The notes under the pieces were generated by a model. The model had not been told where the DNA came from, did not search any database, and saw nothing but the letters and a program-made list of their open reading frames with translations. A program made the translations under genes and the position numbers. Below are positions 1-64,000 of a stretch of 64,000 nucleotides of DNA, in pieces. The stretch lies in NCBI GenBank assembly GCA_947473355.1, contig CANJCQ010000002.1:59436-123435 (forward strand). Direction: 5' to 3'. The number at the start of each line of letters is the position of its first letter. The first letter of the stretch is position 1. The DNA comes from Sphingomonadaceae bacterium (GTDB taxonomy: Bacteria; Pseudomonadota; Alphaproteobacteria; Sphingomonadales; Sphingomonadaceae).

Positions 1-1
1 A

Positions 2-1060
2 GGTGTGATGTGGCCGCATCGTGCCTTTTTCTTCGCCTGCGCCGGTGGGGGGGGCTATTTCAATCCGCATGGGCCCGCGCAAACGCCAGAAGACATAGCC
101 GACCGCGCGGCATCGGCCTATCCGCTGAAGTTATTTCCGGTCGCCCCCCTAATGCACGGGGCCGCACTTTGGGCCGTTTGGTCGGCGATGCTTAATGGCC
201 TGACCATTGTGCTCGACGAAAGCCCGCGCTTCGATGCCGAGGCCGTCTGGGACAAGGCAGCATCGGCCGGTGTCAATATGGTCCAGATAGTTGGCGATGC
301 CATGGCGATTCCATTGCGCGATGCGCTGCGCGAAAATCCCGGCCGCTGGGACCTTTCGGCAGTGGTCAACTTCGGATCGGGCGGCGCGGTCTTTTCGCGC
401 CATGTCAAGGATGACCTCAAGGCCATGCTGCCTGAAGGCGCGACGATAACAGATGGGATGGGTTCGACCGAGACCGGCACATCCGGCGCGGCCGAGACCA
501 GCGCCGAGGGCATGATGCGGCTTCCGAGCAGCGACAACCTGAAAGTGGTTGTGGATGATCGCTTCGCTGCTGTGCACGAATCTGGCTTCGTCGCGCGGTC
601 GGGAAATACCCCTGTCGGATATTTCGGCGATCCCGAGAAAACTGCCGAAGTGTTTCGCATGATCGACGGCTGCCTCTGGGCGATCAGTGGCGATACCGCG
701 CGTCTCGACCCAGACGGGATGATCACTGTATTCGGGCGCGGATCGACTTGCATAAACAGCGGCGGCGAAAAGATATTTCCCGAGGAGGTGGAAGAAGTGC
801 TGCGTGCTCATCCTGCCATCTTCGATGCAGTGGTTACGGGCCAGGCGGACCCGCGCTGGGGCGAGCGTGTGGTCGGCGTAGCGTCGCTCCGCGCCGGCGC
901 ACAGCAGCCGGATTTTGACGATCTGCGTGAGTTCCTGCGCGGGAAGCTGGCGGGCTACAAGCTGCCAAAGGCTCTGATCTGGGTTGAGAATGTCAAGCGC
1001 TCGCCCGCTGGCAAGCAAGACTACCGCTGGGCCAGGGAAGTGGTGCAGCACGCGCCATGA
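2..1060 (+). CDS. Acyl-CoA synthetase (AMP-forming), C-terminal part, cut by window edge
   Basis: This is the C-terminal two thirds of an ANL-superfamily acyl-CoA ligase. The frame is open to the left edge, and the first codons read G-V-M-W-P-H-R, which matches the end of the AMP-binding loop of steroid-type FadD enzymes (KGVMW-H), so the GTG at position 5 is not a real start. The visible part has the PLMHGAA and VGDAMA segments typical of FadD17/FadD19-like ligases, the SGGEK-containing hinge region, and a C-terminal SPAGKQDYRWA with the catalytic-type lysine. It should activate a carboxylic acid, perhaps a side-chain acid, with ATP and CoA in the cytoplasm. It overlaps the next gene by ATGA, so the two are co-transcribed. 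Confidence 0.85.
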   Translation, partial: GVMWPHRAFFFACAGGGGYFNPHGPAQTPEDIADRAASAYPLKLFPVAPLMHGAALWAVWSAMLNGLTIVLDESPRFDAEAVWDKAASAGVNMVQIVGDAMAIPLRDALRENPGRWDLSAVVNFGSGGAVFSRHVKDDLKAMLPEGATITDGMGSTETGTSGAAETSAEGMMRLPSSDNLKVVVDDRFAAVHESGFVARSGNTPVGYFGDPEKTAEVFRMIDGCLWAISGDTARLDPDGMITVFGRGSTCINSGGEKIFPEEVEEVLRAHPAIFDAVVTGQADPRWGERVVGVASLRAGAQQPDFDDLREFLRGKLAGYKLPKALIWVENVKRSPAGKQDYRWAREVVQHAP

Positions 1061-2724
1061 GCGGACTTGATCCTGCCTTTATTGCACTGACGTCGCCCGA
1101 TGCGCCCTTTGCGATCGGCGAACGCGACGGCATGCGCCAGTTCCTGAATGCACCAGCCGACCTCAACTGGATGATCGAGACTGCCCGTGCGCATGGCAAC
1201 AAGACATTCATTATCGAAGAAGCGGACGATGGCACGGACCGGCGTCTGACCTTCGACGAGGTGTTCGCCTTGCGCGACCGTCTCGTGCCACTGCTGCGGA
1301 TAAACCGCGGGGAGCGCGTGGCGATCTGCATGCGCAATCGGACGGAATGGATCGTCGCCTTCCTCGCGGTGATCAAGGCAGGCGGAATCGCAGCGCTGCT
1401 CAACAGCCGGGGTTCCCCTTCCGAACTGGTGGCAATGATCCATGAGGTCACGCCCGAAGTGGTGCTGGCCGATAGCCGGCGGGCCGCGCTGATTCGCGAA
1501 GGCGGCTATGCCGGGCGGATGCTTGATCTCACCCGCCCGTTTGATGAGGCCGAGATTGAACGGCACGCGGATGTCCTCTTAACAAAGCCTGGAGAAGCCT
1601 CAGCGGACGATGCCTGCACCATCCTGTTCACGTCGGGCACGACAGGCCGGGTCAAGGGAGCTGTTCTTTCGCACCGCAATCTGATCACCGGGCTAATGAG
1701 CGTCCAGCTTTCAGGCATGCAGGTGCTTCATACCACGGCAGCGCGAATGGGTATTCCAGTTGAGACTATGCTGCAGAGCATGCCGCAACAGGCGGTTCTG
1801 CTGGTATATCCGCTGTTCCATATCTCAGGGCTTGGTTCGGCCTTGCTTTCGCCGATGCTGGCTGGATCGAAAGTCGTTGTCATGCGGCGCTGGGACGCGG
1901 ACAAGGCGCTGAAATATATTCGTGATGAGCAGGTCACGATGTTTACCGGGGTTCCCACCATGCTGTGGGATGTGCTGCAGAGCGCGAAGCTCGGCGATGC
2001 GGATTTGTCGTCGTTGTGGAATATTGCAAGCGGCGGCCAGGCCCTGCCCGTGAATCTGCTGGAAGAGATGCGCGCTTCCTGCCCCCAGGCGATGATGGGC
2101 ACTGGCTATGGCATGACCGAGTGCTCGGGCGCGATTGCCCAGGCGGTTGGCGAGGACTTTGTCCGTAAGCCGAGCTCGGCAGGGCGGGTGCTGCCGCTTG
2201 TCGAAGTTCGCATCATCGCGCCCGATGGCCGCGACCTGCCGCTTGGCGAGGCTGGCGAGATTGTTGTGCGCGGGGCGCAGGTGATGCGAGGATACTGGAA
2301 CCGGCCTGAGGATACGGCAGCCGTGCTGACCCAGGATGGCTGGCTGCATACTGGCGATGTCGGCCTGATCGACGAAGAAGGCTATGTCTTCATTGTCGAC
2401 CGCAAGAAGGACATGGTCATCTCGGGCGGGGAAAACATCTATTGTGCCGAGGTGGAGCGGGTTCTTGGCGAAATGCCTCAGATCACCGAATGCGCCGCCT
2501 TTGGCATTCCTGATGAGCGCCTGGGCGAAATGCTGGTCTGTGTGGTTCGCGGCAAGGGCATCAACGAAGATGAGGTGATCCGCCGGGTCGCCGAGCGTCT
2601 CGCCAAGTACAAGTCGCCGGGACACGTCGCCTTTCTGGATGAGAGCCTGCCGCGCAACCATGTCGGCAAGGTGGACAAGATCGCGTTGCGGTCGCGATGG
2701 ACCGAAATTTACGGAGCACAATGA
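1057..2724 (+). CDS. Acyl-CoA synthetase (AMP-forming)
   Basis: This 555-residue class I adenylate-forming enzyme is full length. It carries the P-loop-like FTSGTTGRVKG near residue 190, the GYGMTE motif near 350, LHTGDVG near 430, and the C-terminal catalytic lysine in the LPRNHVGKVDK segment. It should convert a free acid to its CoA thioester with ATP. The start overlaps the stop of the preceding ligase (ATGA), and its own stop overlaps the next gene in the same way. Two ligases in one operon suggest that two acid intermediates, or a parent acid and a degradation product, are activated. The substrate cannot be read from the sequence. Confidence 0.87.
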   Translation: MSGLDPAFIALTSPDAPFAIGERDGMRQFLNAPADLNWMIETARAHGNKTFIIEEADDGTDRRLTFDEVFALRDRLVPLLRINRGERVAICMRNRTEWIVAFLAVIKAGGIAALLNSRGSPSELVAMIHEVTPEVVLADSRRAALIREGGYAGRMLDLTRPFDEAEIERHADVLLTKPGEASADDACTILFTSGTTGRVKGAVLSHRNLITGLMSVQLSGMQVLHTTAARMGIPVETMLQSMPQQAVLLVYPLFHISGLGSALLSPMLAGSKVVVMRRWDADKALKYIRDEQVTMFTGVPTMLWDVLQSAKLGDADLSSLWNIASGGQALPVNLLEEMRASCPQAMMGTGYGMTECSGAIAQAVGEDFVRKPSSAGRVLPLVEVRIIAPDGRDLPLGEAGEIVVRGAQVMRGYWNRPEDTAAVLTQDGWLHTGDVGLIDEEGYVFIVDRKKDMVISGGENIYCAEVERVLGEMPQITECAAFGIPDERLGEMLVCVVRGKGINEDEVIRRVAERLAKYKSPGHVAFLDESLPRNHVGKVDKIALRSRWTEIYGAQ

Positions 2725-3596
2725 ACATGGGCATGCCCACTGACATCAAGATCATCGACTGCATGCTGGGCATCCCGGAGGCGGAGGACCGGGCTGAATG
2801 GTTTGCGCCATTCCGGCCCCTGATCAAGGACGCCCAGACACTCCAGCAGTTTTCGATGCCCGCGCAATACATGTTCAAGGACGTGCCGCAGACCGGCAAG
2901 GCCGATGATTTTGTAAAATGGACTGTCGACCAGATGGACCGCTTCAATATTGATCGCGCGCTGGTCGGCTGGAACGAGAACGACACCTCGCGGCGAGCCA
3001 AGGAGATGTTTGGCGACCGTTTCTTTTTTGACCTGCCGATCGATCCCAATCGGGGCATGGAAGAAGTGCGCCGCATCAAGCGCATTCATGCCGAGGTTGG
3101 CCTTTCGGCCGTTAGCTGCTTTCCGGCTGGCACGCTGCCGCAGGTAGCAATCAACCACAAGTATCTGTTCCCGATCTATGCCTGCGCCGAAGAACTGGGG
3201 CTGCCCATTCTGCTGAATGTCGGCATCCCCGGGCCGCGCATTCCGATGGAAACCCAGAAGGTCGAATATCTCGACGAGGTCTGCTGGTTCTTCCCCGAGC
3301 TCAAAGTCGTGATGCGGCACGGCGCCGAGCCGTGGGATGATCTGGCCGTGAAGCTGATGCTGAAGTGGCCCAATCTCTATTATTCGACCAGCGCCTTTGC
3401 GCCAAAGCATTATCCCAAGACAATCATCGACTATGCCAACACGCGCGGTGCCGACAAGGTGATTTACGCCGGTTATTTCCCGATGGGCCTCAGCCTTGAT
3501 CGCATCATGTCCGATATGCACAACGTTCCGCTGAAGGACGAAGTCTGGCCCAAGTTCCTGCGCGAAAATGCCCTGCGCGTGTTCAATCTCAAGTAA
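2721..3596 (+). CDS. Amidohydrolase_2-family protein lacking the N-terminal HxH metal motif
   Basis: This is a TIM-barrel protein of the amidohydrolase-2 family (relatives of ACMS decarboxylase and LigW-type decarboxylases), about 291 residues. I chose the ATG at 2721 rather than an in-frame ATG at 2697, because it overlaps the upstream stop (ATGA) and has a GGAG 6 nt before it. Metal-dependent members begin with D-x-H-x-H after the first strand; here that place reads IIDCML, so the usual metal ligands are missing. A later HGAEPW segment takes the place of the usual H-x-G. It may hydrolyse, hydrate or decarboxylate a ring-cleavage or acyl product without the usual metal. It sits between the CoA ligases and a Rieske oxygenase in one operon. 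Confidence 0.78.
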   Translation: MNMGMPTDIKIIDCMLGIPEAEDRAEWFAPFRPLIKDAQTLQQFSMPAQYMFKDVPQTGKADDFVKWTVDQMDRFNIDRALVGWNENDTSRRAKEMFGDRFFFDLPIDPNRGMEEVRRIKRIHAEVGLSAVSCFPAGTLPQVAINHKYLFPIYACAEELGLPILLNVGIPGPRIPMETQKVEYLDEVCWFFPELKVVMRHGAEPWDDLAVKLMLKWPNLYYSTSAFAPKHYPKTIIDYANTRGADKVIYAGYFPMGLSLDRIMSDMHNVPLKDEVWPKFLRENALRVFNLK

Positions 3597-3614
3597 GACT
3601 GCCGGAGACCTGCC

Positions 3615-4736
3615 ATGTCCGAAGCCGACACTGTATCTGCCGTAGCTACCGACGCTCGCACTTCGCCTGTTGCCGTCTGGCAGGTGCTTGAGAAGCTGAA
3701 GGGGCAGGATCTGCTCGACTGGCGACTGGCTGAGATAGGTAACCGCTCGCCAATCGAGGAACGCAACCTCGATATCGGCTTCCCCTTTGGCTGGTACGCG
3801 ATCGAGCTATCAACCAAGCTGGCCATCGGCGAGGTGCGGCCCTTGCGCTATTTTGCGCGTGATCTGGTCATGTGGCGGGGAGAAGATGGGCAAGTCAGGA
3901 TTATCGATGCCTATTGCAAGCATCTGGGTGCGCATATGGGCCATGGCGGCAAGGTCCATGGCAACCTGCTAGAATGCCCGTTCCATGCCTGGCGCTATGA
4001 TGGCGAAGAGGGCGTGGTCAAGGACATCCCCTATTCGAAGTCGATCCCCCCTCAGGTAAAACGCAAGTGCACCCGCACTTACCCGGTGGCCGAGGCCAAC
4101 CGCTGGATCTGGATGTGGTATCACCCTGAAGACGCCGATCCCCTTTGGGAAGTTGCGGTGATCCCCGAGTGCTCCGACCCTGACTGGACCGATTTCGAGA
4201 TTCACGAGTGGAACGTCTGGGGCAATGTCCAGAATATGGCGGAGAACGGGGTTGATGTTGCACACTTCCGCTACATCCACGGCACCGCCAACGTCCCGCT
4301 CGGCGAATTGCGCTGGGGCGAATGGGGACGCGGTGCCGATGTAAGGGCCAAGATGGGCACGCCGTGGGGCGAGGTCGATGGCTGCATCAGCTACGACACG
4401 ATGGGGCCGGGCCAGAGCTGGACACGCTTCACCGGGATCTCCGAGACCTTGCTGGTCGCATGCCTTACGCCTGTGGAACTTGACCATGCGCACACTCGTT
4501 TCTGCTTCACCCAGCCCAAGGCCCAGGCAGAAGGCGAACGTGCCGGGGTGGCCAGGGCAATCATCCGTGACATCTGCAAGCAATACGATCAGGACAAGGT
4601 GGTGTGGGACCGACAGAAGTTCGAACCTGAACCGATAATCTGCGCCGGCGATGGCCCAATTGCGGAGTTCCGCAAGTATTATGCCCGCTATTATGTCGAA
4701 GGCCAGGGCAAGCCGACTTCGCGGGAGAAGGTCTGA
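3615..4736 (+). CDS. Rieske non-haem iron oxygenase, KshA-like
   Basis: This 373-residue protein is the oxygenase component of a Rieske-type monooxygenase. The [2Fe-2S] site is C101-x-H103 and C121-x2-H124, and the mononuclear iron site lies in NMAENGVDVAHFRYIH (D-x2-H-x4-H). The arrangement resembles 3-ketosteroid 9-alpha-hydroxylase oxygenase and related single-component hydroxylases. An N-terminal extension of about 50 residues precedes the Rieske domain. It needs an electron-transfer partner, and no reductase gene is visible nearby. It lies in the same operon as the CoA ligases, the amidohydrolase and the amidase, which suggests hydroxylation of a polycyclic or aromatic substrate. The steroid assignment is by resemblance only. 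Confidence 0.85.
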   Translation: MSEADTVSAVATDARTSPVAVWQVLEKLKGQDLLDWRLAEIGNRSPIEERNLDIGFPFGWYAIELSTKLAIGEVRPLRYFARDLVMWRGEDGQVRIIDAYCKHLGAHMGHGGKVHGNLLECPFHAWRYDGEEGVVKDIPYSKSIPPQVKRKCTRTYPVAEANRWIWMWYHPEDADPLWEVAVIPECSDPDWTDFEIHEWNVWGNVQNMAENGVDVAHFRYIHGTANVPLGELRWGEWGRGADVRAKMGTPWGEVDGCISYDTMGPGQSWTRFTGISETLLVACLTPVELDHAHTRFCFTQPKAQAEGERAGVARAIIRDICKQYDQDKVVWDRQKFEPEPIICAGDGPIAEFRKYYARYYVEGQGKPTSREKV

Positions 4737-4738
4737 TC

Positions 4739-6259
4739 ATGGTGTCCCGGCGCGACGTCGTGGCAGGCGGATCGGCGGCGGCTCTGACGCTGATGGGCGC
4801 TGGCGCATCGGCGCAGGCCCGCATCAAGGGGAGCGACATGCTCGATGGACATGATGCACTGGGGCTTGCCGCTCTAGTGAAAAGCCGCAAGTCCTCGCCC
4901 AACGAACTGCTGGATGCCGCAATCGCCCGGGCTGAAGCGCTCAACCCGCGATTCAACTTCATGGCACAGAAGCATTATGATTTCGCGCGCGCTGCTATTG
5001 CCAAAGGCTTGCCGAACGGTCCCTTCACAGGCGTTCCCTGGCTGCTCAAGGACCTTAACACATATATCGCAGGCGAGCTCACCGAAGGCGGCAGCCGATT
5101 TTACCGGGGCAACCGTGCGACAGTGACATCCGAACTGGTCAACCGGCACATGCGCGCCGGTTTTGTGATTTTCGGCAAGACGACAACACCGGAATTCGGA
5201 CTGACCGGAACCACTGAAAACAAGCTGACGGGTGACACACGCAATCCCTGGAATCCGGCGCATATTGCCGGCGGTTCTTCTGGCGGCGCGGCTGCGGCGG
5301 TGGCAGCGGGAGTCATTCCGGCAGCCCATGCCACTGACGGCGGCGGTTCGATCCGCATTCCGGCTTCCTGCTGTGGTCTGTTTGGGCTCAAGCCCAGCCG
5401 TGGCCGGGTGCCGATGGGGCCGTTGCGGACCGAAGGCTGGGGCGGGCTATCCACGCACCATGCGATTACCCGCAGCGTGCGCGATTCTGCTGCGATCCTC
5501 GACGCAACGCACGGCGCCGAACCCGGCTCGCGCTATGGTGCACCGTCGCCGGCCGAGAGCTTTCTTGCCCAGCTCGGCAGACAGCCGGGCCAACTGCGGA
5601 TCGCACTTATGCTGCGCGCTCCATCAGGCAGCCCGGTCGATCTGCAATGTATCGAGGCTGCTCGCGCCGCCGCGCGTCTGTGCGAAAGCCTTGGCCACCA
5701 TGTCGAGGAATCAGCGCCCTTGCTCGATATTGCAGCACTGGGTGGGGCAAGCTTTGCCCTGATGGCGCCCGCAATCGCCGCCGATATCGCCGATCGGGCT
5801 AAGGCAACCGGACTCAACCCTGCGGAACTGCTCGAACCGATGACCCTGGCATTCGCCGAAATCGGTAAATCAATGTCTGCCATGGACGTGGCGCGCGCCA
5901 ATAACACGATGCAGACGGCGGCGGTGGCTGTGGCCCAGTTCATGCAGCGATTCGACGTCATTCTTGCACCGACATTGGCTACACCGCCTCTGGAGCTGGG
6001 GCGCATCAATCTTTCGCCGGGCGTATCGATGCAGGAATGGGGGCCGCGCGTGGCCGCATTCTCGCCCTTCGCCCAGACGGCCAACTGGACCGGTCAGCCC
6101 AGCATGTCGGTGCCGCTTGGCCAATCACGCGAAGGCTTGCCAATCGGCGTGATGTTCACCGGCCGGTATGGCGAGGAAGCATTGCTGTTTCGTCTTGCCG
6201 CCCAGCTTGAAAAGGCACAGCCTTGGGCTGGTCGGCGTCCAAACCTGACAACAATCTGA
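4739..6259 (+). CDS. Amidase-signature hydrolase with Tat signal
   Basis: This is a 506-residue amidase-signature enzyme. The Lys / cis-Ser / Ser triad is visible as K in WLLKDLN, the serines in GGSSGGAAAA, and S in TDGGGSIRIPAS. The N-terminus reads SRRDVVAGGSAAALTLMG followed by ASAQA, a twin-arginine signal with a likely cleavage site, so it acts in the periplasm, which is less usual for this family. It starts 2 nt after the Rieske gene, so it is in the same operon. It should cleave a carboxamide. Together with the D-aminoacylase-like gene at 18-19.8 kb, this hints that amide-linked conjugates are imported or processed by this island. Confidence 0.88.
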   Translation: MVSRRDVVAGGSAAALTLMGAGASAQARIKGSDMLDGHDALGLAALVKSRKSSPNELLDAAIARAEALNPRFNFMAQKHYDFARAAIAKGLPNGPFTGVPWLLKDLNTYIAGELTEGGSRFYRGNRATVTSELVNRHMRAGFVIFGKTTTPEFGLTGTTENKLTGDTRNPWNPAHIAGGSSGGAAAAVAAGVIPAAHATDGGGSIRIPASCCGLFGLKPSRGRVPMGPLRTEGWGGLSTHHAITRSVRDSAAILDATHGAEPGSRYGAPSPAESFLAQLGRQPGQLRIALMLRAPSGSPVDLQCIEAARAAARLCESLGHHVEESAPLLDIAALGGASFALMAPAIAADIADRAKATGLNPAELLEPMTLAFAEIGKSMSAMDVARANNTMQTAAVAVAQFMQRFDVILAPTLATPPLELGRINLSPGVSMQEWGPRVAAFSPFAQTANWTGQPSMSVPLGQSREGLPIGVMFTGRYGEEALLFRLAAQLEKAQPWAGRRPNLTTI

Positions 6260-6282
6260 AATGGTAGTGGGGAGATAATACA

Positions 6283-6582
6283 ATGAACATGATCGATGCA
6301 TTTGCGCCTTGGGCCGGTCTGATCGGACTCATCGGCTTGGCTGGATTCGCAGGCCTGCGCCAGCCTGTTGCCAAGGGCAGGGCAGGGGCAGGGATTCGCC
6401 TGTTGGGCCTGGTCGGTCTGATTGGTCTTGCCGGGTTCTGGTTGCCCGGCGTGGGGGCAACCGGCGCGGCAGGTTCGATGTCCTTGTGGAATCATCAGAA
6501 CCCTCGGCTGGCCATATGGGGCAAGCTTGGCTGGTTGTTCCTTATTGGCCTTGCTTACCTGGTGCTTTGGTTTCTGCGTTGA
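6283..6582 (+). CDS. Small membrane protein with a duplicated hydrophobic segment
   Basis: This 99-residue protein of unknown family is almost entirely hydrophobic. Residues near 13-23 and 45-55 repeat the pattern GL(I/V)GLIGLAGF, so two of its three likely membrane helices look like an internal duplication; a third helix lies at the C-terminus. A GGGGAG ribosome-binding site lies 8 nt before the ATG, supporting translation. It follows the amidase by 23 nt and probably ends the operon. Its last 41 bases overlap the tail of the convergent FGE gene. No function can be assigned. Confidence 0.6.
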   Translation: MNMIDAFAPWAGLIGLIGLAGFAGLRQPVAKGRAGAGIRLLGLVGLIGLAGFWLPGVGATGAAGSMSLWNHQNPRLAIWGKLGWLFLIGLAYLVLWFLR

Positions 6583-7456
6583 CCGCGGCGACCCGGCGGA
6601 CGGTGCGGAACCCGACGTGGTTGGTGCCAAGTTCGGTCTCCTGCATCTGGCGTGATTGCGGTCGATAGCGGGCGCAGAAGTTCTGCGCGCAGAGGAACGA
6701 GCCGCCCTTGATTACATGGGCGCCGCTCACCACTTGTGCACCTGCAGCATGGCTGTGCGTCCATGGGCTGCCGGTCAGCTCCCAAACGTTGCCTGTCATG
6801 TCGTATAGCCCCCGCCGATCAGGTGGAAAGCTGCCCACGGGCGCCCGGCCGACAAAGCCATCGGCACGAGTGTTGAACTCCGGGAATATCCCGTCCCAGT
6901 TGTTGCCTGATGGCTTGCCATCGCGAATGGGTCTTTCGCGCCCGGGAGGGGCACCGTTAGATGATGCTGCCAGTTCCCATTCTGTTTCCGTCGGCAAGTC
7001 GCGACCTTTCCACCGGGCATAGGCAATGGCATCGCCATATGTCACTTGAACGACAGGATCGTTGCCCCGCCCGGTGATCGCACTGCCCGGCCCATCGGGA
7101 TGCTGCCAGTTTGCGCCTGGAATAAAACGCCAGCCAGGCTGCACGCCGGGCGCAGGCATCACGAAAACAGCGGAACCGGGCTGCTGCTGCTCGGCTTGGA
7201 TATCCTTGCGACCGGCAAAGCCTCGCTCGGCATAAGTAACATAGCCGGTCGAGCGGACAAATTGCGCAAACTGATTGTTGGTCACTTCGTGCGTGTCGAT
7301 GTAAAAACTACCGACTTGCGCCGGTTCTCCGCTTCGTTCCTCCGGGTATGTCGAATTGTTGCCAAGAGTGATCGACCCACCATGGATGAGAATATCTTCA
7401 GGCAACGGATGACTGCAACTGGCGAGCAGGCCGAAAAGGGGCAGCCAGATCCTCAT
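6542..7456 (-). CDS. Formylglycine-generating-enzyme family lipoprotein
   Basis: This 304-residue protein has a lipoprotein signal (FGLLASC, lipobox L-A-S-C at residues 11-14) followed by an FGE-sulfatase domain. The C-terminal GGSFLC-x4-C keeps both cysteines (C256 and C261) that carry the copper-dependent oxidation in true FGEs. It should convert the sulfatase active-site cysteine to formylglycine. Its ATG overlaps the stop of the sulfatase gene, so the two are translationally coupled and almost certainly functional partners. Bacterial FGEs usually act in the cytoplasm before export; a lipid-anchored form would act after translocation. A non-sulfatase role, as in PvdO-like proteins, is possible but less likely given the neighbour. 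Confidence 0.88.
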   Translation of the reverse strand: MRIWLPLFGLLASCSHPLPEDILIHGGSITLGNNSTYPEERSGEPAQVGSFYIDTHEVTNNQFAQFVRSTGYVTYAERGFAGRKDIQAEQQQPGSAVFVMPAPGVQPGWRFIPGANWQHPDGPGSAITGRGNDPVVQVTYGDAIAYARWKGRDLPTETEWELAASSNGAPPGRERPIRDGKPSGNNWDGIFPEFNTRADGFVGRAPVGSFPPDRRGLYDMTGNVWELTGSPWTHSHAAGAQVVSGAHVIKGGSFLCAQNFCARYRPQSRQMQETELGTNHVGFRTVRRVAAVNAETKAPGKQGQ

Positions 7457-9120
7457 CTGACGCGGATGAATACCTTGGGTGGATACTTGCGCAAGCTTGC
7501 GCCGTGTACCGCCAGAAGCGGCCCCAGGGCATAGGAAGGCGCCCAGGCCTTGGCGATCATTTCAGACCGCCGTTCCTTTGGATCCGTGTAGAGATTGTAC
7601 ATGAAACCGTTGGTCGGGATGATGGTCTGGGCATTATCCAGTCCGCCCATGTCGCGCACATTCCCGCTGCCCACCTGCACTTCGGATACGACCATCTTGT
7701 AGTAGCGCCAGCGCGCGCCAACGAACATATCGGCATTGTAGAAGAACACAGCTTCGCGGTCGGACTGGCCATTGTCTGCCAGCAGGAAACTGGTCTGGTC
7801 GATTCCGTCGATGTAGCGATCTGTGGGGACTACCTGCGAGGGGTCAATTCCGGCCAGGCCAAGCGAGGTGTTGAACATGTCGGTCATGTCGAACAGTCCA
7901 TCCGACACGCGCCCGCCCTTGATCATTCCGGGCCACCAGAAGATGCCGGGCACGCGCACACCGCCTTCCAGTGTCGTCCCTTTTGCGCCGCGGAATGGTG
8001 TTACGCCGGTTTCAGGGTAGCTGTCCTCTTCCGGCCCGTTGTCCGAGGTGAAGAAGACTAGCGTGTTGTCGGCAATCTTCAGTTCTTCGAGCAGCCTCGT
8101 CAGCCGGCCGACGATATCGTCGACCTCAATCACGCTGTCGCGATAGACGTCTTTCGTTGCCGAGCGTCCGACGAATCTCTGCGAGGGATGGTTGAAATAG
8201 TGCACTTTCGAGAAATTGTGGCTGAGGTAGAACGGCTTGCCCTGCTTCGCTGCGCGGCGGATAAAATCCTCGGAGAAGTCGGCGAACTTCTGGTCAAGGT
8301 CGCGGCTGTTCTCCCAGTTGATCTTGCCGAGTGACCTGCCGCCGCCCGCCTTGGTCGCGCGCCACAGGTCTCGGCTGCCGGGCATGGAGCGCAATTCTTC
8401 AAGCAATTCCGGGTCGCCAGCTGCATCCGGCTGGCTCGGATGTTCCTCCTGATAGGCATTGACCACCCCAAGGAAGCCTTCAAACTCATCGAAGCCAACC
8501 TGCCACGGGCGCGAACCTTCCTTCTCGCCAAGGTGCCACTTGCCCGAGAGGCCAGTGACATAGCCCCCTTGCGAGAGCAGTTTGGACGCGAGCAATTCGG
8601 AAGAAATGTCTGCGGTGTCGTTTAGCAACGAGGGCTTGAGCAGGCCCGAGCGGACAGGCAAGCGTCCGGTGTTGAGTGCGGCGCGGGTTGGGGTGCAACT
8701 GGGCTGAGAATAAGTTGAAGTGAGCTTTAGCCCCTCGCGCGCGAGCCGATCAATATGCGGGGTTGGTGCGCCCAGCGCTTCACCGCCGCCATAGGCCCCG
8801 ACATCTCCATATCCGAGATCGTCCACCACCAGAATCAGGATGTTGGGCGCCCTCCCGGTATGCCTTCGCAATGCCGCCAGCTTCGCAGCGGCGGCGCGAG
8901 CCTGTTCGGGGAATGCCAGCGCCGGCTCGAAATTCTCATGAGTCCGCACGGCCTTGAGCACAGGCGAAACCCGGCTCATCGAGCCCAGGGTGAGGCCCGC
9001 CGGGACTGACATTTGCGCGAGTGCAGCCGTGGCAGTGCCAAGCGCGGCAACCGCCAGCAGGGGCTTGATCCGTTTGATCTTCCGGCTATCGCGCGATTGG
9101 GCGTCCCCCCGCTTCGTCAT
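7453..9120 (-). CDS. Exported Cys-type arylsulfatase-family sulfatase
   Basis: This is a 555-residue type I sulfatase. I placed the start at the ATG at 9120 because it overlaps the SDR stop and is followed by basic residues and a hydrophobic signal ending TAALAQ; the frame stays open 91 codons further upstream, but that part is coding sequence of the SDR gene in another frame. Active-site features are the metal-binding DD (D100, D101), C142-T-P-T-R146 (the formylglycine sequence), GKWHLGE, and the later FFTSDNG metal ligands. It should hydrolyse a sulfate ester in the periplasm. It sits between an SDR and its likely activating FGE in one operon. Confidence 0.92.
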   Translation of the reverse strand: MTKRGDAQSRDSRKIKRIKPLLAVAALGTATAALAQMSVPAGLTLGSMSRVSPVLKAVRTHENFEPALAFPEQARAAAAKLAALRRHTGRAPNILILVVDDLGYGDVGAYGGGEALGAPTPHIDRLAREGLKLTSTYSQPSCTPTRAALNTGRLPVRSGLLKPSLLNDTADISSELLASKLLSQGGYVTGLSGKWHLGEKEGSRPWQVGFDEFEGFLGVVNAYQEEHPSQPDAAGDPELLEELRSMPGSRDLWRATKAGGGRSLGKINWENSRDLDQKFADFSEDFIRRAAKQGKPFYLSHNFSKVHYFNHPSQRFVGRSATKDVYRDSVIEVDDIVGRLTRLLEELKIADNTLVFFTSDNGPEEDSYPETGVTPFRGAKGTTLEGGVRVPGIFWWPGMIKGGRVSDGLFDMTDMFNTSLGLAGIDPSQVVPTDRYIDGIDQTSFLLADNGQSDREAVFFYNADMFVGARWRYYKMVVSEVQVGSGNVRDMGGLDNAQTIIPTNGFMYNLYTDPKERRSEMIAKAWAPSYALGPLLAVHGASLRKYPPKVFIRVR

Positions 9121-9902
9121 GTCTCGTCTCCCAGTTCCGGCGCCCAGCTTACGCCGTTGATATGTGCTCCGCCATCGACAAACAGCGTGTTGCCAGTGAG
9201 ATAACGGGCGTCGTCGCTTGCAAGGAAGGCTGCGACCCCGCCGATATCGGTCTCGGGATCGCCAAGGCGACCCATCGGGTTCGCCGCTTCGATTTTCTCG
9301 ATCATGCCAGGTTGCTGCGCCATGATCCGCCGGGTCGATGCCGCCATGGCCGCCGGGCAGATGATGTTGCAGCAGATGCCATAGTTTGCCCATTCGCGGG
9401 CCGCAGTGCGGGTGAGCGCGCGCAGGGCTTCCTTGGCAACGTTATAGTCGGCGCTGCCCATGTGGGCGTTGACGCCGTTCAGCGAAGCGATGTTGACAAT
9501 TCTGCCCCAGCCCTGCTTGCGCATATGCGGAAGCGCCGCCTGCATCGTCCACTGGCAGGCGAAAAGGCCAAAGCGCAGGGCTGTTTCGAATTGTGCATCG
9601 GCCTTGTTTTCGATGCGACTGACACCGCTGCCGCGCCAGGCGTTGTTGACCAGTACATCAACGGGGCCCGCCGCAGCCATCAATCGGGCGACCTGTTCTT
9701 TTGAGGTTACATCGGCCTGGATGAAGCGCGCGTTCCCGCCTTCAGCCACAATTTCTTCGGCGCAGGAGCGACCGCTTACTTCATCGAATTCCGCAACCAC
9801 AACCATAGCGCCCTCGGCAGCGAAGCGACGGGCAATACCCTTGCCGATGCCGCTTCCGGCGCCGGTCACAAGGGCATTGCGGCCTGTCAGCATGCCTGTC
9901 AC
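9117..9902 (-). CDS. Short-chain dehydrogenase/reductase (SDR)
   Basis: This classical SDR has an N-terminal TGAGSGIG nucleotide-binding motif, NNA-type motif, and the YNVAK catalytic pair. I chose the GTG at 9902 as start: a GGGAG lies 6 nt before it, whereas the upstream TTG at 9926 has no such site. The product is about 261 residues. It is the first gene of a - strand operon with the sulfatase and FGE, so it may oxidise the alcohol set free when the sulfate is removed. The promoter region is shared with the divergent SDR at 10010 and contains a copy of the recurring TTGCGT-N20-ACGCAA element. Confidence 0.88.
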   Translation of the reverse strand: MTGMLTGRNALVTGAGSGIGKGIARRFAAEGAMVVVAEFDEVSGRSCAEEIVAEGGNARFIQADVTSKEQVARLMAAAGPVDVLVNNAWRGSGVSRIENKADAQFETALRFGLFACQWTMQAALPHMRKQGWGRIVNIASLNGVNAHMGSADYNVAKEALRALTRTAAREWANYGICCNIICPAAMAASTRRIMAQQPGMIEKIEAANPMGRLGDPETDIGGVAAFLASDDARYLTGNTLFVDGGAHINGVSWAPELGDET

Positions 9903-9947
9903 GATGGTCTCCCGAAATTTTCGCAAAGCACAAGTTGTTCTTTGGTT

Positions 9948-9990
9948 TTGACAGTGATTTGCGTATGTAATAGCGCTTTAAAAAACGCAA
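9948..9990 (+). promoter_or_regulatory. Promoter-like TTGACA plus inverted-repeat operator, site 1
   Basis: The sequence shows TTGACA at 9948-9953, then TTTGCGT at 9958-9964, a 20-nt spacer, and ACGCAA at 9985-9990. The perfect 6-bp arms face each other across the gap between divergent SDR genes. The same arms and the same spacing recur at 11565, 13714 and 34701. The left arm lies just behind the -35-like box, as expected for a regulator that controls this promoter. The regulator is unknown. Confidence 0.6.
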
Positions 9991-10009
9991 TATCGGCATG
10001 GAGAGAAAT

Positions 10010-10768
10010 ATGCGTGGTTTGGCAGGTAAGGTCGCCATCGTTGCAGGCGGAGCGCGCGGCATCGGTGCTGCAACAGCGCGGCGCCTCGCCGAGGAAGGTG
10101 CCAGCGTGGTCATCGGCGACATGCTGGTCGATCTTGCGAGGGGCGTTGCGGACAGCATCGTCGCTGCGGGCGGCAAGGCAATTGCTGTCGATCTCGACGG
10201 AACAAGTGCAGAGTCCCAGGCCGCAATCGTTCAGTCAGCACTCGACAGCTTCGGGCGGCTCGACATTTACCACTCAAATCTCGCTGGCGGCACGGAAGGC
10301 GATATCGACGCGCTGAATTGCCCGATCGAGGTGCTCGAAAAGAGCTTCGCGATCAACACCAAGAGCCACTTCCTGGCGACCCAGGCGGCGCTGCCGGTTT
10401 TGCTGGAAAACGGTGGCGGCGCGATGCTCTACACCTCGTCGGGCGCAGCCGCCAATGGCGCGGCCTGGCAGGTTGCATATCCCATGACCAAGAACTCAAT
10501 CCACGCCCTGGCGCGCCATGTTGCGCAAAAGTGGGGCAAGAAGGGCATCCGCGCCAATGTCATTTGTCCTGGCCTGGTACTGACCGAGGCCGCCTCCGTG
10601 CATCTCACCGATGAATTCCGCGAACAGGGATTGAAGGCGATCCCGCATACGCGGCTCGGCAAGTCCGAAGACATCGCCGCTGCCATCGCCTTCCTTGCTT
10701 CGGAAGACGGCGAATGGGTGAACGGGCAAGTCTGGCACGTGAATGGCGGAACGTTGAAGCGTGATTGA
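10010..10768 (+). CDS. Short-chain dehydrogenase/reductase
   Basis: This is a 252-residue SDR with GGARGIG at the N-terminus and the YPMTK catalytic motif. The ATG at 10010 is preferred over the one at 9998, because the earlier codon overlaps the GGAG ribosome-binding site that lies 6 nt before 10010. A C-terminal VNGQVWHVNGG segment is the usual SDR end. It stands alone on the + strand, divergent from the SDR-sulfatase-FGE operon with a shared operator, and convergent with the next SDR. It is a probable alcohol or hydroxysteroid dehydrogenase; the substrate is unknown. Confidence 0.87.
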   Translation: MRGLAGKVAIVAGGARGIGAATARRLAEEGASVVIGDMLVDLARGVADSIVAAGGKAIAVDLDGTSAESQAAIVQSALDSFGRLDIYHSNLAGGTEGDIDALNCPIEVLEKSFAINTKSHFLATQAALPVLLENGGGAMLYTSSGAAANGAAWQVAYPMTKNSIHALARHVAQKWGKKGIRANVICPGLVLTEAASVHLTDEFREQGLKAIPHTRLGKSEDIAAAIAFLASEDGEWVNGQVWHVNGGTLKRD

Positions 10769-10795
10769 GTTTGGGCGGCGCCTGGCGCAATTCTC

Positions 10796-11548
10796 CTAAA
10801 TGGCCGTCGTCCCGCCATCGACGACCAGCGGATGGCCTGTGACGAAGCTGGCCTGATCGGAGCACAGCCAAAGCACTGCGCCGGCAATCTCTTCGGCCTG
10901 GCCCAGGCGACCCATCGGCGTCATGCCATCGAGCACCTTGCGCATTTCGGGATTCGCCATCATCGGCGCGGTCATCGGGGTTTCGATCACCCCTGGACAG
11001 ACCGCGTTGACCCGGATGCCGGACTTGGCCCAGCGCAGCGCGCCATGCCGGGTAAGCCCGACCACGCCGTGTTTAGTCGCGGTGTAGGCGGGCTGCCTGC
11101 CGTTGCCAATCAACCCATTGATAGAGGCAGTGTTGACGATCGCCCCTTTGCCCTGGGCCAACATGACCTCGGCTTCCTCGCGCATGCAATACATCACGCC
11201 GGAAAGGTTGATGGCTATGCTGCGGTCCCAGACCTCGTCCTGATATTCGTCCGCGCCCATTAGGTTGATGCCGGCGTTGTTATGGGCAAAGTCGAGCCTG
11301 CCGAATTCCGAAACTGCGCGGGCGACGAGCGCCTTTACCGCGCTGGTGTCGGCGACATCGCAATGCTGGAATATGGCCTTGCCGCCCGCAGCCATGATTT
11401 GGCTCACGGTTTCCTGCCCGCCCGCTTCGTTGACATCGGAGACCACCACGGCTGCGCCCGAGGCAGCGAATGCCAGTGCAGTGGCTCGGCCAATGCCGCC
11501 GCTCGCTCCCGTAACCAGAGCAACCTTGCCGTCAAACCCGTAATCCAT
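10796..11548 (-). CDS. Short-chain dehydrogenase/reductase
   Basis: This 250-residue SDR has TGASGGIG, a HNNAG motif, and YTATK as the catalytic pair. The start is the ATG at 11548 with AAGGAG 7 nt upstream; the frame runs open for 68 codons more but without a ribosome site. A promoter-like TTGACC and a TTTGCGT-N20-ACGCAAA repeat lie directly upstream, in the gap shared with the divergent Old-Yellow-type reductase. It is likely an NAD(P)-dependent alcohol dehydrogenase of the catabolic island. Confidence 0.88.
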   Translation of the reverse strand: MDYGFDGKVALVTGASGGIGRATALAFAASGAAVVVSDVNEAGGQETVSQIMAAGGKAIFQHCDVADTSAVKALVARAVSEFGRLDFAHNNAGINLMGADEYQDEVWDRSIAINLSGVMYCMREEAEVMLAQGKGAIVNTASINGLIGNGRQPAYTATKHGVVGLTRHGALRWAKSGIRVNAVCPGVIETPMTAPMMANPEMRKVLDGMTPMGRLGQAEEIAGAVLWLCSDQASFVTGHPLVVDGGTTAI

Positions 11549-11563
11549 CGTGGAGCTCCTTGC

Positions 11564-11607
11564 TTTGCGTAGAATGTTGCATAGAAGATAACGCAAATCG
11601 CGGTCAA
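11564..11607 (-). promoter_or_regulatory. Promoter-like TTGACC plus inverted-repeat operator, site 2
   Basis: TTTGCGT lies at 11564-11570 and ACGCAAA at 11591-11597, exactly 20 nt apart. On the - strand the repeat is preceded by TTGACC (11607-11602). Read on that strand, TTGAC-N-G-N-GATTTGCGT matches site 1 closely. The element lies between the divergent SDR (- strand) and the flavin reductase (+ strand) and may control both. Confidence 0.6.
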
Positions 11608-11633
11608 TCACCGTATTCAGAACTGGAACTCGA

Positions 11634-12695
11634 ATGCAGGATGTTCTTTTCTCTCCGGTTAGACTTGGCGCGATAAATCTGACCAACCGCGTGGTCATGG
11701 CGCCAATGACGCGAGATCGCGCGGGACCTGGCGATGTGCCGACCGCGCTCATGGCCGAATACTATCGGCAGCGCGCCAGTGCTGGCCTGATTGTTACAGA
11801 AGGCGTGCAGCCAAGTGCGGTGGGCAAGGGGTATTGGCGAACGCCAGGAATTCACAGCGCCGAGCAGATCGCGGGCTGGAATGCTGTTTCTGAAGCTGTC
11901 CATGCCGAGGGTGGGCGGATCGTGATGCAGCTGATGCATTGCGGGCGTGTCGTCGTGCCTGCCAATCGCGGGTTTGAGGCCGAGGTGATCGCTCCTTCGG
12001 CGATTGCTTGTCCCGCGAAAGTGCCGGGCTCGGACGGCGTTCCAGTGGCCACTGCAATGCCGCGCGCCATTGAAGCGGCGGAAATTCCTGCCTTGCTCGA
12101 GGAATATGCCCAAGCGGCTCGCAATGCGATGGCAGCGGGGATGGATGGTGTGGAGCTGCATTGTGCCAGCGGCTATCTGATCAACCAGTTTCTTAATCCG
12201 GCCAGCAACCAGCGCAGCGACGATTATGGCGGGCCGGTCGAGAACCGCATCCGTTTTCCGGTCGCTGTGCTCCTCGCGCTTGCCAAGGCGATTGGGCCGG
12301 GGCGCGTGGGTTTTCGAATTTCGCCCGGCAATCCCTACAACGGCATGGACCCCGCCGATCCCGATGCAACCTTCGCGCCGCTCGTCAAGGCGGTCGACGG
12401 TCTGGGGCTGGCCTATCTCCACGTCGTCGATATGGGGCTCGAAGGGCTTGATACTCTCGCCATGCTGCGGGCCAACTGGTCTGGTCCGATCATTGCCAAC
12501 AACAATCTGACTGCTGCGTCAGCCGAGGCCTTGCTTGAAGCGGGGCGGGCCGAAGCGGTGAGTTTCGGGCGACCGTTCATCGCCAATCCCGATCTGGCCG
12601 CGAGGCTGCGCAGCGGCGCGCCATTGGCAAAACCCGACTACAGCCTGCTCTATACCGGCGAAAAAGAGGGTTATACCGACTATCCCATGCTCTGA
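11634..12695 (+). CDS. Old Yellow Enzyme-family NADH:flavin oxidoreductase / ene-reductase
   Basis: This is a 353-residue FMN TIM-barrel protein of the OYE/NemA type. It shows the N-terminal NRVVMAPMTR, the VIAPSAI segment, QLMHCGR, and the SNQRSDDYGG-x-ENR phosphate-binding region. Family members reduce activated C=C bonds such as those in enones using NADPH. In the usual substrate-carbonyl site H-x-x-N, this protein has H-C-A-S, so the asparagine is replaced by serine; the chemistry or the acceptor may differ. It is divergent from an SDR with a shared operator, consistent with a role on an enone intermediate. The ribosome-binding site is weak. Confidence 0.88.
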   Translation: MQDVLFSPVRLGAINLTNRVVMAPMTRDRAGPGDVPTALMAEYYRQRASAGLIVTEGVQPSAVGKGYWRTPGIHSAEQIAGWNAVSEAVHAEGGRIVMQLMHCGRVVVPANRGFEAEVIAPSAIACPAKVPGSDGVPVATAMPRAIEAAEIPALLEEYAQAARNAMAAGMDGVELHCASGYLINQFLNPASNQRSDDYGGPVENRIRFPVAVLLALAKAIGPGRVGFRISPGNPYNGMDPADPDATFAPLVKAVDGLGLAYLHVVDMGLEGLDTLAMLRANWSGPIIANNNLTAASAEALLEAGRAEAVSFGRPFIANPDLAARLRSGAPLAKPDYSLLYTGEKEGYTDYPML

Positions 12696-12753
12696 CGCAG
12701 CAATCTGGCTCCGCTTCGCAAATTGCCGCGTTCCGCAGCGCAAAAGATGCGAT

Positions 12754-13587
12754 TCAGGCGTCGACCGGCGGCGCCCCTGTGCCCCAGAACGCGCCCTCGC
12801 GTTCGGTATCGATATCGACCGCGCCGCGCACGCCGAGCGCTGCCCGCGCCTCTTCCAAAGGCAGATGAAATGCGTCTTCGATCTTCTTGAGGAACAGAGC
12901 GTCGCTCTCCTGACCGACCTTGATGCCGCGCTGGATGCATTCGATGGCTGTCAACCAGACCTCAGGGTAATGCAGCGCCGTGCGCGCGGTATAGCGCATC
13001 GAGCCGAAGATCTGGATGAGGTTGACCTCGGTCGCGAGCTGCGCATCGTGGAAGAAGCGGGGGACGTTGGTTAGCCGATACCAGTAGGGCACCAGTTCGC
13101 CCATGAAGTTGAAGCCGCCGCCGGTCAGGATGTGCTCAAGGTCGTGCGTCTGTCCGGATCGCAGATTGTAGAATTCAAGCTGGGATTTGGGCTCGGCAAA
13201 GGGGACGATCTGGATCTCGTAATCGCCCGCTGTCATCTGCTTGTAAAAGATGCCGCCAAGCGTTTCGGGGGCATAGTCCTTGAAGTCGTCGATCTTGTAG
13301 GTCGAAATGAACCCTTCCGTGAACCAGTCATCGAGCAGCGGGTTGACCTTGCGTTCGGCGGCAAACATCTCCTCAATCCGGGCATGATCGCGCAATTCGT
13401 CGAGGATCGGCAGAAGCGCATACATTTCCGCAGGAGGCGGCATGTCCGGACCGTTCTTGCGCAGCATGATTGTCGCCAGCCAATCGCGCAGGCGCGGATT
13501 GTTGAGGTACTTTGACGATGACACCAATACGCTGCTTTCGGTGCCAATGGGCATTACGCTGCGTGCGAGATAGGAAGGTTCAGCCAT
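12754..13587 (-). CDS. Coq4-fold protein A
   Basis: This 277-residue protein carries the COQ4 zinc motif H-D-x2-H-x11-E as H148, D149, H152 and E164. COQ4 proteins act on the ubiquinone precursor ring, but this one sits in a catabolic island with no other ubiquinone genes. It is a paralogue of the protein at 17198-18079, sharing ESSVLVSSSKYLNN near the N-terminus and the same metal motif. Both may bind a hydrophobic polyprenyl-like or steroid-like substrate and use the metal for catalysis; that is inference. An operator-like repeat lies 126 nt upstream. The gene converges on the OYE gene. Confidence 0.75.
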   Translation of the reverse strand: MAEPSYLARSVMPIGTESSVLVSSSKYLNNPRLRDWLATIMLRKNGPDMPPPAEMYALLPILDELRDHARIEEMFAAERKVNPLLDDWFTEGFISTYKIDDFKDYAPETLGGIFYKQMTAGDYEIQIVPFAEPKSQLEFYNLRSGQTHDLEHILTGGGFNFMGELVPYWYRLTNVPRFFHDAQLATEVNLIQIFGSMRYTARTALHYPEVWLTAIECIQRGIKVGQESDALFLKKIEDAFHLPLEEARAALGVRGAVDIDTEREGAFWGTGAPPVDA

Positions 13588-13712
13588 GATCCACGTCCCG
13601 GAACTGTTTCAGCCACTCAACACTTCCGCGCTGCGGCGTGGCCTGGCGGAAGGAGGCGTCACCCTAGCCGCTGAATTCGCGTTTGCGAAGTGATCAATCG
13701 CATTGTTCGCGA

Positions 13713-13745
13713 TTTGCGTTGACTGCCAATCAAAACTCTACGCGA
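13713..13745. promoter_or_regulatory. Inverted-repeat operator, site 3
   Basis: TTTGCGT (13713-13719) and ACGCGA (13740-13745) are separated by exactly 20 nt, as in sites 1, 2 and 4, with one mismatch in the right arm. The stretch before the left arm (GCGATTTGCGT) also matches site 2. It lies upstream of the Coq4-like gene at 12754-13587, and behind the terminator of the TonB receptor gene, so it should serve the former. Confidence 0.55.
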
Positions 13746-13836
13746 TAATGTCAGAAGTGAGTCATTCCACCAAAGAATCTTTGGCTGGTTCGCCCTAGTG
13801 ATGTGGGTTGGCTGCGTGATCGGCCAAGCATACGAA

Positions 13837-13862
13837 AAGGGCCGGTGTTGCCACCGGCCCTT
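13837..13862 (-). terminator. Rho-independent terminator of the TonB receptor gene
   Basis: A perfect 11-bp stem (AAGGGCCGGTG paired with CACCGGCCCTT) with a 4-nt loop lies 25 nt past the receptor stop codon. On the - strand the stem ends in CCCTTTTC, giving a short U tract. No comparable structure follows most other genes here. Confidence 0.85.
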
Positions 13863-13886
13863 GCCACTCTTGCTTGATGTCCAGGC

Positions 13887-16466
13887 TTAGAATTCGATGT
13901 CGAGACTGGCACCGAACGTGCGCGGATCGCCATAAATCACGCCGGCGAAACCAAGCTGACCGAAATCGACCGCGCGGGTGATATAGGCCTCGTTGGCCAG
14001 GTTCTTGCCCCAGATCGTCACACCGACTTTCGCACCGCCGAGATTGAAGCCGTCAATGCGCAGCTGGCCATCGAGCAGGCCGCGCGAATCGCCCTTTGTC
14101 GTCGCGGAGAACGGCGCCGTGAGCGAGTTAGGGAACATCTGGTAGTCGGAGGTGTAATTATACCCCAACCGCGCAGTCAGGCGGGTCTCGTTGGCCAGCG
14201 GCACTGTCAGATTACCGGCGATTGTGGCGGTATATTTCGGGGCATAGGGCGGGCCATTGAGCAGGCCCGAGATGTTGCGGGTTACCCCGGTAATATCGGC
14301 ACCAGGGAAGTCTTTGACCTTGACGTCGAGATAGCCAAAGTTGCCGTCGAGAGAGAAGTTCTGGGAGATCTTGAACTGGCCTTCGACTTCGAAGCCGTTG
14401 TAGATCGTCTTGCCCGCATTGACCGTCTGCGTGCCAAAGCTGCCGCCGCCAACAATCGGGATCGGGATGGTCGCCAGCTGGTCGGTATAGACATTGTGGA
14501 AAGCTGCAAAATTGAGGCGGACTCGGTTCATGAATTCGGTCTTCAAGCCTATTTCATAAGACCAGATCTTCTCCACGTTGAACGGGATCAGCGGGATGTT
14601 GTTGGCGACGCTGGTCGACTGACGCAGGTTGAAGCCGCCCGAGCGATAGCCGCGGGCGATGCGCGCGTAGACATTGATGTCATCGCTGGCCCGGTAGTCG
14701 ATGGTCAGGTTCCCCGTTGGCGCGCTGAAGCTCTTGTTGCGGGTGTTGAGCGCCTGTTCGGCTGCCGCGAAGGGAGCCGCGCCGTTCTGGGTGCGATTCA
14801 CATTCTTCTTGTCCCAAGTATAGCGCAGACCAAGCGTTACGCCGAAGGCACCGTCCTTGCCGCCCGGACGGTAGCTGGCCTGGCCATAGACGGCGACCGA
14901 TTCGCCGCCCGCTGAATAGGCGAGAGTCGAAGGCGAGGGCACTATGCGATACCGCTGGGGATTGCCTGCCTGAAATCCGGCTGCGAGCCCGCCGAAATTC
15001 GCAGCACTGAACACAGAGGCATTGGTGTCGAGAACGAAGCCGATCGATTGAACGTTGGTTTCGGTGCCGCTCTCCTTGAAATAGAATCCACCCAGCACCC
15101 ACTGGAACGGCCCATCGCCGTTTGAAACCAGCTCGATTTCCTGACTGAACTGGTGCTGTTCGCGCAGGTTTGTTGCCGAGAACAATGGCTGGACTACAGT
15201 CGGGACGGCCTGAGACGCGACAAAGGCAGCTGTTCCAGCCGGGGCTAGCGGCGGGTTGAGCGAAGGTATGAAGCCAAGGAGACCGGCCGGCAACCCGTTC
15301 AATGTGGAGGCTGAGGTGAAAGCCGGCCCGCGCAATGAACCCAGACCGTCGAGATCGCTGCCTTCGATGTTGTTCTTCCATTCGCGGTAGGCGGTGGTGC
15401 TTCGAATGGTCAGGGCATCGAGATCGGCTTCGATCCTGAACATGTTGCCCCAGATCTTGTCGGTCGAAGGCCCGTCTGTCTCGTTGCAGATGGTCGCCTG
15501 CCGGGCGCGGCTGACGACCTTGCCGCAGCCTGGTTCAAGCACGGTCGAAGCGGCAAGATAGGCCGCAACGTTTGCAGGTTGAACTACCGCGAAAGTATTG
15601 CCCTCATAGACCAATTGTCCCAGAGCATTGCCTCGAACAACGCCGTTGCCGACTTCGGCCAGTTGCTGGACGGGTGGCTGGCCCTTGGTCCTGGTGTAGT
15701 CGAAGACGTTGTAGATCGTGACATTGTCGGCCGCATCGATCTCAGCAGCAAAGCGCAGCCCGTCGGTCTTGTAGCTGCCCGGATCGCGGCTGTTCTGGGG
15801 TTCGAGCAGATTGTCGACAGTGCCATTGCGCTGGCGATGAATGCCCCCGAGCGACAGTCGCACACCGCCAAGATCGCCGCTGTTGAGCACGGCCTTGGCG
15901 CTCCACAGGCCATAGTTGCCGTATCCCGCGGAGACCTTCAGGCTGGCATCGTTGCTGGGCTTCTTGGTGATGAAGTTGATCGCGCCGCCGGTCGTATTGC
16001 GACCAAACAGCGTTCCTTGAGGCCCGCGCAGCACTTCAACCCGCTCGATATCAGCAACTTCGAAGCTTGCCGCCGAGGAGCGTGCAAGAAAGACACCATC
16101 GAGATAGAGCCCGATGGGAGAATCGAAGCCCTGGGTTTCATCGGCCGCAGAAGGAATGCCGCGGATTGAAACCACAGCCGCAGACGCGTTCGTAGTGCCG
16201 CCGAGAATCGAAACGTTCGGAGCGATGGCGCTGAGATCCTTGACCTCGGTCAGTCCCCGCAGCTCAAGCTGCTCTGCCGACACGGCCGAAATCGCTAGCG
16301 GAGCCTGCTGTAAATCTTCGGAGCGTTTGTTGGCGGTAACGACGATTTCGTCCAGCTTGCCACTAGCGCCTTCGTCGGCCCCCTGAGCAAATGCGGGCTG
16401 GCTCACGAAAATTGTGGCGATGCCAGCCAAGAGCACACTCTTGCTGGCGCGATTGTGATGGATCAT
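13887..16466 (-). CDS. TonB-dependent outer-membrane receptor
   Basis: This 859-residue receptor has a signal peptide ending QPAFAQG, a TonB-box-like region DEIVVTANKR, a plug domain with IRGI and the RVEVLRGPQGTLFGRNTTGGAIN motif, a long beta-barrel, and the terminal phenylalanine (ASLDIEF). The ATG at 16466 is chosen for its GGAGG site; 89 more codons are open upstream but encode no signal peptide. It belongs to the FecA/BtuB-like group that sphingomonads use widely for hydrophobic carbon sources. Its place in the island suggests that it imports the pathway substrate. A strong terminator follows it, so it is a separate transcription unit. Confidence 0.93.
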   Translation of the reverse strand: MIHHNRASKSVLLAGIATIFVSQPAFAQGADEGASGKLDEIVVTANKRSEDLQQAPLAISAVSAEQLELRGLTEVKDLSAIAPNVSILGGTTNASAAVVSIRGIPSAADETQGFDSPIGLYLDGVFLARSSAASFEVADIERVEVLRGPQGTLFGRNTTGGAINFITKKPSNDASLKVSAGYGNYGLWSAKAVLNSGDLGGVRLSLGGIHRQRNGTVDNLLEPQNSRDPGSYKTDGLRFAAEIDAADNVTIYNVFDYTRTKGQPPVQQLAEVGNGVVRGNALGQLVYEGNTFAVVQPANVAAYLAASTVLEPGCGKVVSRARQATICNETDGPSTDKIWGNMFRIEADLDALTIRSTTAYREWKNNIEGSDLDGLGSLRGPAFTSASTLNGLPAGLLGFIPSLNPPLAPAGTAAFVASQAVPTVVQPLFSATNLREQHQFSQEIELVSNGDGPFQWVLGGFYFKESGTETNVQSIGFVLDTNASVFSAANFGGLAAGFQAGNPQRYRIVPSPSTLAYSAGGESVAVYGQASYRPGGKDGAFGVTLGLRYTWDKKNVNRTQNGAAPFAAAEQALNTRNKSFSAPTGNLTIDYRASDDINVYARIARGYRSGGFNLRQSTSVANNIPLIPFNVEKIWSYEIGLKTEFMNRVRLNFAAFHNVYTDQLATIPIPIVGGGSFGTQTVNAGKTIYNGFEVEGQFKISQNFSLDGNFGYLDVKVKDFPGADITGVTRNISGLLNGPPYAPKYTATIAGNLTVPLANETRLTARLGYNYTSDYQMFPNSLTAPFSATTKGDSRGLLDGQLRIDGFNLGGAKVGVTIWGKNLANEAYITRAVDFGQLGFAGVIYGDPRTFGASLDIEF

Positions 16467-16748
16467 TTGCTCCCTCCTCCATGAAACCTTGTTCCTATGG
16501 CCTGAGGTAATCGCAAGATACGCAGACACAGTCAAGCCAAATTGCGAAATCAACGGTAGCAGGCGATCACAAGGGGCAATTTGCGTAGCCATGCGGCGCC
16601 AAGGCTTGCCACAATGCCTGATCGACGGGATTTCAGATGTCTCCTTGTTCAGGCCTTGGGCTAACCTGGCCGAACTGCACGACGAGATAGGCTTTGCCCG
16701 GCTTACTGACCTCAACGCTTCCTTGATCGCCACAGGCCAAGAGGATGT

Positions 16749-17180
16749 TCAGGAAACGACTCCTGACAGCACAGGGCGCAGTTCTTGCCAATCGAGCTCG
16801 ATATGGCGGCGAGTGAAAAGCCATGCCCCCTCCGTGCGGCGCCAGCTGTCCTGATAGCGAATCGCCCAGACCAGCAGCTCGTCGCGTTCGGGCATCAGGT
16901 GTTCAGCGCTGGCCCAGGTTTCGCCGCGCGCACTATCGCCCGTGACCTTGGCGGCCAGGTGGTCGATGCGGTGCCGGGTCCGGCGGAACATCTGCGTCAG
17001 CCCGTCGATCGAGCCAAGACACTGGTCGAGGCCTTCCGTGCAGAAGTCGGGCCCTTCGATCACGCAGTCCGGCGCAAGCACCTCCCGCCAGAGCGCTTTG
17101 TCGCGCATGTCGGCACCCAGGGCATAGAGCTCGGCGGTGCGGCGCAGCGCGGCGAGGTCATGGCTCGACGACCCGATCAT
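16749..17180 (-). CDS. SnoaL/NTF2-like protein
   Basis: This 143-residue protein has the cone-shaped NTF2-like (SnoaL) pattern: an N-terminal helix with ELYALGADMRD, then LAPDCVIEGP, and a C-terminal strand set with RRTEGAWLFTRRHIELDW. Family members include ketosteroid isomerases, dehydratases, and non-catalytic binding proteins. It follows the second Coq4-like gene by 17 nt, so the two are in one operon with the D-aminoacylase-like gene. Catalytic residues cannot be assigned by eye. Confidence 0.75.
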   Translation of the reverse strand: MIGSSSHDLAALRRTAELYALGADMRDKALWREVLAPDCVIEGPDFCTEGLDQCLGSIDGLTQMFRRTRHRIDHLAAKVTGDSARGETWASAEHLMPERDELLVWAIRYQDSWRRTEGAWLFTRRHIELDWQELRPVLSGVVS

Positions 17181-17197
17181 TTCGCCAAGCAGCCCTT

Positions 17198-18079
17198 CTA
17201 TTCGGCAGCTTCAAGGACGGGCTCGCCCCAGTGCGGATCGTCTTCGTTGCACAGCCGGTTGGTATCCGCCCAGAGCCCCGGTTCAGGAACCGGGGTAATG
17301 TTCAGCTCCTCGCGGATATCGGCGATCTGCCAGTCGACCATGGTCCGCCAATCGGCGAGCATCATGGGATAGGCCCAGTTCCGGCCCTGCTCTGCGCCGC
17401 GAAACTCGGCTTCGAGATTGAGCGCCATGGATTCCGGGTAGAACAGTCCGTCCTTCATGATCGTCTTGGCCTTCAGATAGGTCTGGATGCGATTGAAGAA
17501 GCTTGCGAGTTCAGGATGGAAGTATCGCATTTTGCTATGCATGTTGGCGGTCAGCAGAGCGACTTCTCCGCCGTGATTGGGGCCAAAGCCCGAGATGATA
17601 TGTTCGATATCGTGCGTCACTGCAGTCTGGCGAAGGTAGAAGGTCAGATCATTGACCACCTCGATTTCGCGGTAGAAGATATCAAGCTCATAGCCGCTGT
17701 TGACCATGAAATCGTGCAGAGCAGCCCCCAGCGTTCCGGGTGCGCAATCCTTGACCTGATCCTTTTTGAAATCGGCGAGCGCGCGATTTTCGCACCAGGC
17801 TCTGAAGCGCGGCAGGCGTGCCTTTTCTTCTTCGAACAGCTGCATGATCTGGCCAAAATCCTCCATCATGATGAGGAGTTGCGCAACCTCCGGGATGAAT
17901 GCGGTGTTGGGCAGGTCCGGGCCATTGCGGCGCAGCATTTCCTGCGCGACCAGCCGCCGGAGTTCCGCATTGTTCAGGTATTTCGAGGAACTGACCAGTA
18001 CCGAACTTTCGGTGGTGATCGTCTTGATTCCGCCGTTGAAGTACTCGCGTTCGCCCTCGCCAACCTTGATGTCCGTCAT
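17198..18079 (-). CDS. Coq4-fold protein B
   Basis: This 293-residue paralogue of the protein at 12754-13587 has the same H-D-x2-H-x11-E motif (H156, D157, H160, E172) and the ESSVLVSSSKYLNN block near the N-terminus. It is the middle gene of an operon: the D-aminoacylase-like gene ends 5 nt upstream and a SnoaL-like gene starts 17 nt downstream. Two diverged Coq4-like proteins within 5 kb point to a catabolic role for the fold rather than ubiquinone synthesis. The reaction is unknown. Confidence 0.75.
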   Translation of the reverse strand: MTDIKVGEGEREYFNGGIKTITTESSVLVSSSKYLNNAELRRLVAQEMLRRNGPDLPNTAFIPEVAQLLIMMEDFGQIMQLFEEEKARLPRFRAWCENRALADFKKDQVKDCAPGTLGAALHDFMVNSGYELDIFYREIEVVNDLTFYLRQTAVTHDIEHIISGFGPNHGGEVALLTANMHSKMRYFHPELASFFNRIQTYLKAKTIMKDGLFYPESMALNLEAEFRGAEQGRNWAYPMMLADWRTMVDWQIADIREELNITPVPEPGLWADTNRLCNEDDPHWGEPVLEAAE

Positions 18080-18084
18080 GTCAG

Positions 18085-19827
18085 TTACTCCGCTGCTTCA
18101 GCCACGAGGGCCTGTTCGTTGGCCGGGGAAAGGAACTGGCCCGGCTTTGCACCTGTGTAGGCACCGTTCTCAAAAGTCGGCACGCCGTTAACCAAAGTCA
18201 GGCGGGCAGGCATTGCCTTGCGCGTGAAGCGCCAGGTCGTGCCGCCCTTACCATCGGGCATATCCCAGGTTTTTTCCATCTGGCGGCGCTGAACCTCGTC
18301 GAAATTGAACACGCAGATGTCGCCGCGCTTGCCCGGCGCGATCACGCCGCGATCATGCAGGAAAAAGTGCTCGGCAATTTTGCCGGTCATCACATGGATG
18401 GCTTCTTCCAGCGACAGCGACTTTTCGTCGCGGACATATTGGGTGAGCAGCAGTGCATTCTCGCCGCCACCGCACAGCATCTGCAAGTGGGCCCCGGCGT
18501 CGGAGATATTGCCGACCGTCTTCGGGTCCCGCATCAGGGCTACGGTCAGGGCTTCATCCTTGGGGAAAGGAGCCATGTGCACCGTCGACATTGTCCCGTT
18601 CTCGAGAATCCAGTCGGCCATGGCATCGCTGCGGTGCTGGCCGCGGCTTTCGGCATATGCCAACAGAGTTCCGCCGATCGGGCCGGTTCCGTTCTCACTA
18701 TCCAGCAAATAGAGGTCTTGCGGGTTCTTGAGCGGAGAGTGATCCCAGGCTTGGGTATCCCAGCTTTCGCGGGCCCGCGCGCGCCATTCCGGATCACCCA
18801 GCAGGCGGCGCTTTTCGTCGGGCGTTTCGGCGAGCACGACTTCGTGCCAGACATAGTCGTTCGACTGCGCGAAAATCAGCGACTTGAACAGGCTGAGCGT
18901 CGAGCTGGGCGAAACGTGGGCATAGCCCGGCCAGACATCGATCCCTGCGTCGCGCATGGATTGGATGCTTTTCTGCATTTCAGGCAGGATGCCGGCCTGG
19001 AAGAACAGTGTCGGCACGCCGCCGGCGATCTGGACGCGGATCTTGCGACCCGTGAGAAGCTGTTCCAGACGCTTGAGGTTGGCCGGACCATTCATCCGCA
19101 TGAAGGTATCTACGATCACCTGGTAGCAAGTGTGCGGATAGCGATCCATGACATCGAACAGCGCCGTGAATTCAGCATCGTCGGCCAGCAGCGAGGGCAC
19201 TGGCCGGTCGTTGCCGTCGTGGTCATGCATATTGTCCGAAAGACCCAGTGCGCCGGCCGCAAGAGCATCATCGAGCAAATCGGCCATCACGGCAATTTCC
19301 TCAGGCGTGGCAGCGCGGTCCCACGCCTCAACACCCATCGCGGCAAGCCGCAAGGGGATGTGGCCGACGAAGCTGGCATAGTTCAGCGGCACCTTCAGGC
19401 GCTTTTCAAACGAGGTGCGATATTCCGACCAGGTGTTCCAGTCCCACGAGACGTGTTCCTTGAACGGCTGCAGCGGGATATCTTCGAAGAACGAAAAAAT
19501 CCCCATCACTTCGTCGCGGGCGGCCTGGCTTTTGTGCAATGGCGCCATCGAGAAACCGCAGTTACCAAGGATCATGGTCGTGGCGCCATAGCCGGGCAAC
19601 GGATCGAGATCGGGCTGCCACCACATGCTGGCGTCATAATGCGTGTGGCTTTCGATAAAGCCGGGTGAAACATGGCAGCCGCTGGCGTCGAACACCCGCT
19701 CGCCGCGCGGCTCGAGACCGGGGCCGACCTCGCTGATCATGCCGCTCGTAATACGCACGTCGGCGGCGAAGGGCTTTGCACCCGTGCCGTCCACAACTGT
19801 GCCGTTCCTGATAAGGATATCGCCCAT
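18085..19827 (-). CDS. D-aminoacylase-like amidohydrolase
   Basis: This is a 580-residue amidohydrolase of the N-acyl-D-amino-acid deacylase / dihydroorotase-like group. The start of the fold (RNGTVVDGTG), SPGFIESHTHYD (metal ligands H-x-H) and NISDAGAH near the end of the barrel are visible. I chose the ATG at 19827 with GGGAG upstream; the frame extends 25 codons further. Known members cleave N-acyl bonds, but the catabolic context and the distance from characterised enzymes leave the substrate open. It begins an operon with a Coq4-like and a SnoaL-like gene and is divergent from an HTH regulator. Confidence 0.8.
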   Translation of the reverse strand: MGDILIRNGTVVDGTGAKPFAADVRITSGMISEVGPGLEPRGERVFDASGCHVSPGFIESHTHYDASMWWQPDLDPLPGYGATTMILGNCGFSMAPLHKSQAARDEVMGIFSFFEDIPLQPFKEHVSWDWNTWSEYRTSFEKRLKVPLNYASFVGHIPLRLAAMGVEAWDRAATPEEIAVMADLLDDALAAGALGLSDNMHDHDGNDRPVPSLLADDAEFTALFDVMDRYPHTCYQVIVDTFMRMNGPANLKRLEQLLTGRKIRVQIAGGVPTLFFQAGILPEMQKSIQSMRDAGIDVWPGYAHVSPSSTLSLFKSLIFAQSNDYVWHEVVLAETPDEKRRLLGDPEWRARARESWDTQAWDHSPLKNPQDLYLLDSENGTGPIGGTLLAYAESRGQHRSDAMADWILENGTMSTVHMAPFPKDEALTVALMRDPKTVGNISDAGAHLQMLCGGGENALLLTQYVRDEKSLSLEEAIHVMTGKIAEHFFLHDRGVIAPGKRGDICVFNFDEVQRRQMEKTWDMPDGKGGTTWRFTRKAMPARLTLVNGVPTFENGAYTGAKPGQFLSPANEQALVAEAAE

Positions 19828-19906
19828 CACATACTCCCGCTCTTCCAGTTCGATGACCCAAGCTAATCCCAAGTCTCGCCTGACGGGAATCAGTGCTTGC
19901 AAAAAA

Positions 19907-19921
19907 GATCAGAAAGTGATC
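19907..19921. promoter_or_regulatory. Palindrome between regulator and D-aminoacylase-like operon
   Basis: GATCA-GAAAG-TGATC is a perfect 5-bp inverted repeat with A/T-rich flanks that extend the symmetry (AAAGATCA and TGATCCTT). It lies between divergent genes, just before the probable start of the HTH regulator. It could be that regulator's own binding site. It is not related to the TTGCGT-N20 element. Confidence 0.4.
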
Positions 19922-19935
19922 CTTATTGTATCGCA

Positions 19936-20670
19936 ATGCGACACTCGGGGGACAGCGCAGCACTCATCGCCACACTGCGGCAGCAGTTGCGGCTGCAAGG
20001 CTGGACGGCGCGGCGCATTGCCGGGCATTTCGCAATTGGTGAAGCGACAGCCAAGCGCTGGCTGGCGGGCAAGGGACTGGCGCTGGACAAGCTTGATGCG
20101 CTCGCCGGGCTTTGCGGCCTGACTCTCGCCGAGCTCGCCCGGGAGACCGAGCGACCGATGCCGGGACTGGCGCAAGAGCTCACCCTGGCACAGGAAAAGG
20201 CACTATCCGCCGACATCTTCATTGCCTTTCTGTTCATGACGATACTCGGCGGCAACAGTCCCGAGGAAATTGCTCGAGACTTCAGCGTTCCTGCCCACGA
20301 CATGGATGCGGCGCTGATGCGGCTTGAGCGACTTGCCTTGATCGATCGCCTGCCAGGCGGCAGGGTGCGTCCGCTGATCGACCGCGCGATTGTCTGGCGC
20401 AAGACGCCAATGCGAGCCCTGTTCGAAACCTACATGAAGCCGCAGTTCCTGACGATGGACTTCGTTGGCGAGCAAGCCGTCTATGCTTGTGAGGTGATGA
20501 AACTGTCGGAGCAGGGAGCCGCCATGCTTGCTGAAGCAATCGAAAAGCACCGCCGGGATGTTCAAGCATTGGCTGAGCAAGACCGCGAGATCACGCATCT
20601 TCCGCGCAAGTGGTACGGGATGCTCTGTGCTGCCCGGCCGCTGGATATGACCCAGTTGGATCGGAGCTAG
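19936..20670 (+). CDS. XRE-type helix-turn-helix transcriptional regulator
   Basis: This protein of about 244 residues has an N-terminal helix-turn-helix (ARRIAGHFAIGEATAKRWLAG) followed by LAGLCGLTLAELA, as in XRE-type DNA-binding domains. The remaining 170 residues are helical and of no family I recognise, possibly a ligand-binding or dimerisation domain. The ATG at 19936 is my choice; a TTG at 19897 would add 13 residues and would overlap the divergent frame. It is the only clear regulator in the island, and so the first candidate for controlling the neighbouring catabolic operons. Confidence 0.7.
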   Translation: MRHSGDSAALIATLRQQLRLQGWTARRIAGHFAIGEATAKRWLAGKGLALDKLDALAGLCGLTLAELARETERPMPGLAQELTLAQEKALSADIFIAFLFMTILGGNSPEEIARDFSVPAHDMDAALMRLERLALIDRLPGGRVRPLIDRAIVWRKTPMRALFETYMKPQFLTMDFVGEQAVYACEVMKLSEQGAAMLAEAIEKHRRDVQALAEQDREITHLPRKWYGMLCAARPLDMTQLDRS

Positions 20671-20718
20671 AACATCGCCCTGATGATCTGACTCAAATTC
20701 CCTATACCAGACGGGATT

Positions 20719-21051
20719 CTATATGCCCGGCTGGTCGACTGGCACTCCCACAACCAGCCCGTCCAGCGCTTCGCTCAGCTGGATCTGGCAGGAGAGGCGG
20801 CTGGTCGGCCGTATCTCGACGCCTTCGAGCGCATCCAGCATATCCTGCTCATCTTTGCTTGCCGGGCCGACACGTTCGCTCCACTCCGGCGCGATGTAGC
20901 AGTGACATGTGCCGCATTGCATCACGCCGCCGCATAAAGCGTCTATGCCATCGACGAGATTGCCGACGGCGAGATGCATCACGGTCATGCCTTCAAAATT
21001 CACGCAGGTGCGCGGCGTCCCGTCGGGCTGGATGTAAGTTACTTTCGCCAT
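20719..21051 (-). CDS. [2Fe-2S] ferredoxin, adrenodoxin/putidaredoxin type
   Basis: This 110-residue ferredoxin has the cluster ligands C40-x5-C46-x2-C49 and C88, the pattern of the adrenodoxin-type group that serves bacterial P450s. It starts 15 nt after the P450 stop codon, so it is very likely the electron donor to that enzyme. It could also serve the Rieske oxygenases. No ferredoxin reductase is encoded in the window, so one must be supplied from elsewhere. Confidence 0.92.
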   Translation of the reverse strand: MAKVTYIQPDGTPRTCVNFEGMTVMHLAVGNLVDGIDALCGGVMQCGTCHCYIAPEWSERVGPASKDEQDMLDALEGVEIRPTSRLSCQIQLSEALDGLVVGVPVDQPGI

Positions 21052-21066
21052 CGGATCGGACCTGTA

Positions 21067-22467
21067 TCAGACGTGGGCCGGGCAGCCGGCGGCCTTGGCG
21101 AGCGCGGCAATATCGGCGCCAGCTTCCTGCCCGCGTGCGCGTTTGGTGTAGCGCACACGGCAGGGCTGGGCCGGCCAATAGGTGCTGGCACCGGCGATGG
21201 GCTTGACCTCGTCGAGCAGTTCCATGTCATAATTCTGGAGCAGCACGGCGACGAGCACCTTCATTTCCATCCGCGCGAAATTGACGCCGGCGCAGCGGTG
21301 CATTCCGCCGCCGAAGCCGATCAGGCTGTTGGATTCAATCTGCGCGTCCGGGTTCTCGGCATTGAAGCGTTCAGGGTTGAAGCGGTCAGGCTCGACGAAA
21401 GTTTCTGTCATGCGCTGGCTGACCGAAGGTGCCAGCAGGACGAATTCTCCCTTGCGGATGCGATAGCCCTCGCGCTCGATATCCACATTGGCCTTGCGCG
21501 AAATGATAAAGGCTACCGGGTGGAGCCGTTCGGTCTCGCGCAGCGACAGGTCCATCTTTTGCATGGCGACTGCCTGCTCCCAACTCATGTCCGCGCCATC
21601 GCTTCCGCCAAGCAATGTTGCCAGCTCCGCGCGTATCACGCCGAGAAAGGCGGGGTTTTCGAGCAGGTCAGCCATCGCCCAGCTGACTTGGCCGGTGGTG
21701 GTTTCATGCCCGGCCCAGACCAGCAGCAGAATCAGGTGGCGGATGATCTCGTCCGGAACAGGCGTGCCATCAGGGTATTTCGTTTCGATCATACCCTGAA
21801 AGAAATCGGGCTCGGCCAGCGGCTCGGCGCGGCGCTTTACGATCCAGCTTTGCAGGATCGCATGGAGCTTCTTCTTCGCGCGCTGGCTGCGAAGCATCTT
21901 TGGAGTCGGCCACCACAAGGGCAGGACGAATTCCATCCCGCCGGAAAAGTCACGGAACAGTTCGAAAAACTCGTGGCCGAGTTTTTCATGGAATTCGCGG
22001 CCCATGAAACTGTGCGCGGCAATATCCATAACCACCGGGCCGAGTGTCTGGATCAGATCAAATTCGCCCTCATCGCCGAGCCGTTCGACAAGGCCAATCG
22101 ACTCCTCTGCCATGATCCCGACATACTGCTTCATCGATGCCGCCTTGAAGCGCGGCATGATGATGGCCCGCTGTTTCAGATATTCTTCCATCTCGGCAAA
22201 GGAATAGAAATCCGGCGAGAACATTTTGAGGAAGAAGGGCATCGATTCGCGGATCGACAGCAGCTTGTCGGTTTCCTCGAAGAAAAACTTGTTGTGCTCC
22301 GGCCCGAGCATGACGTTCATGCGTCTGCCCATGATGCTGAACGAGAACAGGCGCCCCTTGGTCTTGTATCCGCGTTTCAACACTGCGACGGGGTCGCGAA
22401 AGAACTCCAGCAGATGGCCCACCAGCGGAGCCGCCCCGTCAAGCATGGGTAGCGTTGCGGTAGTCAT
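21067..22467 (-). CDS. Cytochrome P450, CYP51-like
   Basis: This 466-residue P450 has the I-helix oxygen-binding AGHETT, the K-helix ETERLHP (E-x2-R), and the haem-binding FGGGMHRCAG with the thiolate ligand at C392. Overall spacing and the region around SISRK/ANVDIEREGYRIRKG resemble the CYP51 (sterol 14-alpha-demethylase) group rather than camphor-type P450s. It should hydroxylate or demethylate a sterol- or terpene-like molecule. Its ferredoxin follows in the same operon. A perfect palindrome lies in its 5' leader, so it may be individually regulated. Confidence 0.9.
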   Translation of the reverse strand: MTTATLPMLDGAAPLVGHLLEFFRDPVAVLKRGYKTKGRLFSFSIMGRRMNVMLGPEHNKFFFEETDKLLSIRESMPFFLKMFSPDFYSFAEMEEYLKQRAIIMPRFKAASMKQYVGIMAEESIGLVERLGDEGEFDLIQTLGPVVMDIAAHSFMGREFHEKLGHEFFELFRDFSGGMEFVLPLWWPTPKMLRSQRAKKKLHAILQSWIVKRRAEPLAEPDFFQGMIETKYPDGTPVPDEIIRHLILLLVWAGHETTTGQVSWAMADLLENPAFLGVIRAELATLLGGSDGADMSWEQAVAMQKMDLSLRETERLHPVAFIISRKANVDIEREGYRIRKGEFVLLAPSVSQRMTETFVEPDRFNPERFNAENPDAQIESNSLIGFGGGMHRCAGVNFARMEMKVLVAVLLQNYDMELLDEVKPIAGASTYWPAQPCRVRYTKRARGQEAGADIAALAKAAGCPAHV

Positions 22468-22485
22468 GGCTCAGTCTCCCGTCTG

Positions 22486-22503
22486 CAGGTGTTACGACAC
22501 CTG
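22486..22503. promoter_or_regulatory. Perfect palindrome in the P450 leader
   Basis: CAGGTGT-TACG-ACACCTG is a perfect 7-bp inverted repeat, 18 bp in total, starting 19 nt upstream of the P450 start codon. Its length and symmetry suit a TetR- or LacI-size operator; it could also fold as a hairpin in the mRNA leader. The same sequence was not seen elsewhere in the window. Confidence 0.45.
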
Positions 22504-22548
22504 GAATCCACAGTGCACAGGGTATGCTAGACTGATTTCCTGTCCACT

Positions 22549-22568
22549 TTTACGCATAGACTATGCAT
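22549..22568 (-). promoter_or_regulatory. Palindromic element TGCATAG-N-CTATGCG upstream of the P450
   Basis: GCATAG-A-CTATGC (22554-22566) is a perfect inverted repeat. Read towards the P450 it ends in ATGCGTAA, and a similar arrangement (TGCATA ... ATGCGTAA) lies upstream of the Rieske gene at 27014. It may be a second shared control site. Confidence 0.35.
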
Positions 22569-22682
22569 CACTATTCGATCCATAAGACATCATTAAGTGA
22601 TCTGTGAACTTAGCGAGCCTTTTCGGATGTGCGGTCAGCGCGGCATAGAGGCCAAACGAGTTGATTTATTGGAGTCACAGCG

Positions 22683-23099
22683 ATGAAGCGATTTGCCCTG
22701 GCGATTTTCAGCATTTCTCTGTTTGCTGCAAGTCCGGCAGCGGCCACGCCGGCCAGCCCAGCCGGGGAGTGGATCACGGGCGGCGGACAATCAATAGTCC
22801 GATTCAGTCCGTGCGGAGCCGGCTGGTGCGGCCAGATCGACCGGGTTTTGCGGCCCGAGCCCGGCGCGCCAGCCCGCGACGTAAACAATCCCGAACCCGG
22901 TCTGCGCTCGCGCACAATCCAGGGCATGCGGATCATTGAGTTGAACCGAGTTGCGGGAGATCGCTGGAAGGGCACGATTTACGATCCACGTTCCGGCAAG
23001 ACCTATACAGCGCAGGTGCGGCGACTTGTTGGCAACCAGCTCGAAGTGCAGGGCTGCCTTGCGATCTTCTGCAGGACGCTGCGCTGGGCAGCACCCTGA
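22683..23099 (+). CDS. Secreted DUF2147-like protein
   Basis: This 138-residue protein has a signal peptide (MKRFALAIFSISLFAASPAAA) and a small beta-rich domain with the WKG-x-IYDP pattern and GCLAIFCRT near the end, typical of DUF2147. Members are secreted proteins of unknown function. It is a single gene between the P450 operon and the EthD gene, and a link to catabolism is not evident. Confidence 0.7.
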   Translation: MKRFALAIFSISLFAASPAAATPASPAGEWITGGGQSIVRFSPCGAGWCGQIDRVLRPEPGAPARDVNNPEPGLRSRTIQGMRIIELNRVAGDRWKGTIYDPRSGKTYTAQVRRLVGNQLEVQGCLAIFCRTLRWAAP

Positions 23100-23135
23100 A
23101 ACAGGACCCCGCTCAGACACCAGACCTTCTACGCC

Positions 23136-23852
23136 CTATTTTGCTTGCCCGGCAAAGTTGAACTGGCTTGTCGGCAAGATGTCTATTCTGGCGAAATCGA
23201 TAAAGGCGGCGCAGCTTTCCATCATCGCCGCCTGATTTGCTTCGAGCCGGGCCTTGTCGCCGACCGCATCGAAAAACGCGGCAGGCTCTGCCATCGCGGC
23301 GTCAGGAAAGCATTCTTCGACAAAGGCATCGTAGGCAGGCGCGTCATCAGTGAGCGGGCGCACGATCAGGTTCTGAACATATTCAAAGTTGGATTGGGTA
23401 TCTATGGCAACACGGGTGTGATGGGTCAGCCAGTGCGCCAGTGCTGCCTTGCGCGGGATGTCGCGGCGGAAAGAGACAAAGCTCGCCTGTGACCAGCCTT
23501 GGGTACGTTGTCCAGCACTGCTCGGATCGGCAAGATTGGCGATGATCGTCGATTCGGTGACGAGCCAGGCTGCAAAGTGATCGCAATGCCTGGCAATTGC
23601 GGCATCGGTAGGCCCGCGAAACAAGGCATTAGCGGAGGGTAGCCAGAACTGGACGACGGCATCCTGCTGCGGCGTCTGCCATCGCTGGATCAAACCCTCG
23701 GCAGAGGCCACAGCATCGTCTCGCAGATTGATCCTGATTGTGCTGGCTCCGGCTTCTTCCAAAGCGCCCGGCAAGGCAGCCAGCAGCCTTGCGTTGAATG
23801 CGGCGATGGCCTCGCCGCCGTGCCGCCAGAGCGCGTAGACAACCTTTTCCAT
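23136..23852 (-). CDS. EthD-domain protein
   Basis: This protein of about 238 residues resembles the EthD/dimeric alpha-beta barrel group, with an N-terminal MEKVVYALWRH strand and a QASFVSFRRD segment. EthD proteins occur beside P450 or oxygenase genes, and their role is poorly known. I chose the ATG at 23852, which fits the family start; an ATG at 23888 would overlap the upstream SDR. It is last in the - strand operon of a sulfotransferase and two SDRs. Confidence 0.65.
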   Translation of the reverse strand: MEKVVYALWRHGGEAIAAFNARLLAALPGALEEAGASTIRINLRDDAVASAEGLIQRWQTPQQDAVVQFWLPSANALFRGPTDAAIARHCDHFAAWLVTESTIIANLADPSSAGQRTQGWSQASFVSFRRDIPRKAALAHWLTHHTRVAIDTQSNFEYVQNLIVRPLTDDAPAYDAFVEECFPDAAMAEPAAFFDAVGDKARLEANQAAMMESCAAFIDFARIDILPTSQFNFAGQAK

Positions 23853-23862
23853 GGTCTGCGGT

Positions 23863-24624
23863 TCAGTCGAAGTTCGCCTGCCCGCCATCGAGCGGGATGG
23901 TTGCCCCGGTAAGGTAGCTCATATCCGGCCCGCATAACGCGACGATTGCCCGGCCGATGTCTTCTTCGAGTTTGCCGATGCGGCCCAGCGGGATAGTCCG
24001 GAAAAATGCTTCGGCTTCGTCCGGGTTGTTCTCGATCCACCATTTTAGCCCGGGCGATTCGGCATGCGGCGCAATGGTCAGCACGCGGATGCCCTCGCGC
24101 CCCCATTCGGCCGCTGCCGCGCGTGTCAGGACACGTGTCGCCTGTTTGACTGCGCCATAGGCGCCGTAGCCCGCCATATCCCAGCGCACCCCCGCCGAAG
24201 AGGCGAGGTTGAACATGGTGCCGCCACCGCACGCGGCCATGTGCGGCCGGGCATGCTTCATCAGCCGGAATGAGGCCAGAGGCCCGGATTCGAACCCCGC
24301 AAGAAATGCTTCATCGGTAACATCATCAAGCCTGCCGAGCGGAACTTCCTGAGCATTGTTGACCAGCACGTCGATTCCGCCGAGCTGGGCCACAGTCGCC
24401 TCGACAATTGCTGCAAGGTCAGCAGCCGATTTTACGTCACACGAAAGCGCAATCGCCTTTCCGCCGCGCTCACGGATCTTAGCCGCCGTTGCTTCAACCT
24501 TTTCGAGCGTGCGTCCGGCCAGCGCGACAGCGGCACCCGCTGCAGCAGAGGCCAGCGCGATTCCCTGGCCGACCCCTTGCCCCGCGCCCGTTATCAATGC
24601 GACTTTGCCAGTCAGGTCAGTCAT
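23863..24624 (-). CDS. Short-chain dehydrogenase/reductase
   Basis: This is a 253-residue SDR with TGAGQGVG, NNAQEV in place of NNAG, and YGAVK as the catalytic pair. The ATG at 24624 has a GAGGAG site upstream, so the longer frame is discarded. It is third in the sulfotransferase-SDR-SDR-EthD operon. It probably oxidises or reduces a hydroxyl/keto group on an island intermediate. Confidence 0.87.
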   Translation of the reverse strand: MTDLTGKVALITGAGQGVGQGIALASAAAGAAVALAGRTLEKVEATAAKIRERGGKAIALSCDVKSAADLAAIVEATVAQLGGIDVLVNNAQEVPLGRLDDVTDEAFLAGFESGPLASFRLMKHARPHMAACGGGTMFNLASSAGVRWDMAGYGAYGAVKQATRVLTRAAAAEWGREGIRVLTIAPHAESPGLKWWIENNPDEAEAFFRTIPLGRIGKLEEDIGRAIVALCGPDMSYLTGATIPLDGGQANFD

Positions 24625-24723
24625 CAGATTCTCCTCATTTTGATGGAATTTCATCTCGCATCTTTCCCTGCCCAGGCCGCAAAATGGCTTTCCGGCCATG
24701 CGGCCTTCCCTGGAGGGGCTGCT

Positions 24724-25578
24724 TCAGTAGCCGAGCAGCTCGCGCGTTTCCGGGCGCAGCGGCGGGTCGGTCTGATCCTGAAAGTAGGCAATGCGTCCAG
24801 CAACCATTTGCTTCGTGGTTTCCGGGTGGGTCGAGACCCAGAAGCGACCTGCTGCCACGCCTTCAAGGATGATCCGCCCCGCCTCATCGGCATCCATGCC
24901 GTGGTTCTGCATCATGGCGCTCATCGTTTGGCGATGGTGGGCAGCATCGGCAGGTTCGTCCTTGCGATCATTCTCCGCGAAAATCGCCGTTTTGACATAG
25001 CCGGGGATCACCGATGAAAGGTGGATCGGCGCCTGCGCAAGTTGGAGTTCGAGGAACAGGTTTTCACTGAACGACTGCACTGCATGTTTGGTCACCAGAT
25101 AGGCGGCCTGCGTCGGCATGATCCCGAAAGCGCCGATTGAAGCGAGGTTGGCGATCCAGCATTCCTCGCCGCTTGCCAGCATGCGGGGCACGAAAGCCCG
25201 CACGCCGTGGACGACCCCGTGCACGTTTATGTTCAGCGTCGCCTCCCAGCGCTCGGCGGGGATTTCCCAGCTGAACCCGAGCGTTTCGATGCCCGCATTG
25301 TTCACCAGCAGGCGCACCTTCCCATACTTGTCAAAAACCAGATCGGCGAGCCGGTCCAGTTCAGCATGCTTCGAGACATCCACCACGATCGCCTCGGCCT
25401 TGCCACCTGCCGCAACAATCTCGGCGGCCACCCTGGCGGCACTTGCCTGATCGATATCGGCGACCACGACGGTCATTCCCAGAAAGCCTGCCCGCCGGGC
25501 AATTCCTGCACCGATACCAGAGCCGGCGCCGGTGATCACAGCTACACCGCCAGCGAGCTTTGCTTCATCGTGTGTCAT
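24724..25578 (-). CDS. Short-chain dehydrogenase/reductase
   Basis: This 284-residue SDR has TGAGSGIGAG, NNAG, and YLVTK. The ATG at 25578 lies 11 nt past the sulfotransferase stop and gives a normal-length N-terminus. The C-terminal extension (about 30 residues beyond the SDR core, PLRPETRELLGY) resembles some short SDRs that act on large hydrophobic alcohols. It is in the operon with the sulfotransferase. Confidence 0.85.
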   Translation of the reverse strand: MTHDEAKLAGGVAVITGAGSGIGAGIARRAGFLGMTVVVADIDQASAARVAAEIVAAGGKAEAIVVDVSKHAELDRLADLVFDKYGKVRLLVNNAGIETLGFSWEIPAERWEATLNINVHGVVHGVRAFVPRMLASGEECWIANLASIGAFGIMPTQAAYLVTKHAVQSFSENLFLELQLAQAPIHLSSVIPGYVKTAIFAENDRKDEPADAAHHRQTMSAMMQNHGMDADEAGRIILEGVAAGRFWVSTHPETTKQMVAGRIAYFQDQTDPPLRPETRELLGY

Positions 25579-25589
25579 CAGGTTCAGCC

Positions 25590-26756
25590 TTATTCGATAT
25601 AGCGGGCGCAATAGCCGGCAAATTCATGACGGATCTCCGCCTCGTTCAGCCCGAAGCGTTCGAGCGAATAGTCATGCAACGGGCGTTGTTCGCGCTTGTT
25701 GCCCTCAAGGAACTCGCTGAGCAAGGCATCGCGCTGATCGTCGCCGGCAATCCCCATTGCTTCGAGCACACGCCCGGCCTGAACAAGCGGTTCGCGTCCG
25801 ACTGCCCGGTAGTCGATGTCGATAAAACGATGCTCGCCGATGCGCGCGCGCGCTGCCTCGAAGCGGCGCATCCATTGCACAAGGCGGCGGAACCAAAAGC
25901 GGCCGACTTCCTCGTCAGGGATCGTTGCCGAAAGCTTGTAAAGCGCAGCTTCCATGCTGACGTAGCTCGGAACGACATCGAGCGGGTCGCGGTGCGTCAT
26001 CACCAGCACTGCCTCGGGGAATGCCCGCGCGGCAATTTCTGTGTAGGGCAGATGCGACGGGCTCTTGAGAATCCACTTGGCCCCTTTTCGCGCCGGGTCC
26101 TGCCATTGCAGATACTTGAGGATGACCTTGAGGTCCTCGTGCCCGCGTGACTGGTCATAGCCATCGAGCCAGTCGCAGAACGATGGGACGAAACTCATGC
26201 CCTCGATCATCGTAGATACAAACATTTGCCCAAGCACGATGATTTCCTCGTCGGGCGAATCCGGATCGAGCGGGTGAATTGAGGCCAGTTCCGGCGAAAG
26301 CTGCATCCAGCCGTCGATCATCGCCCGGGCATAGGCGCGGCGCTCTGACGGGTTGCCGCGCTGCTCGCCGGGGAAGGGGGCATAGTTCTGCGCTTCGTAC
26401 CAGCGGATAGCAGTCATACCCGGGGTGCTGGCCAGCAGGCGGTGAAAGATTGTGCTTCCAGTGCGCGGCAGCCCGAGGATGATTCCAGCAACTTCCACAC
26501 GCTCGTCGAGGATTTCGGGATGGCGCCTGATATCGTCGATCATGCGCAGGCGGCTGGCGAGACCCTTGACCACGACTTCGGTCTGCCCGGCGACTCCCTC
26601 TGGCGTAAGCCGCGCTTCTGCATTGGCGGCGGCCAGGTATTGATCCATTGGCTCGAGGAACCAGGTGTCGCCAAAATCAGATAGCCCTGTGCGGGCGCAC
26701 GCGGCGCTGAGCATAGCCTCACGCTCGAGCTGGGGTGCGGCCTTGTCGTCGTTCAT
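25590..26756 (-). CDS. Sulfotransferase-family protein
   Basis: This 388-residue protein has the 5'-phosphosulfate loop (GLPRTGST) and the 3'-phosphate-binding region (THRDPLDVVPSY) of PAPS-dependent sulfotransferases. The start at 26756 has a GGAGG 8 nt upstream. It leads an operon with two SDRs and an EthD protein. A sulfotransferase in an island that also holds a sulfatase suggests that sulfated forms of the substrate are made or removed. Whether it sulfates a substrate or has taken on another transfer role is not known. Confidence 0.87.
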   Translation of the reverse strand: MNDDKAAPQLEREAMLSAACARTGLSDFGDTWFLEPMDQYLAAANAEARLTPEGVAGQTEVVVKGLASRLRMIDDIRRHPEILDERVEVAGIILGLPRTGSTIFHRLLASTPGMTAIRWYEAQNYAPFPGEQRGNPSERRAYARAMIDGWMQLSPELASIHPLDPDSPDEEIIVLGQMFVSTMIEGMSFVPSFCDWLDGYDQSRGHEDLKVILKYLQWQDPARKGAKWILKSPSHLPYTEIAARAFPEAVLVMTHRDPLDVVPSYVSMEAALYKLSATIPDEEVGRFWFRRLVQWMRRFEAARARIGEHRFIDIDYRAVGREPLVQAGRVLEAMGIAGDDQRDALLSEFLEGNKREQRPLHDYSLERFGLNEAEIRHEFAGYCARYIE

Positions 26757-26821
26757 CGCGGCATCCTCCATTCATACCCGGACACATTTGTCTTTTGTTG
26801 CAACAGGTCGCTTTGGCGACT

Positions 26822-26854
26822 TTTGCGCAGCCTCGATCCACCCAATTTACGGAA
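26822..26854. promoter_or_regulatory. Degenerate copy of the TTGCGT-N20-ACGCAA element
   Basis: TTTGCGC (26822-26828) and ACGGAA (26849-26854) are exactly 20 nt apart. Each arm has one mismatch from site 1. It lies between the divergent sulfotransferase and Rieske genes, the same context as sites 1, 2 and 4. It is a weak match, kept only for the fixed spacing. Confidence 0.3.
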
Positions 26855-26875
26855 GCCTTGGATTGTTGCTCAATA

Positions 26876-26893
26876 TTTGCATAAAATGCGTAA
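26876..26893 (+). promoter_or_regulatory. TTTGCAT-N3-ATGCGTAA element upstream of the Rieske gene
   Basis: The core GCAT-AAA-ATGC is symmetric, and the end ATGCGTAA(C)AG matches the end of the P450 upstream palindrome (ATGCGTAAAAG). It lies about 120 nt before the Rieske start. Confidence 0.3.
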
Positions 26894-27013
26894 CAGAATT
26901 AGAGGTGATTCTGCAAACACCAAGATGCCGTTCAGACTGTGAACGGCATTGCGAGTCGGTCTGCATGGGGCGAGAACACAGGCAGATTGCAACGAAGTCC
27001 GGAGAGGCGAGCG

Positions 27014-28093
27014 ATGGCGACTACCAAGGAATACGGTTTAGGCGAATTCGATTTCCCGCGCGGCTGGTTCATGATTGGCGAAGCGCAAGAGGCGACGCGC
27101 GAGCCAAAGCCATTGCGCTATTTCGGGCGCGACCTGGTGCTGTATCGGGGTGAATCGGGCGCGGCCTATGTCTGCGACGCCTATTGTCCGCACATGGGCG
27201 CCCACATTGCCCGCAACAAGACTTCGTATATCGTCCTCGACGGCGAACAGGCCGAGGGGGAATCGATCCGCTGCCCGTTCCACGGCTGGCGCTATGGCCC
27301 CGATGGTGCGTGCAACCACATTCCTTATTCGGATTTCATCCCCAAGGCAGCCCGCCTCCGTTTCTATCCCATCATCGAGCGCGCCGGCATCCTGTGGCTG
27401 TGGTATGATCCTGAAGAGCAGGAGCCAGACATTCCCCTCGCCGATTTCGGCGGGCATTATGGTGCGCCGGGCTGGGTCGAATGGAAAATTGACCTGATGG
27501 GCGATCTTGCGGTGCATGGCTGCGAGATAACCGACAACATGGCTGATTTCGGCCACTTCGTGCCGATCCACGGCGCCAGGGACTGGCAGTATTTCGCCAA
27601 CGAGTACCAGGACAACACCGTCCACCAGTATTACTCATCCGGCCATCGCACGCTCACAGCGAACCCCGAAGACATGCTGATGCTCGATACCTGGTATGAG
27701 GGGCCAGGCTTCCTTCAGTCCGAGATGGCAGGGGCCTTCGACAGCTTTATCATGATCGCGAATACGCCGGTCGAAGATGGAATCAGCCGTTCCTGGCATG
27801 GCCTCATGGTCAAGGTCCACGACGGTTCGCGGGAAATTACCGATGCGGACCGCGCCAATGCGCACGCCTACCAGGAGGGCAGCCGGCTGGCTTTCGCCCA
27901 GGATGTCGAAATCTGGGCCAACAAGCGGGCCTGCATCAACCCGCTCGCGATCCCCAAGGATGGCCCCTACGCCAAGAACCGGATCTGGTACTCGCAGTTC
28001 TTCAAACCGCGTTCGAAGGTGGCCGCAATCCAGAAGCGGGCGAACGGGCTCCATGTCACGCTCGACCGCCGGCCAGGCAAGAACGCCGCCTGA
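27014..28093 (+). CDS. Rieske non-haem iron oxygenase, second copy
   Basis: This 359-residue oxygenase component has the [2Fe-2S] site at C58-x-H60 and C87-x2-H90, and the mononuclear iron site in DNMADFGHFVPIH (D-x2-H-x4-H). The ATG at 27014 has GGAG and AGGCGAG sequences just upstream; an earlier in-frame ATG lacks them. It lacks the N-terminal extension of the first Rieske gene at 3615, and the two are clearly diverged paralogues. It opens a + strand operon with three SDRs. A hydroxylase of a polycyclic substrate is the likely role; position and substrate are unknown. Confidence 0.88.
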   Translation: MATTKEYGLGEFDFPRGWFMIGEAQEATREPKPLRYFGRDLVLYRGESGAAYVCDAYCPHMGAHIARNKTSYIVLDGEQAEGESIRCPFHGWRYGPDGACNHIPYSDFIPKAARLRFYPIIERAGILWLWYDPEEQEPDIPLADFGGHYGAPGWVEWKIDLMGDLAVHGCEITDNMADFGHFVPIHGARDWQYFANEYQDNTVHQYYSSGHRTLTANPEDMLMLDTWYEGPGFLQSEMAGAFDSFIMIANTPVEDGISRSWHGLMVKVHDGSREITDADRANAHAYQEGSRLAFAQDVEIWANKRACINPLAIPKDGPYAKNRIWYSQFFKPRSKVAAIQKRANGLHVTLDRRPGKNAA

Positions 28094-28104
28094 AGGGAAG
28101 GGAT

Positions 28105-28872
28105 ATGGCAACCTTTTCCGCAGGATGTGTATTGCTGTTTGGCGGCAGCGGAGGAATCGGCAGCGGGGTCGGGCGTACATTTGCCGAAAGTGGCAGCGAT
28201 GTTGCTGTGGTCTATCGCACCAGGCCCGAAGCGGCCACTGCCGTCGCTGACCACGCCCGCGGCCTTGGCCGCAAGGCGAGTACACACTGCGCTGATGTTA
28301 CCCGGCCAGATCAGGTGAGCGCCGCGATCAAAGCGGCGATTGCCGAACACGGGCGGGTTCATTCGCTGGTCTGGGGTGCCGGACCGCTGGTCAACCAGCG
28401 TTACCTCGCCGAGACCCCGCTCGAGGAATGGCGACACGCTCTGGATGTCGAAGCAACTGGTTTCTTCACCGCTGCGACCATGCTGATCCCGCATATGCGC
28501 GAACAGGGCGGCGGCAGCTTCGTGCACCTCGGCTCGGCGGGGCATGACTGGTGGCCGGCGCGTGATGGCCTGTCAGTCGCGGCCAAGGCTCCCAATGAGG
28601 CGCTGGTAAAGGGCATTGCCAAGGAAGAAGGCAAGAACGGCATTCGCGCCAATTCGGTGCTGGTCGGAGTGATCGATGCCGGCCAATTGCACAGGCTCAC
28701 CGAACTTGGACAACTCGACGCTACCTGGGTCGAGGAAACGCACAAGCTATTGGCGATAAAGCGTTGGGGCACGCCCGCAGAGATCGGCCATGCCGCTGCC
28801 TATTTCTGCAGCAATGAGGCGGCCTATGTCACCGGGCAGACGATTTCGGTTTCAGGCGGATTTGGGGTCTGA
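28105..28872 (+). CDS. Atypical SDR lacking the catalytic tyrosine
   Basis: This 255-residue protein has the SDR nucleotide-binding motif FGGSGGIGSG, and SAG with S144 at the usual serine place. The expected Y-x3-K is replaced by S157-V-A-A-K161, and no tyrosine sits in the FabI-type Y-x6-K position either. It may be an enoyl reductase-like or non-dehydrogenase SDR, or use another acid. It follows the Rieske gene by 11 nt and is co-transcribed with it. Confidence 0.8.
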   Translation: MATFSAGCVLLFGGSGGIGSGVGRTFAESGSDVAVVYRTRPEAATAVADHARGLGRKASTHCADVTRPDQVSAAIKAAIAEHGRVHSLVWGAGPLVNQRYLAETPLEEWRHALDVEATGFFTAATMLIPHMREQGGGSFVHLGSAGHDWWPARDGLSVAAKAPNEALVKGIAKEEGKNGIRANSVLVGVIDAGQLHRLTELGQLDATWVEETHKLLAIKRWGTPAEIGHAAAYFCSNEAAYVTGQTISVSGGFGV

Positions 28873-28927
28873 GATCAGGCCCGAATTTCAACAGCATTTC
28901 TAACAATTCAATCGGGAGAACAGGCCA

Positions 28928-29710
28928 ATGGGCAGACTTTCAGGCAAGGTGGCAATCATCACCGGCGGTGCGCGCGGTATGGGCGCGGCGACATCGCGGC
29001 TGTTTGCTGCCGAAGGTGCGAAAGTGGCGATCGCCGACGTGCTCGACGATGCCGGCGCAGCGCTTGCCGCCGAGATCGGCAGTGCCGCACGATTCTATCG
29101 GCTCGACGTCACCAGCGAGGATGCCTGGGCGCAGATTGTCGGCAAAGTCGAGGCTGACTTTGGCCCGGTCGATGTGCTGGTCAACAATGCCGGCATCCTG
29201 CTGTTCAAGAGCTTGCTTGAAACCAGCCTCGAGGATTACGAGAGGGTTCTGAAGGTCAACCTTGTCGGCGAGTTTCTTGGCATCAAGGCCGTGGCGCCAG
29301 GAATGGTGGCGCGCGGCAAGGGTTCGATCGTCAACATTTCATCTGTCGATGGCATGAAAGGGGCCAATGGCCTTGCTGCCTATGCATCAAGCAAGTGGGG
29401 CGTGCGCGGGCTAACCCGGGTGGCGGCAATGGAGCTCGGCCATCGCGGCGTCAGGGTCAATTCGGTCCACCCTGGCGGGGTCGACACGATCATGACCAAT
29501 CATGATGGTGGCTCGCGAGACGAGGTCAACCAGCGCTTCGGGAACATCCCGGCCCAGCGGGTCGGCGGTCCGGAAGAGATCGCCGCCGCCAGCCTGTTTC
29601 TCGCCAGCGATGAAAGCTCCTACATGATAGGCTCAGAGATTGTCGTCGATGGCGGCATGGTTCTCGGGCACTATTACGCCGGGATGCCAGGGGCACCGGG
29701 GGCGAGGTGA
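28928..29710 (+). CDS. Short-chain dehydrogenase/reductase, hydroxysteroid-dehydrogenase-like
   Basis: This 260-residue SDR has GGARGMG, NNAG, and YASSK. The PGGVDT segment and the overall pattern resemble 3-alpha/20-beta-hydroxysteroid dehydrogenases and cyclohexanol dehydrogenases. A GGGAGAA site precedes the ATG. It is third in the Rieske operon. Confidence 0.88.
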   Translation: MGRLSGKVAIITGGARGMGAATSRLFAAEGAKVAIADVLDDAGAALAAEIGSAARFYRLDVTSEDAWAQIVGKVEADFGPVDVLVNNAGILLFKSLLETSLEDYERVLKVNLVGEFLGIKAVAPGMVARGKGSIVNISSVDGMKGANGLAAYASSKWGVRGLTRVAAMELGHRGVRVNSVHPGGVDTIMTNHDGGSRDEVNQRFGNIPAQRVGGPEEIAAASLFLASDESSYMIGSEIVVDGGMVLGHYYAGMPGAPGAR

Positions 29711-29766
29711 TCGGCATGCCAGACAGCGGGCCAGCATAGGAAAATCAAGCAAGGCGGGAGAGTCGA

Positions 29767-30507
29767 ATGTTGTTTCAAGGCAAGAATGTGCTGGTTACCG
29801 GCGCGGCATCGGGCATCGGCAGGGCGACGGCTATCAAGTTTGCCGCTGAAGGTGCCAATGTGACTATCGGCGATGTCAACGAAGCCGGCCTCAATGCGAC
29901 TGCCGCCATGATGGCGAGCAAGCCGCGGATTGTGCACTTCGATGCCCTCGATTTTGATTCGTGCCGCGATCTTGTTGCCGTGGCAGCTCAGGATGGTCTC
30001 GACGTCCTGTGCAACATTTCGGGCATCCTCAAATGGGGCCCCACTGAAGACTTCGCGGTCCAGGATTTCGAACGCATTATGGCGGTCAATACCACGTCTG
30101 TCTTTGTGCTGTGCCAAGCGGCGCTGCCGCACCTGGTCAAGTCAAAGGGGAACATCGTCAACACAGCTTCGACTGCATCGCTTCAGGGAATCGCCTACAC
30201 CATCGCCTATTCCGCATCGAAACATGCGGTGGCGGCGATAACCAAGGGCCTTGCCATCGAGTTCGCCGCGCGCGGGGTCAGGGTCAATGCGATCTGCCCT
30301 GGCATGGTCAACACCGCCATGGGCAATGCCGCACCGCCCGTGGGCGATGTCGACTGGTCGCTGGTCATGCGCAATGCGCCCAAGCTGGAAAACGGGACCT
30401 GCGAGCCAGAGGATATTGCCGAACTCTTTGCTTATCTCGCCAGCGACAAGGCGCGCAAAGTCACGGGATCGCTGTTCACCATCGATGGAGGGCAGTTGGC
30501 AGGTTAG
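29767..30507 (+). CDS. Short-chain dehydrogenase/reductase
   Basis: This 246-residue SDR has TGAASGIG and YSASK with a C-terminal TIDGGQ. The middle CNISG replaces the common NNAG. A GGGAGAG site precedes the ATG. It is the last gene of the Rieske-SDR-SDR-SDR operon and overlaps the end of the convergent membrane-protein gene by 4 nt. Confidence 0.88.
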   Translation: MLFQGKNVLVTGAASGIGRATAIKFAAEGANVTIGDVNEAGLNATAAMMASKPRIVHFDALDFDSCRDLVAVAAQDGLDVLCNISGILKWGPTEDFAVQDFERIMAVNTTSVFVLCQAALPHLVKSKGNIVNTASTASLQGIAYTIAYSASKHAVAAITKGLAIEFAARGVRVNAICPGMVNTAMGNAAPPVGDVDWSLVMRNAPKLENGTCEPEDIAELFAYLASDKARKVTGSLFTIDGGQLAG

Positions 30508-30938
30508 GCCGTGGGCTGGTTGGGGCCGGCCTTCGGGCGATAGATAAGCTCGAATGCCAGGCCGGTCAGAACCATCAGCACCATGCCCTCGATCACCTGC
30601 ATGCCAAGCACCGTCCAGCTCGTGTCCTTGATCGCGACGAAAAACTGCATGTTTGGAATGACGACGAAAAAGCCGCCCCATACGCCCCACCATGCCGCGC
30701 TGGCATAGCCGCGCCGGGGATAGAGCCGGAGGAACATGAAACAGAACAGCATCAGCTGGACGACATAGGTGGCAAACAGGAAGGGAAACAGCGCCATGAT
30801 CTCAGCTGTTGGCCGCTGCGGATAGCCAGCATAAATGCTCGCGGCAAAGGTGCCATGGAACCACACGTCGAGCACGAAGATCACTACCGCTACGACAAAG
30901 CCAGCAACGAGGAACCGGGGTTTGTCGATAGCTTGCAC
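30504..30938 (-). CDS. Four-helix membrane protein of unknown function
   Basis: This 144-residue protein has four hydrophobic segments, at residues about 9-28, 45-66, 74-98 and 108-127, with a basic cytoplasmic tail. I chose the GTG at 30938, because GGGAG lies 6 nt upstream; the open frame extends 54 codons further but has no ribosome site. No motif that I recognise is present. It sits alone between the catabolic operons. Confidence 0.65.
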   Translation of the reverse strand: MQAIDKPRFLVAGFVVAVVIFVLDVWFHGTFAASIYAGYPQRPTAEIMALFPFLFATYVVQLMLFCFMFLRLYPRRGYASAAWWGVWGGFFVVIPNMQFFVAIKDTSWTVLGMQVIEGMVLMVLTGLAFELIYRPKAGPNQPTA

Positions 30939-31040
30939 AGCCTGCTCCCTGATTGTGTTGTGGGCATGGATCACTGAAAGTCGCCGCCAAGTCAAATCGC
31001 AGCGCCACTCAGGCGCGGTTACGGGAAAGAACGAGGAATA

Positions 31041-32135
31041 ATGCCAATGGATAATCTGGCAAATGCAGACGCAGTCCGGCTGGCCCATATCTGGCGTCAA
31101 TTCTGCGCCCAGTTGGCCGAGGCGGGCGAGGTGTTACTCCGAGAATCAGCGCCAGCAACCCCGCTCGAGCAGGCCGAGGGCTTGCGCTATCTGAGCCGCC
31201 TGACGCGAACGGCGCTCAACATGGCGGTGGATTCTGCCGACCCCGACTTTCCCCGGCTGTTTCAGCTTTGCGATGACAAGATCAAGATCGGTGCCGACAA
31301 TCCCGATAATATCTACGAGCAGACGGTGATCGACCCGGCTCGCGAATATCGCATTCGGGGAAGGCGCAATGGTTGCCCCTATCTGTCATTCGGCACCAAA
31401 GCCAACCGCTACGCCACTGACGGCACGATGATGTCGACTGGCGAGGTGGAACTCGGCGATCTCCATGTCGAGCCCGATGGCAGTTTCGAAATCGCGGTAA
31501 GCCGCAGGCCGCAAACGGGCAACTGGCTGCCCATGGCAGACGATTCCTCAATGCTGATCATCCGCCAGACCTTCGATGACAAGAAAGTGCAATCGAAGGC
31601 CGAAATCGAAGTCGAGCGGATTGGAGCGGGACCAGCGGCGCCAGAGTTGCTCACGCCGGAGCGGATCGAAGCGCAACTCACTCAGGCCGCCGCCTTTGTG
31701 CGCGGCACAGCCAATACATTTGCCGATTGGGCCGAATGGTTCGTGCCGGATGTCAACCGGATCTACGAGGGCGACCAGTCAGTGTTTCAGCGCGGCGGCG
31801 GCGATCCGCGCATCTGGTATGGCCATGCCGCCTACGAGCTTGCCCCCGGCGAGGCCTGGGTGCTCGAAGTCAAACCACCGGAATGCCGCATGTGGAATTT
31901 CCAGCTCGACAACTGGTGGATGGAATCGCTCGACTGGGTCAATCAGAAGGTCTGGGTCAATGGACACATGGCGAAGTACGAGCCAGACGGGCGGGTCATC
32001 GTAGTCTGCGCCGAGCGTGATCCGGGCTTTGGCAACTGGATCGATCTTGCCGGCCACCGCAAGGGCACTGCCCTGTGGCGGTGGATCGAGGCCCAGGAGC
32101 ACCCGGTGCCGCAATGCCGGGTCGTGAAGCTGTAG
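31041..32135 (+). CDS. DUF1214-domain protein
   Basis: This 364-residue cytoplasmic protein has the TGNWLPMADDSSMLIIRQ pattern of DUF1214 and a C-terminal beta-rich region (WNFQLDNWWM, DPGFGNWID). Such proteins are common in sphingomonad and mycobacterial catabolic clusters, but their role is unknown. GAGGA lies 3 nt before the ATG at 31041 and 9 nt before one at 31047, so the start is uncertain by two codons. It is in an apparent operon with two SnoaL-like genes. Confidence 0.75.
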   Translation: MPMDNLANADAVRLAHIWRQFCAQLAEAGEVLLRESAPATPLEQAEGLRYLSRLTRTALNMAVDSADPDFPRLFQLCDDKIKIGADNPDNIYEQTVIDPAREYRIRGRRNGCPYLSFGTKANRYATDGTMMSTGEVELGDLHVEPDGSFEIAVSRRPQTGNWLPMADDSSMLIIRQTFDDKKVQSKAEIEVERIGAGPAAPELLTPERIEAQLTQAAAFVRGTANTFADWAEWFVPDVNRIYEGDQSVFQRGGGDPRIWYGHAAYELAPGEAWVLEVKPPECRMWNFQLDNWWMESLDWVNQKVWVNGHMAKYEPDGRVIVVCAERDPGFGNWIDLAGHRKGTALWRWIEAQEHPVPQCRVVKL

Positions 32136-32148
32136 GATAATTGGCGCG

Positions 32149-32673
32149 ATGGACCAGGCTTTGCTCGATCAGGTGGCCCTGCGCGATCTCGTAATGCGCT
32201 ATTGCCGCGGTATTGACCGTCGCGATTTTGCATTGGTGCGCTCGCTCTATCATGACGACGCCATCGATGATCACGGCACTATGTTCTCGGGTCCGCCCGA
32301 TGCCTTTGTCGCCTGGCTGCCGGCGGCCATGGCGCCTTGGGAACTGACAATCCATTCGGTGACTAATTCAACCTTCGCCCTTGCAGGGGACCGCGCCGAA
32401 GGCGAGCACTATGTGCGTGCCTGGCACCGCACCCACCCGCCAGATCGCAAGGAATATATCATTCGCGGCCGCTACCTTGACCGCTACGAGCGCCGGGCAG
32501 GTCAGTGGAAGTTTCTCCATCGCTCGCTGGTGTTCGATCATGGCGAGATCCGGGCCATCGATGAGGAAGCCATGGCCCAGCTTGGCAGCGACGCTGTGCA
32601 AGGTACGAGTGGCTACGATGATCCGTCGTGGAGGCTCGAGATGCTGGCGCGTTCGGGAAAGGTACAGCCATGA
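32149..32673 (+). CDS. SnoaL/KSI-like protein
   Basis: This 174-residue NTF2-like protein has the opening MRYCRGIDRRDFALVRSLYH-type helix, DDAIDDHG, and a C-terminal RAGQWKFLHRS strand pair. The fold includes ketosteroid isomerase and scytalone dehydratase. It lies 13 nt after the DUF1214 gene and overlaps the next SnoaL gene by ATGA. A dehydration or isomerisation role is possible. Confidence 0.78.
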   Translation: MDQALLDQVALRDLVMRYCRGIDRRDFALVRSLYHDDAIDDHGTMFSGPPDAFVAWLPAAMAPWELTIHSVTNSTFALAGDRAEGEHYVRAWHRTHPPDRKEYIIRGRYLDRYERRAGQWKFLHRSLVFDHGEIRAIDEEAMAQLGSDAVQGTSGYDDPSWRLEMLARSGKVQP

Positions 32674-33140
32674 TGACTTTGCAGGAAATTTCCGACCGGC
32701 TGGAGATTCAGGATCTCTTCGCCCGCTATTGCTTCGCCATCGATGAGCGCAATTGGGATGCGCTGGACCGGATATTCACGCCCAACGCGCGGATCGACTA
32801 CACCGAGACCGGCGGAGCGAAGGGGTCGCTCGCCGAGATCAAGGCCTGGCTGCCGCGCGCGCTCGAACGCTTCCCTGCCTTCCAGCATATGGTGGCAACG
32901 AGCCGGCTCGTGTTCGATGGCGACAGCGCTAGCAGCCGCACCATTCTTTTCAATCCCATGGTTCTGCCCGGCAAGGACGGCACGCCGCAAACCTTCTTCA
33001 TCGGCCTGTGGTACCGTGATCGGCTGGTGCGCACCGGAGATGGGTGGCGCATTGCAGAGCGCCATGAGGAGATGAGCTGGACGCACAATGTCCCGGCAAT
33101 GGATCCGGCGCCCGAACTTGGCAGCGAAGGATCGGCTTAG
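32670..33140 (+). CDS. SnoaL/KSI-like protein
   Basis: This 156-residue paralogue of the preceding protein starts at the ATG overlapping its stop (ATGA), after GGAAAGG. It keeps ARYCFAIDERNWDALDRIF and ARIDYTETGG; the Tyr and Asp here lie where ketosteroid isomerases place catalytic residues, but the assignment needs a structural alignment. The pair may form a heteromer, given the translational coupling. Confidence 0.78.
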   Translation: MMTLQEISDRLEIQDLFARYCFAIDERNWDALDRIFTPNARIDYTETGGAKGSLAEIKAWLPRALERFPAFQHMVATSRLVFDGDSASSRTILFNPMVLPGKDGTPQTFFIGLWYRDRLVRTGDGWRIAERHEEMSWTHNVPAMDPAPELGSEGSA

Positions 33141-33178
33141 CTCGGCCAATTGCAGGCGCCTCGCCGCTGGGCGTGGTC

Positions 33179-33199
33179 GCTAACAGAAAGTTCGTTAGC
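33179..33199. other. Hairpin between convergent genes
   Basis: GCTAAC-N9-GTTAGC is a perfect 6-bp stem across the stop codon of the - strand gene. It may act as a weak bidirectional terminator, but no U tract is present. Confidence 0.3.
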
Positions 33200-33719
33200 T
33201 ACCGGCTGCGAAAAGCGCTTCGGCGCGAGCTTTGAGAGCGAAGGCGCTGTCGTCGAAGGCGCGCTTGATCCAGGGTCCGGCGAAGCGAAACACATGGATG
33301 CCGTTGGCGCCGAGGAAGGCGTCGGTCGAGAAATAGCGGCAGGATTCCGGCCCCGTCGCCTCGATCACCTGATCGCGCCGGGCAGGGTATGGCCAGGCTT
33401 CGCTGTGTTTCATCTCCCACGAGATCATCCGCTCGGGTTCCAGCGCGCAGATATATTCGCAATTGGGTACCAATGATCCGGGCACGGCATAGTTGATAAG
33501 CGTCATATCCACTGCCGCGCCCATTTCCAGGGTCGATGCTGCGCGGATGCAGAACGGATTCCATTCGTTGTAGCGCGGCATGTCGCAAAGCACATCCCAC
33601 ACCAACCGCGCCGGAGCAGCCACTTCCACCGTGACACTGATTGTCACCGCGTCGGCGTTGAAGCCCGTGACGGGATCTTCGTCCAGGCGAAGTGCTGTCT
33701 TCATCCAGTCGAGCATCAT
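33195..33719 (-). CDS. SRPBCC-fold (START-like) protein
   Basis: This is a 174-residue protein of the SRPBCC superfamily with VTVEVAAPARLVWDVLCDM, followed by YNEWNPF, the common polyketide-cyclase/START-like signature. The ATG at 33719 has GGAGG 7 nt upstream. Members bind hydrophobic ligands or catalyse cyclisation. It follows the SDR at 33736 by 16 nt in one operon. Confidence 0.83.
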   Translation of the reverse strand: MMLDWMKTALRLDEDPVTGFNADAVTISVTVEVAAPARLVWDVLCDMPRYNEWNPFCIRAASTLEMGAAVDMTLINYAVPGSLVPNCEYICALEPERMISWEMKHSEAWPYPARRDQVIEATGPESCRYFSTDAFLGANGIHVFRFAGPWIKRAFDDSAFALKARAEALFAAGS

Positions 33720-33735
33720 TGCATTCCCTCCTTGC

Positions 33736-34506
33736 TCAGGCCGCGACCCAGTCGCCGCCGTTGACGTCGAGCATGGCGCCGGTGATCTCGGAGGCATAGT
33801 CCGATAGCAGGAAGTATACCGCCTTGGCGCAATCGGCATCCGAGGGGATGTGGCCGACCGGCACTTCACTTTCGCGTTGCTTGCGGAACGCCTCTCCTCC
33901 TTCGCCGATGCCGGCGAAGAAGCCTTCGAGCGGGACGCCCAGCATCCAGCCCATCAGCGCGGTATTGACCCGGATACCGGTGCCGCCGAATTCGACGGCC
34001 AGGTGCCTGGTCAGATGGTTGAGGGCGCCCTTGGCCATCCCGTAACCGCCTTCGCCGGGCATCGGCTTGCGGGTGCACAGGGTCGATATGTTGACGATCG
34101 AACCGGATCCTTGCGCCTTCATCGCAGGATAGACCGCCATCGCCATGCGCAGCGCGCCTGCGGAGTTAACGTCAAGTGCGCGCAAAACCTGCTCGATGTC
34201 ATGTTCGATGAGCGGGCCCCAGTCGGGATGATAGTAGGCTGAATTGACCAGGCCATCGATTCGCCCCCATTTGGCCAGCGCGGCTTCGGCGGCAGCCTTG
34301 CACTGGCTCATATCGGTGACGTCGAGTGGAACGGCAATCGCCTCCCCGCCCTGTTCGACGATTTCAGCCGCGATTGCCTCGATCGCGTCTTGCGATCGGG
34401 CGGTTACGACGACCTTTGCGCCTTCGCGCGCTGCGCCCCGGCAAGCGGCCTGTCCCATGCCGGGCCCTGCGCCGGTGATGATCACGACCTTGTCCTTGAG
34501 TATCAT
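33736..34506 (-). CDS. Short-chain dehydrogenase/reductase
   Basis: This 256-residue SDR has TGAGPGMG and YGMAK with the serine in NISTL. AAGGA lies upstream of its ATG. It leads a two-gene operon with the SRPBCC protein. The gap to the divergent Baeyer-Villiger-type gene holds site 4 of the shared operator. Confidence 0.88.
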   Translation of the reverse strand: MILKDKVVIITGAGPGMGQAACRGAAREGAKVVVTARSQDAIEAIAAEIVEQGGEAIAVPLDVTDMSQCKAAAEAALAKWGRIDGLVNSAYYHPDWGPLIEHDIEQVLRALDVNSAGALRMAMAVYPAMKAQGSGSIVNISTLCTRKPMPGEGGYGMAKGALNHLTRHLAVEFGGTGIRVNTALMGWMLGVPLEGFFAGIGEGGEAFRKQRESEVPVGHIPSDADCAKAVYFLLSDYASEITGAMLDVNGGDWVAA

Positions 34507-34888
34507 TGGTCTGTCCTTCCCAAAAATCCCGGGATTACCCCATTGCAGCGGTGCTTCCCTTCAGCCTCGCAAAGATGGTGCAGCCGACATTGGCGTTCGC
34601 CTCTGCTGCCCGGGAAAGGGGCGGCATGCCGACAACTGCCGTAATCGATTCGGCGCTGTGATACCGCATTATTGCTCTCGTGAACGCTTTTCTCTTGTCA
34701 TTGCGTAGCGAATCGTGAAACTATCTACGCTTATCGTAAGTGGATGAACAGCGGACTTTTGCATGCAGTTCTTGCAGTGACACTGGACCAATGCATGAAT
34801 TAGCGACGTTGGGGCAAGGCGATCCAAGTCACCTCACATCGGCCTCAAGCACGCTTGCCAGTCAGACTTGCATGGGAAATGGGAACAG
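34507..34888. other. 382-bp divergent intergenic region
   Basis: This gap separates the SDR-SRPBCC operon from the monooxygenase gene. Apart from the operator-like repeat at 34701-34732, I see only A/T-rich patches around 34680-34760 that could hold promoters. No ORF with a plausible ribosome site or RNA gene is apparent. Confidence 0.5.
34701..34732. promoter_or_regulatory. Inverted-repeat operator, site 4
   Basis: TTGCGT (34701-34706) and ACGCTT (34727-34732) are exactly 20 nt apart, with a TTGTCA box next to the left arm (34695-34700). The spacing equals that of sites 1, 2 and 3. It lies between divergent genes, in keeping with a common regulator for the island. Confidence 0.55.
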
Positions 34889-36379
34889 ATGATGAGTTTT
34901 GGTGGCTGGAAAGGCAAAGGCGGGGGACTGCGCTATGCCATCATCGGCGGCGGCATGGCCGGCATCCTCGCGGCCATAAAGCTCAAGGAGCGCGGTGAAA
35001 CCAATTTCACCCTGTTTGAGAAGGCCGACAGTCTCGGCGGCACCTGGCGCGAAAACCGCTATCCAGGCCTCACCTGCGATGTGCCTGCCCACGCCTATAC
35101 CTACAGCTTCGCGCCCCATGCCGACTGGAGTGCCTATTACGCCGGTGGCCCCGAGGTAAAAGCCTATTTCGAGAAGGTGGCTGCTGATTACGCTATCATG
35201 CCCTACGTGCGGTTTGGTGCCGAGATCGACGATTGCCGGTTCGATGATAAAAGCTCGCAGTGGACCGTAACCCTGGCAAACGGCGAAGCCTTTGTGGTGG
35301 ATGTCATTATAGCCGCATCGGGCGTGCTGCATCATCCCAACATTCCCGCCATCCCGGGTCTCGACACCTTTGCCGGCAAGACGTTTCATTCCGCGCGCTG
35401 GGATGATAGCGCCGTGCTTGACGGAACCCGGGTTGGCATTGTCGGTTGCGGTTCTACAGGCATCCAGATCCTGACGGCCCTGTGTGATCGTTCTGAAAAG
35501 GTCGTTGCATTCCAGCGTTCGCCGCAATGGATAATGCCGGTCCCGCAATTCGAATATACCGAAGAACAGCGCGAGGCCTTCCGCAAGGATGTGGCCCTGA
35601 TCGATGAAATCCGGAATGATCCGCGATATTGGGATAACATCATCCGGTTCACCAAGGGCATCACCGATATAAACGGTCCAGAGATGGCGGCGATCGAGGA
35701 TACCTGCCGCCAAAATCTCGAAGACAGCGTCAAGGACCCGGACTTGCGCGAAAAGCTTCGGCCCAATTATCGCGCGGCCTGCAAGCGGCTGATCTACAGT
35801 TGGCAATATTATGACTGCGTGCAGCGGCCATCGGTCTATGTCGAGACGGGCTCGATCGAGCAAGTCGAGCCTGAAGGTGTGCGGATGAAGGACGGCACCT
35901 TCCATCCGCTAGATGTGTTGGTCCTGGCGACCGGCTTTAGGGCAGACAGATTCATCCGCCCGACCACGGTTACCGGCCGGGAGGGAGTTTCACTCGACGA
36001 TTTCTGGTCGGTCCGTCCGTCTGCGCACTACGCAGTGGCGATGCCCTCGTTTCCTAATCTGTTCCTGCTCAACGGGCCGACCGGACCTGTCGGCAACTTT
36101 TCACTCATCGATATTGCTGAGCGGCAGTGGGTCTATATTGACCAGCTGCTTGAAACGATCCGTGCGGGCAGGGGCAAGGTCGTGGAGCCAACTCACGAAG
36201 CCTTTGAGGCTTACGAGGCGCGCCGGATTGCCGCTGCGAAGACCACAATCTTCGGTTCCGGTTGTACCAGCTGGTACCTCGACAAAACCGGAGTGCCTTC
36301 AAGCTGGCCCTGGGGCTACCAGGATTTTGCCGACGCCATGGCTGCGCCCGTCATGAGCGAATTCAGTTTTCGAAACTGA
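34889..36379 (+). CDS. Flavin monooxygenase, type I Baeyer-Villiger-like
   Basis: This 496-residue flavoprotein has an N-terminal FAD motif (IIGGGMAG near 18-25), SLGGTW, the type I Baeyer-Villiger fingerprint F-x-G-x3-H-x3-W-D at about 161-172 (FAGKTFHSARWD), and a second nucleotide site VGCGSTG. It should insert oxygen next to a ketone using NADPH and O2, as steroid and cyclic-ketone monooxygenases do; some relatives instead N- or S-oxidise. I prefer the ATG at 34889 after GGGAA. It is a single-gene unit divergent from an SDR operon, with an operator between. Confidence 0.88.
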   Translation: MMSFGGWKGKGGGLRYAIIGGGMAGILAAIKLKERGETNFTLFEKADSLGGTWRENRYPGLTCDVPAHAYTYSFAPHADWSAYYAGGPEVKAYFEKVAADYAIMPYVRFGAEIDDCRFDDKSSQWTVTLANGEAFVVDVIIAASGVLHHPNIPAIPGLDTFAGKTFHSARWDDSAVLDGTRVGIVGCGSTGIQILTALCDRSEKVVAFQRSPQWIMPVPQFEYTEEQREAFRKDVALIDEIRNDPRYWDNIIRFTKGITDINGPEMAAIEDTCRQNLEDSVKDPDLREKLRPNYRAACKRLIYSWQYYDCVQRPSVYVETGSIEQVEPEGVRMKDGTFHPLDVLVLATGFRADRFIRPTTVTGREGVSLDDFWSVRPSAHYAVAMPSFPNLFLLNGPTGPVGNFSLIDIAERQWVYIDQLLETIRAGRGKVVEPTHEAFEAYEARRIAAAKTTIFGSGCTSWYLDKTGVPSSWPWGYQDFADAMAAPVMSEFSFRN

Positions 36380-36527
36380 ATGCAAAGTGGTCGAAGGAAG
36401 TGACTCCCAGAATCTGGCCAACATGGATTTTCCCGCACTGCTCCACCTAATTCACTAACAATAGCTAGCGTTGGTTCAGCCAGAGTAGAGTTCGACTTTC
36501 TTGATCTCCCAGCCTAAAGGTCTGGCT

Positions 36528-36734
36528 ATGGGTAGTGTGCACAAGTTCAAGCGTCCGCCAAAGAACGAACAACAATTCCGAGGCTATCGGCCGCAGACGC
36601 CGAACGGCGCTGGTAGCGGAAAGTTGGCGCGCTGGCGGCTGCGTGCCTGGCAGAAGAGCGTTATCGCCTGGTCGGCGTTGCTCCTTGTGGCGGCGGGGAT
36701 TTGGGCCTTGGGCAGATTGTTCGGCATGGCCTGA
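36528..36734 (+). CDS. Small single-pass membrane protein
   Basis: This 68-residue protein has a basic N-terminus (KFKRPPKNEQQ, RPQTPN) and one C-terminal hydrophobic helix (SALLLVAAGIWALG). An earlier ATG at 36501 is possible. It is short and without a known family, but the hydrophobic segment and the clean end before the convergent Hsp70 gene suggest that it is real. Confidence 0.5.
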   Translation: MGSVHKFKRPPKNEQQFRGYRPQTPNGAGSGKLARWRLRAWQKSVIAWSALLLVAAGIWALGRLFGMA

Positions 36735-36752
36735 AAGCGACTGCTCCGGCCC

Positions 36753-38075
36753 CTAAGCCGGTTGCTCGTCATCCGCGATCCAGTCACTGAGGTCAGAGGC
36801 TTCTCCCAGCAGTGCCAGGCCATGGGCGATTGAGGTCAACTCGTTGCCGCTGGCGATCTTGCCTGGCCCAAAGCGCCGTTCGAACACCCGGCGCACGGCA
36901 GGGATCAGCGACGAACCGCCAGTCAGAAAGACCTGATCGATCTGGCTGGCATCCAGAGTGGCGTTGGCGAGCGCGGCCTCGAGAGTTTCGCCAATCCGCC
37001 TCAGGTCTGGCGCTATCCAGCTTTCAAAATCGCTGCGGCTGACCTCGGCATCGATCAGGAGTCCGGGGCCTTCGAAGTGGAATTGGCCATGGGTCTCGCT
37101 TGATAACTCGCGCTTAAGCTGCCCCACGGTTTCATACAGCGCATAGCCCAGCTCGTTTTCGACGACCGCGATCATTCGGGCGATTGCGGTGGGATCGGTC
37201 GCGCTGCGTTGCAGCTGTGCCAATTGCCCGAGCGTCCGCCGGTTGCGCATCAGGGCCAGCCGCGACCAATCGCCGAATTCGGCAAAATGCCCCGCTGGAA
37301 TATCCAGCACCTTGCCGAAGGAACTGTAAGTGCCGCCCTTGCCCAGCAGGGGCAGCACCAGTTGATCCATGATGCGGCTGTCGAACCGGTCACCTGCTAT
37401 GCCGATACCGGCCGAGCCAAGCGGCACGCAGCGCCGGGCAGCGCCTGGCGGGCCGACTCGTACGATCGAAAAATCGCTGGTTCCGCCGCCGAAATCCGCC
37501 ACCAGAAGCGTGGCCGGATCTGACAGGCCGGAGGCAAAGCCATAGGCCGCGCCAAGTGGCTCGTAGACATAGTGAATTTCCCGGCCGAGCAGCGCAAACA
37601 TGGCGTCGTACCGCTTTCGCGCCAGCGCCGGATCGGGCTGCGCGCCGACATAGCGCACGGGCCGCCCCACCAGGATACGCTCGGGCAGATTGTGCAAGGC
37701 CGCTTCGCCGTGGACCAGCAGATGCTTCAGGAAGACCTGCCCCAACTCCTCAAAACGCAGCCGCTTTTCGAACAGGTTGGCATGCTCAAAAGAGGCACTT
37801 GCGGCGACTGATTTGAAGCTCTGCAGAAACCGCGAGCCTTGGGGACAATCCAGGAACTCGGCGATCGCCCAGGGGCCTGCTTCGTGTGCCAGGCCGCCTG
37901 GAACAGCCTCTTCCTGCCAGAAGCACAGAGCCGACCGGAAGACCGAGCTGGAGCCGCCGGGTGCGTTAAAATCGACCAGTTGGGCATGGCCATCGCCCGA
38001 TGCCCGGGCCACTACCGAATTGGTCGTGCCAAAGTCGATGCCGACAGCGCGTGCGGCGGGAGTGCTGGCCGGCAT
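36753..38075 (-). CDS. Short Hsp70-family ATPase (YegD-like)
   Basis: This 440-residue protein consists of the actin-like ATPase domain only. It shows GIDFGTTNSVVA (phosphate 1), VADFGGGTSDFSIV (phosphate 2), and LTGGSSLIP (adenosine). The substrate-binding domain of DnaK is missing, as in YegD-like proteins. A chaperone-like or regulatory role is likely but not known. It is a single gene. Confidence 0.85.
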   Translation of the reverse strand: MPASTPAARAVGIDFGTTNSVVARASGDGHAQLVDFNAPGGSSSVFRSALCFWQEEAVPGGLAHEAGPWAIAEFLDCPQGSRFLQSFKSVAASASFEHANLFEKRLRFEELGQVFLKHLLVHGEAALHNLPERILVGRPVRYVGAQPDPALARKRYDAMFALLGREIHYVYEPLGAAYGFASGLSDPATLLVADFGGGTSDFSIVRVGPPGAARRCVPLGSAGIGIAGDRFDSRIMDQLVLPLLGKGGTYSSFGKVLDIPAGHFAEFGDWSRLALMRNRRTLGQLAQLQRSATDPTAIARMIAVVENELGYALYETVGQLKRELSSETHGQFHFEGPGLLIDAEVSRSDFESWIAPDLRRIGETLEAALANATLDASQIDQVFLTGGSSLIPAVRRVFERRFGPGKIASGNELTSIAHGLALLGEASDLSDWIADDEQPA

Positions 38076-38292
38076 GGGGCGGGTGTCCTCGTTGAAACCG
38101 GAAGCGGTCGGCGCCTATGGCAGCGCGACCACGGCCCGGCAATCGATTTGACCGTCGCCCCCGCAGTAAACGCAGCTCAGTTCAGACATGCAGCGTCAGA
38201 AACGCCGATGCAGCGATTGATAGGCAATCCGGGGATTGACGGACACGCGGCCGCAGATAACAGCGTCGCCCGCAGCAACGAAGGGAAGTCCA

Positions 38293-38538
38293 ATGACCGC
38301 GTCAGTCACAATGCAGGATCCGCATGACCACTTCGCACATTGCGTCCAGGTGTTTGGCGGTATCCCGGCGACTTCGCGGCGCCTCGGAATAGACGAGCGG
38401 GCCATCCGGCGTTTTATCAACGGTGAGCGGCCGATCAGCGATGGGCTGCTGGAAGACACCGCAAAAGCATTGGGGCTCCTTATTGCCGAAGCAACAGCGG
38501 CTGAGGGACACATCGCTGCGGCTATTGGCATTAGGTGA
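38293..38538 (+). CDS. Small helix-turn-helix protein
   Basis: This 81-residue protein has GIPATSRRLGIDERAIRRFI, followed by NGERPISDGLLED, which fits a Cro/XRE-like helix-turn-helix. The ATG at 38293 follows GGGAAG; an earlier ATG at 38236 has no ribosome site. It may be a small regulator or an antitoxin-like protein, but no toxin gene is adjacent. Confidence 0.6.
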   Translation: MTASVTMQDPHDHFAHCVQVFGGIPATSRRLGIDERAIRRFINGERPISDGLLEDTAKALGLLIAEATAAEGHIAAAIGIR

Positions 38539-38555
38539 CGGACTTCAAATTCGGG

Positions 38556-39854
38556 TCACAAGCGCCAGGCCGCATCCGCCCGCAGATGCCGTCCGAGATT
38601 GCGGCGGCTCCACATATTTAACAGCGAAATAGTGACCTTCAGCTGCACGCGTGCGGTCTCATGTCTCGTGAAGATCGGATCAAAGCGGTCGGCGGCGGCT
38701 TGTGGATCGGGCACTTCGCGCAGGATGGCCGGCGGAGCAGTCGTCATGTGCAAGGCCGACATCATCACATGCATTTCCAGATGCTGTGCGAGTGAGCTGC
38801 GATCAAGCATTGGCCCGCCAGCGCGCCCGTATTCGGCGACGAAGAAATCGAGCAAGTGATCAAGATGCTGATCGTGCGTTTCAGGCTCCGCCGCGCCGAT
38901 GCAGCCCCAGATCGATGCAGCCACCGACATCTGCCCGACGCTGCCCCAATCGATCAGCCCGGACCTGAGCGCGCCGTCTGGCTCTCGCCAGAACCAGGCA
39001 TTATCGATGTTCGCGTTCATGTGACACAGCGCGATCATGTCAGGTCGCCCATGCAGGAAGCGCAAGATGTCCTGCTGCTGTTCGGCCACCAGAGGTGCGT
39101 CGGAACAGAAGGCTTCGAGGAAGGCCTCGTCCGCGATGTGCGCAGGAAACAGATGCGGATATTGCAGGATGAATTCGGCGAGGCGGTTGATCCGCTTGAT
39201 CAGCAGCGCTGCCTCGACACGCGGGCGGCGCGCGATGAGCGTATCGGGATCAAACGGGAAATCGCGCTCCACCGCTGCGCCGAGGCGGCCTGACCTGTGC
39301 ACACCCGACAGCCGCGCCAGATTGGCGATCAGCGCGCTGTAATGCGCAAGCGGATCGGGCAGCACGTGGTCCATGCATTTCGCGTGATGCGGCTCGATGG
39401 TGCCACGGCCGTAAGCAATGCGTTCGGTGATGATGATGCCGGTGAGCGTGTCTTGCTGGATATCGGCAAAGTAGCATTTGGGCACGGGAACCGGAAAATC
39501 CGGATCGCGCGACAGGTTCGCCAGCCGCACTTCGGGAGGCATGTGATAGCTGCCGCTATCGCGCACCTTGTCGTGGAAGTTGCGCGAGAACTTCACGAAC
39601 AGATCGTGCGAAAGGCCTGGCGCATCGCGTTCATAAACAACCGAAAGCAGCGCCTTGACGCCAGTGCCGCCCAGCATCCATTCGTCTAGGCCAGTGATCT
39701 GGGTGACGCTGTTATCATGTGCGAGCGCGCCGCTTGCGCGAAAGGCACGCGTGAGGAATTCCGGCCCTGCACCTTTCAGCGCTTCGGGATGGGCGGGGAA
39801 ATCGAAGCCGAATATATCGCCCCGCGCCCAGTGCGTGATCGTCGTTTCTGTCAT
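38556..39854 (-). CDS. Aminoglycoside-phosphotransferase-fold protein with Asp-to-Asn at the catalytic site
   Basis: This is a 432-residue protein of the APH/choline-kinase-like fold. The kinase catalytic loop, usually H-x-D-x4-N, reads H-M-N-A-N-I-D-N here, so the base aspartate is an asparagine; the following IDWGSVG segment (usual DFD/IDWG) is kept. It may be a pseudokinase-like binder or phosphorylate with altered chemistry. Its family occurs beside lipid and steroid genes in other bacteria, but the substrate is unknown. It overlaps no neighbour. Confidence 0.7.
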   Translation of the reverse strand: MTETTITHWARGDIFGFDFPAHPEALKGAGPEFLTRAFRASGALAHDNSVTQITGLDEWMLGGTGVKALLSVVYERDAPGLSHDLFVKFSRNFHDKVRDSGSYHMPPEVRLANLSRDPDFPVPVPKCYFADIQQDTLTGIIITERIAYGRGTIEPHHAKCMDHVLPDPLAHYSALIANLARLSGVHRSGRLGAAVERDFPFDPDTLIARRPRVEAALLIKRINRLAEFILQYPHLFPAHIADEAFLEAFCSDAPLVAEQQQDILRFLHGRPDMIALCHMNANIDNAWFWREPDGALRSGLIDWGSVGQMSVAASIWGCIGAAEPETHDQHLDHLLDFFVAEYGRAGGPMLDRSSLAQHLEMHVMMSALHMTTAPPAILREVPDPQAAADRFDPIFTRHETARVQLKVTISLLNMWSRRNLGRHLRADAAWRL

Positions 39855-39971
39855 GGCGCGCGGCTAGCAGGATAAGGCGCGCGCACAAGTGAGCTTGTGG
39901 CAGACATCAGACTGTAGATTGCGCCAGCGAGTGTCTGGTGACTTGCGGAGTTTCCGGTTAGCGCCCCACCC

Positions 39972-40178
39972 ATGACCATCATTGCAACGATCATGAACAC
40001 GGCGACCGGCCGCCCCATCCAGAAGATGACATTCAACCGGATGCCCAAGCCTTGGGCGAGCTTCAATCTCGAGACGGGGGAGCTGGTGGTTGCCGAACGC
40101 ATTGATGTGGGCAGGCCTGCGCCGGGAAAGTTCGCCGCGCCGGTCGATATCTGGGTGAAACTGAAAGTGCCGGACTGA
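39972..40178 (+). CDS. Small hypothetical protein
   Basis: This 68-residue soluble protein of mixed composition matches no family that I recognise. No good ribosome site is visible. It lies 16 nt before the next gene on the same strand, which favours a real two-gene unit, but it could be spurious. Confidence 0.4.
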   Translation: MTIIATIMNTATGRPIQKMTFNRMPKPWASFNLETGELVVAERIDVGRPAPGKFAAPVDIWVKLKVPD

Positions 40179-40194
40179 ATTGGCGGAGAGGCTC

Positions 40195-40578
40195 ATGGAA
40201 TCTCCCGATCTTGCCATCCGTCTGCGCCGCGCCGCGTTCAATCGCGCCATCGCGGAGGCTGAGCTTGCGGCGATCGGTCAGTTCCTGACCATCAATGCCG
40301 TGCTGGTGGCCGGGACGGATAGCGCGATTCTATCGGGTCGCAAGGCGCAGTTGCTGACGTGGAAGCACGAATTCGCGAGTGCCGATCGCACAATCTATGT
40401 GCGGCTTCCCGAAAGAATCGAGATTTCGCCGATAGGGCCCATGGTGATGGAATACGGCAAATGGCATGGCGCCACGCTGTCCGGGATCGATCTTGCATCG
40501 GGGACCTATGTCGCAAAATGGCGAAAAGCGGGCGGGGAGTGGATGATCGAAGCCGAGATCTATCTCACTTTGGCCTGA
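40195..40578 (+). CDS. DUF4440/SnoaL-like protein
   Basis: This 127-residue protein resembles small NTF2-like enzymes: an N-terminal helix with FNRAIAEAELAAIGQFL, then TINAVLVAGTDS, and the end WRKAGGEWMIEAEIYLTL. The ATG at 40195 has GGAG 6 nt upstream; a TTG at 40180 is less likely. Function unknown. Confidence 0.6.
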   Translation: MESPDLAIRLRRAAFNRAIAEAELAAIGQFLTINAVLVAGTDSAILSGRKAQLLTWKHEFASADRTIYVRLPERIEISPIGPMVMEYGKWHGATLSGIDLASGTYVAKWRKAGGEWMIEAEIYLTLA

Positions 40579-40653
40579 CGCGACGACACATTCATTTGTG
40601 CCGACGAGCCTGACTGTTCCCGGCTTCGTACCTTTCAGGTAACATCAATTCAG

Positions 40654-41049
40654 ATGGAGAGGCCCAGGATGCGCCGAAGGCTGAAACTCTTTTTTGATGG
40701 TGGCTGCCGTCCCAATCCCGGGCGCATCGAGGCCGCTGTAGTGGTGCGTGGCGTGGCGCATATGTTCGACGATCTGGGGCATGGCACCAACAGCGACGCC
40801 GAGTGGCTGGCGCTGCTTAGCGCGCTGGAATTGGCGCAATCGCTGGACCTTGGCGATGTCGTATTCATGGGCGATGCGGCCGAGGTGATCCAGCAGGCCA
40901 ACAGCGCCTTGAGCACCGGTTGCGCCAAACACGCCCATGATGCCGCATTCCTGACCTTGGTTGCCGGGACGCCGGAGGTGCGGATCCGCTGGATCAAGCG
41001 CGAGCAAAATCTTGCAGGCATCGCTCTTGCCGCCCGGCACCCACGTTAG
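40654..41049 (+). CDS. RNase H-fold protein lacking the last catalytic aspartate
   Basis: This 131-residue protein has an RNase H-like arrangement: D15 (FFDGG), E50 (DAEWLALL) and D74 (MGDA) sit at three catalytic places. The fourth, usually A-D in the REQN-x2-AD element, is A121-G122 here. It may be inactive or use a different metal arrangement. An ATG at 40669 is an alternative start. It is likely a housekeeping-type small protein. Confidence 0.65.
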   Translation: MERPRMRRRLKLFFDGGCRPNPGRIEAAVVVRGVAHMFDDLGHGTNSDAEWLALLSALELAQSLDLGDVVFMGDAAEVIQQANSALSTGCAKHAHDAAFLTLVAGTPEVRIRWIKREQNLAGIALAARHPR

Positions 41050-41177
41050 CGGTTCTGTTCTTTGCACCCACAAGCCGCTTCCGGCATTTGGACCTCTATC
41101 CGATCTCATGGCAGACTTGCGAAGAAGCTGTTACGCGCCCGGGCGCAATCGGTTCAGGAATTCGGGAAATAAAGGCG

Positions 41178-41513
41178 ATGATACAACCAGGTGCGACGTT
41201 CAGGGATAATCTTCAGCAATTGCCGCCCGTCGATGGCGTCCAGCGCATAGATCTCGTCAACGCGAATGGCGCTGTGGTCGCCAACATCGAGAATCAGCCG
41301 GGCAAGCAAGGCTCGCTGGCCGTCTACCAATACCTGAAGCAGGCCTTTGGCACTCTGGATGCAAAGGCGGCCGAACACGGCTTGCTGGTGTTTGCCGAGC
41401 ATACCGTGGATGCCCGCAACCGCCCCGGCGCGCATCCGAATGTCGATCGACTGCTGGCGATTGCGGCTGGCGGTAATCCGCTATCAATCGAAGTCGTGGA
41501 CGAATGCCGCTGA
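41178..41513 (+). CDS. DUF2322-family protein
   Basis: This 111-residue protein has the DUF2322 pattern RIDLVNANGAVVANIENQPG, KQGSLAVYQYL, FAEHTVDARNRPG and HPNVDRLL. Function unknown; it is a short conserved protein. AAAGG precedes the ATG at 41178. The end converges on the ABC operon. Confidence 0.75.
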   Translation: MIQPGATFRDNLQQLPPVDGVQRIDLVNANGAVVANIENQPGKQGSLAVYQYLKQAFGTLDAKAAEHGLLVFAEHTVDARNRPGAHPNVDRLLAIAAGGNPLSIEVVDECR

Positions 41514-41588
41514 CTTGCTGCTGAAAGCTTCCCGGCCAAGCTGGCACCATAAGACAGGTGACCGGCGCAAATCCCGATATTCCTGCTT

Positions 41589-42560
41589 TCAGGTGAAGAG
41601 ATGGCAGGCAACTTGCCGGTCGGGCTGGCCAGCCAGAGGCAGGAGAAGTGGAGTTTGGACCCGGCATTGTTCCATCACATGGGGGCAGCGTGCGGCAAAC
41701 CGGCACCCTGGGCCAATGTCGACAGGTGAAGGGATCTCGCCTGTAATCGTGGTGGATTTGCGGCTGCGCTCCAGATTGGGATCAGGTTCCGGATTTGAGG
41801 CTATCAGAATCTGCGTATAGGGATGCTTCGGTTCAAAGAACACATCCTGCGCCGGCCCGATCTCTGCCATCGCTCCCAGATACATCACTGCCATACGGTC
41901 ACTGATATAGCGCACCATCGACAGGTCATGGGCAATGAACAGCAAGGTCAGACCCATCGATGCCTTTAGCTCTTCGAGCAGGTTCACCACTTGCGCCTGG
42001 ACTGAAACATCGAGCGCGGAAATTGGCTCGTCGCAAACGACAAATTCAGGCTCAAGGATCAGAGCCCGCGCAATACCGATCCGCTGGCGCTGGCCACCGG
42101 AAAACTCATGCGGGTAGCGCGACATGTAATCCGGCTCGAGACCGACCCGGCTAAGCCAGCTGGCCACGCGATCGCGCAAGTCGCTTGCCGAAAGATCGCT
42201 GTGCAGTTTCAGACCTTCGCCGACAATCTCGCCGACTGTCATGCGCGGGTTGAGCGAGGAGTAGGGGTCCTGGAAAATCATCTGCATGACTTTCGCCTGA
42301 CGCCGGAAATCCGCCGCTTCATACTGCTGGGGCAGGGTTTTACCGCGATAGGTCACGGTGCCGCTGGTCTTGGCCAGCAAGCCGATCAGCGTCTTGCCGA
42401 ATGTCGTCTTGCCCGAGCCCGATTCCCCGACCAGCCCAACGATCTCGCGTTCGTGGATGGTCAGGTCGACCCCGTCGACCGCATGGACCTTCCGTCCTTT
42501 CGGCAAAGGGAAAAACTTCGTGAGATTTTCCGATACGACGAGAGGCGGGGAGGCGGTCAA
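41589..42560 (-). CDS. oppF: Peptide ABC transporter ATP-binding protein, OppF-type
   Basis: This 323-residue ATPase has Walker A (GESGSGKTT), signature FSGGQRQRIGIARAL, and Walker B LEPEFVVCDEP. I chose the TTG at 42560, because it overlaps the stop of the previous gene (TTGA) and has GGAGAAGAAG upstream; the longer ORF is not needed. It pairs with the OppD-type protein, and the C-terminal CRFAARCPH segment is the usual OppF/DppF end. Confidence 0.9.
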   Translation of the reverse strand: MTASPPLVVSENLTKFFPLPKGRKVHAVDGVDLTIHEREIVGLVGESGSGKTTFGKTLIGLLAKTSGTVTYRGKTLPQQYEAADFRRQAKVMQMIFQDPYSSLNPRMTVGEIVGEGLKLHSDLSASDLRDRVASWLSRVGLEPDYMSRYPHEFSGGQRQRIGIARALILEPEFVVCDEPISALDVSVQAQVVNLLEELKASMGLTLLFIAHDLSMVRYISDRMAVMYLGAMAEIGPAQDVFFEPKHPYTQILIASNPEPDPNLERSRKSTTITGEIPSPVDIGPGCRFAARCPHVMEQCRVQTPLLLPLAGQPDRQVACHLFT

Positions 42561-43615
42561 GACTTCTTCTCCGGGGGGGCAGCCGCAGCGGCGATCATGC
42601 TTGCGCCGCCCGCAGCCTTTTCGTGGTGCAGCCAGCATTTGCCATAGTGATCCGCGCCCACCACGAAAGGCGCAGGCTCATGGGTGCTGCAAATTCGCAT
42701 CGCATGGGGGCATCGGGCGGCATAGGCGCAGCCAGCGGGCGGTGAGAACAGGTCTGGCGGGCTGCCTTCGATCGGCAGCAGGCGGTGCTCGGCATCGGGA
42801 TTGTTGCTGGGCATCGCTGCCCTGAGGCCGACGGTATAGGGGTGCGCGGGACGATAGAAAATATCGTCGACGCTGCCCCGTTCGACAATCTGCCCGGCAT
42901 ACATGACCGCCACTTCATCCGCCATGCGGGCCACGACGCCAAGATCATGCGTAATCAGGATTATGGCAGTGCCGTGCTCACGCTGAAGATCGCCCAGCAG
43001 ATCGAGAACCTGCGCCTGGATCGTCACGTCCAGCGCGGTGGTCGGCTCGTCCGCGATCAGGATCGCCGGCTCGCAAGCAATCGCCATGGCAATCATCGCG
43101 CGTTGCAGCATCCCGCCGGAGAATTCGAAAGGATATTGCTTCGCCCGCTGCGCCGCCTCGGGAATTCTGGCCATGTCGAGCAATTCGATAGCGCGGGCAA
43201 AAGCCTTTTTGCGGCTCCACCCCAGATGGACTTCCAGCGTTTCCGCGATCTGTCGGCCAATCGTCATCGTCGGATTGAGCGAAGTCATCGGGTCCTGGAA
43301 GATCATGCCGATCTCTCTGCCGCGAAAGTCCAGACCATCAATCTGCGAGGTGCCCAGGATATTGCGCCCGCGCAATTCCGCTGTGCCCGATTTCAACCGG
43401 CCCGGCGGCATCGGCACCAGGCCCATCAGCGCCTGTACCGTTACCGACTTGCCGCAGCCTGATTCGCCGACAATGGCGAGCGTCTTGCCGGCTTCCACGC
43501 TGAAGCTGACTCCGCGTACCGCTTGCACAGTGCCGCCATAGGTTTCGAACTCGACCTGCAGATTCTCTACTGTGAGCAGGGGCGGCTGTTTGGCCGGTGG
43601 CGCGGGGGCGGTCAT
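42557..43615 (-). CDS. oppD: Peptide ABC transporter ATP-binding protein, OppD-type
   Basis: This 352-residue ATPase has Walker A (GESGCGKS), signature FSGGMLQRAMIA and ILIADEPTTALD. The C-terminal CAYAARCPHAM cysteine segment is the usual Opp/Dpp [4Fe-4S]-like end. The start overlaps the OppC stop (ATGA). It works as a heterodimer with OppF on the cytoplasmic side. Confidence 0.92.
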   Translation of the reverse strand: MTAPAPPAKQPPLLTVENLQVEFETYGGTVQAVRGVSFSVEAGKTLAIVGESGCGKSVTVQALMGLVPMPPGRLKSGTAELRGRNILGTSQIDGLDFRGREIGMIFQDPMTSLNPTMTIGRQIAETLEVHLGWSRKKAFARAIELLDMARIPEAAQRAKQYPFEFSGGMLQRAMIAMAIACEPAILIADEPTTALDVTIQAQVLDLLGDLQREHGTAIILITHDLGVVARMADEVAVMYAGQIVERGSVDDIFYRPAHPYTVGLRAAMPSNNPDAEHRLLPIEGSPPDLFSPPAGCAYAARCPHAMRICSTHEPAPFVVGADHYGKCWLHHEKAAGGASMIAAAAAPPEKKS

Positions 43616-45039
43616 TCGCGTGACCTCAGCTTGGCATCAAGCGCATCGCGCAATCCGTCGCCGAGCAGGTTGAAGGCCAGCACCGTGATGCTGATCAACA
43701 GGGCGGGGAAGAACAGTTCATGCGGGTGGGTAAGCATCGACTTGATCCCGTCATTGCTCATGCTGCCCCACGAAGCGGTTGGTGCGGCGACCCCCATGCC
43801 GATAAAGGATAGAAAAGCCTCGGTGAAGATCGCGCTGGGAATGGCGAAAGTCAGCGTGACAAGAATGACCCCCATGGTGTTCGGAATCATGTGGCGCATC
43901 ACCAGATAACCGGTCCGCGCGCCCAGCAGGCGGGCGGCGTTGACATAGGCCTCTTCGCGCACCTGCAGGATCTGGCCGCGCACCAGCCGGGCCGTGCCGG
44001 GCCACAGCAGGATCACCATAGCCACGATCAGCGGGAAAATTCCGCTCTCACCCGGGCCGATGCCAAAAGCGATCTTGAACAGAATCATGAACAGCAGAAA
44101 CGGCAGGGCGACCACGAAATCGGCGAACCGCATCATTATCTGGTCTGCCCGTCCGCCGATAAAACCCGCCATGCTGCCGTAAACGACCCCGATCAATACG
44201 AAGAGCAACGGGGCAACGATCCCGATGAACAGCGAAACCTGAGCACCCTGCATCAGCCGGGCCAGCATGTCGCGGCCGAGGTAATCGGTCCCCAGCGGAT
44301 GAAACGGCAGCTTGATCATGGTGCCCAGTTCAGGCGTCTTGCGGCCTTCGAGCAGCCGTCTGTCGGCGGCTTGCTGCAGCGTTATTGCATTCACGATTTC
44401 GACCCGCAAAGTTTTGGATCCGGGTCCCTGATTGCCACCTGCGTCCAAAGGCACGACCGAGTAAAAGGAGATACCCGGCTGCAGATCGAGCATGTCTTCG
44501 AACCGGGTAATGTCGCCGGAACCGGTCGGCCCGAGTGGTAGCCCGAAGGTGGCTTTGCCTTTGGGCTCCACGATATTGCGGTAAACCATGTAATCGGCGG
44601 CACCCGGTATGGGCTGCCAGGCAAGGCGCACTTGCTGGGTTGTTGCCCGGCCTACCAGTTGAAGGCCCGCAGCTGTTCCTGGCGGGACGTCGGACGCGGC
44701 CCAGGGACTATGCGGCGCAACAAGGATTGCAGACCGTTCGGCACCCGGCGCGCTGCTGATCTGGAGCAGATCCTGCTCGGCAGGGTTGACCCGCCAGACT
44801 TGCGGGCCAAGCGCGGTAAACAGCAACAAGCCGATAATGATCCAAAGCGACAGACTCGCGCGCTTGTTGGCCTTCAGACGTATCCACGCATCCTGCCAGT
44901 AAGACAGCGAAGGCCGCGTCAGCGCCTGGACGCGCAATTCGCTGCGGATTGGCTCGAAAGCGCCTTGCTGCAGGGCCGGATCGGCCAGTGTGGTCTGAGC
45001 GGCCAGTGTGCTCTGAACAGATTGAGTGGTCCCTGTCAT
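43612..45039 (-). CDS. oppC: Peptide ABC transporter permease, OppC-type, with Fn3-like insert
   Basis: This 475-residue permease is far longer than the usual 300. After the first helix (about 62-80) a periplasmic insert at about 118-216 reads VRLAWQPIPGAADYMVYRN ... ISFYSVVPLDAGG, which resembles a fibronectin type III domain. The rest is ordinary, with HPLGTDYLGRDMLAR, five more helices, and the EAA-like loop (NAARLLGARTGYLVMRH). The insert could help to dock the binding protein. Confidence 0.88.
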   Translation of the reverse strand: MTGTTQSVQSTLAAQTTLADPALQQGAFEPIRSELRVQALTRPSLSYWQDAWIRLKANKRASLSLWIIIGLLLFTALGPQVWRVNPAEQDLLQISSAPGAERSAILVAPHSPWAASDVPPGTAAGLQLVGRATTQQVRLAWQPIPGAADYMVYRNIVEPKGKATFGLPLGPTGSGDITRFEDMLDLQPGISFYSVVPLDAGGNQGPGSKTLRVEIVNAITLQQAADRRLLEGRKTPELGTMIKLPFHPLGTDYLGRDMLARLMQGAQVSLFIGIVAPLLFVLIGVVYGSMAGFIGGRADQIMMRFADFVVALPFLLFMILFKIAFGIGPGESGIFPLIVAMVILLWPGTARLVRGQILQVREEAYVNAARLLGARTGYLVMRHMIPNTMGVILVTLTFAIPSAIFTEAFLSFIGMGVAAPTASWGSMSNDGIKSMLTHPHELFFPALLISITVLAFNLLGDGLRDALDAKLRSRE

Positions 45040-45042
45040 CGG

Positions 45043-45975
45043 TCAGCTCACCCTGACCCGGGGGTCGATCAGTCCGTAAAGCAGGTCGACGAGGATCACC
45101 ATCAGCACAAGGAAAGCGCCGAAAAAGACGGTGGTGCCCATGATGACGGTATAATCGAGCTGCTGCACGGCCTGGACAAAATACCGCCCCAGCCCCGGAA
45201 TTGCGAAGACGAGTTCGACCACGAAGCTGCCCGTTGTAATACCCGCAATCGATGGGCCGAGGACAGTGACGAGCGGAAGGATGGCGTTGCGCATTTCGTG
45301 CTGGAGAAAGATGCGCGTCTGCGGCAGTCCCTTGGCATTGGCCGTACGGATATAGTCGGAATTGATGATCTCCAGCATCGAACTGCGCATCAGCCGGGTG
45401 AGGTAGGCCATAGTCCCCAGACCCAGCACCAGCGATGGCAGCAGCATGTGGGATACGGTCCCCCAGCCAGCGACAGGCAAGATCGAGATGCCGAGCAGGG
45501 CGTTGATCTTCACGACCATCAGCTGGCTGAAGGCCGCGAAGACGAAGCTTGGCACGGAAATTCCAAGGATCACCGCCAGCATGATGACGGTGTCGGGCCA
45601 CTTGTTCCGGTTGAGAGCCGTCAATGCTCCAAACAATGCGCCGCCCAGCGCGGCAAATACCACGGCCATGATACCGAGCGTTGCCGAGACGGGGAAATGT
45701 TCGCGAATGATATCGTTCACTTCACGGTTTTTCTGAGTGAACGAAATGCCCAGATCGCCGCGGGCAAGGTTGCCCATATAGATGAGATACTGCTCGCCGA
45801 CCGGCTTGTTGAGGCCATACTTCCTTTCAAGGTTCTGCCGGATCTCCACATTCATGGCTTTCGCGCCGCTTAGCGGATTGCCCGGCACCGCATGCATGGC
45901 AAGAAATGTCGCCGTGGCGATGAACCATACGGTGATCAGGCCCTGAATCAGCCGTTTGATGGTGTATGAGAGCAT
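45043..45975 (-). CDS. oppB: Peptide ABC transporter permease, OppB-type
   Basis: This 310-residue permease has six membrane segments and the EAA-like loop TANAKGLPQTRIFLQHEMRN (residues about 190-210), with GDLGISF early. It forms the inner-membrane channel with OppC and follows the OppA gene by 9 nt. Confidence 0.92.
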   Translation of the reverse strand: MLSYTIKRLIQGLITVWFIATATFLAMHAVPGNPLSGAKAMNVEIRQNLERKYGLNKPVGEQYLIYMGNLARGDLGISFTQKNREVNDIIREHFPVSATLGIMAVVFAALGGALFGALTALNRNKWPDTVIMLAVILGISVPSFVFAAFSQLMVVKINALLGISILPVAGWGTVSHMLLPSLVLGLGTMAYLTRLMRSSMLEIINSDYIRTANAKGLPQTRIFLQHEMRNAILPLVTVLGPSIAGITTGSFVVELVFAIPGLGRYFVQAVQQLDYTVIMGTTVFFGAFLVLMVILVDLLYGLIDPRVRVS

Positions 45976-45984
45976 GCCTGAAGC

Positions 45985-47778
45985 CTACTCCTTCGCAATT
46001 TTAACGTAAGTGAAATCAGGATCGGCGCCAAACACGCGTCGCACGACGCCGGAGATCTGCGGATCCACGGCAAATAGCAATGCGCGTTCGTATTCTGGCA
46101 GGACAACCGCATCGTCGAAGATGATCTGCTGCATCCGGCCAAAGGCGTCCATGCGAACCTTCCGGTCGTTCGAATTCTGAGCAATGCGCACCTGCTCGTC
46201 ATAAGCGGGATTGCTGTATTGCCCTCGGTTGTTGACATTGCCCGTCAAGAACAAGTCCCCGAAAGTCAGCGGGTCGGCATAGTCCGGGCCCCAGCCGGCC
46301 ATAACCAAGTCGAAATCGCCCGCCAGCATCTTGGCCAGCCGCTGTTTGAAGATCTGGCTGTCAATCCGCACGTCGAGGTCAAGCTGGCGCTTCAGCATGT
46401 CCTGATAATATTCGGCAACCCGCCCGGATATCGGGTCGTCCCCGGCCAACAGCATGATTGGCGGGATTTTTGACAGCCCCAGCTCCTGCTTGGCACGGGC
46501 GAGGTAGGCGCGCGCGCGGGCTGTGTCAGGCGTATATTCCGGCGCTGGATATTCCTTGCGGAACTTGTCGTTCACGCCGTCGAGCCAGATCGGGAAAACC
46601 GATTTGCCCGGCAGATATCCCGGCTGCTTGATCACCTTGTTGACCTCGACCGAGGAGTCCAGCGCATACTGGATGGCCTTGCGGAAATTCCGGTTTCGCG
46701 AAAGCCGGTCGCGGCGATGGTTGAACTCAACGTAAAAGACACCGCCATCGCGGAAGCTGCGGATATTCCAGCCAAGCAACTGCGCTTCTTCGAGATTTTG
46801 CTGCGCAAGCCCTGCCTGAGCGATCCGGCGATCACGAAACAGATTTACCCGGGCGCTGGGATCGCTGGTGAAATAGGGGATATCGATCACATTGATGGCG
46901 ATCCGCCGGGCATCCCAATAGGCCGGGTTCTTTTCGAAGCGGATGTGTGCCCCGTGGACCCATTGGACCATTTTGAACGGGCCATTGTAGAGCAGCATAT
47001 CTGCGCCAGAGGCATAGCGGCCATGGGTGGCCTTGTAGAAATCCTCGCGAATGGGAAAGAACACGTTGAAGGCCATCAAGCGGTCGAAATAGGGCACCGG
47101 CTTGGCAAACTGAACCTTCAGCATCCGATCGCCGACTGCCTGAACGCCCAGCGCTTCGGGCGGCAATTTGCCGGCGGTTATGTCATCCGCATTCCGGATC
47201 GCGTTCATGATGTTGGCGTATTCCGATGCGCTCGCCGGGTCGACGGTCTTGCGCCAGGCAAACACGAAGTCATGCGCGGTGACCGGCTTGCCGTCGCTCC
47301 ACCGGGCATCCGGGCGCAGCCAGAAGGTTGCCCCGTCGGCGCGAATTTCCCACTTTTCCGCCACGCCTGGCGCCAACTGGTTGTTTTCATCCAGCCGCAG
47401 CAGCCCTTCCATCACATGGCCCAGCACAAAGCTGCTGATCTGGTCGGCTGTCAGGCTGCTATCTAGATTGGGCGGCTCATCCGTCAGCGTTACCGTGATC
47501 GTTTTCGTTGCAAAATCTGCACCGGGCTTGGCCTTTGTCGATCCGGACAACAGCGAAAGGCCAAACATCAACAGCGTGACGAGGATAATGGCCGCCAGCG
47601 CCAGTGCCAGCAATTGCTGCCCGGGTGTCCTGACAAATCGACGGGAGCTTGGAGGTGACGCGTTCAAGTTTGTTTCGATACCCGGTGTTTTTGCTGCAAT
47701 CAAGCAACCCGCAGCTTTCGAACTGCATCCCGCATGTGGTCGCAGCGAGCGTTTATTGGCAAGCGAAAAATTGCGCAC
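45985..47778 (-). CDS. oppA: Peptide ABC transporter substrate-binding protein, OppA-type
   Basis: This protein of up to 597 residues has the SBP_bac_5 fold (NLDSSLTADQ, WEIRADGATFWLRPDARWSDG, then the KTVDPAS and YNGPF segments). Instead of a cleaved signal peptide or lipobox, it has a single hydrophobic segment at about 56-77, so it looks membrane-anchored. The start is uncertain; 47778 is a GTG without a ribosome site, and later TTG starts are possible. It should bind oligopeptides or similar substrates. Confidence 0.85.
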   Translation of the reverse strand: MRNFSLANKRSLRPHAGCSSKAAGCLIAAKTPGIETNLNASPPSSRRFVRTPGQQLLALALAAIILVTLLMFGLSLLSGSTKAKPGADFATKTITVTLTDEPPNLDSSLTADQISSFVLGHVMEGLLRLDENNQLAPGVAEKWEIRADGATFWLRPDARWSDGKPVTAHDFVFAWRKTVDPASASEYANIMNAIRNADDITAGKLPPEALGVQAVGDRMLKVQFAKPVPYFDRLMAFNVFFPIREDFYKATHGRYASGADMLLYNGPFKMVQWVHGAHIRFEKNPAYWDARRIAINVIDIPYFTSDPSARVNLFRDRRIAQAGLAQQNLEEAQLLGWNIRSFRDGGVFYVEFNHRRDRLSRNRNFRKAIQYALDSSVEVNKVIKQPGYLPGKSVFPIWLDGVNDKFRKEYPAPEYTPDTARARAYLARAKQELGLSKIPPIMLLAGDDPISGRVAEYYQDMLKRQLDLDVRIDSQIFKQRLAKMLAGDFDLVMAGWGPDYADPLTFGDLFLTGNVNNRGQYSNPAYDEQVRIAQNSNDRKVRMDAFGRMQQIIFDDAVVLPEYERALLFAVDPQISGVVRRVFGADPDFTYVKIAKE

Positions 47779-47822
47779 GACGCCGCATTCAGCACTCGCT
47801 GCGGCTGTGCTAGTGTGACGCG

Positions 47823-48341
47823 ATGCGAGTCAAACTGAACGAAGCAGTGCCGGAGGACGGGCCTGACCTGATCCAGTCCAATCTGCAAAGCCGGGACCTG
47901 CACAGGCCCTGGGCGAGTCCATTTATTGATGAGCAAGGCTTTCAGCAGTGGCTGGAACTTGCCGGGGCCGAAAACTACGCCGGCATGGTCGCTCGCACGG
48001 TTGAAACGGGTGAGATCGTCGGCGTAGTGAACATAAGCCAGATATTCATGGGAGCATTCCAGAGCGGGTATCTCGGATATTATGGTTCGATTCACTGCGC
48101 GGGCAGGGGCCTGATGACCCAAGCCGTGCGAGCAGCCGTGCATTTTGCATTCGGGCAGCTTGGCCTTCACCGCCTGGAAGCCAACATTCAGCCGGATAAT
48201 GTCAGGTCGATCCAGCTGGTTCGCAGGCTGGGCTTTCGCAAGGAAGGCTTTTCTCCGAAATACCTGAAGATAGACGGTCAGTGGCGCGACCATGAACGCT
48301 GGGCGATCCTGGCGGATGAATTTGGTGATGAACTACGCTAG
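47823..48341 (+). CDS. GNAT acetyltransferase, RimJ-like
   Basis: This 172-residue acetyltransferase has the GNAT core (TGEIVGVVNISQI, GRGLMTQAVRAAVHFAFGQLGLHRLEANI, NVRSIQLVRRLGFRKEGFS) of the RimJ/RimL group. It is divergent from the transporter operon and so perhaps independent. It probably acetylates a ribosomal protein or an amino-sugar/amino-acid alpha-amino group. Confidence 0.85.
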   Translation: MRVKLNEAVPEDGPDLIQSNLQSRDLHRPWASPFIDEQGFQQWLELAGAENYAGMVARTVETGEIVGVVNISQIFMGAFQSGYLGYYGSIHCAGRGLMTQAVRAAVHFAFGQLGLHRLEANIQPDNVRSIQLVRRLGFRKEGFSPKYLKIDGQWRDHERWAILADEFGDELR

Positions 48342-48422
48342 CGACCCCGCAATCTGCCATGCGATAGTCATTGAAACCTCACCGCCAGCTGCAACAGACC
48401 TTTGTATGAACGGGCGGGCGTC

Positions 48423-48989
48423 TCAAAGAATGATCCGGTAGAGCAGTCCTTCATCTCCGCCAAAGACGTCATCCTTGATGAATGTGCTGACCAGGTTGCC
48501 ACCAGCCCGCTCAATGCTGCGCTGTGATGCGATATTGTCGGGACTGGTGGTCAGGTCGATATGGGAGAGGCCCAGAGCGCGGGCATCGGGCAGCAGCGCC
48601 CGAATTGCCATTGCCGCATAGCCATTGCCGCGCTTGGCGGGGATGACTGCAAATCCGATATGGCCGAGCACATGGGAGGGCAGATCAGCCGTGCCTCTCT
48701 GCCAACGGAAGCCAATGCTTCCGCAAAAGTCGCCGTCCCAGAGCCAGCGTCGATAGCCCGGCAGGCGAGCCCGCGTCGTGCCGTCAGGCATCAGGATTGG
48801 GTCTCCCGATGCTTCCCGGTCTTCCAGAGACACGAGGAACGCGGCCGGATCATTGGCAATCCAGTCCAGCTCTCGCCGGGCGGTCGCCGCTCCGTTTACA
48901 TTATCAGGCGATCAGCCACCCTCCAGCGCGGCCCGGTAAGCTGGCAGGTGTGAGAGACCGGGTACGACCAGGCAGAACGCGTCAGACAT
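48423..48989 (-). pseudogene. GNAT acetyltransferase gene with an in-frame TGA
   Basis: From the ATG at 48989 the frame reads like the family N-terminus (MSDAFCLVVPGLSHLPAYRA), then TGA at 48912-48914 (codon 26), then SPDN and a continuous, well-conserved acetyltransferase to 48423. In relatives the W of GW-SPDN stands where the TGA is, so TGG to TGA is the likely change. A partial ORF from a GTG at 48833 would lack about 50 N-terminal residues. It is either a pseudogene by one nonsense mutation, or a sequencing error. Confidence 0.75.
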
Positions 48990-49105
48990 TGCACCATTTT
49001 GCGTTACTGCCGTGCAAGGTCAAGTCCATGCTGTGACTTGCGTCGGAGCATGCATTTCGAGCCGAAGCGAAAACCAATTGCGATTTGCGTGGAAGGGGCC
49101 TCGAT

Positions 49106-50461
49106 TCAGGCCACGACCTCGCCGATCGATTTGCTCGTTTCCATGCTCTTTGAGCCCCACCGGTCGAGCGATACGCCCATGACCTGTTGCAGGGTCAGCC
49201 CGACCCGGCTGACCGGGGTGCCAGCGCCATCGACGTAGATCCCGGTCTTCATCCTGCCGCCGGCGCTGCCTGCGGTCATGATCGGGATATTGTCGATGGT
49301 ATGGAACTTGGCGAATTCGGTTTCAGAGTGGGCCAGCACCAGGGTATTGTCGAGCAGAGTGCGGCTGCCTTCCTTGATGCCGTCAAGCGCGGCAACAAAG
49401 CCGACCCAGGCTTCCATGATCTTGGTAAGGAAATAGGTCGCGTTGGGCTGATAGCCGAGCCGGTTGTCGAGCACTTCCTCATGTGTCAGCTGATGATGCG
49501 TGATGGTCGAGCCGATCCGGGTCAGCGAGCTCGCGCCGTTGTTGAACATCATATTGAAGATGCGTGTCTGGTCGCAGGCCAGTGCCATGACCAGCAGCTG
49601 GGTCATCAGCTGGTGGTTGAGGATGACATGCTCGATCTCGGCATTGACCGGCAGATCGGCGACGCTGCGTGGCACGACGCAGCTCTGGAGTGGCTCGGGC
49701 TTGGTCAGCTGGACGTCGAGCTGGTTTTCCAGCTGGCGCACCGAGGTGTAATACTGGTCAAGCTTCTGCCGGTCGGCCGCGCCGACCGCGCGTTCGAGCG
49801 ACTGGCGCTGTTCGGTCACTGCCGAAAGCACCGAGCGCCGCGCCATGACTTGCGGATCTGGCGTGAAGGTCGCGCTGTTGGGATCCTTGAAGCCGGTGCC
49901 GAAGATGCGGGTATAGAGCGCCGAGGCTGAAACTTCGGACGGGTTGAGATTGCCGCCGCCGCGTCCCGACAGCGAATTGCGCGGATCGCCAGAGCTGGAC
50001 ATTTCGAGGCTGCGAAAGCGGGTGCGGGTGCCGATCAGATCGCCGATCGTCACGTCGAAGCTTTCGCCTGGCAGGCCGCGCTCGGCGGTCAGCGCGCGGC
50101 CGGTGCGGATCGCAGGGCCGCCGCTGGCATGGGGCAGGTTGGGCGCGCCATCCAATGGTACGTTGAAATTGCCATAGACGTTGATCTTGTTCTGATAGTC
50201 CTTGATCGGCGCCAGTTCGGGCTTGAGATCGTAACCCGGCCCGACCTTGCTGGGGAACCAGCGATTGGGATTGACGCCTAGGCCCCAGAACCAGGTGCCG
50301 AAGCGCACAGGAACCGCCGCGACGCCCCCTGTTGCTGTCGGCGCTGCCATGGCCTCGCCATTGCCGTCGAGGAATGCATCGAGCAGTGGTACGCCGACCG
50401 CAACCGCCGCGCCGTTGACTACGCCCCTGAGAGCCGTTCTGCGGGAAATTTCGTATCCCAT
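49106..50461 (-). CDS. Tat-exported DUF1552 protein
   Basis: This 451-residue protein begins ISRRTALRGVVNG and has a hydrophobic core and an A-x-A site, a twin-arginine signal, so it folds in the cytoplasm and is exported. The body matches DUF1552 (FWGLGVNPNRW, GPAIRTGRAL, the LVLAHSETEF segment), a family that occurs mostly with DUF1592 proteins. The start has AAAGGAG. It is the last gene of the operon and starts 4 nt past the DUF1592 stop. No function is known; the paired occurrence suggests a secreted two-protein enzyme. Confidence 0.85.
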   Translation of the reverse strand: MGYEISRRTALRGVVNGAAVAVGVPLLDAFLDGNGEAMAAPTATGGVAAVPVRFGTWFWGLGVNPNRWFPSKVGPGYDLKPELAPIKDYQNKINVYGNFNVPLDGAPNLPHASGGPAIRTGRALTAERGLPGESFDVTIGDLIGTRTRFRSLEMSSSGDPRNSLSGRGGGNLNPSEVSASALYTRIFGTGFKDPNSATFTPDPQVMARRSVLSAVTEQRQSLERAVGAADRQKLDQYYTSVRQLENQLDVQLTKPEPLQSCVVPRSVADLPVNAEIEHVILNHQLMTQLLVMALACDQTRIFNMMFNNGASSLTRIGSTITHHQLTHEEVLDNRLGYQPNATYFLTKIMEAWVGFVAALDGIKEGSRTLLDNTLVLAHSETEFAKFHTIDNIPIMTAGSAGGRMKTGIYVDGAGTPVSRVGLTLQQVMGVSLDRWGSKSMETSKSIGEVVA

Positions 50462-50465
50462 GCTA

Positions 50466-52175
50466 CTATCTCCTTTGACCAGCATAGCTGATCTTGGTTG
50501 CGCCCTGATCGAGTGGGGCTGCCTTCACTTGCCAGGTTGCCGGCATGGTCGCGACCTTGAGGAACAAGGCGCGGATGCCATAGCCGCTGGCGGCGAATTG
50601 CTTGTCTAGTGCTTCGACCCACGGCGAGACGTCCTCGCTGCCGAGGCCAGTGGCATATTGCAGCGCGCGCGAAGAGACGCACTGCGTTGTGTCAGGGCTG
50701 GAAGCAAGCGTCTTGCCGAGGCCGTCCGCGCCTTCGAAGTGCATCCCGTCGAGGATCCCGCTGGAATCGATCGGCGTGTCGTTCTCGGCGGCGCGGAAGG
50801 CGCCGATGCCGTCGAAGCGTTCGAGGCTGAGCCCGACCGGATCAGTGATCTTGTGGCACCCGGCGCAAACCTCGTCAGTGCTGTGCGCGGTCAAGCGGCT
50901 ACGCGCGGTGGGGGTTGCCTTGTTGTGCACGTCCTGCACTGCCGTGAAATTGACGTTGCCCGGCGGATTGGGCACCGGCTGGCACATCAGCAATTCGCGG
51001 ATCGCGCGGCCACGCAGGGTCGGCGAGCTGCGGCCCGAATGCGAATAGATCGAAAGAAAACCCGCCTGGCCGAGCAGGCCGGCGCGGTCGTCTCCGGCTG
51101 CGAACTGATAGGGCTCCCAGCCCGCCGACTTGTGCACTGGCACCTGATAGAGCGGCCCGAGCGAGCGGGTCATGAAGGTGTTGGGGGTGGTGAACAGCGC
51201 CCGGTAATCGCCGCCCTTGCCCAACAGATGCGCGGTGATCGTGCGCAGCGTCTGTTCGGGCAGGGCCTTGGCGACATCCTGGTTGAAATAGGGATAGATC
51301 ACCGGATCCTTGGCCAGCTCGTCGAACTTTTCGAACAGCAGCATGTCGGAAAAGAAGGCGCGCAGGCCCTGTTCGAAGCGCGGCGAATTGACCATCCTGC
51401 CCGCGATCACTGCCAGCGCGGCATCATCGGTCAGCTTGCCCTGCTGCGCGGCCTGCAGCAGCGCCTCGTTCGGGGTCGAATTCCACAGCATGAAGCCGAG
51501 CCTGGTGGCGCGGGTATAGTTATCGAGCCGCAAGGCACCCGGGTTGGCCGGATCGGGCTCGGCAGTCTCCACAACGTAGAGGAAATTGGGAGAATCGAGC
51601 ATCGCCGACAGCGACAGCTCAAGCCCCTTGTAGAATGATCCGGTCTGCCCGGCGGAATCGCCCGCCAGCTTGACATAGAAATCACGCTCGCCGGCACTCA
51701 ACGGGCGGCGGAACAGCAGGCGGCCCAGCGGCGCCAGCACCTTGCCCGCGCAATCCGCATCAGCCTTGGTGGCATCGGCAGGCTGGCATTCGGCGAACTG
51801 GCTGCGCCGCGATTCATCAAACACCTGGGCGGCAACGCCACGCGCCATCGCGTCGAATTGCTCAAGCCCGGCCGGTGAAATGCTCGCCTCGCGTGCGCCG
51901 CTGGCGATCAGCTCGTGCGCCGGCCGCACCACCGGCTCGAAGCGGCCGGCAACGCGAACATCCGGCCCGAAGATGTCGGCGATCGTATTGCGATACTGCG
52001 CCTCGGTGATCCGCCGCATGGCGACAATCTGGAATTGCGGGGCCAAGGCCGCCTGCGCCGAGGGGGCAGGGGAGGCGATGCTTGGGGGTGTATCGACCGC
52101 GCCAACGCCAGCCGCCAGTGCGGATGCGGCGGCAAAGCCAAGGGTAGCCAGTTTCAAAAGTTTAACGCGCTTCAT
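50466..52175 (-). CDS. DUF1587/1592/1588/1585 protein with one CxxCH motif
   Basis: This 569-residue exported protein has a signal peptide (ALAAGVGAVDTPP), DUF1587 (RRITEAQYRNTIADIFG), DUF1592 (LSAMLDSPNFLYVVE), DUF1588 (HSGRSSPTLRGRAIRELL and MCQPVPNPPGN) and the C-terminal DUF1585. A single CAGCH at 437-441 suggests a c-type haem. The N-terminal cytochrome domain of planctomycete versions is absent. It is in an operon with the DUF1552 gene and probably forms the haem-bearing half of a periplasmic oxidoreductase; that is inference. Confidence 0.85.
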   Translation of the reverse strand: MKRVKLLKLATLGFAAASALAAGVGAVDTPPSIASPAPSAQAALAPQFQIVAMRRITEAQYRNTIADIFGPDVRVAGRFEPVVRPAHELIASGAREASISPAGLEQFDAMARGVAAQVFDESRRSQFAECQPADATKADADCAGKVLAPLGRLLFRRPLSAGERDFYVKLAGDSAGQTGSFYKGLELSLSAMLDSPNFLYVVETAEPDPANPGALRLDNYTRATRLGFMLWNSTPNEALLQAAQQGKLTDDAALAVIAGRMVNSPRFEQGLRAFFSDMLLFEKFDELAKDPVIYPYFNQDVAKALPEQTLRTITAHLLGKGGDYRALFTTPNTFMTRSLGPLYQVPVHKSAGWEPYQFAAGDDRAGLLGQAGFLSIYSHSGRSSPTLRGRAIRELLMCQPVPNPPGNVNFTAVQDVHNKATPTARSRLTAHSTDEVCAGCHKITDPVGLSLERFDGIGAFRAAENDTPIDSSGILDGMHFEGADGLGKTLASSPDTTQCVSSRALQYATGLGSEDVSPWVEALDKQFAASGYGIRALFLKVATMPATWQVKAAPLDQGATKISYAGQRR

Positions 52176-53374
52176 CGTGCTGCGGTCCTCTGCCCGGTGG
52201 GGACGTCATTTACAAAGGCGGGTACGGCGCTCATCTGTTCGGCTGACGAAACGCCGCTGCACTGGCCGGTTTTTGGATCGCGGATCCCGTCGGCCAGCTT
52301 CTTCAAGGTGGCATGGTAGGCTGCGCAATCGATGCCGGCGACCAGCGCCGTGCCAGCGCCACCTAGTGCCATTGCCTGATAAACATCGAAGATCGGCCTG
52401 TAACCGCCAACCAGACCTCGCAAGGTGCCGTCGGGCTGGAAAGCGAGTTGCAGCCGTCCCTGGCGCATTTCCCATTTGGAGCGCGCCCCCCGGATGTCGC
52501 GCGCGCCGCCCTGGCCCCAGGTTTCGGTCAGCACGATGTCCTGCGGCCGGGTGGTCAGCACCCCGTTCACGATCCTGCCGCGCAGCACATTGCGATAGCG
52601 CGGCGCCGTGTTGTTGATTGTGAAGCTGACCCCGGAAAGGAAATTGCCGTTGGTGTCGACATTAGGCCGGTCCGAGGTGTTGGCATAGACAACCTCGACG
52701 TCATTGTCGTTTTGCAGGCTGTCGACGCCGCGCAGCAGCAGCACCTGCGTCCATTCGCCCGACGAGTGGAACTGCTTTGAACCCCGGGTGATGTCGCCGC
52801 CCGATCCATCGACACCGCGCCATTCAAGGGTGCAGCCCATGGCGCGATATACCTGGTTGTCGATGCCCTTTTCGCCGGTCGGGCTGCTGAAATTCTCATG
52901 CGTGCAAGTGCTGTTCGGCGCGGCGTCCTCATCGAGATTGAGCCCGAACGCATAAGGGCTCTGGACAGTCCTGATCAGCGGGTGATCGAATATATCAGGC
53001 TGCGAGCAGATATTGGTGCCGTTCGCACCGAAGGCATAACTTTGCCAGCCCCGCTCGAATTCCTGGATGTTTTCCTTCAGCTTAAGCCGAGCATGCTCTT
53101 CCGGCGGCAGTGTTTCGAGCCAGGCGTCGCGCAATCGGGGCACAGTGCCATTGGGGCAGGCATCCAGCCCTGGAACCACGGTCTGCGCCAGACTTGAGAC
53201 AACGAAGCCCATCTCGCCATTGGCTGGCGGTCTGGGCAAGGTGCGGTCTGTCGCTTCGCCGACAGCAGGCGAGCCCAGCGGGCCGCTCGCGCCGGTCATC
53301 GGCCCAAGCGCCAGCAAGGCGGCGATGGCCGCCGAACACCGCGCAAGGCGCCTGTTGCCGGCGCTGCGCATCAT
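52172..53374 (-). CDS. Secreted protein of unknown family, paralogue B
   Basis: This 400-residue protein has a signal peptide (LARCSAAIAALLALGPMTGASG), and the shared motifs PPANGEMGFVV, GTNICSQPD, GIDNQVYRAMGCTLEWRGVDG, SGEWTQVLLLRGV, and C-x-G-VSS near the end, with six to eight cysteines after the signal. It has about 60% visible identity with its neighbour A. Its start overlaps the stop of A (ATGA). I know no family for it. The conserved cysteines and aromatic residues suggest a stable disulfide-bonded envelope protein. Confidence 0.82.
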   Translation of the reverse strand: MMRSAGNRRLARCSAAIAALLALGPMTGASGPLGSPAVGEATDRTLPRPPANGEMGFVVSSLAQTVVPGLDACPNGTVPRLRDAWLETLPPEEHARLKLKENIQEFERGWQSYAFGANGTNICSQPDIFDHPLIRTVQSPYAFGLNLDEDAAPNSTCTHENFSSPTGEKGIDNQVYRAMGCTLEWRGVDGSGGDITRGSKQFHSSGEWTQVLLLRGVDSLQNDNDVEVVYANTSDRPNVDTNGNFLSGVSFTINNTAPRYRNVLRGRIVNGVLTTRPQDIVLTETWGQGGARDIRGARSKWEMRQGRLQLAFQPDGTLRGLVGGYRPIFDVYQAMALGGAGTALVAGIDCAAYHATLKKLADGIRDPKTGQCSGVSSAEQMSAVPAFVNDVPTGQRTAAR

Positions 53375-54576
53375 CGCGCGGCGGTCCGCGTGGCTGTGTT
53401 CGGATCGTTGACGAAGGCGGGCAGGGCCTGGATGCGCACAGCACTTGAAACGCCAGTACATTTGCCGGTTTTGGGATCGCGGATGCCGTCGGCATATTTG
53501 CGCAGCGTGCTCAAGGTAGCCGCGCAATCGATACCGGCCACAACCGCCGAACCGATCCCGCCGAGCGCAGGCGACTGGATAACATCAAATACCGGACGAT
53601 AGCCAGCCAGCATGCCGGTGGCGCTGCCATCGGGCTGGAAGGCGAGCCGCAACCGGGCGCTGCGGAAATCATACTTGGTGCGGTTGCCGCGGATGTCGCG
53701 GGCGCCGCCCTGGCCCCAGGTCTGGGTGAGTTTCACGTCGGTGGCATCGGTCGTCAGCACGCCATTCTCGATCCTGCCGCGCAGGACGTTGCGGTTCCTC
53801 GGCGGCTTGTCGCTGACCGAAAAGCTGGCACCGGGCAGGAACTTGCCCATCGAGTCCACCGTCGGCCGGTCTGGCGTATTGGCGTATATCACTTCGACAT
53901 TGTCATCGCGAACCAGGCTGTTCACGCCGCGCAGCAGAATGACCTGGGTCCATTCGCCCGAGACCATGAACTGCCGCATGCCCACTTCCTGGTCGCCGGC
54001 AATGCCGTCGACGCCGCGCCATTCGAGGGTGCAGCCCATCACCCGGTATTCCTGGTTGTCGATGCCCTGATCGCCGGTGGGGGTCTGGAAGGTTTCATGT
54101 TCGCAGCTATCGGCACGGCCCCTGCCGCCGCCGTCGAGGTCCATGCCCCAGGCCATTTTGCTTTGCACGGTGCGCAGAGGTGTCCGGTTCTCGAACAGAT
54201 CGGGCTGCGAGCAGATATTGGTGCCATTTGGCCCGATCACATCGGATTGCCAGCTGCGGGTGAGCTCTGTCTCGTTTTCCTTGAGCAGCAATCTGGTGCG
54301 CTCTTCTGGCGTTTGCCGGGCGAGATAGGCGTCGCGCAGTTTGGGCGTTGTGCCCTGGGGGCATGCGTCTGGGCCCTGGATCACTGGCTGGACGAAGTGC
54401 GTGACAACAAAACCCATTTCGCCATTGGCCGGCGGCGCAGGCAATTTGGCGAGGGCTGTTTCGCCCTCGGCTGGCGAGGCCAGCGGCTGTCTGCCGCCAG
54501 TCATCGGCCCGATCGCCAGCAGCGCGGCGAGAGTGGCGGTGGTGGTGGCAATCCGCATCATGGCGCGCTTCCTCAT
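53371..54576 (-). CDS. Secreted protein of unknown family, paralogue A
   Basis: This 401-residue tandem duplicate of the protein at 52172-53374 has a signal peptide (TTATLAALLAIGPMTGGR) and the same motif order and cysteine places (DACPQG, NICSQPDLFE, MGCTLEWRGVDG, GIDCAATL, GKCTG). Start 54576 overlaps the upstream stop (ATGA). The pair may form a heterodimer, or may have arisen by duplication to bind two related ligands. Confidence 0.82.
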   Translation of the reverse strand: MRKRAMMRIATTTATLAALLAIGPMTGGRQPLASPAEGETALAKLPAPPANGEMGFVVTHFVQPVIQGPDACPQGTTPKLRDAYLARQTPEERTRLLLKENETELTRSWQSDVIGPNGTNICSQPDLFENRTPLRTVQSKMAWGMDLDGGGRGRADSCEHETFQTPTGDQGIDNQEYRVMGCTLEWRGVDGIAGDQEVGMRQFMVSGEWTQVILLRGVNSLVRDDNVEVIYANTPDRPTVDSMGKFLPGASFSVSDKPPRNRNVLRGRIENGVLTTDATDVKLTQTWGQGGARDIRGNRTKYDFRSARLRLAFQPDGSATGMLAGYRPVFDVIQSPALGGIGSAVVAGIDCAATLSTLRKYADGIRDPKTGKCTGVSSAVRIQALPAFVNDPNTATRTAAR

Positions 54577-55463
54577 GGCCGCAGCACCGTGCCCGAAGCC
54601 GGGGCCTTGGCCGGGTTGTCTTCCTGGCTGATGAAGACCGGCTTGCCGCGCCAGGTCCATTGCGGATTGTCGCTGGCCAGACTGATCGCCCATTCGCCGA
54701 AGCCCCTGCCAGCCATCGGCGCAGCCAGCGGCACCCATCCAGCGCAATCGGTCGCGCAAGTTCCGGTGAACAGCACCCGCCCGCTCTTGTCGGTCAGCGC
54801 ATAGGCGCCATCAACGAACTGGGTCGCAACACTGGAAGGCGCGGTCAGCTTGGGCACCGACGGCACGAATTTCAGTGAGTTCCAGGTGAAATTGTCAGCT
54901 CCGTCATAGGCGGTGCTGCCTGGCCTTTCGCTCTTGCGAGTATAGACCATGTGCCAGCCCTTGTAGACCCATTGCGGCCCCTGCGGACCCTGGATGATCG
55001 TCCAGTCCGGGGCGTTCGCCTGGGCGATGAAGCCGGGCGGCACTGCGTTGAAGCCACCGCGCACTGGCGCCGGAGCCGCGCCTGCTGCGGGAGCCGCTGC
55101 GCCCGGTGCCGCTGCCGGGCGGGCCGGCGCCTGACCGAACCCGCGCGGGAAGACGACGTTGGGCTTCGAACCGGGAGGGGCCAGCATCGGCAGCCATGTC
55201 TCGGCGCAGGGGCTCTGGCAATATTGCGCAGCATCAGAGCTCCAGCGCACCAGCGTGCGCATGTCCATGCCATAGAGCGTGTGCCCCTGGGCATCGGCAT
55301 AGACCGGACCTTTGGCGGTCTGGCGGACAGCCACGCCTGGCGGATATTGATCGGTGGACGCCGCCGGAATCGGCAGATCGACCGGTTGGGCATGGGCAGG
55401 GACCACCGCAAGCGAAGCGGCCATGGCCAGCACGGCGATCATTGCAGGTAGGCGCTGCATCAT
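54573..55463 (-). CDS. Secreted COG4315 protein with two repeats
   Basis: This 296-residue protein has a signal peptide (MIAVLAMAASLAVVPAHA) and two copies of the small COG4315 repeat (the Y-x-[FWY]-x2-D type): TLYGMDMRTLVRWSSDAAQY with CQSPCAETW, and a second with ALTDKSGRVLFTGTCATDCAGWVPL. An Ala/Pro-rich linker joins them (APARPAAAPGAAAP). The protein starts with GAGGAG upstream. It lies between the TonB receptor and the two paralogues. COG4315 members are secreted and of unknown function. Confidence 0.82.
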   Translation of the reverse strand: MMQRLPAMIAVLAMAASLAVVPAHAQPVDLPIPAASTDQYPPGVAVRQTAKGPVYADAQGHTLYGMDMRTLVRWSSDAAQYCQSPCAETWLPMLAPPGSKPNVVFPRGFGQAPARPAAAPGAAAPAAGAAPAPVRGGFNAVPPGFIAQANAPDWTIIQGPQGPQWVYKGWHMVYTRKSERPGSTAYDGADNFTWNSLKFVPSVPKLTAPSSVATQFVDGAYALTDKSGRVLFTGTCATDCAGWVPLAAPMAGRGFGEWAISLASDNPQWTWRGKPVFISQEDNPAKAPASGTVLRP

Positions 55464-55522
55464 AGCGTGATCGGCTCCTCTCACGAATCCGGTCCAGTGG
55501 TTTGCTGGTTATCTGTCCGGCA

Positions 55523-55547
55523 GATTAGTTCGTAATATGAATTAGTC
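55523..55547. promoter_or_regulatory. AT-rich inverted repeat before the COG4315 gene
   Basis: GATTAGTTC-GTAATAT-GAATTAGTC is an A/T-rich imperfect palindrome in the 133-bp gap between the TonB gene and the COG4315 gene, in an otherwise GC-rich background. It may mark an internal promoter/operator for the five downstream genes. Confidence 0.4.
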
Positions 55548-55596
55548 AATCCGGCGGCGCATGGAGCCGGTGGATGGCGCGGTTCCCCGATCACCA

Positions 55597-58008
55597 TCAG
55601 CGTGAGCCCAGCGCAAAGCGCATGGTGATGCCGAATTCGCGCGGATCAGTGGTGCTGATCCCGACATAGGGGCTAAGCACTGTCTGCGCGCCCGTCGCTG
55701 ACTGGAAGCTGGTCCCCTGCTGCGCCGTGCCGCGGGTCAGCACGTTCTGGCCGTTGAACAGGTTTTTGCCATAGAACGAGACTTCCCAGCGCCCATCGGG
55801 TTTGCGCAGGCCCATATAGAGATTGAAGCGGGCATAGGAGCCGATGTCGTCGAACGCATTGTTCGGATCGTTCTCGGTGTTCCCGTTGTAGGAAAGCAGC
55901 CCGCGCGCAAAAGCTTCGGTCCCGCCGAAGGCCTTCTCGAGCGGCAGGTTATAGTCGAAATGCGCGACCCCGCTCCACACCGGTGAGAACGACGAGCGCG
56001 GGCTGCCGGTGCACAGCGCAAGGTGGTTGGTGGCATAGTTGGGGATGGCCTGGAGCTGCGCCACAGTCGGCGCCGCCGACAGCACGTCGGCAATGCCGTC
56101 GCCGTTGAGATCGTTGCACGGCAGAATGCCGTTTTTGATCCGCCCCAACGCATAGTTGAGATTGCCGCCGATATTGAAATGCGGCGTGACCTGGAATGAA
56201 GCTTCGGCCTCCACGCCGTGCACCCGCACAGTGGTTTCGGCGACGAAGTTGAATGCTGCGCCGCCGGCGCTGACAGCGGGCAACTGATTGACGCCGGACT
56301 GGGTGAACGACAGATAGTAGATCGTCGAATTCGGGTGGAACGGATAGTTTTCGTAGTCCTGCTGATAGGCGGAAATGTTAAAGCGGGCGCGGTTGTTAAG
56401 GAAATTGGTCTTGATGCCGATTTCATAGCTCTTCGAGGTTTCCGGCCCCTGGTGGGTCATATCGAATTCGCGCTGTGACTGGTTGACGCTGAAATCGCCG
56501 ACCGCAACCCCGCCCGGGCGCCACGATGTGCCGAAGCTGGCATAGGCCAGGATGTTCGGGCTGAAGCGATGTTTCAGCGAAGCGTTGTAGATCCATTTCT
56601 CATAGGAATCGGTGTAGTTCGCAGCCGGGTTGAACACCCCGTTGATGCTCAGCAGGTGGTCGCTGCTATAGCTGATGTGTCGCGCGCCGGCCGAAAGTTC
56701 GGTCGAATCGCCGATGTGGGCAATGACATTGCCGAAATAGCTCTTCTCCACCGAACTGCTGCCCTGGCTGATTGGCGTCACGATCAGGCTGATGGGCCTG
56801 CCGGGAATGTTCAGGATCGTGTTGTTGGCCAGCGAAGTGCCTTTGCCGCTGGTCGGCATCGAATCGAGCTTGTTGTAGAAATAGCCCAGCACATAGTCGA
56901 ACATGTCGGCGACGCGATCGTCGTTCTGCAGGCGGATTTCATGCGTTCGCGCGGTGCTGTCCGTCTTCGTTCTGCCCGTGATCGACAGCGCCGGGAAGAT
57001 AACCGCGCCGTCCGCATCGGCGCCAATCGAGAGCAGATCCTGGGTGACATAGGAACCGATGTAGACCAGCTTCTGGCTGGCGTAGCGCAGCTGGGCCTGC
57101 CAGTTGAAGATCTGGAATTTCTGGGTGTTGTTGGTCGGGCTCTTGGAGTTGGAAAGGCGATCGGCTGGATCGATGTGGATCGCTCCATCGGCCACTGTCG
57201 GAACGATATTTCTGAACGATTCTACCTGACCAAACGTCCGGCTCGCCCGTTCGGCATATTGGTAGGTTCCGCTCAGCGACAGGAAATCGAAGGGCTCGGC
57301 GCGCATGCTGATCCGGCCCGCCTTGGTGCGGTCGGAAGGTTCGATCTGGCTGTTCAGACTGCGCACGCGGTTGCCCTGGTTCCAGTCCAGCAGACCGGAG
57401 ACGCGCACGGCAATCTTGTCGCGCCAGACCGGTATGTTGAGCGCGGCATTGAGATTTTCGCCGTCGATGGAGTTGGCCGTGGCGTCCACAAAGCCGCCGA
57501 AACTCTCGAGATTGGGTTTGCGCGTCCCGATCGTGATCGATCCGGAAGGCGAGGCGCGCCCGCGCAGAGTGCCCTGGGGCCCGCGCAGCACTTCGATTTG
57601 TCCGATGTCGAACATTGCCATGAACAGTGCGCCCGAAGAGATCGAGGCATCGTTGAAATAGTATTCGATGGTGCCGCTGTTGCCGCTGACATTGACGTCG
57701 AAATTGACCCCGCGCACCGAGGAGACCGTGCCGATGCCGTTGGCATTGTTCTTCATCTGCAGGCCAGGGACGACCGACTGAATGTCCTCGAACTTGCGCA
57801 GGTTCAGCTTTTCAATGGTTTCGGCGGTGACCGCGTTGATCACGATCGGCACGTCCTGCGCCACCTCGTCGCGCCGCCGCGCCGAAACGATGATTTCTCC
57901 GTTATCGGAATCATCAGTGGCTGCGGTTGCCGCCTCTTCGGCCCATGCCGGGCTTGCCAGTGACAACAGGCTCACGCTCGCAAAAGCAAGATTCCGAAAC
58001 TTACGCAT
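55597..58008 (-). CDS. TonB-dependent outer-membrane receptor
   Basis: This 803-residue receptor has a signal peptide ending SPAWAEE, a TonB-box-like GEIIVSARRR, a plug (RGVNFDVNVSG, IEVLRGPQGTLRGRASPSGSITIGT), and a barrel ending in FGITMRFALGSR. It lacks a clean terminal aromatic, ending in R. It heads the operon of the COG4315, paralogue and DUF1592/1552 proteins, so it should import or bind the ligand of that system. It is only distantly like the receptor at 13.9 kb. Confidence 0.92.
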   Translation of the reverse strand: MRKFRNLAFASVSLLSLASPAWAEEAATAATDDSDNGEIIVSARRRDEVAQDVPIVINAVTAETIEKLNLRKFEDIQSVVPGLQMKNNANGIGTVSSVRGVNFDVNVSGNSGTIEYYFNDASISSGALFMAMFDIGQIEVLRGPQGTLRGRASPSGSITIGTRKPNLESFGGFVDATANSIDGENLNAALNIPVWRDKIAVRVSGLLDWNQGNRVRSLNSQIEPSDRTKAGRISMRAEPFDFLSLSGTYQYAERASRTFGQVESFRNIVPTVADGAIHIDPADRLSNSKSPTNNTQKFQIFNWQAQLRYASQKLVYIGSYVTQDLLSIGADADGAVIFPALSITGRTKTDSTARTHEIRLQNDDRVADMFDYVLGYFYNKLDSMPTSGKGTSLANNTILNIPGRPISLIVTPISQGSSSVEKSYFGNVIAHIGDSTELSAGARHISYSSDHLLSINGVFNPAANYTDSYEKWIYNASLKHRFSPNILAYASFGTSWRPGGVAVGDFSVNQSQREFDMTHQGPETSKSYEIGIKTNFLNNRARFNISAYQQDYENYPFHPNSTIYYLSFTQSGVNQLPAVSAGGAAFNFVAETTVRVHGVEAEASFQVTPHFNIGGNLNYALGRIKNGILPCNDLNGDGIADVLSAAPTVAQLQAIPNYATNHLALCTGSPRSSFSPVWSGVAHFDYNLPLEKAFGGTEAFARGLLSYNGNTENDPNNAFDDIGSYARFNLYMGLRKPDGRWEVSFYGKNLFNGQNVLTRGTAQQGTSFQSATGAQTVLSPYVGISTTDPREFGITMRFALGSR

Positions 58009-58344
58009 AGATTTCCCCCCTCAGATGCGGATCAATTCTGGTGATCCTCCAACCCGTATCCCATCACTTCACAGCAGAATTTCGAGCCACTGCTTCCTCC
58101 GCTCTGTCAGAGACAGCAAACATGTCCTTTAAAACAGCGACTTCCGCATTCCCTCTTGCTGTAAAGCTGAACGTGCATCACATTTCATTCTCTTTTTGAA
58201 CTGTTGTCAAGTTTGTGGAGCGAAAATGCTGACGCACCTGCCCGCGCTGCCAGCGCGCGCTGATCGCGTCAGCTATCCCGATCTACCGGCCTGATAAATT
58301 TGGCCGCCAGCAATGAGCCGTATTGGTTGTAAGGAGAATTGAAA
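58009..58344. other. 336-bp divergent intergenic region
   Basis: This gap holds the promoters for the receptor operon (- strand) and for the small COG4315 gene (+ strand). It is A/T-rich at 58130-58220 and contains no ORF or RNA gene I can support. GCGCGCTGCCAGCGCGCG-like GC-rich symmetry at 58240-58262 may fold, but no function is clear. Confidence 0.5.
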
Positions 58345-58722
58345 ATGTCCATTCTGATTTATGCACTGGCTGCAACAGTGCAACCGCCAGCGACCCCGCC
58401 GCAGGTCCAGACAATCAAGGAAGGCGATGCCTACGTCATGCGCACGCTTGATGGGTCCAGGCCGATCTACACCTTCGACCGCGATGAGCCCGGCAAATCC
58501 AATTGCATCGACCGCTGCATCATGGCCTGGCCCGCCGTCACCGCACCAGCGGGTGCAAAACCGGTTGGCAAGTGGACCACAATCGTGCGCGCTGATGGAA
58601 CCTTGCAATGGGCATTCGATGCCAAGCCGGTCTATACCTTTGTCCGTGACAGCGAAGGCACGGCCTCTGGCGACGGTATGGGCGGTGTCTGGCACCTGCT
58701 GCCATCCACTCCCGGCGGGTAA
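58345..58722 (+). CDS. Small secreted COG4315 protein
   Basis: This 125-residue protein has a short hydrophobic start (SILIYALAATVQ) and a COG4315-type core: PIYTFDRDEPGKSNCIDRCIMAWPAV, and VYTFVRDSEGTASGDGMGGVWHL. AAGGAG lies 8 nt before its ATG. It lies divergently next to the receptor operon that encodes a two-repeat version, which suggests that both serve one system. Confidence 0.78.
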   Translation: MSILIYALAATVQPPATPPQVQTIKEGDAYVMRTLDGSRPIYTFDRDEPGKSNCIDRCIMAWPAVTAPAGAKPVGKWTTIVRADGTLQWAFDAKPVYTFVRDSEGTASGDGMGGVWHLLPSTPGG

Positions 58723-58859
58723 ACCGCCACATTGCAGCTCAATCAGCGAAAATTCAGCTCGACAAGGTTGTGTCGTTTGACGGCTACACTATGCAGTTCG
58801 GAAGAGCCTGCGGGAGGTGAACGACTTCCGCAAATGCAGGAATTGCGACTGAGGGTGCG

Positions 58860-59696
58860 ATGAAGACCTTTCTAAAACAATGCCGCTGGGGTCAGTTCCT
58901 CCTTATCCAGGGCGATATGATCAGCGGCTATGTTGACAAGCTGGGCCATTGGTCTGCGATTGAGGTCGATCTGTTCCGCGCCTTGCTGCCGTATGAGACA
59001 GGCGTATGCATCGAGGTTGGCGCAAATATCGGCATGCATACTGTTCCTCTGGCGCAGCTGTGCTCGCGCGGTGAGGTGATCTGTTATGAGCCGCAGCGGC
59101 CGATCTATCATGTCATGTGTGCCAATGTCGCGCTGAACAATTGCCTCAATGTCTGCACCCGCCGGGCGGCGGTTGGGGCAAGGGCAGGCCGGATCGAGAT
59201 TCAGTCGAGTGATTATGAGACGCCGTGGAACTATGGTTCCTTTTCAATTTCAAAGGGTTTCGATCAGGAAGGGGACTTTACCGGCCAGATAAAGAGCGAA
59301 ATGGTCGATATTGTTTCGCTCGATGAAGATCCTGCGCTCGAACATCTGACCAGGGTCGACCTGCTGAAGATTGATGCCGAAGGGCATGAGGTGGATGTCA
59401 TCCGCGGAGCGGAAAAGCTCATCACGCGGCACCGGCCAAACATTTTCGTCGAGCCCGGCTCGGCTCAGAATGCTGACCTGCTGCGCGATCTTCTGGCTGG
59501 CCACGGCTATTCCGGCTTCTGGTTTGTCGGCAGGCGTTATGGGCCGGATGATGATTTCCAGCCCGAGCCTGGCAGCAACCATTATGACGTCAATCTCGTG
59601 TTCCGGCCCAGCGAAGCCGAGCCGCTCAATCTGCCAAAGCTGGTCAGTTCGGAAGATTTGACGAACGGCATCCCGGTGCTGGTGAGCTTTGCATAG
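58860..59696 (+). CDS. FkbM-family methyltransferase
   Basis: This 278-residue SAM-dependent methyltransferase has the motif I IEVGANIGMHTVPLA, and LLKIDAEGHEVDVI later. FkbM proteins O-methylate sugars or polyketide hydroxyls. It is followed by a hairpin and a convergent sulfotransferase remnant, so this may be a former envelope-glycan decoration locus. Confidence 0.83.
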   Translation: MKTFLKQCRWGQFLLIQGDMISGYVDKLGHWSAIEVDLFRALLPYETGVCIEVGANIGMHTVPLAQLCSRGEVICYEPQRPIYHVMCANVALNNCLNVCTRRAAVGARAGRIEIQSSDYETPWNYGSFSISKGFDQEGDFTGQIKSEMVDIVSLDEDPALEHLTRVDLLKIDAEGHEVDVIRGAEKLITRHRPNIFVEPGSAQNADLLRDLLAGHGYSGFWFVGRRYGPDDDFQPEPGSNHYDVNLVFRPSEAEPLNLPKLVSSEDLTNGIPVLVSFA

Positions 59697-59711
59697 CGCG
59701 CCTGCGCGCTA
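59694..59711. other. Hairpin at the end of the FkbM gene
   Basis: TAGCGCG-CCTG-CGCGCTA is a perfect 7-bp stem that includes the stop codon. It lacks a U tract, so it is a doubtful terminator. Confidence 0.3.
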
Positions 59712-59723
59712 AGCCTTTGCGGG

Positions 59724-60170
59724 CTAAACCATTGCTGTGTTGGCCCGCGTGAACTCCGTGTCCGATTCCCAGAACGGAACGCCTGCATACCTGGCGACCA
59801 CATCGGGCGGCAGTATGACCCTGGATGGCACCGCGCCCACTTGCTGCCGCACATCATGCAGCCCTGGCGCGCCGAGCAAGGCGTCAAATGCCTTCTCCGC
59901 GAAGGCGACATTGTCGAAATCGTGCCCATGCGTCGGCTCGCCGATAAATTGGTAGATCTGATCGATCACAGCTGCGGGGTTGCTGACCAACCTGCTGTAG
60001 GAAATAACCATCAAACGATCGCTGTTGTGACCGTAGAATGCTTCCTTCAACCCATTCAGCGCCAGTCCGACCAGGCCATTGGCCATCATCAGCCGTTCGG
60101 TGCGGACATAGACTGAGTCCGGCGTACTTCCTGCAAAACCATAAATGCCCCTTTTAACTATCGTAACGAC
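59724..60170 (-). pseudogene. Sulfotransferase C-terminal remnant
   Basis: The frame is open from 60170 to 59724. It encodes the C-terminal half of a sulfotransferase: IYGFAGSTPDSVYVRTE, ANGLVGLALNGLKEAFYG, MVISYSRLVSNP and IYQFIGEP. A TGA at 60171-60173 closes it, and the PAPS-binding N-terminus (PRSGTS-type loop) is not found upstream. It is most likely a 5'-truncated remnant. Confidence 0.7.
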
Positions 60171-60566
60171 TCACACCCGACCATGGATAACCATTTGCAA
60201 CGACAAGAGCAACTCCTGTCGCTGCACAAAAGTTGCGCCAGGCCGTGCGTGTTAAAGGCATGGATGGCAGGATATGATTGTAGAATTGCGACAGGCCGCG
60301 CAGATTTGGCGGGCCCCGGGGCCAGGTGCCGGACAGTGCGTTGCTCTACCTGGAGTGGCGCGAAAAGTCGGAAAATTGGCCGAAAACGGGCTGAATTCAC
60401 TACGGATTAACCGCGATTGCTGACCTTGCAGATTCAGTTAAGCTGCTATGGCTAAATGGTGTTTTTGTTCCTAGACTCGCCCCGGATATGCCAAGCCGGG
60501 CCGGTTGCACCACAATGGGGCAAGAGGCACGGCGAGGGCGCAGGCATTCGGGGTAAGCGGAATACA
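60171..60566. other. 396-bp region without a clear gene
   Basis: This gap, where the N-terminal part of the sulfotransferase would be expected, shows no frame resembling it. Open frames here have no ribosome site. It may hold the promoter of the following gene; no hairpin or repeat stands out. Confidence 0.45.
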
Positions 60567-61214
60567 ATGATCAATATTTTCAAAGTGATGCATCCGAAAA
60601 TCACAGGGATCAGGATGGTCCGAATTCGCACGATTCTCGCCGCTATAATTTTTTGTCTCGGAATCGGCGGCATCGGTGGCGGGATCGTCCTGGCGCTCTC
60701 CTCCGAATCGGCAATGGCGCAGGCTGCAACTGCCATGCCGCCGCCATCGCCGATGCCAGTGCCGAACGAGCTCGAACTGGCCAAGCTGATCTGGTCGACC
60801 ATGGCTGCGGTCGATCATGCCAACGCGGCCGGCAACTATTCGGTGCTGCGTGATCTTTCTGCCCCGGCGTTCCAGATGAACAACGATTCGGCGCGGCTGG
60901 CGAAGATCTTCGAAACCCTGCGCGCCAGCAATGTTGATCTGTCGAACACCATGCTGCTGGCCCCGACCTATGAATTCGCGCCAGTGATCATGAGCGGCGG
61001 CATCCTGCACGTGAAGGGCTTCTTCGGCCTGCGCCCGACCGCGATCGGCTTCGATCTTTATTATCAGTGGCTGCAAGGCAAGTGGCGACTCTATGGCGTG
61101 TCGATCGTGCCTTCGAGCATTTCGGCGGTGCAGCCCGGGCCTCCCGGCCCGCCCGCGCGCCCCCCGGCTCAGCCAACACGCCCTCCGGCCCAGCCGCGCT
61201 CCGACGGCAGGTAG
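60567..61214 (+). CDS. Secreted or membrane-anchored proline-rich protein
   Basis: This protein of about 215 residues has a hydrophobic segment (ILAAIIFCLGIGGIGGGIVLAL), an AMAQAA site that may be cleaved, a middle domain (ELAKLIWSTMAAVDHANAAGNYSVLRD, FETLRASNVDLSN, ATSYEFAPVI-like strands) and a C-terminal proline-rich tail. The start at 60567 is uncertain; an ATG at 60615 would also keep the signal. The middle domain recalls NTF2-like proteins, but I am not sure. Unknown function. Confidence 0.6.
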   Translation: MINIFKVMHPKITGIRMVRIRTILAAIIFCLGIGGIGGGIVLALSSESAMAQAATAMPPPSPMPVPNELELAKLIWSTMAAVDHANAAGNYSVLRDLSAPAFQMNNDSARLAKIFETLRASNVDLSNTMLLAPTYEFAPVIMSGGILHVKGFFGLRPTAIGFDLYYQWLQGKWRLYGVSIVPSSISAVQPGPPGPPARPPAQPTRPPAQPRSDGR

Positions 61215-61312
61215 GGAAACGGACAAGCGCGGCTTGCATTCCCATTGCGCTTGAGGCAATGCAATTGCTCTTGCGCAATAGGGCTTGCATGCCTTTCGGG
61301 GAATGATCCAAA

Positions 61313-62983
61313 ATGAGCACGTTCGACGAAACCTATGACTTTGTCGTGGTTGGCAGTGGCGGCGGCTCGATGTGTTCGGCGCTGGTCATGCGCGAGAATG
61401 GCAAGTCGGTGCTGATTGTCGAGAAGACCGCGCTGGTCGGCGGGACCACGGCGCGTTCTGGCGGGGTGATGTGGATCCCCGACAACCGCTTCATGAAGCG
61501 CGACGGTGTTCCCGACAGCCAGGACCAGGCGAATACCTATCTCGATGCCGTGGTCGGCGATCATAACGATACGCCCGGAGCCAGCCGTGCGCGGCGGCAG
61601 ACTTATGTTGCCGAAGCAACACGGATGGTCGATTTCCTGGTCGATCAGGGGATCAGGCTGAACCGCGTGTCCTATTGGCCGGACTACCGCGACGAGGCGC
61701 CTGGCGGATCGGAGAAGGGGCGCACGGTCGTTGCCGAGCTGTTCGATGTCAATGAGCTGGGCGACAAGAAGGCCATGCTGCGCCCCAACTTCATCCCGAT
61801 GATGAGCACGCTCGATGAAATGCTGAAACTGCGCTTCATCAAGAAGAGCTGGGAATCGCGCCGCATCGCGGTCCGCTTTGCGCTGCGCACTGTAGTCGCC
61901 AAGCTCACCGGCAAGCACTTTGTCACGGCCGGCGCGGCGCTGCAGGGGCGGATGTTCCAGGCTGCGCTCAAGGCCGGCGTCGAATTCCGCACCAATGCTG
62001 CGGTCAAGGAACTGGTGGAAGAAGACGGCCGGGTTACTGGCGTGGTCGCCATGGTGGATGGCCAGCCGCGACGGTTTGGCGCAAATCTTGGCGTGCTGGT
62101 CAATGCCGGCGGCTTTGCCCACAACCAGAAGATGCGCGACCTCTATATTCCCAACACCAGCACCAAATGGACCAACACTGCCGAGGGCGATACCGGCGAG
62201 ATGATCCTCGAAATGATGCGCCACGGCGCCGCCATTGCCCAGATGGATGAAATGGTCGGCAATCAGATGTCGATCCCGCCGGGCATGGAGGATGCGGCCG
62301 TAAAGCCGGTGGTGCAGGGCGTCACAGCCGCGCCGCATGCCATCCTCGTCGATCAGTCGGGGCTTCGCTACATGAACGAGAGCGGCTCCTACATGACCTA
62401 TTGCCAGGGCATGCTGGCGCGCCACAAGACAGTGCCTGCCGTGCCCAGCTGGGCGATCATGGATAGCCAGTACATGAAGAACTACGGCTTCATATCGCCC
62501 TTGCCGAGCGCGAAGAAGCCGCAGGAATGGTATGACAAGGGCTTCCTCAGGAAGGCCGATACGCTGGAGGAACTGGCTGCCCTGCTGAACATGGATCCCG
62601 CCACGCTGCGCGGCACGGTGGACCGATTCAACGGCTTTGTCGCAAAGGACTGCGACGAGGATTTCCACCGCGGCGAGCGCGCCTATGATCGCTGGCTGGG
62701 CGACAAGTTCCACCCGAAGAACGCCTCGCTCGGCTCGATCGCCGAGGGGCCGTTCTATGCTGCGCAGGTCGTCCCCGGCGATGTCGGGACCTATGGCGGC
62801 GTCGTGACGGACGAAAAGGCCCGCGTGCTGCGCGACGATGGCTCAGTGATCGATGGCCTCTATGCCACCGGCATCAGCACCGCCTCGGTGTTCGGCCGCG
62901 CCTATGCAGGAGCCGGGGCCAGCGTCGGCCCGTCGTTCGTCTGGGGCTATGTCGCGGCGAGCAATGCGGTGGGGGTGGCCTGA
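61313..62983 (+). CDS. FAD-dependent 3-ketosteroid dehydrogenase-like protein
   Basis: This 556-residue flavoprotein has the N-terminal FAD motif VVVGSGGGSMCSAL, GGTTARSGG, and the C-terminal FAD/active-site region with Y531-A-G-A-G535, ASVGPSF, the equivalent of the KSTD Tyr-x3-Gly site. It should introduce a double bond next to a ketone in a steroid-like A ring (1,2- or 4,5-dehydrogenation), although some relatives are fumarate-reductase-like. Together with the SDR that follows, it fits the steroid theme of the island. Confidence 0.85.
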   Translation: MSTFDETYDFVVVGSGGGSMCSALVMRENGKSVLIVEKTALVGGTTARSGGVMWIPDNRFMKRDGVPDSQDQANTYLDAVVGDHNDTPGASRARRQTYVAEATRMVDFLVDQGIRLNRVSYWPDYRDEAPGGSEKGRTVVAELFDVNELGDKKAMLRPNFIPMMSTLDEMLKLRFIKKSWESRRIAVRFALRTVVAKLTGKHFVTAGAALQGRMFQAALKAGVEFRTNAAVKELVEEDGRVTGVVAMVDGQPRRFGANLGVLVNAGGFAHNQKMRDLYIPNTSTKWTNTAEGDTGEMILEMMRHGAAIAQMDEMVGNQMSIPPGMEDAAVKPVVQGVTAAPHAILVDQSGLRYMNESGSYMTYCQGMLARHKTVPAVPSWAIMDSQYMKNYGFISPLPSAKKPQEWYDKGFLRKADTLEELAALLNMDPATLRGTVDRFNGFVAKDCDEDFHRGERAYDRWLGDKFHPKNASLGSIAEGPFYAAQVVPGDVGTYGGVVTDEKARVLRDDGSVIDGLYATGISTASVFGRAYAGAGASVGPSFVWGYVAASNAVGVA

Positions 62984-62985
62984 GC

Positions 62986-63801
62986 CTAGGCGCGCCCGAC
63001 AGGCGCCTGTGACGCAGCCTCGTCCATCGCCCGCGCGCTGAGGAACCCGCCGTCGACCGGCAGAACTGCGCCGTTGATGTAAGAGGCCGCCGCGCTGTTC
63101 AGGAACAGCAGCGGCCAGGCCTGCTCCTGCGCCGAGGAGCGACGGCCGATCGGCTGGGCGACGACGTCGATCACTGCGGCGCTGGTCATCGCCTCGATTT
63201 GCTCGAGCATCGGCGTCTGCACCGCGCCGGGATTGGTGCAATTGATCCGGATGCCCCGCGCGATCAATGTGGCCGAAGCCTGCATGGTCCAGACGATAAT
63301 CGCTTCCTTGGAGAAGGAATAGGCCGCCCGCGCCGCCGCACTGTTCGCCTCATACCAGTCCGCCGCCGCGTCAAACGAAGTGGTTGCGGTCAGCTCTTTG
63401 AGCAGCGCCAGATTGTTCTGCCAGCCCGCGCCGCCGTTCGAGGCGACGCTGACCACTGCCGAGCCGCTCGCGATGGCGGGCACAAGCAGCTCGGTCAGAT
63501 AGCGCGTGCCGATGAAATTGACTTTCATCACCTGGGGCGCGGGCAGGGCATGCGACACGCCTGCGCAGTTGAACAGCGCATCGACTGGGGCGCTGACCGA
63601 TGCTGCCGCCGCTTCGATGCTGCGGGGGTCGCGCAGGTCCAGTTCGGCAAACCTGGCGAGGGCCAGATCGGCAGGCTTGATGTCAAAGCCATAAACTTCC
63701 GCGCCTGCCTCGATCAGCAATTGCGCTGTGGCATGGCCAATGCCTGAATAGCAGCCGGTCACGACGACGCGCTTGCCCAGATAGTGTGCGAGGACGTCCA
63801 T
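62986..63801 (-). CDS. SDR, 3-alpha-hydroxysteroid-dehydrogenase-like
   Basis: This 271-residue SDR has VTGCYSGIG, a CAGVS in place of NNAG, and YSFSK. The insert with LLVPAIASGSAVVSVASNGG and an extended loop before the catalytic tyrosine resembles 3-alpha-HSD/carbonyl reductase and coniferyl-alcohol dehydrogenase. It is convergent with the KstD-like gene, 2 nt apart. It may reduce or oxidise the 3-position. Confidence 0.85.
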   Translation of the reverse strand: MDVLAHYLGKRVVVTGCYSGIGHATAQLLIEAGAEVYGFDIKPADLALARFAELDLRDPRSIEAAAASVSAPVDALFNCAGVSHALPAPQVMKVNFIGTRYLTELLVPAIASGSAVVSVASNGGAGWQNNLALLKELTATTSFDAAADWYEANSAAARAAYSFSKEAIIVWTMQASATLIARGIRINCTNPGAVQTPMLEQIEAMTSAAVIDVVAQPIGRRSSAQEQAWPLLFLNSAAASYINGAVLPVDGGFLSARAMDEAASQAPVGRA

Positions 63802-63850
63802 GCTTTTCTCCTTGGGCTAAGCGCCGTGATGTCTGGAAAGGAATCACTTT

Positions 63851-63921
63851 TCTCCGTTCGTGTCGAGCGAAGTCGAGACACCTGCGAGCGGCCTCTCGAC
63901 TTCGCTCGAGGCGAACGGAGA
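63851..63921. repeat. Long inverted repeat, dispersed-type sphingomonad element
   Basis: Arms of 32 nt (63851-63882 and 63890-63921) pair with about four mismatches around a 7-nt loop. The core TCGAGCGAAGTCGAGA and its complement are of the type scattered through sphingomonad intergenic regions. I recall this from general knowledge. It could act as a terminator or a REP-like element. Confidence 0.7.
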
Positions 63922-64000
63922 GAGGAAAAAGATCAGTGCGCTGAAAGGCGCGGGCCTCCCACCCAACCGCATCGTCTTCTCCGAAAAATTCGCGTGTCCC

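What the first reader, a model, noticed from the sequence alone, without database searches (positions are those of the whole stretch)
49106..58722. Undescribed envelope system: TonB receptor, COG4315, two paralogues, haem DUF1592 and Tat-exported DUF1552
Six - strand genes run with ATGA or near-zero spacing after the receptor, and five of them are secreted proteins of unknown function. DUF1592/DUF1552 pairs are best known in Planctomycetes and similar bacteria; here they are joined to a TonB receptor and duplicated cysteine-rich proteins, with a second COG4315 gene on the other side. The layout suggests a secreted redox enzyme with a dedicated outer-membrane gate, acting on a substrate that is bound or oxidised in the periplasm.
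Basis: partly seen in the sequence, partly recalled or inferred. Interest (0 to 1): 0.9.

Follow-up and report, generated by a model that had tools for sequence, protein, structure and literature searches.

The report
Conserved periplasmic haem-protein redox operon
Four kinds of gene, whose proteins are predicted to be exported and one of which carries a haem-binding motif, form a closely spaced set that recurs in distant bacteria (one marker gene gives 27 matches in a single genome) and that likely oxidises imported compounds between the two cell membranes, a job I found nobody to have demonstrated.

Summary
After the TonB receptor come five minus-strand genes: a Lipoprotein_15-type protein (LIP15), two paralogues without Pfam model (PAR), a five-domain DUF1592 protein with one CxxCH, and a twin-arginine DUF1552 protein. 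The set is not accidental. In the host genome all PAR, DUF1592 and DUF1552 matches fall in three clusters. In 99 genomes of the genus, PAR and one DUF1552 subtype occur in the same 17. Of 48 PAR loci with 5 kb or more on both sides, 45 carry both DUF genes and 42 also LIP15. The dedicated receptor is weaker: a 67% orthologue sits at one other locus, but most Novosphingobium-type loci have no receptor near. The window's copy lacks both. DUF1552 is predicted to have an alkaline-phosphatase fold. Best reading: a periplasmic oxidoreductase whose electrons pass through haem c to the membrane; substrate, electron direction and catalysis are inferred. My paper searches found no study of the combination.

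The parts
55597..58008 (-). TonB-dependent receptor (803 aa), first gene of the run
   Evidence: PF00593 8.8e-28 and PF07715 1.1e-11; 67% orthologue beside the module in L139
54573..55463 (-). LIP15: Lipoprotein_15/COG4315-type protein with two CxxxC pairs and an N-terminal hydrophobic signal
   Evidence: no Pfam hit alone; profile match 99.8% to module LIP15 proteins; 11 of the 19 members of that alignment match PF03640, the window's 58339 gene included
53371..54561 (-). PAR-A: predicted exported protein of a family without Pfam model (start 54576 is the alternative)
   Evidence: no Pfam hit, no NCBIfam hit; 62% identical to PAR-B; GAGGAAG in front of 54561
52172..53374 (-). PAR-B: paralogue of PAR-A; predicted beta-barrel core
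50466..52175 (-). DUF1587-DUF1595-DUF1592-DUF1588-DUF1585 protein with one c-haem motif CAGCH
   Evidence: five Pfam domains over cut-off; CxxCH once in 77 of 77 homologues
49106..50461 (-). DUF1552 (HXXSHH) protein with Tat signal; predicted alkaline-phosphatase-superfamily fold
58339..58722 (+). small Lipoprotein_15 protein, divergent from the receptor (ATG at 58345 is a likely alternative start)
   Evidence: PF03640 5.7e-22; two YTFxRD motifs

Best explanation
The cluster is a conserved gene module (LIP15 - PAR - DUF1592 - DUF1552, with PAR doubled and a TonB receptor in front here) that likely works as a periplasmic, substrate-specific oxidoreductase whose electrons would leave through the DUF1592 haem c. 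Shown by sequence: the gene set, its repeated co-occurrence, the single CxxCH, the twin-arginine signal, and the neighbouring cytochrome c' and b561 genes in relatives. Predicted: DUF1552 folds like the alkaline phosphatase superfamily; PAR has a beta-barrel core; the genes form an operon. Inferred: the receptor, where present, imports the compound; PAR and LIP15 bind it or scaffold the complex; DUF1552, folded with its metal before Tat export, activates it; the haem c of DUF1592 takes the electrons and passes them to cytochrome c' and cytochrome b561, hence to quinone. Many copies in one genome would then serve different substrates.
For: Host genome: all DUF1592 (3), DUF1552 (3) and PAR (5) matches lie in three clusters, C2, C22, C30; Lipoprotein_15 Pfam matches lie only in C2 and C30. 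Genus: PAR in 17 of 99 genomes, DUF1552 of the PAR-linked subtype in the same 17. Wider: of 48 PAR loci with at least 5 kb on both sides, 45 hold both DUF genes within 6 kb and 42 also LIP15. Redox partners: a cytochrome c' homologue within 5 kb in 15 of 17 Novosphingobium-type and 3 of 4 other sphingomonad loci; cytochrome b561 within 5 kb of DUF1552 in 10 of those 21 although the host genome has only 2 b561 matches; in Sphingobium sp. TomMM15 the order PAR - DUF1592 - DUF1552 - cytochrome c' - cytochrome b561 runs with overlaps or gaps of at most 26 bases. Tat signal on DUF1552 fits a cofactor inserted in the cytoplasm. Copy number: 27, 22 and 11 PAR matches in three genomes.
Against: The window's own cluster has neither cytochrome c' nor b561; the host genome's four c' matches lie elsewhere, two of them at the sister clusters C22 and C30. 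The alkaline-phosphatase fold is otherwise a fold of hydrolases, mutases and transferases (recalled), so redox chemistry there would be unusual. Electron direction cannot be read from genes. Outside sphingomonads cytochrome c' is near only 3 of 56 loci. PAR can stand alone: no DUF1592, DUF1552 or LIP15 in a 33-kb stretch of Sphingobium sp. TomTYG65 (L170), nor within 6 kb in L062 and L084. TomMM15 shows no LIP15 among the eight proteins tested. Most Novosphingobium-type loci have no receptor within 6 kb. No expression or activity data were found.
Confidence: 0.4

Rival explanations
1. Electrons run the other way: quinol via b561, cytochrome c' and the DUF1592 haem feeds an oxygen-activating or reductive step on an insoluble or bulky substrate, as c-cytochrome domains can prime bacterial LPMOs.
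For: b561 and c' beside the module fit either direction; Cellvibrio Cbp2D, important for growth on insoluble cellulose, has a c-type X183 domain that can reduce an LPMO (PMC12542752, passages), and a CBM2 protein of Cellvibrio is annotated DUF1592 (PMC6004670, one table passage).
Against: No copper-monooxygenase family is among the flank families shown, but only the top 25 of 160 and of 81 families were shown and flanks were only sampled.
Confidence: 0.2
2. DUF1552 is a hydrolase (phosphatase-, phosphodiesterase- or sulfatase-like) and the haem protein is structural or regulatory; the module removes ester groups from imported compounds.
Against: Sequence profiles show no significant alignment to superfamily members (probability 0.7%); read by eye, His111 stands where the Thr/Ser/Cys nucleophile should be, which is an inference only. 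It leaves the constant haem partner and c'/b561 genes unexplained.
Confidence: 0.2
3. The module is an envelope redox or stress-defence device (oxidant, NO or metal handling) and not catabolic.
For: Cytochrome c' proteins are known gas binders (recalled); LIP15 has CxxxC pairs; a DUF1552 gene is listed in a table of a Rhodopirellula stress-transcriptome paper (PMC2754498, passage).
Against: Patchy accessory distribution (17 of 99 genomes), up to 27 PAR matches per genome and flanks with dehydrogenases, P450s and transporters look like substrate-specific loci.
Confidence: 0.12
4. The TonB receptor is a chance neighbour and no part of the system.
For: Receptor within 6 kb in only 2 of 17 Novosphingobium-type loci and 5 of 18 partly overlapping genus loci; 50 receptor matches in the host genome; 133-base gap to LIP15.
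Against: 67% orthologue on the same strand 1.6 kb upstream of PAR in L139; the two closest receptors in the protein database sit on contigs of the same lengths as PAR hits (34468 and 6977 bases), an inference from lengths; receptors under 400 bases from a module gene in 8 of 77 loci.
Confidence: 0.3

Closest known systems
Planctomycete-specific cytochrome proteins: PSCyt3/PSD (DUF1587/1592/1595/1588/1585) next to a family of unknown genes, as in Verrucomicrobia (PMC5615132, passages)
   Same: Same five Pfam domains and one CxxCH; adjacent DUF1552 gene here, which I take to be that paper's unknown family; function stated there as unknown, with a guess at carbohydrate redox chemistry.
   Different: Here the pair is bound to PAR and LIP15, in sphingomonads also to cytochrome c' and b561; no carbohydrate-binding domain or sulfatase in the cluster by Pfam.
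DUF1501-DUF1800 operons (PMC5122149, passages)
   Same: Two-gene pairing of a Tat-signal protein with a partner of unknown function, spread by transfer.
   Different: Different Pfam families; linked there to chitin synthase genes.
Cellvibrio Cbp2D / Teredinibacter TERTU_2913 redox proteins (PMC12542752, PMC10916295, passages)
   Same: Secreted c-haem proteins tied to recalcitrant matter; their X132 domain carries CxxCH and may be the DUF1587-type module (my inference; the paper prints DUF1687).
   Different: Single large proteins; no PAR/LIP15/DUF1552 partners reported in the passages read.
TonB receptor EdcT of Caenibius (Novosphingobium) tardaugens (PMC7793797, passages)
   Same: Sphingomonad TonB receptor tied to uptake of a hydrophobic substrate (oestradiol).
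   Different: The main text holds no word beginning DUF; kinship of the two receptors was not tested.
Alkaline phosphatase superfamily (PafA, ENPP, sulfatases)
   Same: Predicted fold of DUF1552.
   Different: No significant sequence similarity found; constant partnership with a haem protein.

Membership tests
PSCyt3/DUF1592 - DUF1552 pair | DUF1587, DUF1595, DUF1592, DUF1588, DUF1585 in one protein | tested here: met
   all five over their cut-offs
PSCyt3/DUF1592 - DUF1552 pair | c-type haem motif CxxCH | tested here: met
   CAGCH; one in 77 of 77 homologues
PSCyt3/DUF1592 - DUF1552 pair | neighbouring DUF1552 gene | tested here: met
   PF07586 8.6e-50
Alkaline phosphatase superfamily (DUF1552) | superfamily fold | tested here: met
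Alkaline phosphatase superfamily (DUF1552) | catalytic nucleophile and two-metal ligand set | tested here: inconclusive
   profile alignment not significant, probability 0.7%; His111 at the nucleophile place is a reading by eye
Lipoprotein_15 / COG4315 (54573-55463) | match to PF03640 | tested here: not met
   no match at E 0.01; yet related by profile to a set most of which match
Lipoprotein_15 / COG4315 (54573-55463) | Yx(FWY)xxD motif (recalled as the COG's definition) | tested here: not met
   none found; 54 of 74 LIP15 proteins have it
Lipoprotein_15 / COG4315 (58339-58722) | match to PF03640 and motif | tested here: met
   5.7e-22; YTFDRD, YTFVRD
TonB-dependent receptor | plug and beta-barrel | tested here: met
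Known periplasmic dehydrogenase-cytochrome pairs (PQQ, GMC) | PQQ or flavin catalytic domain in the module | tested here: not met
   no such Pfam domain in the six proteins at E 0.01
Avidin/lipocalin-like barrels (PAR) | fold | tested here: inconclusive

The most novel reading that the evidence does not exclude
A new class of quinone-linked periplasmic oxidoreductase in which a protein of the alkaline-phosphatase fold does redox work through an obligate haem-c partner, with its own secreted binding proteins, laid out as multiplied substrate-specific loci (oxidative counterparts of polysaccharide utilisation loci) in sphingomonads, other Alphaproteobacteria and more distant bacteria.
Probability: 0.25. 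Interest if true: 0.92.

Novelty: new variant of a known kind. Interest (0 to 1): 0.72.

Why it matters
Proteins of the DUF1592/DUF1552 kind carry only placeholder names in the papers I could search, though one planctomycete genome is said to hold 41 copies of each of two sister domains (PMC2754498 passage). This module gives them fixed partners: an unnamed protein family (PAR), Lipoprotein_15, cytochrome c' and cytochrome b561. That turns 'unknown secreted redox protein' into a testable chain in cultured Novosphingobium and Sphingobium strains, and a redox role for an alkaline-phosphatase-fold protein would be a surprise in enzymology.

Tried and rejected
Steroid catabolism as the specific function: suggested by a 3-ketosteroid-dehydrogenase-like gene at 61313-62983 (645 bits, below its 789 cut-off), FAD_binding_2 genes 16 and 40 bases before PAR on the same strand in two loci (L059, L061) and PAR genes on large replicons of Sphingobium isolates from alpha-tomatine-treated soil (their paper PMC10653915, passages has no word beginning TonB or cytochrome in its main text). 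Not adopted: the flank families are mixed (4 of 105 FAD_binding_2; 8 of 94 short-chain dehydrogenases) and no control against genome background was run. Those two calls scanned 105 of 297 and 94 of 110 flank genes, chosen to fit the size limit.

Promoter and terminator scans of 48300-58900: at chance level; one 12-base palindrome only; no Rfam match at gathering score in 48000-64000. Thus transcription of receptor and following genes as one unit is undecided. The abscisic-acid transcriptome paper of strain P6W (PMC6938937, part 1 of 2) lists no genes. A paper search for CHRD with cytochrome and TonB gave nothing to the point by its listing. The narrow two-sequence receptor profile was replaced by a 17-sequence one.

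Limits of the counts: the 'same 17 genomes' result uses a subtype split (under 200 bits) that I made after seeing the scores; one further genome, G030, has a 21.5-bit fragment with a stop below the cut-off. Genomes are related, so 17 are not 17 independent events. Of the 77 loci, 26 come from two metagenome bins (16 from CANJRD, 10 from CANJPQ, counted from its table), and all were fetched by PAR, so they cannot show how often the DUF pair occurs without PAR. One search shows that DUF1552 does: 26 genomes hold the other subtype, 23 of them without PAR. Of 13 plasmid records with a PAR match I looked at 3: one full module (L171), one module without LIP15 (L169), one PAR alone (L170).
Full report
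What is there. Between 49106 and 58008 on the minus strand lie a TonB receptor (55597-58008) and five closely spaced genes: LIP15 (54573-55463), PAR-A (53371-54561), PAR-B (52172-53374), a DUF1587/1595/1592/1588/1585 protein (50466-52175) and a DUF1552 protein (49106-50461); a small Lipoprotein_15 gene (58339-58722, plus) faces the receptor. PAR is my label for the paralogue family; neither copy has a Pfam match and PAR-A has no NCBIfam match. PAR-A and PAR-B are 62-63% identical.

Is it accidental? No. In the host genome (4.05 Mb, 141 contigs) DUF1592 gives 3 matches, DUF1552 3 and PAR 5, all in three clusters: the window, C22 and C30. C30 repeats PAR - DUF1592 - DUF1552 - LIP15 with a receptor behind it; C22 has PAR - DUF1592 - DUF1552 - PAR between P450 genes. 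Lipoprotein_15 Pfam matches occur only in the window and C30.

Genus scale. DUF1552 is found in 40 of 99, in two score classes: 335-354 bits (26 genomes, 23 of them without PAR) and under 200 bits. The low class occurs in exactly the 17 PAR genomes, and its genes lie within about 3 kb of a PAR gene except in G041, where the two stand on separate contigs, PAR at base 1 of its own. The split was made after the fact; one sub-cut-off fragment in G030 is set aside. In a sample of 289 alphaproteobacterial genomes DUF1552 is rare, 6 of 289, the host included.

Wider scale. A scan of genome contigs with the PAR alignment gave 77 loci (the best 80 kept of 193); 26 of the 77 come from two bins. With profiles for the parts, 63 of 77 hold DUF1592 and DUF1552 within 6 kb of the PAR match; among the 48 loci with at least 5 kb on both sides it is 45, and 42 with LIP15 too. 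Exceptions among the 48 are L062 and L084 (no other part within 6 kb) and L067 (no DUF1592 within 6 kb). In Novosphingobium-type loci LIP15 stands before PAR (13 of 13 full loci), elsewhere mostly after (26 of 30 full loci with LIP15). Record titles name Novosphingobium, Sphingobium, Hyphomonas, Rhodospirillaceae, Steroidobacteraceae, Acidobacteria and 'Marinimicrobia' bins; bin names were not checked. Copy number is striking: 27, 22 and 11 PAR matches in three of ten genomes searched. PAR can also stand alone, as in Sphingobium sp. TomTYG65 (L170, 33 kb).

Redox partners. A cluster of flank genes proved to be cytochrome b561, within 5 kb of DUF1552 in 10 of the 21 sphingomonad loci, while the host genome has only two b561 matches, neither at a module. 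In Sphingobium sp. TomMM15 the annotated order is PAR, DUF1592, DUF1552, cytochrome c', cytochrome b561 with overlaps or gaps of at most 26 bases; no LIP15 was found among the eight proteins tested there. Searching with that cytochrome c' then showed a homologue within 5 kb of the module in 15 of 17 Novosphingobium-type loci, 3 of 4 other sphingomonad loci, and 3 of 56 remaining loci; these homologues were not scanned against Pfam one by one. In the host genome two of four PF01322 matches sit at C22 and C30, and a third stands near a b561 gene on C7. The window's own cluster lacks both, which is evidence against a complete chain at this locus; the C7 genes might serve it (inference).

The receptor. 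Its close group is small: six full-length proteins at 65% identity or more among the 120 listed of 2702. One is 67% identical and lies in L139 (a genome whose contig length, 6172107, is that of Novosphingobium sp. G106), on the same strand 1.6 kb upstream of the PAR frame, with a cytochrome c' gene between; LIP15 gives only a 100-aa match there. The two closest receptors lie on contigs whose lengths equal those of PAR hits, which suggests linkage without proving it. Against it, only 2 of 17 Novosphingobium-type loci and 22 of 60 others have a receptor within 6 kb; 8 of 77 have one under 400 bases away (my counts; many flanks are cut by contig ends). In 18 loci from genus genomes, partly the same loci, it is 5, one of them a fragment (my count). 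The receptor is best seen as an optional partner.

Reading. The constant DUF1592-DUF1552 pair looks like a two-subunit enzyme: a Tat-exported, probably metal-bearing subunit and a haem-c subunit. PAR and LIP15 are extra predicted exported proteins; c' and b561 would link the pair to the quinone pool. The patchy spread, the copy numbers and the catabolic flanks (short-chain dehydrogenases, P450, FAD enzymes, transporters) favour substrate-specific loci. I commit to a periplasmic oxidoreductase at 0.4; direction of electrons, substrate and the role of PAR and LIP15 are inferred.

Literature. Searches for DUF1592/DUF1552, the sister names and COG4315, PSCyt/DUF1501/DUF1800 and 'domain-containing' names found no study of PAR or of this module in the held open-access library. 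[quoted passage not shown] PMC5122149, PMC2754498, PMC6004670, PMC7789669, PMC12542752, PMC10916295, PMC7793797, PMC8399759 and PMC10653915 were seen as passages only; PMC6938937 as part 1 of its two parts.

Noticed in passing
L070:1891-2595 and 24 relatives in 20 loci: CHRD-domain proteins (domain checked on L070 only) sit within 0-120 bases of the module in many non-sphingomonad loci; perhaps another partner there.
   Followed up: partly
window:61313-62983 (+) and 62986-63801 (-): 3-ketosteroid-delta-1-dehydrogenase-like flavoprotein (645 bits, cut-off 789) and a coniferyl-alcohol-dehydrogenase-type SDR (307 bits, cut-off 242) near the contig end.
   Followed up: partly
window:41589-47778 (-): Oligopeptide-type ABC importer genes in a row: two ATPases, two permeases, binding protein.
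   Followed up: no
window:58860-59696 (+): FkbM-type methyltransferase gene beside the small Lipoprotein_15 gene.
   Followed up: no
26 of 99 genus genomes, e.g. G029:C11:315314-316240: A second DUF1552 subfamily (335-354 bits over the whole Pfam profile), without PAR in 23 of its 26 carriers; its neighbours were not examined.
   Followed up: no
G000:C7:17517-18032 and 18922-19284: A cytochrome b561 and a cytochrome c' match about 0.9 kb apart on one strand, away from the three modules.
   Followed up: no
L005 (G000:C22:1-20000): The C22 copy of the module is flanked by two P450 genes, a TauD-type oxygenase and TetR regulators.
   Followed up: no
L139:16291-19378 (-): Two Abhydrolase_10 proteins beside the receptor orthologue.
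   Followed up: no
L170:15524-16774 (Sphingobium sp. TomTYG65 plasmid): A PAR gene alone, beside a choline-dehydrogenase-type gene and a LysR regulator, without the other module parts in 33 kb.
   Followed up: no
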